A stretch of DNA of 20,313 bases from a virus: positions 1 to 20,313 of the IMG/VR virus record IMGVR_UViG_3300040960_001162; one strand, 5' to 3'. The notes under the pieces were generated by a model. That model was not told the DNA's origin and searched no databases. It saw only the letters and a program-made list of their open reading frames with translations. The stretch's first letter is position 1. Every line of letters starts with the position of its first letter. A program made the translations under genes and the position numbers. Positions 1 through 20,313 of this stretch are shown piece after piece.

Positions 1-249
1 ATTCTTATTGTAGATGACATTAACGATACAGGTGCAACGTTCAATTGGATCAAAGAAGATTGGCGTTCAGGTTGTTTACCTCTTTCGCCCGTGTGGGATC
101 AAATTTGGGGTGACAATGTACGCTTCGCAGTATTAACAGAAAACTTATCAAGTGAGTTTGACGGTGTGTCATACTCTTGTGATGAAGTAAACAAAGCCGA
201 GGAAGATGTATGGTTAGTATATCCCTGGGAGAATGTAGGTCAATACTAA
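1..249 (+). CDS. Phosphoribosyltransferase, C-terminal part (5' end outside window)
   Basis: The frame is open from the first base and ends at TAA 247-249, so only the last 82 residues are present. They begin with ILIVDDINDTGAT, the PRPP-binding signature of type I phosphoribosyltransferases: hydrophobic strand, two acidic residues, then the D-T-G-x-T loop. Near the end is VYPWEN, similar to the terminal W/Y-P-W-E segment of xanthine/guanine phosphoribosyltransferases. The family transfers phosphoribose from PRPP to a base, usually in purine salvage in the cytoplasm. The stop overlaps the next start as TAATG, suggesting translational coupling. The family call is firm. The base specificity (guanine, xanthine or hypoxanthine) is not determined because the N-terminal part is missing. 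Confidence 0.85.
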   Translation: MLIVDDINDTGATFNWIKEDWRSGCLPLSPVWDQIWGDNVRFAVLTENLSSEFDGVSYSCDEVNKAEEDVWLVYPWENVGQY

Positions 250-449
250 TGTGGGTTTTAGTTTTTATAAACATTATGGTAAATGCCAGTAGCGGCTATA
301 ACGAGCCTGTAATAGAAGGTTGGTATGAATATAAAACAATGGAAGAATGTTTTTATGCTAGAGAACTTCTTTTTCTAGATTTAGGTGTAACTGATGGTCA
401 TCCTCCAACAGGAACACAAGCAGTTTGTATTAACAATGGAGACGAGTAA
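249..449 (+). CDS. Small unknown protein with hydrophobic N-terminus
   Basis: This encodes a 66-residue protein. The ATG at 249 overlaps the upstream TAA as TAATG and was preferred over an in-frame start at 210 that lies inside the phosphoribosyltransferase frame. Residues 1-13 (MWVLVFINIMVNA) are hydrophobic and end in a small residue, like a short signal peptide or membrane anchor, but there is no lipobox. Two cysteines (about 34 and 60) could form a disulfide if the protein is exported. Phosphoribosyltransferase, this gene and the next follow each other with 1-base overlaps, so they are probably one transcript. I do not recognise a family and no function can be assigned. Confidence 0.7.
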   Translation: MWVLVFINIMVNASSGYNEPVIEGWYEYKTMEECFYARELLFLDLGVTDGHPPTGTQAVCINNGDE

Positions 450-682
450 TGAGAATAACTACTGACACGTTTGTTGAGATAACAAATGTTTCTAACGGTA
501 AAAAAGAAAATGCTTCTATAGGTATGTTTAAAGAAAATGAAGTGTTAGAAGTTTTTATTGTAGGAAACAGAATCTTGATGAAATATAAACCCTCTGCTAA
601 TATGTACATTGGTAGTATCTACGGTATAGAGTTTCAGAGTAAAGGTCCTAAAGTAGATGAAATTAAGGATTTTAGATCGTGA
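449..682 (+). CDS. Small unknown protein (77 aa)
   Basis: The ATG at 449 overlaps the preceding TAA. A GGAG at 438-441, 7 bases upstream, is a good ribosome binding site. The protein is soluble-looking and beta-rich. Alternating hydrophobic residues (VLEVFIVGNRILMKY) and a C-terminal segment around YGIEF suggest a small barrel-like fold. There are no cysteines, membrane segments or recognisable catalytic motifs. Its stop overlaps the next gene's GTG start (GTGA at 679-682). Tight coupling on both sides and ordinary codon use support a real gene. Function unknown. Confidence 0.7.
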   Translation: MRITTDTFVEITNVSNGKKENASIGMFKENEVLEVFIVGNRILMKYKPSANMYIGSIYGIEFQSKGPKVDEIKDFRS

Positions 683-1104
683 TAGATACATTAGAAAAAG
701 CACAAGCAGAAGGTAGAGCACCGTGGACAGAAGTTGAGATAGATACTCGTGAGTTCACTGTTTATCGAGATCTATATCCTGTAACAGAAGGACACACTCT
801 TGTTGTTCCTAAACAGAATACAGAAGAAAATATCTTAAAGTGTTTTAATTTTGCTCTTACAATGGGCAATGATAATATACGTTCAGAAAAGAATAATATA
901 ACAGGTTACAACGTTGGGATTAATATGGGTACAAGTGCTGGGCAAACTTGTATGTATCCACACGTTCATTTAATTTTCCGTAGAGAGGGAGATATGGAAG
1001 ACCCTGCGGGTGGTGTTCGCGGAGTTATTCCAACCAAACAAAAATACACCAAAAAACAACCCGATCAGATAGAAATGTTTGATGAACCAACAGTTGGATG
1101 TTGA
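679..1104 (+). CDS. HIT-family protein (nucleotide hydrolase/transferase-like)
   Basis: This encodes a 141-residue protein from a GTG start that overlaps the previous stop; AAGGA at 665-669 gives a ribosome binding site 9 bases upstream. GHTLVVPK (residues 38-45) and GQTCMYPHVHLIFRR (88-102) are the two hallmark segments of HIT-domain proteins, which hydrolyse or transfer nucleotides such as Ap4A or adenosine 5'-phosphoramidates. In the usual H-x-H-x-H motif the middle histidine is the nucleophile. Here it is H95, followed by H97, but the first histidine is replaced by Y93. The following REGDMEDPAGGVRGVIP is a conserved tail loop. The family call is firm. The physiological substrate in the phage is unknown, and a role in degrading alarmone-like dinucleotides is only a guess. 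Confidence 0.88.
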   Translation: MIDTLEKAQAEGRAPWTEVEIDTREFTVYRDLYPVTEGHTLVVPKQNTEENILKCFNFALTMGNDNIRSEKNNITGYNVGINMGTSAGQTCMYPHVHLIFRREGDMEDPAGGVRGVIPTKQKYTKKQPDQIEMFDEPTVGC

Positions 1105-1117
1105 AAAGGAGAAAACA

Positions 1118-1336
1118 ATGGCACTAGGTAGAGAATACAATCGCGAAAACGCAATTGAAGCAATTAAGGAACACGCCAAAGGACACATTGCCAAACACGC
1201 AATGAACGTTGAAGTGTATCTTAAGAATGCAGCAGGCGTTGGCGAACATCCTGATATTTTGGAAGCAATTGAAAAAGAACTTAAGATTATTGCAGAATAT
1301 CACGATCAGTTAGAAGTCCTTGAAAAGTATTTCTAA
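1118..1336 (+). CDS. Small helical protein, unknown (72 aa)
   Basis: The start is ATG 1118, preceded by AAAAGGAG about 6 bases upstream. An in-frame start at 1079 lies inside the HIT gene and lacks a ribosome binding site. The 72-residue product begins MALGREYNRENAIEA and is almost entirely predicted helix. It has a charged N-terminal helix with repeated A-x-x-H/A spacing, a short loop (GVGEHPDI), and a second amphipathic helix ending in LEVLEKYF. This could be a helical hairpin. From memory, similar proteins recur in T4-like marine phages as conserved hypotheticals, so a core phage role is likely but unknown. The stop lies just before the ribosome binding site of the next gene. Confidence 0.78.
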   Translation: MALGREYNRENAIEAIKEHAKGHIAKHAMNVEVYLKNAAGVGEHPDILEAIEKELKIIAEYHDQLEVLEKYF

Positions 1337-1346
1337 GGAGAGCATT

Positions 1347-1553
1347 TTGAAACACACAGTAAAAGTCGAGGAAGATCCGGACACTGGTGATCTGGTTCTT
1401 CCATTACCCACCGAATTACTAAACCAAATGGGCTGGGATATTGGCGATGATTTGGTTTGGAGTGACAACTTTAATGGCACATTTTCGCTGTCTAAAAAGG
1501 TTGACAAAGAGCAAGAGAAAGCGTATAATAAAGACAATGACAATAGCAACTGA
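1347..1553 (+). CDS. AbrB/MazE-like small protein
   Basis: This encodes 68 residues. The TTG at 1347 is chosen because AAGGAG (1335-1340) lies 6 bases upstream; the ribosome binding site itself overlaps the end of the preceding gene. The segment TGDLVLPLPTELLNQMGW followed by DIGDDLVW (residues about 11-38) matches the swapped-hairpin AbrB/MazE/SpoVT pattern: a beta strand, the L-P-L/I-P-x-E-L-L helix, G-W, then G-D-x-L-x-W. Such proteins are dimeric DNA-binding regulators or antitoxins. No toxin gene lies alongside. The C-terminal tail is charged and probably disordered. The gene overlaps queE by 17 bases. The fold call is moderately confident; a regulatory role is inference. Confidence 0.7.
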   Translation: MKHTVKVEEDPDTGDLVLPLPTELLNQMGWDIGDDLVWSDNFNGTFSLSKKVDKEQEKAYNKDNDNSN

Positions 1554-2451
1554 CAAGAAATACTACTATAGCGAAATCTTTCACAGCATTCAAGGTGAAG
1601 GACATTACACAGGCGTACCAACTGCTTGGATACGTTTTTTCTTATGTAATCTACAGTGTAATGGCTTTGGACAGATTGATCCTACTAATCCTGACACTTA
1701 TGATTTGCCATTTGAAAAGTTTGATACAAGCACAGTAAAACGTGTTGAAGACTTGCCTGTATGGGATAAAGGTTGTGATAGCAGTTATACTTGGTCAAAG
1801 AAGTTTAAGCACTTAATGGGTCAAAAGACTGCTGTTGAACTAGCACATCAAATTATTGATACTATTAAAACAGACAGCAATCCAGAGGGTTTGTTTTTAC
1901 ACCCTGTTACAGGACAAAGACAGCACTTCTGTGTAACAGGCGGCGAGCCTTTAATGAAACACGGCCAAGAAGCGTTTATTGGTATTATGCGAGAGTTTAA
2001 ACGTATGAACAATATGCCTGCTAGTGTTACGTTTGAGACTAACGGTACACAAATTCTTACACAAGAGTTTAATGATTATTGGAATGTAGAAGCAGATGAT
2101 GGAATCGAACTGTTCTTTAGTGTAAGTCCTAAGTTATGGAGTGTAGCAGGTGAGGCTGCGAAGAAAGCAATTAAGCCTGAGGTAGTAGGGCAATATAGAA
2201 TGTTGTCTAGAAAAGGACAATTAAAGTTCGTTGTAGGTTCCGAACAACAACAGTGGGATGAAATGGAAAGTGCTATTTCACAATTTAAGGCACAAGGCGT
2301 AGATTATCCTGTATGGGTTATGCCTGTTGGTGCTAGAGAAGAAGAACAAACAGCAACAGCCGGAGCAGTTGCTAAGATGGCATTTGAACGTGGATATAAT
2401 GTAGCCGCAAGGGTACACGTATACTTGTTTGGCAATGCTATCGGAACATAA
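1537..2451 (+). CDS. queE: QueE-like radical SAM enzyme (7-carboxy-7-deazaguanine synthase)
   Basis: This encodes 304 residues from ATG 1537; a longer reading from 1441 is only the shadow of the AbrB-like gene. The N-terminus YYYSEIFHSIQGEGHYTGVP is characteristic of QueE, followed by a radical SAM core. QueE converts 6-carboxytetrahydropterin to 7-carboxy-7-deazaguanine, the precursor of queuosine and of 7-deazaguanine DNA modifications. The cluster motif is unusual. C37 and C41 (CNLQC) are present but residue 44 is Phe, and the CDSSYTW element that normally continues the motif appears 38 residues later with C80. VTGGEPLM (133-140) and FETNGT (166-171) are the expected SAM-binding segments. 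No queC, queD, folE or transglycosylase gene is in the window. Family confidence is high; activity with the split motif is inferred. Confidence 0.88.
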   Translation: MTIATDKKYYYSEIFHSIQGEGHYTGVPTAWIRFFLCNLQCNGFGQIDPTNPDTYDLPFEKFDTSTVKRVEDLPVWDKGCDSSYTWSKKFKHLMGQKTAVELAHQIIDTIKTDSNPEGLFLHPVTGQRQHFCVTGGEPLMKHGQEAFIGIMREFKRMNNMPASVTFETNGTQILTQEFNDYWNVEADDGIELFFSVSPKLWSVAGEAAKKAIKPEVVGQYRMLSRKGQLKFVVGSEQQQWDEMESAISQFKAQGVDYPVWVMPVGAREEEQTATAGAVAKMAFERGYNVAARVHVYLFGNAIGT

Positions 2452-2461
2452 GGAAAAAATT

Positions 2462-2812
2462 ATGGGATGGTGGAACGAATTAATTCGTAGAAAAGATAAA
2501 GAGGCTGATAAGAAACCTGGTCTTAGTGAAAAAGAAGTTGCTACTAGAAAGAAAGAACCTTGGGTAGGTGTATTGAACACACACGTTAACAAAGAAAATG
2601 TCCGAAATGGCTTTTTTGAACTTGACTGGAACAAGCATTTCATAGTACAATTAAAGCAACAAGGATACGGAGTTGAAGGCGATCCAGATGAAGAAATTGT
2701 TGATCGTTGGTTTAGAGAACTTTGTGCGAATGTAGTAGTCGATGGTGACTACGGAGGACCGTTGGATACTGGGTCTTTAGATATCAGTTCCGTTAAGAAA
2801 GAGAATGAATAA
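2462..2812 (+). CDS. Conserved-looking unknown phage protein (116 aa)
   Basis: The start is ATG 2462 (MGWWNELIRRK), with AAGGA at 2450-2454 upstream. An in-frame ATG at 2429 is inside queE. The protein has a basic, Trp-rich N-terminus (GWWNELIRRKDKEADKK), then a compact domain with EPWVGVLNTHVNKENVRNG and FFELDWNKHFIVQLKQQGYG, then an acidic segment (GDPDEEIVDRWFRELC) and a glycine-rich tail. From memory this resembles a hypothetical protein common in T4-like marine phages. No catalytic motif or membrane segment is seen, so no function is assigned. The 3' end overlaps the exonuclease start by 8 bases, making coupled expression with the DNA-metabolism genes likely. Confidence 0.75.
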   Translation: MGWWNELIRRKDKEADKKPGLSEKEVATRKKEPWVGVLNTHVNKENVRNGFFELDWNKHFIVQLKQQGYGVEGDPDEEIVDRWFRELCANVVVDGDYGGPLDTGSLDISSVKKENE

Positions 2813-3800
2813 AATGGGTACACACATCATAGTCGACACAGCAAACACGTTTTTTCGTGCAAGGCACGTAATTAATGGCGATGCTGATATTAAATTAGGT
2901 ATGGCTTTTCATATTACACTGAACAGTATTAAGAAAGCGTGGCAAGACTTTGATGGCACTCACGTTATCTTTTGTTTAGAAGGACGTAGTTGGCGTAAAG
3001 ATCATTATGAGCCATATAAGCGTAATAGACAAGTTGCACGTGATGCACTTACAGAAAAACAACAGGAAGAAGAGACTGTATTTTGGGAAGCATTCGATAC
3101 CTTTAAAGATTTTGTAAATGATAAAACTAATTGTACAGTTTTACAGCATCCTGAACTAGAAGCAGATGATCTTATTGCAGGTTGGGTGCAATCACATCCA
3201 GATAGCGATCACGTTATTATTAGTACAGATACAGACTTTCAACAATTAATTGCTCCAAATTGTAAACTGTACAATGGTGTGCAAGAAATTACTACAACAC
3301 CCGAAGGCTTCTTTGATAAGAAAGGCGAACTTGTTGTAGATAAAAAAACTAAACTACCTAAAACTGTAGATCCTGAATGGATGCTGTTTGAAAAATGTAT
3401 GCGTGGCGATACTAGTGACAATGTGTTTAGTGCGTATCCAGGTGTTCGTAAGAAAGGTACAAAGAACAAAGTTGGTTTGATTGAAGCGTTTGCTGATAGA
3501 CAAACTAAAGGCTTTAATTGGAATAACTTAATGTTGCAACGTTGGGTTGATCATAACGGTGAAGAACATCGTGTACTAGAAGATTACGAACGTAATAAAA
3601 CTATTATTGATCTTTCTGCACAACCAGAAGAGATTAAAGAAAAAATACAAGGCACAATTAAAACAGCAATTGATGCAGATAAAAATATTAGTCAGGTTGG
3701 TATAAGACTAATGAAGTTCTGTCATTTGTATGATTTGAAAAAGATTTCAGATCAAGCACAAGCATATGCAGAACCATTAAATGCGAGGTATAAAATATGA
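2805..3800 (+). CDS. rnh: 5'-3' exonuclease of the T4 RNase H / FEN-1 family
   Basis: This encodes 331 residues from ATG 2805; ATG 2814 (MGTHIIVDTAN) is an equally plausible start. PIN/FEN-type acidic residues are in order: D11 in IIVDTAN, the arch region CLEGRSWRKDHYEPYKRNR (57-75), LEADDLI (118-124), ISTDTDFQQLI (139-149) and GDTSDN (201-206). A helix-hairpin-helix-like region begins at YPGVRKKG (211-218). The length is close to T4 RNase H (305 residues). The enzyme removes RNA primers and flaps from lagging-strand fragments by metal-dependent 5'-3' hydrolysis, acting in the cytoplasm at the phage replisome. The gene overlaps the preceding one by 8 bases and the next one as ATGA. This is one of the clearest signs of a T4-like genome. 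Confidence 0.92.
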   Translation: MNKMGTHIIVDTANTFFRARHVINGDADIKLGMAFHITLNSIKKAWQDFDGTHVIFCLEGRSWRKDHYEPYKRNRQVARDALTEKQQEEETVFWEAFDTFKDFVNDKTNCTVLQHPELEADDLIAGWVQSHPDSDHVIISTDTDFQQLIAPNCKLYNGVQEITTTPEGFFDKKGELVVDKKTKLPKTVDPEWMLFEKCMRGDTSDNVFSAYPGVRKKGTKNKVGLIEAFADRQTKGFNWNNLMLQRWVDHNGEEHRVLEDYERNKTIIDLSAQPEEIKEKIQGTIKTAIDADKNISQVGIRLMKFCHLYDLKKISDQAQAYAEPLNARYKI

Positions 3801-4273
3801 CAGTGATTCAAGCAAAACCTATTATTGATAACAAATTTTGGATTGTTGAACAGGACGGTGAGCGCATTGCAACATTAAGAAAAAATGAAGAAAATTTCTT
3901 TGTTCTTAGTAATGAAAACAGTGTTACACGTTTTAAAGATAAAAAAAGTCTAAAAGAACAGTTCGGTAATGATTTCTTTGTTGCTAAAATTACAAAAGAA
4001 GCAACTAACTCACTACCATCTGAAGTACACGGATTTAGTACAAGTAGCAAACCACACAATTCAATGTATGATATAAAAAACAAACTTCCTCTGTTTACTA
4101 AGAGTAAAGATAGTAAAAGTTTATATTGTGCAGGATATTATGTAATTCGTTTTGATAAAGGATGGGTCAAATCCTTTTGTCCTAAGTTAATCACTTTACA
4201 AAGGTATGAATATCAAGGTCCTTTTAAGACCGATATTGAAATGAAGCAGGTATTGAGTCGTGTCAACAAATAA
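3797..4273 (+). CDS. Unknown protein (158 aa)
   Basis: The ATG at 3797 overlaps the exonuclease stop (ATGA), with GAGGT about 8 bases upstream. The protein starts with a beta-rich part resembling a small repeated sheet (FWIVEQDGERIATLRKNEE, then FFVLSNENSVTRFKDKK). A Ser/Lys-rich middle follows, then a C-terminal part with SLYCAGYYVIRFDKGWVKSF and a lysine-rich end. There is no signal peptide, membrane segment or known catalytic motif. Its position next to rnh and ahead of small late-like genes is typical of a conserved phage hypothetical. Function unknown. Confidence 0.75.
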   Translation: MTVIQAKPIIDNKFWIVEQDGERIATLRKNEENFFVLSNENSVTRFKDKKSLKEQFGNDFFVAKITKEATNSLPSEVHGFSTSSKPHNSMYDIKNKLPLFTKSKDSKSLYCAGYYVIRFDKGWVKSFCPKLITLQRYEYQGPFKTDIEMKQVLSRVNK

Positions 4274-4508
4274 TCTACCAACATCTATGCCTAGTATACA
4301 GCGGCTACTACAACGTATTTCAAGTGCTGAAAAAACTAATCAAAAAGAGATTAGAATTACTATACAAGAAGCAAGAGAACTAACTACTGATCTTGCGTTA
4401 TTAACAAGTAGACTAGGAACAACTATAAGCGAAGTACATAGTATGTTGCGTAAAATTAAGCAAGATAACGATGAACTAGATGTAAAATTTGACGGAGGTT
4501 CCTTCTAA
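4260..4508 (+). CDS. Small helical/coiled-coil protein, unknown (82 aa)
   Basis: GTG 4260 is taken as start because it couples by a 14-base overlap with the previous gene. ATG 4287 (MPSIQRLLQR) is the alternative and neither has a strong ribosome binding site. After a polar N-terminus the protein is one long amphipathic helical stretch (residues about 12-72, IQRLLQRISSAEKTNQKEI onward, with regular Leu/Ile spacing) and ends in an acidic tail DELDVKFDGGSF. Such size, helicity and an acidic/hydrophobic C-terminus can occur in phage transcription accessory or clamp-binding proteins such as gp33, but the sequence does not show that motif clearly. Left unassigned. Confidence 0.68.
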   Translation: MSTNNLPTSMPSIQRLLQRISSAEKTNQKEIRITIQEARELTTDLALLTSRLGTTISEVHSMLRKIKQDNDELDVKFDGGSF

Positions 4509-4513
4509 ATTTG

Positions 4514-4521
4514 GATAAATA
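4514..4521 (+). promoter_or_regulatory. T4-type late promoter candidate
   Basis: GATAAATA matches the T4 late -10 octamer TATAAATA at 7 of 8 positions and lies in a 43-base gap between genes. With T4 spacing the transcript would begin near 4527, about 25 bases before ATG 4552. The following bases (TATACG) resemble those after the - strand candidate at 19336 (TATGCG). That similarity supports a shared promoter type. Late sigma factor and clamp are not encoded in this window. Confidence 0.6.
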
Positions 4522-4553
4522 TATACGTAGTTAATATAGGATAATACGTATAT
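4521..4553 (+). promoter_or_regulatory. Inverted repeat hiding a start codon; possible translation-timing hairpin
   Basis: ATATACGTA (4521-4529) is perfectly complementary to TACGTATAT (4545-4553), leaving a 15-base loop that contains the only ribosome-binding-like AGGA (4538-4541). One more G-U pair would involve base 4554. The right arm includes the A and U of the start codon at 4552. The left arm overlaps the late promoter octamer and the predicted transcription start. A read-through transcript could therefore fold over the start codon, whereas a transcript from the late promoter would lack most of the left arm. The stem is AU-rich, so its strength is uncertain. Confidence 0.55.
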
Positions 4554-4833
4554 GAGTAGACCAAAACCAAACGTTATAATTGAACATACGAATAAAGAGA
4601 CTTTTAAATTAGAACAAATTCTTGAAAGTGAAGCCATTTGGGCAGTCTTCTATCAGAATAAGCCATTTAATTTAAAAAGTGGAAGTATGATATCAAGTTA
4701 TCCTGGACCAAAATATAAGAAAGTATCTTTTAGTAATCCAGGTCACGCAAGAAACCTAGCAAAGAAATTAAACAAACTTTTTGATACAAATGATTTTGCA
4801 GTATACAGACTTACAAGCGGAGAAAAAGAGTAG
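4552..4833 (+). CDS. Unknown protein (93 aa), likely late expressed
   Basis: The start is ATG 4552, with AGGA 10 bases upstream, both inside the inverted-repeat region at 4521-4553. The protein begins with a basic MSRPKPN, then a mixed alpha/beta domain: TFKLEQILESEAIWAVFYQN, a glycine/serine/proline loop SGSMISSYPGPKYKK, and a C-terminal helix HARNLAKKLNKLF followed by FAVYRLTSGE. The lysine-rich character would suit nucleic-acid or virion contact, but no known family is recognised. It is followed after one base by the GTG of the next gene. The promoter and hairpin upstream suggest late-phase expression; this is inference. Confidence 0.75.
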   Translation: MSRPKPNVIIEHTNKETFKLEQILESEAIWAVFYQNKPFNLKSGSMISSYPGPKYKKVSFSNPGHARNLAKKLNKLFDTNDFAVYRLTSGEKE

Positions 4834-4834
4834 T

Positions 4835-5230
4835 GTGGACGAAAAACACAACTACACAAGTATATTCCTAAAAGCCGCCGAATTAGACACTAGCATTACA
4901 CCCGAACTTATTAAAGAAAAAAAACTACAATGGTGGTATAATGTTAGAACAAAAGATTCAGGCGGCTTAAGGCTTACTGAAGAAGGTCTAAATTTCATCC
5001 AAGTTGATGCAAAAATTAAAACATATAAAATAGATTTTCCAAAAGACTTTAGTGTAACACCTCAAGTACTTTTATGGCTTGACAATTTCATAGAATCACC
5101 GTATTATATAACTAAGAAAGCAATAACTGTTCTTAAAGAAAAGTCTGCTTTTGAGTTATATTTGTTCAGTGGTGATGTAAAGAAATTTGGGTATACCAAA
5201 GCATTATCCAAACGAATGAATCAGAATTAG
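4835..5230 (+). CDS. Unknown phage protein (131 aa)
   Basis: The start is GTG 4835, one base after the preceding stop, with a purine-rich GGAG at 4820-4823 and AAGAG near 4827 upstream. An earlier in-frame ATG at 4781 lies within the preceding gene. The product starts MDEKHNYTSIFLKAAELDT and contains LQWWYNVRTKDSGGLRLTEE, a pattern of Trp/Tyr and a glycine turn before a beta strand, then FSVTPQVLLWLDNFIESPYY and a C-terminal FELYLFSGDVKKFGY. It looks like a compact globular domain without signal or membrane segments. From memory, near relatives recur in T4-like marine phages as hypotheticals. Function unknown. Confidence 0.78.
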   Translation: MDEKHNYTSIFLKAAELDTSITPELIKEKKLQWWYNVRTKDSGGLRLTEEGLNFIQVDAKIKTYKIDFPKDFSVTPQVLLWLDNFIESPYYITKKAITVLKEKSAFELYLFSGDVKKFGYTKALSKRMNQN

Positions 5231-5250
5231 AAACAATTAAAGTAGCAGTT

Positions 5251-5258
5251 TATAAATA
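5251..5258 (+). promoter_or_regulatory. T4-type late promoter, exact octamer
   Basis: TATAAATA is identical to the T4 late promoter consensus and sits in the 33-base gap between genes. Using T4 spacing (about 6 bases from the end of the octamer to +1), transcription would start at about 5264. That is the A of the next gene's ATG. There is no Shine-Dalgarno-like sequence between the octamer and the ATG. Confidence 0.68.
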
Positions 5259-5263
5259 TTATT

Positions 5264-5539
5264 ATGATAGAATTGAATCCACTTGAAGTATTGCAAGAAA
5301 GAAAAGTAAACGTTTTGGCGCCGCATTTTGCAAAGCACAGTTTACATACCTCGTCTAAGAGAGATGTACAAGCAGTACAAGAATGGATTTTAGATAAACT
5401 TAACGGAAGATTTTGTGTTGTAAAATATCCGGCAATGGACAGTACGGATAAATTGAGCAGTAATACTTACGTTGGGTTTGAAGATCAAAAAGAACTAACA
5501 TACTTTATGTTAGCCTGTCCACATTTAAGGAGAAACTAA
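5264..5539 (+). CDS. Unknown protein (91 aa), possibly from a leaderless late mRNA
   Basis: The start is ATG 5264, 6 bases after an exact late promoter octamer; no ribosome binding site is visible upstream. No better-placed downstream start is evident. The protein is soluble and mixed alpha/beta: an N-terminal LEVLQERKVNVLAPHFAKHS, a helix SKRDVQAVQEWILDKLN, then strands FCVVKYPAMD and NTYVGFEDQKELTYFMLAC. A double-Arg C-terminus (HLRRN) ends it. No family is recognised. The missing leader makes either leaderless translation or a slightly different transcription start likely. Confidence 0.74.
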   Translation: MIELNPLEVLQERKVNVLAPHFAKHSLHTSSKRDVQAVQEWILDKLNGRFCVVKYPAMDSTDKLSSNTYVGFEDQKELTYFMLACPHLRRN

Positions 5540-5542
5540 AAT

Positions 5543-5848
5543 ATGACAGAAGAAGTTAAAAAAGAAGCAGCACCTGCACAAAGCGGTCCTGTTCCTACAC
5601 CAGGTGTAGAAGGTACTCAGCCAGCAGCACCAGATCTAAATGTAAGTGATCTAACTGGCGTGAAAAGTATCATTGATATTGCAACACAACGTGGAGCATT
5701 TAAAGCAAACGAACTAGAAGCAGTAGGAAAACTTTATAATAAGTTGAATACATTTTTAGAACACGTTGCAAAAACACAGTCTGCTAATGCAGAAGCACAA
5801 GCGACTGCAAACGCTGGTGCCGCTCCAGAAGCACCGGCAGGTAACTAG
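5543..5848 (+). CDS. Unknown small protein with disordered ends (101 aa)
   Basis: The start is ATG 5543, with AAGGAG at 5527-5532. Residues 1-31 are Ala/Pro/Glu-rich and probably disordered. A compact helical core follows (VSDLTGVKSIIDIATQRGAF, then LEAVGKLYNKLNTFLEHV, residues about 34-75), and then an Ala-rich tail (ANAEAQATANAGAAPEAPAG). The helical core with R-G-A-F between two helices resembles a small protein that I recall as widespread in T4-like marine phages. Its role is not established. Low-complexity flanks would suit a scaffold or virion-associated protein, but that is a guess. It is followed closely by the next gene with AGGAG overlapping its stop. Confidence 0.78.
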   Translation: MTEEVKKEAAPAQSGPVPTPGVEGTQPAAPDLNVSDLTGVKSIIDIATQRGAFKANELEAVGKLYNKLNTFLEHVAKTQSANAEAQATANAGAAPEAPAGN

Positions 5849-5858
5849 GAGACCAATT

Positions 5859-6476
5859 ATGGCAAAAGAAATTAAACACACTGGTAAAATGAAAAACACA
5901 GGCAACAGAGTCGCTGTAGTGTTTAGAACAGTACCAGGAGAATCAGATCAATGCTTAGTAGTTGATTCTGCAACATTGCCCGATATGTATCACGATGCAT
6001 TAATGGGAGCAATTGAAACCGACCAAGCACAAGAAGCATTTGAACTTGGTGAATATATGTTTAGAAGCAGATTTCCAGATGGAAGAAATATGCTAGAAGC
6101 AATGCAGATTACTGGAAGACTTAAAAAAGTTTCTACTAGTGATGTATTGATGACACCAACACCGACAGCAAGTGTTGCATTGTCAGAACTAAACGTTCTA
6201 ATTGCAGAACAAAGAAATGTAGCAGTAGATCAGTTATATACATTTGTTAGTGGTGCACCAAAAGCAGGTGAAGCAGTAACAGAAACACCAACTGAACCTA
6301 CAACAACTGCTCCAGCAGCAGATGGTGCATTAAGCGATCAAGACTTAGCAAAATCTTTACGTAGTCAAGCAGATGCTATGTATAAAGAAGCAGCTCGTAT
6401 GCGTAGAGAAGCAGACGATCTTGATCCGCCAGCGAAGAAGACTTCTAAGAAGGCTACAGTCGCTGAAAGTGCATAA
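5859..6476 (+). CDS. Unknown phage protein (205 aa) with low-complexity and coiled-coil C-terminus
   Basis: The start is ATG 5859 (MAKEIKHTGKMKNTGNRVAV), with AGGAG at 5847-5851; an upstream frame from 5766 is a shadow. The N-terminal 130 residues form a globular domain (NRVAVVFRTVPGESDQCLVV, a helix LPDMYHDALMGAIETDQAQE, then ASVALSELNVLIAEQ). A Thr/Pro/Ala linker follows (about residues 142-160). A charged helix with heptad-like spacing (DLAKSLRSQADAMYKEAARM) and a Lys-rich tail (AKKTSKKATVA) complete it. The domain layout suggests a structural or scaffold-like role, but no known family motif is seen. From memory, the N-terminal domain recurs in T4-like marine phages as a hypothetical. Confidence 0.78.
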   Translation: MAKEIKHTGKMKNTGNRVAVVFRTVPGESDQCLVVDSATLPDMYHDALMGAIETDQAQEAFELGEYMFRSRFPDGRNMLEAMQITGRLKKVSTSDVLMTPTPTASVALSELNVLIAEQRNVAVDQLYTFVSGAPKAGEAVTETPTEPTTTAPAADGALSDQDLAKSLRSQADAMYKEAARMRREADDLDPPAKKTSKKATVAESA

Positions 6477-6774
6477 GAAATATTTTAGACCTCCGTCACA
6501 TATCGTAAAGGAATGGCCAGAAGTATTCGAGGATTTGTACATCAATACTATGCCTATTGCTTACGTGGACACAATGATTCTGGAATTCAGTGATGGCAGA
6601 ATATGGGAAATAGATGTTAAAGCCCAAACTGCCAACACTGATCCGGATGAAGTTGCTAAAAAATTGTTGGATACTCTTTCTGAGTACAAAGACACAATCA
6701 AAAAATTAGATTTTAAAATTAATATTGAGTTGTTAAAGCAAGATATTAAAAATAGAACTAAATCAATTCTCTAG
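6469..6774 (+). CDS. Unknown phage protein (101 aa), last gene of + strand run
   Basis: GTG 6469 (start GTGCATAAG) overlaps the previous stop by 8 bases. This places the start at MHKKYFRPPSHIVKEWPEVF. A frame open upstream to 6373 is only a shadow. The protein has a Pro/Trp-rich basic N-terminus, two beta strands with MILEFSDGRIWEIDVK (residues 35-50), and a charged C-terminal helical pair (DEVAKKLLDTLSEYKDTIKK, then ELLKQDIKNR). It resembles, from memory, a conserved hypothetical of T4-like marine phages. Its 3' end overlaps the converging dehydrogenase gene by 17 bases, and no terminator hairpin is visible at the junction. Confidence 0.78.
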   Translation: MHKKYFRPPSHIVKEWPEVFEDLYINTMPIAYVDTMILEFSDGRIWEIDVKAQTANTDPDEVAKKLLDTLSEYKDTIKKLDFKINIELLKQDIKNRTKSIL

Positions 6775-7942
6775 TATTACCGTAGTGAATAACTTCATAT
6801 CTTTCTGATGTGTGTTCTCTCCACGGATCAACTACAATTGAATCTTCTGTAATATCTACATACATTTCTGGATGGGCAAGAAGAACTACTGCTCTAAACG
6901 GTCCTGGATCAGCACCATAAACTTTTGGATCAACTTTCATAGGATTAAAGCCTAGTTGGTTACAATAATGATCAACCAGCAAAGCATAACTGCCGTCAAT
7001 ATATTCTACACCTGGTTTGTAAGCAATGCCATTTAATAAGATAGGCAATTCATTTTTGCGAGCAATATCACAAAGTTTCACTGCTATATTTTTTGCTTGT
7101 ACTTCACGTGCATTCATAATAGCATCAAATATGTCGTAACCTAATTCTAACTTGTCTGCCATATAGCGTAAAGCAATATTATCTCTTGGATGACACGCAC
7201 CGCCGTCGCCCATACCTGCTTTCATATAACTTGGACCCATAATACGTTGAGTACTTTCTGCTAGTGCTTTTGTTACAACATCGGTATCAATATTACCTTG
7301 ACGCTCTGCAACATCTTGAATCATATTTACTAACCCAATCTTTGTACTAATAAATGTATTATAGAAAACCTTGATACATTCACATTCGTCCCAAGTACCA
7401 ATTACATATCTTGGATCATTTTCCATAATAGATTGATAGAAGCCTTTTAATTCTTTAGCATCGCCTGTTTCGATTCCGTCTTGTGTGCCGATCATAATCA
7501 TTTCTGGATTTACCATATCCCAGGCAACTGTTCCCATTGCAATAAGATAAGGATTATACACAAATCTTGGATTAGTAACTAACTGAACAAACTCTCTACG
7601 TGTTGTTCCTGGTAGTACTGTACTAATAAGAACAAGCAGTTGACTGCTGTTCATATGCTTGTTTGCTTCTTGTAATACTTCTTTTACAATATCGTACGAA
7701 AAGTCTTTTGGTTCTAAATGTGCTGTTGGAGCTCTACCGTCATAATCAGGATCGTGTGGTGTAGGTACTGCTATAAAAACTATGTCCCTATCTTTTACAG
7801 CATCTTCGATAGTATCTTCTACAATTACATAATCACTATCTACTTTGGCAACATCATATCCTAATACACTGTGGCCTTTTTTGGCAATAACCTCCGCACA
7901 AGGCATACCCAATTTGCCTAATCCAATAAATCCGATCTTCAT
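6758..7942 (-). CDS. UDP-glucose/GDP-mannose dehydrogenase-family protein
   Basis: This encodes 394 residues from ATG 7942, chosen for GGAG at 7949-7952, 6 bases upstream. An N-terminal Rossmann fold is shown by FIGLGKLGMP (G7-x-G9-x-x-G12) and an acidic residue at the end of strand 2 (GYD). Further family signatures are VPTPHDP (59-65), STVLPGTT (107-114), the helix KVFYNTFISTKIGLVNMI, GGACHPRDN with the expected catalytic Cys at 250, and GIAYKPG near the C-terminus. The family oxidises the C6 hydroxyl of a UDP- or GDP-sugar to a carboxylate with two NAD+. The substrate is not determined. Residue 251 is His where many UDP-glucose dehydrogenases have Phe. It is the last gene of a glycan-related island, after a 142-base spacer. 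It may supply an acidic sugar donor to the adjacent glycosyltransferases (inference). Confidence 0.88.
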   Translation of the reverse strand: MKIGFIGLGKLGMPCAEVIAKKGHSVLGYDVAKVDSDYVIVEDTIEDAVKDRDIVFIAVPTPHDPDYDGRAPTAHLEPKDFSYDIVKEVLQEANKHMNSSQLLVLISTVLPGTTRREFVQLVTNPRFVYNPYLIAMGTVAWDMVNPEMIMIGTQDGIETGDAKELKGFYQSIMENDPRYVIGTWDECECIKVFYNTFISTKIGLVNMIQDVAERQGNIDTDVVTKALAESTQRIMGPSYMKAGMGDGGACHPRDNIALRYMADKLELGYDIFDAIMNAREVQAKNIAVKLCDIARKNELPILLNGIAYKPGVEYIDGSYALLVDHYCNQLGFNPMKVDPKVYGADPGPFRAVVLLAHPEMYVDITEDSIVVDPWREHTSERYEVIHYGNTRELI

Positions 7943-7968
7943 TTTTAACTCCAATTTGTAACTCTAAA

Positions 7969-7976
7969 TATTTACA
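7969..7976 (-). promoter_or_regulatory. Possible late promoter for the dehydrogenase gene
   Basis: On the - strand TGTAAATA differs from the T4 late octamer TATAAATA at one position. It lies 26 bases from ATG 7942, with GGAG in between, giving a leader of about 20 bases under T4 spacing. A TATAAT hexamer (7990-7985, - strand) just upstream could instead be an early-type -10, with only a weak -35 (GTTAAA) 17 bases before it. Both are candidates only. Confidence 0.4.
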
Positions 7977-8027
7977 ATAACCTAATTATAAAGCATTTAA
8001 ACCTGGTTTTAACGTACATAGTTCAAG

Positions 8028-8050
8028 TATAGCACTTTGTATAATAGCAC
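8028..8050. repeat. Short direct repeat ATAGCAC in intergenic spacer
   Basis: ATAGCAC occurs at 8029-8035 and again at 8044-8050, 15 bases apart. The spacer between the dehydrogenase start and the end of the next upstream gene (7943-8084) is the longest non-coding gap of the window. It contains this pair, the GACGC repeat pair at 8059-8088 and promoter-like hexamers. The repeat may be a regulator site, or chance in AT-rich DNA. Confidence 0.35.
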
Positions 8051-8058
8051 CGCTGTAT

Positions 8059-8088
8059 GACGCTTAAAATGCGTTTAAGACGCCTTAA
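8059..8088. repeat. Direct repeat GACGC-TTAA, 20 bases apart, with internal inverted repeat
   Basis: On the + strand GACGCTTAA (8059-8067) and GACGCCTTAA (8079-8088) lie exactly 20 bases apart, two helical turns. Between them CTTAAA (8063-8068) and TTTAAG (8074-8079) form a 6-bp inverted repeat around ATGCG. The right copy runs over the stop codon of the - strand gene ending at 8085. It lacks the GC stem and U-run of an intrinsic terminator, so a protein-binding site or relic is more likely. Confidence 0.4.
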
Positions 8089-9242
8089 TAATTAACTTTA
8101 CGACTAATATTCCACTTGCTCTTTTTAGAAACTAATACATTATAGTTGTGTTCCAAAATAGGTCTTACATTAGCAATAAACTCTAAAGTTTGGATTTTGT
8201 CCAAACTACACAACCGCTCAATTTCATCTACTATTGCTGTCATACGTAAACTGTCGTCTTGTACAGTATCATATGTTTCATCAATAAATGGATGGAATGT
8301 TTTATAACCTAAATCTCTTAACAAAGGCAAACTGTTTGCTACTGTTGACAAAATAAAAGGATGGCCTATTGCCATTACTTTAAAAATCTTTTCGCTGAAA
8401 AAAGGTATACCTTCGTGATACGTTGTTTCGTTTACAACACTAAAATATGTTTCTTTGTAATACTTAACAATGCTAGATTCGTATTGCGCTCTATTTGTAA
8501 CTAGATCTGTTGTATCAAGATATAGGTCGGGAAGGTCGACAATATCTTTATTACGTTCTATTAGATCATTAATAAATTTATTGTCTTTGTAAATGTTTCT
8601 TAGTTCTCTAAAAGAGTTACGCCAATTATCACCTCTGTCAGACTTTCCAAAACTTATGTGTCCTTTGTCTAATAAATTACGTTCGTACAACATAAGCATC
8701 ATCAAAGGACGATGTGATCTCCATCTACGATTTAGACACAAGAATTTTTTTGGCCACTTCTTTGTTTTTGTAATACCTATAATATTTTTGTTAGTGTGTA
8801 TTGTATCTATTCCTGTTGCTTCAAAACAATTAAAGTAATCTAATTTAAGTTGAGGAGCACCATATTTTTCTGCAACACGTTCTACAGTTTTTATCATAGT
8901 AGGAACAGCAGATTGGAAAATGACCTGTTCTGCAGGCACATCATATCTTAGAATAACATTTCTATAGATGCTTTCCACAGTATCTGTAAAGTATTCAAGT
9001 GCATTATCTAAAACTAAAAACGCATCTCTATTTCTAATCTTGTTTAAGACATCTTCCGGTACAACATCTGTAATAGGAAACATTCTAAAACTTTCTTTAT
9101 CAGAAAATTGTATATAGAAAAAATCTATGTTTTCACTTGTCTTAATTTGCGAACCAACACTGCTGTTAATTTTTATCTTTTGCGGTTCGCGAGGATTGTA
9201 TGTTTGCAAGTAAATTAAATTTGTAGAATTTAAACAAGCCAT
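8085..9242 (-). CDS. Glycosyltransferase-like protein (385 aa), paralog of the gene at 10008-11249
   Basis: The start is ATG 9242, overlapping the upstream stop as TAATG. Two conserved segments stand out. FLCLNRRWRSHRP (167-179) precedes a helix MMLMLYERNLLDKG. A later segment runs through YFSVVNETT (266-274), FFSEKIFKVMAIGHPF (281-296) and LGYKTFHPFIDETYD (311-325). The S/T-E-K-x-F-x-x-x-x-x-G-H/x-P pattern resembles the C-terminal donor-binding half of GT10-type fucosyltransferases and other GT-B glycosyltransferases. The same two segments occur in the paralog at 10008-11249, so the family is duplicated in this island. There is no signal peptide or membrane anchor, so it should act in the host cytoplasm. 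Acceptor and donor are unknown. The glycosyltransferase call is moderately confident. Confidence 0.7.
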   Translation of the reverse strand: MACLNSTNLIYLQTYNPREPQKIKINSSVGSQIKTSENIDFFYIQFSDKESFRMFPITDVVPEDVLNKIRNRDAFLVLDNALEYFTDTVESIYRNVILRYDVPAEQVIFQSAVPTMIKTVERVAEKYGAPQLKLDYFNCFEATGIDTIHTNKNIIGITKTKKWPKKFLCLNRRWRSHRPLMMLMLYERNLLDKGHISFGKSDRGDNWRNSFRELRNIYKDNKFINDLIERNKDIVDLPDLYLDTTDLVTNRAQYESSIVKYYKETYFSVVNETTYHEGIPFFSEKIFKVMAIGHPFILSTVANSLPLLRDLGYKTFHPFIDETYDTVQDDSLRMTAIVDEIERLCSLDKIQTLEFIANVRPILEHNYNVLVSKKSKWNISRKVNY

Positions 9243-10024
9243 TATAATCTACTTTGATGCCTTTGCTGCCAAAACTTATTTGTATCATCTAGTGTTTTAC
9301 ATAGATGTACTTTTTCATCCATCTCTATTGCAAAGTTTCTCATTTGCTCTGTGAATTCAAATTCAGGAAACATATTACTCACATACTCTGCGTGACCTAA
9401 TGGCGTAGGATGATAATCTGCTGTTTGTCCTTTTCCGTTATGCCCACGTATAGGTGTTGTTGGCCAACGACCATTGTATACATTTGTTACAATAGGTTCT
9501 GCAATTTTATCTACTGTGTCTTTATAAAATTCCATAACACCCGTATGCCATTCTTCTTGTGGTCTTTCAAACGTTCCGCTAATCTGTAACTCTATCATAG
9601 GACTCATAGATAGCATTTTATAATCACAAGGTAAAGATTCTAAGTAACTTGAAGCCATCTCAATTAATCCTAGATCACGTATTAAATAAAATCTGCTGTC
9701 TGCCCATTCATAAACAAATTTATTATCAAGTTCTCCTTGTGTGTAAATGTTTCCTGGAGTAATCCAATTTTTATTCTTGTATCTATCTTCTCTAGAAATA
9801 CTACTCCACATTACAACTATTAAATCATTCTTTGTAAACTTATGTTTTTTGTTTGCTTCTACAATACTGTTGCTGATAAACAAGTTTCCTGCGCCGCTTT
9901 TGCCGTAATTGTAATATTCAGGAATTTCAACTCCTATAACATCTGCCCAAGTAGGCCAAAAGTAATTTGTCATACTACATCCAAAAGCAAAAAACCTTTT
10001 GTATTCTTTACTGAACTGCTTCAT
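9242..10024 (-). CDS. SGNH-hydrolase-like protein (260 aa)
   Basis: ATG 10024 is chosen for AAGGAG at 10032-10037, 7 bases upstream; an in-frame start at 10054 falls in the preceding gene. SGNH blocks are visible. FFAFGCSMT (11-19) carries the presumed nucleophile Ser17. YGKSGAGN (40-47) supplies oxyanion Gly and Asn. VVMWSSISREDRY (70-82) resembles the third block. ADYHPTPLGH (202-211) has the D-x-H-P dyad. SGNH enzymes are esterases, lipases or acyl-transfer enzymes; glycan O-acetyl esterases are common members. No signal peptide is seen. It lies between two paralogous glycosyltransferase-like genes with overlaps of 17 and 1 bases. A role in adding or removing acyl groups on the same glycan is plausible but inferred. 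Confidence 0.75.
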   Translation of the reverse strand: MKQFSKEYKRFFAFGCSMTNYFWPTWADVIGVEIPEYYNYGKSGAGNLFISNSIVEANKKHKFTKNDLIVVMWSSISREDRYKNKNWITPGNIYTQGELDNKFVYEWADSRFYLIRDLGLIEMASSYLESLPCDYKMLSMSPMIELQISGTFERPQEEWHTGVMEFYKDTVDKIAEPIVTNVYNGRWPTTPIRGHNGKGQTADYHPTPLGHAEYVSNMFPEFEFTEQMRNFAIEMDEKVHLCKTLDDTNKFWQQRHQSRL

Positions 10025-11249
10025 TGAAGTACTCCTTGCCTTTTTGTATTGCACTGCTTAAAGCATCGTGATAAAAACTTGACTTGCGTAAATGCTCCCA
10101 ATTATGAATAATGTTTTCAAAACTATCACCGATACGTTTTAGTTTTTCATCTCTATCAAGCGATACCCAAGTTTCTAATATATTATGTATTTCATCAAAC
10201 CTTGTTTTAGGATCTTCTATACTATCATACTCTGTACCGAAACCTAAAAAGTCACACTTGAATCCTAGTTCTTCAAGACCTTTAATTGTGCCGCTACCGG
10301 CAATTAATAAAAAAGGATGGCCTAGTGCAATAGGTTTGAATATTTTCTCAGTTACAAAACTACTGTTGTCTATAAAAATAGTTTCTGTAATTATAGTTAA
10401 TAGTGTGTTTTGATATAGTTCTGCATTATAGTTCCAAGCAGCATTTGTGTTTTCCCAGTTACCATCAAGATATAAAGGATAATGCTGTTTCATTAGTTCT
10501 GTAAATTCACTAGGATTAACCCCCGCAAGCCTTGCAGATAAAATATCATTTTCTTTGAGTTGATTACAACTTACACGGCCTTTATCAAGTAAATTATTTT
10601 TTGCAAGATAATACAAGTGTGCGCCTCTGTGAGGTCTGTATACTCTGTTCAAACTGTTAAAGTCTTTAGATTCTGGATTATACATTGCATCATATATACA
10701 AGGACGTTCTGGCATTTTGTTATCAAAAAATATCTTGCCAAAATGATTACTGTACTGTACATCAAACAAACGGTCTTCCATATTTTTTTCTAGCCAAGCA
10801 TTGTAGTCTGCTTCAATTTTAGTATTACCTTGCAATATTAAAACACTGTTTTTAGGATACTTACGTTCACGCATTATTTCAGTTGTTGCTCTAAACACAT
10901 CATAATGGTTAGTAACCATTGGGCCACCTTCTTTGTCTGCAAGTATTACTATTCTAAGTTTTTTTAATTTAACTTGTTCTAGTAAGTCTGCAGGGATCAT
11001 TTGTAAAATATGTTTAGGTCCTGTTCCTTTATTTTCGCCTGACCACCAATTAGGATCGCCATTAACATCAATAAAATACAAACCACACTCATTCCAATCA
11101 GATAGTTTATGGTATTCTATACCCATACTTCGAAGTTCTCTTTTAAGTATACTTCCTGGAGATGTTAACCACCAAGTACTACTTCCGTGTGATTCAAACT
11201 GCTGTAAGTTTGACTGATCTAATTCCAAGGTATCAAAATAAATTTTCAT
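10008..11249 (-). CDS. Glycosyltransferase-like protein (413 aa)
   Basis: The ATG at 11249 overlaps the stop of the upstream radical SAM gene (ATGA). The N-terminal about 180 residues look like one alpha/beta domain (KLRIVILADKEGGPMVT, then NSVLILQGNTKI, typical Rossmann-like strands). The C-terminal half has the island's conserved pair of motifs: NRVYRPHRGAHLYYLAKNNL (201-220) and ITETIFIDNSSFVTEKIFK followed by PIALGHPFLLIAGSG (286-320), then LEELGF. The paralog at 8085-9242 has equivalents in the same order. The V-T-E-K-I-F-x-x-x-A-L-G-x-P segment is like the donor-binding site of GT10/GT-B enzymes. No membrane segment is present. Donor and acceptor unknown; the family call is moderate. 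Confidence 0.7.
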   Translation of the reverse strand: MKIYFDTLELDQSNLQQFESHGSSTWWLTSPGSILKRELRSMGIEYHKLSDWNECGLYFIDVNGDPNWWSGENKGTGPKHILQMIPADLLEQVKLKKLRIVILADKEGGPMVTNHYDVFRATTEIMRERKYPKNSVLILQGNTKIEADYNAWLEKNMEDRLFDVQYSNHFGKIFFDNKMPERPCIYDAMYNPESKDFNSLNRVYRPHRGAHLYYLAKNNLLDKGRVSCNQLKENDILSARLAGVNPSEFTELMKQHYPLYLDGNWENTNAAWNYNAELYQNTLLTIITETIFIDNSSFVTEKIFKPIALGHPFLLIAGSGTIKGLEELGFKCDFLGFGTEYDSIEDPKTRFDEIHNILETWVSLDRDEKLKRIGDSFENIIHNWEHLRKSSFYHDALSSAIQKGKEYFNEAVQ

Positions 11250-12433
11250 TCTATAATTTCCCGTAGTTCTGGAAATGTTTTTTCAAAATTTCTATTTCTG
11301 ATTTTATCGTAATAATCTGTATGTACAATAAATTGTTCTTTAAGATTTTCATCATATTTGCTGTTTTCTAAGTGTCTTACAACGTCTCTTAACAGTCCTT
11401 GTACGTGTGCATTATACTTGTGTGACTTTGCTTTTATTTTGTTTATGACACTCCACTTGAGCATATCATTAAGTATACTTGCACTGTAGTATTCGGGATG
11501 AACAATATTATAAAAAGTAGGATATACATTTGTATCAAATAGTTTTTGTTCTAACACATAATCTAAAAAATCAGTAATAGTAAAAACATTAAATGCACTT
11601 ATGACAGCACTAAAGTTTAACCTAACGTGCGGTGTTTCTCTTTTAATAAGTTTAATATTATTTTCTATCTTACTCCAATTAGTACCTTCTCTAATATATT
11701 CTGCTCTATCTCCGTAATGATCTAAACTAGCAAAAACCTGGATGTTTGGAAAATGCTTCCATAGTTCAATAACACTTTTATTTTTGTAATGTAAATTACT
11801 AAGATTAGTATTATAACTTATTTTTACATCTGTATTATTTGTTTCAATCAAATGTTCTAGTATAGCATAATGCTTATCAGTCATTAACGGCTCACCGCCG
11901 GCAAAATAAAAACTTTCTATGTCCTTAAAGTAAGGTTTGAACTGCTCATATAAACGACTGTTATCATCGCCATCAGCCATAATGAATATTTCTTTGTGCT
12001 TACCGTTAGCACTGTCTTCTTGTGCCCAAGTGCTTGAATATGTACTTGAGCAACTTCTACATTTAAAATTACAAATGTTGCTCCATCTAACATCAAAATG
12101 TCGAAGAGTCATTTCGGGATACGTACCGTCCTCTAGTGTGTGTTGTACTAGCGGAATTAAATGTGCAAACTCTTTGTTTTTAGATATACGTGTGCTTTCG
12201 TTACCACTATCTTCTTGTTGATAACAAGCACGGCAAGTGTCGCATTTTTTGCCTTCTAGCATATTGCGTCTTAACTGTTTGTATCTATCGTTGTTCCATA
12301 TTTCTTCAATTGTATTTTCTCTAACATTACCTAGATGTTTGTCATATTCACCAACACAGCAAGGTAGAACACTACCGTCTGGATTGACATACATATGGAT
12401 CCAAGGATAAATGCAAAACGATTTGTTATCCAT
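11246..12433 (-). CDS. Twitch-domain radical SAM protein (395 aa)
   Basis: The start is ATG 12433, with GGAG at 12441-12444. The N-terminal part is an auxiliary iron-sulfur (twitch/SPASM-like) region. It has FCIYPWIHMYVNPDG (6-20), PCC (24-26), the G-N-V / E-E-I-W-N segment, and CDTCRAC (64-70). The radical SAM core follows with CNFKCRSC (C121, C125, C128) and FAGGEPLM (177-184). It ends with RNFEKTFPELREI. Twitch radical SAM proteins modify peptides, proteins or sugars by radical chemistry. Placing the twitch cysteines before the core is characteristic of a family that I recall from phages and surface-polysaccharide loci. A second member of the family (13339-14706) lies two genes upstream. 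Substrate unknown. The gene overlaps its neighbours by 8 and 4 bases. Confidence 0.88.
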   Translation of the reverse strand: MDNKSFCIYPWIHMYVNPDGSVLPCCVGEYDKHLGNVRENTIEEIWNNDRYKQLRRNMLEGKKCDTCRACYQQEDSGNESTRISKNKEFAHLIPLVQHTLEDGTYPEMTLRHFDVRWSNICNFKCRSCSSTYSSTWAQEDSANGKHKEIFIMADGDDNSRLYEQFKPYFKDIESFYFAGGEPLMTDKHYAILEHLIETNNTDVKISYNTNLSNLHYKNKSVIELWKHFPNIQVFASLDHYGDRAEYIREGTNWSKIENNIKLIKRETPHVRLNFSAVISAFNVFTITDFLDYVLEQKLFDTNVYPTFYNIVHPEYYSASILNDMLKWSVINKIKAKSHKYNAHVQGLLRDVVRHLENSKYDENLKEQFIVHTDYYDKIRNRNFEKTFPELREIIE

Positions 12434-13352
12434 TGTTCCACTCCGTATACAAATTTAACGCCCACAACGAATGTTGTGTATCGTTAGGATGAGGCTTATG
12501 TTGAGGACAGTTTCCTAAATAAGCATTAGACTGTGCAATCAAATCTAATTGATGAGATACATATCTAGAATTATATTTTATTTCCCTAAAATCTTTCATT
12601 ATATGATCTAGCCAGCCTGCAACATAAAAGTCAGGCATTTCTAATTTAACTCCATTTACTTTAGCACTAAATTTTATCCAACTTTCGTCTACTTTTTTAA
12701 ATGAATGTTTGTTAGTGTCTATAATTCTACAAAAGTTTTTCCATACAAGTGTTTTTACGTTTGTATAAGGTTTTATTATTTCTTCGAGACAATTAAAAAC
12801 AATTTTATCATATTTGTCTAACCATCTATCAAAAGATATACTTTTGCTTTTTAAAAATTTTTTACTGTAAAGTTTTCCTATAGGATGTCTATATGCAGAT
12901 AAGTCAGTTAGTTGTTGTAACTCTCTACTTGGCTCAGTAACCTGCATACACAAATAAATGTTTTCATACTTTTCTTGTTCAACAATATATGGTAAAATAC
13001 GCTCTAGTTCTTTTAGCATATACAAATTACTGTTGCCTGGGACAGCGTACTGATAAAAATCAGTGTCCATTAATAGTGCAAGTTTAGGTCCGAATGTGTG
13101 TTTAAGTTGACTACATAAATCAAACTCGCCTGTTTCTGTAGCAATGTTTTCTAGGCCTTCGCCATATGCCCAACTTTCGCCGATGTTTAATAGCAAATCC
13201 TTTTTGCCTCTACGCATCCATATTTCAGTATTTTCTGCAGGTATTTTTATATGTACAGGTTTGAGATTATCATTACGTACTAAAATACTTTCAAAATTAT
13301 TTAAGATACTGTGAGATGGATCTTTTCCTATATCTGCTTTATCCCAATCCAT
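12426..13352 (-). CDS. SGNH-hydrolase-like protein (308 aa)
   Basis: ATG 13352 is preferred over TTG 13364 because GAGG (13359-13362) lies 6 bases before it. Motifs are LLLNIGESWAYGEGL (53-67) with the candidate nucleophile Ser60, YAVPGNSNLYM (102-112) with the Gly/Asn block, IYLCMQVTEPSREL (about residue 130), and HPNDTQHSLWA (288-298) carrying D291-x-x-H294. This order fits the SGNH fold and gives a complete set of candidate catalytic residues. It is only distantly similar to the other SGNH-like gene (9242-10024), mainly at these blocks. It lies between the two radical SAM genes with overlaps of 14 and 8 bases. An acyl-transfer or de-acylation step in the same pathway is inferred; the exact reaction is unknown. 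Confidence 0.7.
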   Translation of the reverse strand: MDWDKADIGKDPSHSILNNFESILVRNDNLKPVHIKIPAENTEIWMRRGKKDLLLNIGESWAYGEGLENIATETGEFDLCSQLKHTFGPKLALLMDTDFYQYAVPGNSNLYMLKELERILPYIVEQEKYENIYLCMQVTEPSRELQQLTDLSAYRHPIGKLYSKKFLKSKSISFDRWLDKYDKIVFNCLEEIIKPYTNVKTLVWKNFCRIIDTNKHSFKKVDESWIKFSAKVNGVKLEMPDFYVAGWLDHIMKDFREIKYNSRYVSHQLDLIAQSNAYLGNCPQHKPHPNDTQHSLWALNLYTEWNNG

Positions 13353-14706
13353 TACAATCCTCAAAAAATTCTACTAGATCAGGAAACGTTTCTCTAAAGT
13401 CTACATTTCTTCTTCTGTCGTATTCTCTAAACCAAGCAGCAAAATCTCTGCGGCCTTCGTTTAGTTTTTGAGCAGTGTATTCTGTACTTGACATATAATC
13501 TACTACACGTCTAAACTTTTCGTATTCCATCTCGCTAAATTTAAATCTATCCTTATCATCAAGATTATCTTTTATAAATTGCAAGTGCTTATGCATATAA
13601 GGCATAAAATCTTCCTTAGGAAGAATATTCATATCATACTGTAAAGGTTCTTTTAAGTATGGTGTATCAAATCTTATACGTTGCCATTTTGTTTGAGAAT
13701 CTGTGTTATATTTTTTACGCCATTCTAATATTTTTTCTAATAACTTATTAAAGTTTGTAACAGTTAAAATATTAAATGTAACCATAAAAGTTAAAGGATG
13801 ATTTGTTTTAGTCATATAGGTATCAAAGTTCTTTTCCCACAGTTCTAAATCTAATCCTGTACGAATGTACTCTGCTTGTTCGCCCCAAGTATCCATACTT
13901 GTAAAAACTTTAAAATCTTTAATGCAGCCTTTAGCAACAAGACTGTTTACTTTATCTGCAAAGCGTTCTATCAATATACTTTTAACACCAAAGTTACTGT
14001 TTATGTTTAATTCTAAATTAGGCATAGGGTTCTTTTCTAATTCGTCAAACATACGCCAAGTACTTTGTTGTAGTAACGGTTCTCCTCCTGTAATACGTAA
14101 AATTGTAAGTGTCTTACGTAGTTCAGGCCACCATTCCCAGAATGCTGTTACGTAAGGATTATCTTCTTCTTTATGTATTTTAAACCAATCAATGTCATTG
14201 CGATGATTTTTAACCATTGTGTATGGTCCGTGATCACGTATTTCTTTATGATATGTACTACTATGCTTAGGATGACAGTAACCACATTTAAAGTTACATT
14301 CGTTACCAAATGAAATTTCTACATACTGCGGATTAACATCAGCCATAGGGTCTGCTTTAATTGCAGTAAATCTTTCTTCAGTATAGATACTAGCATTACG
14401 TTCTTTCCTGTCTGAAATATAGTCTTTGCCCATACATTCAATATTCCAACAGTACTGACAACCGCTTGGCTTTTCACCATTAAGCATTTTTTGACGTTCT
14501 GCTTTCTTTTGAGGAGTATTATGTAGTTGACTTGGATTTTCTTTTAGTCCTTCTAATGGAATTTTATGAGGCGCAGGATGATAACAACTATGTGTTTCGC
14601 CTGTTTGTAAATAGATAGTGGTATGATGCCATTTAGCCATACAGAATGTAGGTGAAATCTCATCCATAATAGGAATAAATTTTTCTATTCTATCCTTGTC
14701 TTGCAT
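13339..14706 (-). CDS. Twitch-domain radical SAM protein (455 aa)
   Basis: ATG 14706 is used; AAGGAG at 14714-14719 lies 7 bases upstream. The N-terminal twitch-like region contains TFCMAKWHHTTIYLQTGE (20-37), SCYHP (40-44) and CQYCWNIEC (83-91). The radical SAM core has CNFKCGYCHPKHSSTY (C137, C141, C144) and ITGGEPLLQQ (205-214). The C-terminal RRNVDFRETFPDLVEFF matches the end of the second radical SAM gene in the island, which supports common ancestry. Compared with that paralog it has an insertion between the cluster and GGEP (F-W-E-W-W-P-E-L region). It shares 17 and 14 bases of overlap with its neighbours. It probably acts in the cytoplasm with host ferredoxin or flavodoxin as reductant (family knowledge). 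Substrate unknown. Confidence 0.88.
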   Translation of the reverse strand: MQDKDRIEKFIPIMDEISPTFCMAKWHHTTIYLQTGETHSCYHPAPHKIPLEGLKENPSQLHNTPQKKAERQKMLNGEKPSGCQYCWNIECMGKDYISDRKERNASIYTEERFTAIKADPMADVNPQYVEISFGNECNFKCGYCHPKHSSTYHKEIRDHGPYTMVKNHRNDIDWFKIHKEEDNPYVTAFWEWWPELRKTLTILRITGGEPLLQQSTWRMFDELEKNPMPNLELNINSNFGVKSILIERFADKVNSLVAKGCIKDFKVFTSMDTWGEQAEYIRTGLDLELWEKNFDTYMTKTNHPLTFMVTFNILTVTNFNKLLEKILEWRKKYNTDSQTKWQRIRFDTPYLKEPLQYDMNILPKEDFMPYMHKHLQFIKDNLDDKDRFKFSEMEYEKFRRVVDYMSSTEYTAQKLNEGRRDFAAWFREYDRRRNVDFRETFPDLVEFFEDCNGLG

Positions 14707-15745
14707 CAAACTGCTCCTTTAGCCATTTAAAATCATTTATCTTGCGAAGTGCATCAGGCTCAGCACTATTGCTAACACCATATTTCCTACCGGCTCTGGC
14801 GCCTTGAATAGCATAGTCCCCAAACGGTCTGTCTCTACCGTAATCACTACACCATTTACTAAGTCTTTCATCTGTTTCATCATCTTTTTGACCTTTAATA
14901 GTTCTACTTGCTAACTTACAACATTCTCTAAAAGCACTTTTCCAGGTACTAAATGCATCTGTGTTAAATGCTGTAATGTTACTTACTTCTTCCATCGCTC
15001 TAAAACTGTCAGAAAGGCTTGTAGTCATATCTGGACTGTTTATATCCATATCAATTGTGAGTTGACGTGGAAATAATTTAACTCCGCCGTAGCCGTATTC
15101 TAAATCTGTTATAGGATTTCTACCTCTCCACACATAAACACTTTTTCTAGCATTAAAATCGTAGTATGGTATTTGCATATCAAACTTAAAACTATCAACT
15201 ATTTCTGCATCAGCGTCTACAATATAAAACAATTCAGTTGTACACTGCTTTGCTGCTTCTATGTGTGCTTGGTGTATACCCGTTACATCTTTAATCCATA
15301 CAGCATTAGGAGACTTAGCAAGTAACTTGTTATAGTTTATTTCTGCATTTGCTTCGTGATATGATATAAATGCAACATCAAATAATTTTGATTTACTTGC
15401 AACAATATCTATTTCTTTTTTGTTTGTGAAAAATCTATAATCCCATTCACGTTGTAATATACGTGCAGACTTTGGAAAAATGCATACACCATCATAATAA
15501 TTTCCGTTGCGGAAAACGTGTACATAATTTGCGTCCCATTCAGGAACTCTATAATCTAAATTAAAATCATCGGCTAGTTCTAAATTGTCCCATACAACCC
15601 AAAAATGTTTTGTTAGACTTTTAGTTGCAACTTTCTCAAATGTTTTACAGTGTTCTATCTTCTGTGCATTAGGAAATCTCTGCTTGAACACTGTCCAACC
15701 ATCGATATTACACTCACCATTGCTGACAAAAAAGATATCATACAT
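14690..15745 (-). CDS. GT-A-like glycosyltransferase with internally duplicated domain (351 aa)
   Basis: The start is ATG 15745, overlapping the upstream gene by 8 bases. The sequence consists of two related halves. Residues 2-106 (YDIFFVSNGECNIDGW onward) align with residues 122-233 (FDVAFISYHEANAEINYNKL onward). The second half carries a D-x-D metal/donor motif in FYIVDADAEIVDSFKFD (173-189). The first half has the corresponding FWVVWDNLELADDFNLD (48-64), where the two Asp are replaced by Trp and Asn. Downstream, AFRECCKLAS and YAIQGARAG match the neighbouring gene at 15738-16646. The second half is probably the active GT-A domain. The first may be a non-catalytic copy, for example for substrate binding. 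Donor and acceptor unknown. Confidence 0.72.
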   Translation of the reverse strand: MYDIFFVSNGECNIDGWTVFKQRFPNAQKIEHCKTFEKVATKSLTKHFWVVWDNLELADDFNLDYRVPEWDANYVHVFRNGNYYDGVCIFPKSARILQREWDYRFFTNKKEIDIVASKSKLFDVAFISYHEANAEINYNKLLAKSPNAVWIKDVTGIHQAHIEAAKQCTTELFYIVDADAEIVDSFKFDMQIPYYDFNARKSVYVWRGRNPITDLEYGYGGVKLFPRQLTIDMDINSPDMTTSLSDSFRAMEEVSNITAFNTDAFSTWKSAFRECCKLASRTIKGQKDDETDERLSKWCSDYGRDRPFGDYAIQGARAGRKYGVSNSAEPDALRKINDFKWLKEQFDARQG

Positions 15746-16646
15746 ACTTTTGACTATAATAGGTAGTACCTAATCTAATAGTTTCCTCGTATAATGCCAT
15801 TACGTATCTACTTTCTTGCGGATCCAATGTTGGCCAATCTAATCCTAAATTGGTTCTTATCTCGTTACCTAACCATTTAGTTTTATCAACCAAACCAATT
15901 TCATCTGTTTCGTATTGCTTACATTGTTCATTATAAAGATCACGTAGTGATTCAAAATCTCTAACTTGAATATGATCCCAGTCAGTACAGTTTGTAAGAT
16001 ATGTTCCTAATCTTGCACCATAAATGGCCCATAAGCCATTATCAATATGAGAACCAACTGTACTCCATATCCTTAATCTATGCAAGTTGTGCCACCATAT
16101 ACGCTCTTCGATCTCCATAGGCGGAACTTGTAATCCGCCATCTAACGTCATCTTAACTCCTTCACGGAATCCCGCTCGCCAAGCCATAAAAGGAGTTTCA
16201 TTGATAATTGTATCACTATATGTAACTGGAAAGTTTCTATAACCTTCTTCCCAGCAAAAATCTACTTGTGCTCTTTCACTATCTGCATTTTCGTGTGTTT
16301 TCATATCAAGGATATGCTGGCGATGCCATAACTTTAAGCCACCATTTCCGTAACGCAACCCATTAACATTATTTCTGCCGCACCAACTATATGCACGGAT
16401 TTTTTCATTTGTCATATCTAAATCTAAATCAAAAAACTTAGGATCAACAATGTTGTCTGCATCTACAGTTAGTACCCAATCTGTTTCTGCTGCTTCTGCT
16501 GCTGCTTTGTGTGCGTGGTCTGATCCTTTTACACCGTGTATACGTTGCGCCCAAGGAACTTTATTACAAAGGTCGGCATAGTGTAAATCAGCATTTGGCT
16601 CATCATAACTTAAAAAGAAAACATCAAATTCTACTACTTTTGTCAT
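15738..16646 (-). CDS. GT-A-like glycosyltransferase (302 aa)
   Basis: The ATG at 16646 overlaps the upstream stop as ATGA; GAGGA lies just upstream. The N-terminus FDVFFLSYDEPNADLHYADL (7-26) is clearly homologous to the second half of the neighbouring gene. WVLTVDADNIVDPKFFDLD (57-75) contains the D-x-D motif (62-64) used by GT-A enzymes to bind the metal and nucleotide sugar. YSWCGRNNVNGLRYGNGG and AWRAGFREGVKM correspond to conserved segments in the neighbour. No membrane helix or signal peptide is present. The gene probably arose with its neighbour by duplication. Sugar donor and acceptor cannot be read from the sequence. Glycosyltransferase fold call good, specific family uncertain (GT2-like). 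Confidence 0.75.
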   Translation of the reverse strand: MTKVVEFDVFFLSYDEPNADLHYADLCNKVPWAQRIHGVKGSDHAHKAAAEAAETDWVLTVDADNIVDPKFFDLDLDMTNEKIRAYSWCGRNNVNGLRYGNGGLKLWHRQHILDMKTHENADSERAQVDFCWEEGYRNFPVTYSDTIINETPFMAWRAGFREGVKMTLDGGLQVPPMEIEERIWWHNLHRLRIWSTVGSHIDNGLWAIYGARLGTYLTNCTDWDHIQVRDFESLRDLYNEQCKQYETDEIGLVDKTKWLGNEIRTNLGLDWPTLDPQESRYVMALYEETIRLGTTYYSQKYV

Positions 16647-17287
16647 ACTTCCTCGAATACATAATTTTTAAAAAGTCTGCGTGTAAACACACTAGCATCA
16701 TCTGGACATTCGCAAGTAAATTCAAATGCTTTACCTACTATATCATCTAGTTTAACACTAGCGGTATAGTAACTTGTGTGTGGATCATTATATTCACATA
16801 TATCAAAACTTAAAATAGTTTCACCGTCCCAAAATATTTTTCTTTTTGCTACTGGTTCATCTCTGTTTAATTTATATGTACCACCAAACTTTTCTGATAG
16901 TTGAACTGTAAATTTATCACCTTTGCGTGATACAATAACATCAGGTTCGTCTATATCCGCCCACTTAATATCTATTACTCTATGTAGTACGTCATCAATT
17001 TTAAAAAGATTTTGTACTTCAGTAATCTCTAAACTTCCTGATTGTACATCAATAAAACATTTACTTAAAGGAACTTCACCTTCTAATATTGCAAGTGCAT
17101 TTTCTTTATCAATTTCTATAGTATTTTTAAAACGAGTTGTGTCAATAGAGTAATCAGGACCTACACAAAGTACCTGACCTGATTCTTTGTCAAAGGCTGC
17201 AAGATATGTAATAACTGGTGGTTTCCAGTTCGCAGCCCATTCATCAAAATCTGGGAGGTCAGGAATTTCTCTTATCTTTTCTTCCAC
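16643..17287 (-). CDS. Unknown beta-rich protein (214 aa) in the glycosyltransferase run
   Basis: The start is GTG 17287, supported by GGAGGA (17294-17299) 6 bases upstream and a 16-base overlap with the previous gene. The product begins with an acidic, Pro-rich segment (EIPDLPDFDEWAANWKPP). It continues as alternating strands: ITYLAAFDKESGQVLCVGPD, then FIDVQSGSLEITEV, then DVIVSRKGDKFTVQLSEKFG and IFWDGETILSFDICEYNDPH. It ends with VFTRRLFKNYVFEEV. There is no D-x-D, Fe-S or SGNH motif, so it is not visibly an enzyme. The layout looks like a beta-sandwich binding or virion-associated protein, possibly an acceptor or tail-associated protein; this is inference. From memory, similar proteins accompany tail-fibre regions of marine T4-like phages. 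Confidence 0.72.
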   Translation of the reverse strand: MEEKIREIPDLPDFDEWAANWKPPVITYLAAFDKESGQVLCVGPDYSIDTTRFKNTIEIDKENALAILEGEVPLSKCFIDVQSGSLEITEVQNLFKIDDVLHRVIDIKWADIDEPDVIVSRKGDKFTVQLSEKFGGTYKLNRDEPVAKRKIFWDGETILSFDICEYNDPHTSYYTASVKLDDIVGKAFEFTCECPDDASVFTRRLFKNYVFEEV

Positions 17288-18117
17288 GCTATTTCCTCCA
17301 ATATGTTAATTGTTTCTAATGTAATTTTATCCTTTTCCACATAATGTAAAATATCAGTTTGTTGGAAATTTCCTATTTTAACTTTTGCATTTCTATCAAA
17401 ATAAAACCCTACGTGATCAGATACTGTGTCTGCTGGATAAGGCCAATTTTGTATCATACCTTTCATATGTACAACACGCGGAAACTCTAAAGGGTATGCA
17501 ATATCATCAGCAACATCTAAAATTTTTGCTGCTAGTGCAAATGCTTCGTCTGTTCCTACAACTTTAGGTTTTTTATTAACTAAAAATTCATTAGAATATC
17601 TGTCTGGATTTTTAATAATTTCTCTTTGTAGGTTAAAGAAATCTTTTGCTAATGTACTATTTTTAACAAAAAATGTGTAAAAGGAATATAAGTTAGGTAA
17701 ATCGTTGGCTGTAAAACATTTTCTGTAATGATCATCAGTAACTAGTTCGCCTCTATATGTGTATGCATTGTTAGCAACATATAGTTCACTGTTGTTGATA
17801 AAATACTCTGCCCAATGGCTGTAATCTCTAAAAAACAGCATATCTGCATCTAAGCATACAGTATTTTCAAAAGGTGTTAGTGTATCCATATAGGATCTAC
17901 TATCCCAACCTTCTGGACCTTTCCATTCAATTACGTGATCAAACACCCAGGTCGAAGTGAAGTTTTCAATATGATCCTTATTGTCTATTACTAGTGCAAC
18001 TTTGTCATACCCTTCTTTTTGTGTATTCTTGATGCTTAATGCTAATGCATATGCAAGACGTGTGTAATTTGTGTCAGCACCTTCATTAACAATAATTAAA
18101 TATCCAAAGTCAATCAT
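17272..18117 (-). CDS. GT8-like glycosyltransferase (281 aa)
   Basis: The start is ATG 18117, with GGAG at 18123-18126, 5 bases upstream, overlapping the preceding stop as ATGA. The N-terminal Rossmann-like segment DFGYLIIVNEGADTNYTRLA is followed by KVALVIDN and TVCLDADMLFFRDYSH (86-101) with D90-A-D92, the metal/nucleotide-sugar motif of GT-A enzymes. Later, VVHMKGMIQNWP has a His placed as the third metal ligand seen in glycogenin-type GT8 enzymes. The gene is related to the adjacent one at 18114-18965 in the D-x-D region. It is followed with a 16-base overlap by the 214-residue unknown gene. No membrane segment. Donor unknown. Confidence 0.78.
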   Translation of the reverse strand: MIDFGYLIIVNEGADTNYTRLAYALALSIKNTQKEGYDKVALVIDNKDHIENFTSTWVFDHVIEWKGPEGWDSRSYMDTLTPFENTVCLDADMLFFRDYSHWAEYFINNSELYVANNAYTYRGELVTDDHYRKCFTANDLPNLYSFYTFFVKNSTLAKDFFNLQREIIKNPDRYSNEFLVNKKPKVVGTDEAFALAAKILDVADDIAYPLEFPRVVHMKGMIQNWPYPADTVSDHVGFYFDRNAKVKIGNFQQTDILHYVEKDKITLETINILEEIAWKKR

Positions 18118-18965
18118 ATTAACTCCATTAGTTGATTAATATTTCTTGTAATAGATTGTTTATTCATAATATGAATATCTCTACCTTTAATATTACACAA
18201 AGTATAATCATTTAAATTTGCAGTTAGTAGTTTGATACCGTTTGCATCGACTTCATAAATCATATCTTTATCTGGCACTGAAAGTACAGGCGGCATTGCA
18301 TAATCATCATCTGTTTCAAATCCATACATAATATGTCTAGCGATAGCAAATGAAATATCATTTCTATACATTCTGCTATCAAATCTATAAAGGTCTGCAA
18401 ACTTTTTGTAATTGTCTTTAATATGTTTTACTAGATCAAAAAATACTTTTGTATTTTCGTTTTTTGTAAACATAACTGTTGTTGCCCATAAAAGTTTTAC
18501 ACCTGTTTCGCTAATATACTTGTCTAAGTATCCTACTCTACTTCCTTGAACATCGTTATATTCTGGAGAGATGAGCAAGTCTGCATCAATATTCCAATAT
18601 TCATTTAGAGAATCACTAAAAACAAAATAATCGCAATCTATCATTAGTGTTCTATCATAAGGTGTAAGATCCCAAACACTGGATCTATTACTATTTTTAA
18701 ATGGAGCAACTACACTTTCTTTTCCGTCATTAAATTTTCTTTGTTGTGTATCTTCGGGTCTGTCAACTGTAATAATATTTTCAAAAACTTCGAGTGCTTT
18801 TTTCCATAGATCAGATTTGTGCATCCAATCAACAGTTGATTGATCTGTAACTAAACTAACAGGAACCTGTAGATGTTTTTTAGCAAGGCCACCGGATACA
18901 ATAGCCATCTTAGCATAATCTATCTGCCTGTTATTGTGTGCAAATATTAATATGCCTTTTTTCAC
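18114..18965 (-). CDS. GT8-like glycosyltransferase (283 aa)
   Basis: The start is GTG 18965, overlapping the previous stop (GTGA); no strong ribosome binding site is visible, so translation probably depends on coupling. N-terminus MKKGILIFAHNNRQIDYAKM and PVSLVTDQ fit the first strands of a GT-A fold. WDLTPYDRTLMIDCDYFVFS (98-117) carries D110-C-D112 at the D-x-D position, equivalent to LDADMLFF in the next gene. The C-terminal IKGRDIHIMNKQ contains a His near the expected metal-ligand place. It is clearly related to the gene at 17272-18117, giving a tandem pair. Replacement of the middle residue by Cys is conservative. Sugar specificity unknown. Confidence 0.75.
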   Translation of the reverse strand: MKKGILIFAHNNRQIDYAKMAIVSGGLAKKHLQVPVSLVTDQSTVDWMHKSDLWKKALEVFENIITVDRPEDTQQRKFNDGKESVVAPFKNSNRSSVWDLTPYDRTLMIDCDYFVFSDSLNEYWNIDADLLISPEYNDVQGSRVGYLDKYISETGVKLLWATTVMFTKNENTKVFFDLVKHIKDNYKKFADLYRFDSRMYRNDISFAIARHIMYGFETDDDYAMPPVLSVPDKDMIYEVDANGIKLLTANLNDYTLCNIKGRDIHIMNKQSITRNINQLMELI

Positions 18966-19309
18966 GATACTAGCGTCTCTACTGATCTACTTTTTTTAAT
19001 TTTTGTATATTCTTCGTGATATTCAAATGTTGCTGTGAAATATCTATCAAAAATTTCATCTCTAAATTCTTCCAACTTTTCTACTAAAATTGGATTTTCA
19101 TTTGTATCTAGTATTACTACATTTTCTGTTCTATCTTTATTGATAAGCATTTCTACAAAGTTTAATAGATTTCTATCAATTTTAAAAATACCACCATTCT
19201 TACCATATGTAAGTCTAGCGTCAATCTTTTCTTTTAGGGTTTTGCGCTGAACAGAAAGTGTTTGACGATACTTGGAAAATTCCAAAGCATCTTTATATTC
19301 ATTTTGCAT
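18962..19309 (-). CDS. Small unknown protein (115 aa), first gene of the - strand island
   Basis: The start is ATG 19309, with AAGGAG (19315-19320) 5 bases upstream, about 21 bases downstream of the predicted late transcription start. The product is mostly helical: an N-terminal segment LEFSKYRQTLSVQRKTLKEK, a short beta part TENVVILDTNENPILVE, then LEEFRDEIFDRYFTATFEYH and a basic end. The D-T-N-x-N-P-I segment followed by helix resembles, from memory, small proteins found beside tail-fibre genes of marine T4-like phages. A tail assembly or chaperone role would fit its position directly after the structural gene. That is inference; there is no motif that proves it. Confidence 0.75.
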   Translation of the reverse strand: MQNEYKDALEFSKYRQTLSVQRKTLKEKIDARLTYGKNGGIFKIDRNLLNFVEMLINKDRTENVVILDTNENPILVEKLEEFRDEIFDRYFTATFEYHEEYTKIKKSRSVETLVS

Positions 19310-19324
19310 AATAACTCCTTTATA

Positions 19325-19350
19325 ATGTACGCATATATTTATTGGTACAT
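19325..19350. repeat. Inverted repeat flanking the - strand late promoter
   Basis: ATGTAC (19325-19330) and GTACAT (19345-19350) form a perfect 6-bp inverted repeat with a 14-base interior that contains the octamer at 19336-19343. The predicted transcription start falls at the left arm. Unlike the hairpin at 4521-4553, this one does not cover the ribosome binding site or start codon. It may be an operator, an RNA structure in read-through transcripts, or chance. Confidence 0.4.
19336..19343 (-). promoter_or_regulatory. T4-type late promoter candidate for the glycan island
   Basis: On the - strand AATAAATA matches the T4 late octamer at 7 of 8 positions. It lies 27 bases from ATG 19309 with a strong AAGGAG between. 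The bases that follow (TATGCG) resemble those after the + strand candidate at 4514 (TATACG). It is the only promoter-like site in front of twelve overlapping genes, so it probably drives them together with read-through from the structural gene. Confidence 0.6.
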
Positions 19351-19383
19351 CTGGAGCGTAAAGGGGATTTGTGGTAGTAGTTT

Positions 19384-20313
19384 TTAGCCTATTTCTATAA
19401 TAGAACCAATGTTTACAATAGGTGTAGCAATGTTGAAACTTCCTGCTCCGCCTGGTTGTAGTGTTCCTGTTGCTTCTGTAGTTTGAACGCTTACAGAAAC
19501 TTGTCCATCTACTACGTCAGGACCAAAACCACCATCACCTGGATTCGATGGTCCAACTACAGGCGGACCGCCTTGCTCCTCGTGATCATCAATCAGCTCT
19601 ATTCTAATTTCAATAGTATCAGCACCTGTTAGATGTGGATTTGCTTGGTTAGGAGTTCTAGCAAAAATTCTGTATCTGTTTAGTGAATAAGGACTTGATC
19701 CTACTACATCAACATAAGGATCTTGGAAAGTACTTGTGCATTTATAAAAGTTACTACCATTAAATGTAGGACCTGCTCCAGTACCTGGATGATTTCCGCT
19801 AAACTTTTGTGTTCCTGCTGCATTTAAAATACTAGTCCAAGAAGCATTCTGGTTAGTAGACAGTCCTCCGGTTCGTGTTGTAGTGATATCAATACTGCTA
19901 CCGCTGTTAAAAAAGTGTCTACTTTCGTCTAGATCGCTAAACAACACGTAAACTGTACAGGTAAGTGAATCACTCCAGTTATCACCGTAAGTTGGATCTG
20001 GCCAAGTTCTTTGTACTGTCCCGTGATTTACTGTTCGTCTTTGGCCTGCAACTGCTAGGTTTCTAGCATTTGCGTAGATATCATTTACAAATGCTGCCCA
20101 TTTATCAACTGGCTGTGAAGGTCCACCTGACGCTGGTGCTTGGTATTTAATTTTTTTACGTTCAGTAACTTCAAGCATACTAACTTCATTTGAACCACTT
20201 GGAAGTGCGTTATTTAAATGTGTGTATGCATTCCAAATGTCATATCTTAAATCAGAATACTGTTGTACAGTAACTCTATCACTTGTGCTTACCTGCGAAC
20301 TTAATACAGGCTG
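19384..20313 (-). CDS. Tail/virion structural protein, C-terminal 309 residues (5' end outside window)
   Basis: The - strand frame is open to the right edge, so the start lies outside; an internal Met at 20178 is not the start. It ends at TAA 19384. The visible part begins with QVSTSDRVTVQQYSDLRYDI (7-26), the kind of segment found between repeats of large fibre-like proteins. A domain follows with NWSDSLTCTVYVLFSDLDES (112-131), RHFFNSGSS (132-140), a Thr/Gly-rich stretch, then SSPYSLNRYRIFA and TIEIRIELIDDHEE. A Pro/Gly-rich linker (GGPPVVGPSNPGDGG) and a beta-rich tail end it. The F-F-N-S-G and D-D/H segments recall large virion structural proteins of marine T4-like phages. Tail fibre or baseplate-associated is most likely; the exact part is not determined. 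Confidence 0.75.
   Translation of the reverse strand, partial: QPVLSSQVSTSDRVTVQQYSDLRYDIWNAYTHLNNALPSGSNEVSMLEVTERKKIKYQAPASGGPSQPVDKWAAFVNDIYANARNLAVAGQRRTVNHGTVQRTWPDPTYGDNWSDSLTCTVYVLFSDLDESRHFFNSGSSIDITTTRTGGLSTNQNASWTSILNAAGTQKFSGNHPGTGAGPTFNGSNFYKCTSTFQDPYVDVVGSSPYSLNRYRIFARTPNQANPHLTGADTIEIRIELIDDHEEQGGPPVVGPSNPGDGGFGPDVVDGQVSVSVQTTEATGTLQPGGAGSFNIATPIVNIGSIIEIG

Follow-up and report, generated by a model that had tools for sequence, protein, structure and literature searches.

Our results show that thirteen genes lying behind a tail gene in an uncultured phage form an island of two separable parts, g01-g06 behind tail genes and g07-g13, and that this gene set is real and common to uncultured T4-related phages. 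T4-like phages are known to carry glycosyltransferase islands beside their tail genes, and this one is a newly seen variant. All thirteen ORFs lie on the minus strand of the window, by which we mean the whole 20,313-nt stretch analysed (IMG/VR record IMGVR_UViG_3300040960_001162), and span 19309 to 6758 downstream of the tail-type gene g00 (Table 1), bearing out the preliminary description of thirteen same-strand genes behind a virion structural gene. From g01 to g12, each pair of neighbours overlaps by 1 to 47 nt as the ORFs are listed, true starts possibly being later than those in the list. The spacing is 74 nt between g00 and g01, where no terminator-like site was found, and 130 nt between g12 and g13, whose start is probably the ATG at 7942, after GGAG. 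The single late promoter once proposed before the first twelve genes did not hold up. Exact TATAAATA is absent from the minus strand of the window and has its sole copy on the plus strand (3.3 expected), sites with at most one mismatch are no more frequent than chance (58 against 73 expected), and the AATAAATA at 19336-19343 that precedes g01 is one of these 58.

Table 1. Genes of the island and the adjoining tail-type gene, with coordinates in the window.
Gene	Coordinates	Strand	Assignment	Module
g00	19384..20313	-	tail-type virion protein; runs off contig end	
g01	18962..19309	-	conserved 115-aa protein, no assigned function	first
g02	18114..18965	-	GT8-like	first
g03	17272..18117	-	GT8-like, related to g02	first
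g04	16643..17287	-	beta-rich protein, no assigned function	first
g05	15738..16646	-	GT-A (GT2-like)	first
g06	14690..15745	-	GT-A-like, related to g05	first
g07 (rSAM1)	13339..14709	-	radical SAM with N-terminal twitch domain	occurs with either
g08 (SGNH1)	12426..13364	-	SGNH-fold protein	second
g09 (rSAM2)	11246..12433	-	second N-twitch radical SAM enzyme	second
g10	10008..11249	-	GT10-like (motif only)	second
g11	9242..10054	-	SGNH-like (motif only)	second
g12	8085..9242	-	GT10-like, related to g10	second
g13	6758..7954	-	UDP-sugar dehydrogenase superfamily	second

The island recurs with a conserved order. Among 34 distinct phage groups, counted by a length rule only (a flank of at least 1.5 kb beyond the outermost core gene at each end), 31 have g01, g02, g03 and g05 together, rather than singly in unrelated places; g06 is found in 30, g04 in 29 and g07 in 33. 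The order g01-g02-g03-g05-g07 is kept in 30 of the 34, g06 being placed after g07 in some relatives, and the ORF directly upstream is g00-like in 28. When an independently chosen neighbour gene served as anchor, all 24 groups with room carried island genes there among the best 80 of 466, a sample that leans to near relatives and shares many contigs with our other relative searches; this tally accepts any island gene, so that one contig (L340) has only g13 and another (L326) some genes on the opposite strand. Recurrent gene order and the separately anchored site rule out a chance grouping, and purely sporadic cargo is not supported in these sampled relatives (24/24, best 80 of 466). Six MAG contigs from five MAGs also retain g01-g02-g03-g05 and a radical SAM gene, with tail-type ORFs upstream in the five MAG contigs inspected, blastp giving the g00 label in two cases and the others being judged by eye. 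When 50,697 phage records were queried with eight island genes, matches came from the radical SAM and dehydrogenase genes alone.

The second part usually follows the first but can stand alone. Three of the 34 groups (L040, L072 and L074) have g07 and distal genes (g08-g13) without g01-g06, none of which was detected at E <=1, and these three show neither a gene labelled g00 nor a recognised tail gene upstream. They rule out one indivisible island and, because of them, we consider the second module not tied to the tail. The single dedicated pathway of the preliminary description thus fares unevenly: a shared module does recur, but the two parts are separable and one pathway is therefore not established. 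The distal part varies between groups, and divergence between phages is higher for g00 and the distal genes than for g01, g03, g05 and g07. Of the 18 groups with more than 5 kb upstream of g01, 5 have relatives of a possible oxygenase gene in that stretch, and a KdsA-like gene (PF00793) lies inside the island in two groups (L060 and L073). Further additions in relatives are a B12-type radical SAM gene, proteins of halogenase type, aminotransferases and, in one case, a carbamoyltransferase.

The family labels first given to these genes stand for the two radical SAM enzymes and the dehydrogenase, which match curated models, and for one SGNH protein by fold; the GT8-like, GT-A-like and GT10-like labels and the second SGNH label stay at motif level or weak. 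When the profiles of eight families were compared with the PDB, g02 had weak glycogenin matches only, and the others had none or chance-looking ones. In the first module, g02 and g03 are related to each other (hhalign 97.3%) and share an invariant DxD metal site (D110 and D112 in 24 sequences of g02; D90 and D92, together with H217, in 23 of g03), a feature that is not specific to GT8. Neither matches Pfam, PF01501 (GT8) included. All 17 PDB matches listed for the g02 profile are glycogenin (E 0.59-0.98), and comparison of g02 and g03 with seven GT8-hit ORFs gave 9.1% and 1.9%, weak evidence either way since some control ORFs look doubtful (L246, L250, L258 and L265 across the GT8, GT10 and SGNH comparisons). 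On their residues, these two proteins are GT8-like only. The second pair, g05 and g06 (hhalign 100%), has invariant D62-A63-D64 in g05 and D177 and D179 in g06; three GT2 Pfam models score 14.9-16.6 bits with g05 (E 0.012-0.026), all below cut-off. As for the remaining proteins, g01 gave nothing above cut-off in Pfam, nothing convincing in PHROGs or the PDB and nothing in the phage records, and the fold search with g04 had no convincing match (best Foldseek E 0.028, Z below 5). No Pfam or PHROGs family was matched by g00, which in relatives closes an array of tail-fibre-type genes; in two of them (L108 and L148), genes further upstream match tail-fibre PHROGs.

The radical SAM enzymes are the most firmly assigned. 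NF033640 (N_Twi_rSAM; curated cut-off 170) is matched by g07 at 6e-97 (325.2 bits) and by g09 at 4e-118 (394.9 bits), the latter also matching PF13186 and PF04055. Both keep the CX3CX2C motif and the N-terminal cysteines of this family: C138, C142 and C145 with C23, C42, C84 and C87 are invariant in 24 aligned sequences of g07, and C121, C125 and C128 with C7, C25, C67 and C70 in 23 of g09. They are related to each other (hhalign 99.9%), and the median identity of g07 across relatives is 79%, such medians being taken from labelled ORFs only and that of g09 resting on 21 groups. In bacteria, the neighbours of radical SAM relatives (92 of 132 chosen, 44 loci) belong to 108 Pfam families, each in at most three members, and a sugar role has no support from this context because the 25 families listed include no glycosyltransferase.

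In the second module, the AlphaFold model of g08 (pLDDT 93.6) is predicted to have an SGNH-type fold. It aligns with the G-D-S-L protein 4rw0 (Z 12.3, rmsd 2.9, 162 aligned) and has ten Foldseek matches at E <=0.001 (best 4.6e-5; TM by query low, 0.30-0.38), among them GDSL lipases, carbohydrate esterases and a thioesterase. S64 and H298 are invariant in 22 sequences, and the Asp three before the His varies. The supposed duplication of SGNH proteins is not supported, since g08 and g11 have no detectable relation (hhalign 0.2%) and g11 carries the label by motif only: G25, C26, S27, N57, D213 and H215 are invariant, with no Pfam match and no convincing PDB match. The related g10 and g12 (hhalign 99.9%) have invariant E301 and K302, and S283, E284 and K285, respectively. 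They match nothing in Pfam, PF00852 (GT10) included, g10 has no convincing PDB match, and their comparison with two GT10 proteins (hhalign 0.2% and 0.7%) is again weak evidence either way given doubtful-looking controls, so that the GT10 label is a motif resemblance. Finally, g13 matches PF03721 (66.7 bits) and PF00984 (63.1 bits) above cut-off and phrog_9148 at 2e-97, and its catalytic cysteine (C254) is invariant in 23 sequences. The glutamate of the PEFL segment is catalytic in UDP-glucose and GDP-mannose dehydrogenases; it is absent from g13, where all 23 sequences have Y136 instead. The dehydrogenase of Synechococcus phage Bellamy likewise has NPYL, neither pattern was found in HTVC008M, and one relative (L058) has a second dehydrogenase with PEFL. 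As judged from its sequence, g13 is a member of the dehydrogenase superfamily, which does not imply a substrate. It is the sole recognised sugar-nucleotide enzyme of the thirteen, and describing the set as complete-looking was too strong.

Several known systems resemble the island. Pelagimyophages, likewise T4-like, carry a host recognition cluster (HRC) that is described as hypervariable and lacking synteny, lies between VrlC and gp14 and was read as modifying host LPS (PMC7029224). It combines tail fibres, several glycosyltransferases (GT8 commonest), radical SAM cassettes and a UDP-glucose 6-dehydrogenase, there among LPS-type genes. Here too, tail fibres and glycosyltransferases stand together in the structural region, the glycosyltransferase labels being motif-level or weak. 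In contrast to the hypervariable HRC, the first module keeps its order and content (30/34 groups), and the exonuclease of these phages is nearest to that of PA5oct. PF11649, searched for the VrlC-gp14 position, matched none of 12 records, nor any control. The T4-like genome TARA_ERS488813_N000010 shares the abundance of radical SAM genes (12), discussed as Fe-S metabolism, whereas the word glycosyltransferase has 0 occurrences in the available part of that source (PMC5332604). Cyanophage LPS-type and halogenated-metabolite clusters, described as sporadic, also pair paralogous glycosyltransferases with sugar enzymes and recall the halogenase-type and carbamoyltransferase genes of island relatives, but have fuller sugar-supply sets than the single dehydrogenase found here with a recurrent first module (PMC7824862). 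Moraphages, large phages whose shared genes include four glycosyltransferase orthogroups, are placed outside the T4 families, unlike the T4-related island phages (PMC12619734). In Vibrio phage K566, four radical SAM ORFs resembling g09, one shown with an N-terminal SPASM-type domain, lie amid two Pfam GT8 proteins and a GT4-like protein. Yet radical SAM identity with the K566 and KVP40 clusters is 20-27%, and eight profiles (g01-g05, g08, g10, g11) found no relative at E <=1 in these stretches.

What the island does can be read in several ways. The likeliest, which we hold tentatively, is that the phage encodes a cytoplasmic line which modifies (glycosylates) its own tail proteins. The ordered first module behind g00-like genes, the tail-fibre matches upstream and the lack of any membrane-protein-type hydrophobic stretch in the thirteen proteins (top 19-residue hydropathy mean 1.43) make this reading the most likely; the second module found away from the tail, candidate glycosyltransferase labels without family-level support and LPS-type genes nearby count against it. 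The main rival, somewhat unlikely, is that the island remodels the glycan on the host surface (LPS core or O-chain) during infection, blocking competing phages. KdsA is a Kdo enzyme, typical of LPS, and its relative in two groups fits this reading, as do the ability of the second module to stand away from tail genes and the PagP-annotated gene (a lipid A enzyme) 2.3 kb past a GT8 gene of the K566 cluster. It also fits a dehydrogenase 60% identical to g13 in phage Bellamy, beside an annotated phosphoheptose isomerase, epimerases and a glycosyltransferase, and it is the published interpretation of islands rich in GT8 genes that combine tail fibres and radical SAM cassettes (PMC7029224) and of cyanophage LPS-type clusters (PMC7824862). 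However, the latter are sporadic, unlike the recurrent and ordered first module, whose place after structural genes suggests late expression, which would be of little use for blocking competitors. In addition, the thirteen proteins include no flippase, polymerase or initiating transferase, by family (Pfam/PHROGs) or hydrophobic segment, and so depart from an O-antigen or capsule locus; these scans took in 20 window proteins, ten small ORFs being left out.

Less probable still is a diffusible product of the island or at least of its second module, which could be a modified peptide or a secondary metabolite of amino-acid/sugar type. The auxiliary-cluster domain of the two radical SAM enzymes, the solitary occurrences of the second module and the B12-type radical SAM, halogenase-type, aminotransferase and carbamoyltransferase genes of relatives would suit such a product, and a comparable idea was published for cyanophage clusters (PMC7824862). 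Yet no transporter-like protein was found among the thirteen, and g01-g12 leave no gap for a separate short precursor gene, which could lie in another frame or place. Glycosyltransferases acting on phage DNA bases are very improbable: phage enzymes are known to glucosylate phage DNA (PMC12619734) and the window holds a QueE-like gene, but the first module sits among structural genes and no base-hydroxymethylating family was seen in the same 20 scanned proteins.

If tail proteins are the target, the GT8-like and GT-A-like pairs may assemble a short glycan on newly made tail protein, and rSAM1 may use radical chemistry to change either this sugar or a side chain. Terminal groups might then be added or trimmed by the enzymes of the second module (GT10-like pair, rSAM2, SGNH proteins and dehydrogenase), and fibres decorated in this way would alter host binding or shield the virion. 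A bolder proposal, which we regard as unlikely though worth stating, is that several lineages of these phages have a dedicated tail-glycan assembly line whose radical SAM enzymes act directly on the tail fibre, rewriting one of its sugars or amino acids, the first module making a common linkage and the mobile second module a phage-specific terminal structure. To our knowledge, radical SAM chemistry of that sort is not known from any virion.

The first module and g07 provide a defined seven-gene set for expression and testing. A laboratory entry point is offered by Vibrio natriegens phage nt-1 through its distantly related radical SAM gene (22%). Should the product be on the host, its modification would be a recurrent, ordered trait rather than an occasional one. 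Should it be on the virion, decoration of the tail would routinely accompany infection by widespread uncultured phages, with a bearing on how they bind, hide and diversify.

The island recurs on related contigs as two modules joined at g07, the first of its two radical SAM genes. Viral contigs were scanned with g09, the second radical SAM gene (best 80 of 197 relatives), and with the glycosyltransferase-like g05 (best 80 of 89), giving 155 loci; those with sequence in common were merged, which left 68 groups. We counted the 34 groups with at least 1.5 kb on both sides of the outermost of g01-g07; because loci were picked by g05 or g09, the counts of these two genes are favoured. The preliminary description had suggested one dedicated pathway and, as a check, a look for co-occurrence of its genes in other marine phages; g01, g02, g03 and g05 are present in 31/34 groups, g06 in 30, g04 in 29 and g07 in 33. 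The order g01-g02-g03-g05-g07 is kept in 30/34, g06 lying ahead of g07 in 26 groups and behind it in 4, and a g00-like ORF stands immediately upstream in 28/34. The shared set and its order therefore stand, but its unity does not, since at three loci the second module occurs by itself: g07 is followed by g08-g13 in L040 and L074, and by g09 and g12 in L072. These loci have 3 to 8.6 kb of room, show no g01-g06 relative at any E up to 1, and carry no gene labelled g00 upstream. Another locus, L145, carries g01-g05 without labelled g06 or g07, although tblastn gives weak matches. From these exceptions we distinguish two modules that meet at g07.

A second sample, drawn with the convergent neighbour gene at window 6373-6774 (best 80 of 466 relatives, 33 groups), shares many contigs with the first. 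Island genes occur in 24/24 of its groups with room; 7/33 have less than 2.5 kb past the anchor, and g13 is seen in 7/7 of them. The anchor ORF is undetectable in 2/33.

Within the 20,313 bases of this virus record, all thirteen genes lie on the minus strand between 19309 and 6758, downstream of the tail-type gene g00, as first described. Neighbouring ORFs as listed from g01 to g12 overlap by 1 to 47 nt. A 130-nt gap separates g12 from g13, which is preceded by a promoter-like site (8012-7985, 10/12 positions); sites of this type are no commoner than chance would give (57 found vs 69 expected). At 4781-5230 a short stretch matches the H-type lectin domain PF09458 below cut-off (E 0.0013).

Coordinates of island-related features in the window and at related loci
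Feature	Location	Strand	Setting	Match
g00	window 19384-20313	minus	tail-type gene, upstream of island	
g07 + distal island genes, no g01-g06	L040 7716-18569			
g07 + distal island genes, no g01-g06	L074 3052-14963			
g07 + distal island genes, no g01-g06	L072 8647-12304			
Tryptophan halogenase family protein	L112 7070-8545		between g02 and g03	PF04820, 3e-86
KdsA-like gene	L073 2925-3698		inside island; L060 also has one	PF00793
Uroporphyrinogen decarboxylase-like gene	L073 4693-5634		inside island; L076 also has one	PF01208

The families first assigned to these genes fared unequally. Two radical SAM proteins and one dehydrogenase are upheld: g07 and g09 are N-terminal-twitch enzymes (NF033640, 6e-97 and 4e-118), each with invariant CX3CX2C and N-terminal cysteines, and g13 is a member of the UDP-sugar dehydrogenase superfamily that retains C254. 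Because g13 has NPYLIAMG in place of the PEFL of a second dehydrogenase, from L058, we assign it at superfamily level and to no single substrate. The fold of g08, as predicted (AlphaFold pLDDT 93.6), is SGNH-type: Foldseek finds ten structures with E no higher than 0.001 (the lowest 4.6e-5), their TM-scores being low, and comparison with the G-D-S-L protein 4rw0 gives Z 12.3 and rmsd 2.9 over 162 residues. The GT8-like (g02, g03) and GT-A-like (g05, g06) labels draw on invariant DxD-type Asp pairs and weak matches; glycogenin accounts for 17/17 listed PDB matches of the g02 profile, but at E 0.59-0.98, and three GT2 Pfam models match g05, each below cut-off. We label g10 and g12 GT10-like and g11 SGNH-like by motif. 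No family was assigned to g01 or g04, and the beta-rich g04 gave no convincing fold match in structure searches. Profile comparison found four related gene pairs within the island and no detectable relation between g08 and g11, so the supposed duplication of SGNH members is not supported.

Median identities to the window, taken from the 26 groups in which g00 and all of g01-g07 are labelled at 70% coverage, were 79% for g07, 71% for g03, 69% for g01 and g05, 58% for g06, 56% for g02, 45% for g04 and 39% for g00. Where present, the other genes gave 52% (g08, 7 groups), 56% (g09, 21), 47% (g10, 14), 51% (g11, 17), 46% (g12, 16) and 72% (g13, 15). By these medians g04 does not belong with the slowly changing genes, nor g13 with the fast ones.

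Unassigned ORFs of 90 aa or more within the island limits number 241 and fall into 66 clusters; some are probably spurious antisense ORFs. Counting the MAG locus L173 as a separate group, accessory genes include two more radical SAM families, one at 18 loci and one at 17 (9 groups each). A B12-type radical SAM is found at 15 loci in 10 groups, a DegT-type aminotransferase at 9 loci in 6 groups, and a halogenase-type protein, to which the L112 gene belongs, at 4 loci in 2 groups. One carbamoyltransferase occurs, in L171, and the two uroporphyrinogen decarboxylase-like carriers are one group. Between tail-fibre-type genes, L108 2565-3098 is a possible 2OG-Fe(II) oxygenase by motif, Pfam giving no match; its relatives lie upstream of g01 in 5/18 groups with more than 5 kb there.

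Upstream genes of L108 and L148 match tail-fibre PHROGs. Gp23, of the T4 major capsid family, was found in 5/12 virus records and 2/2 MAGs searched, its absence carrying little weight because virus records are fragments. Among the 80 loci on genome contigs retrieved with g09, the ordered set g01, g02, g03, g05, radical SAM gene is present on six contigs from five MAGs. The five contigs read all have tail-type ORFs upstream (2 labelled g00, the others judged by eye), separated from the island by one extra ORF in L168. These contigs probably belong to phages and were binned into MAGs. Bacteriovoracaceae- and Oligoflexia-titled contigs hold arrays of N-twitch-type radical SAM ORFs (L174 6037-18033, eight in 12 kb; L161 3182-8765, four in less than 6 kb).

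Eight genes were compared by tblastn with 50,697 phage records. Of these, g00, g01, g03, g05 and g10 gave no match, and neither did the g01 and g05 of L073, a distant relative; g09 matched 41 records, of which 40 are Vibrio phages, g07 matched 2 and g13 31. In Vibrio phage K566, four g09-similar radical SAM ORFs lie amid two Pfam GT8 proteins (8e-8, 2.5e-12) and one GT4-like protein, so the two kinds of gene are also found together in a named phage record; 0/8 island profiles match this cluster. A gene annotated PagP (lipid A acylation) lies nearby (L157 24990-25439). The window exonuclease is nearest to that of Pseudomonas phage PA5oct (49%), and in both a QueE-like gene precedes it (window 1441-2451, phrog_2076, 2e-53). 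Eight island profiles found no relative in the PA5oct stretch except gp135 (L159 31538-31963), which weakly matches the central part of the g08 profile (16.8 bits) and which its record describes as structural and detected by mass spectrometry.

This kind of island is already known. The main alternative to a role in the virion, remodelling of the host surface, is the view taken of similar islands in PMC7029224 and PMC7824862, and the PagP-annotated gene near the K566 cluster, the KdsA-like genes and the close g13 relative adjoining sugar genes in Synechococcus phage Bellamy all count for it, as does the capacity of the second module to stand free of the first; we consider it rather unlikely. 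The open-licence texts covered, including these two, PMC5332604 and PMC12619734, do not describe the first module or its order.

We tentatively read the island as a means of glycosylating tail proteins in the cytoplasm, with tailoring by radical and acyl chemistry, a possibility to which linkage, order, conservation and invariant catalytic-type residues point. The proteins had been called cytoplasmic-looking, and no membrane-type segment was found in g01-g13. Tail proteins would be glycosylated in the cytoplasm, with a presumed acceptor, sugars and order of action, and this glycosylation may be tailored by acylation and by a putative radical reaction.
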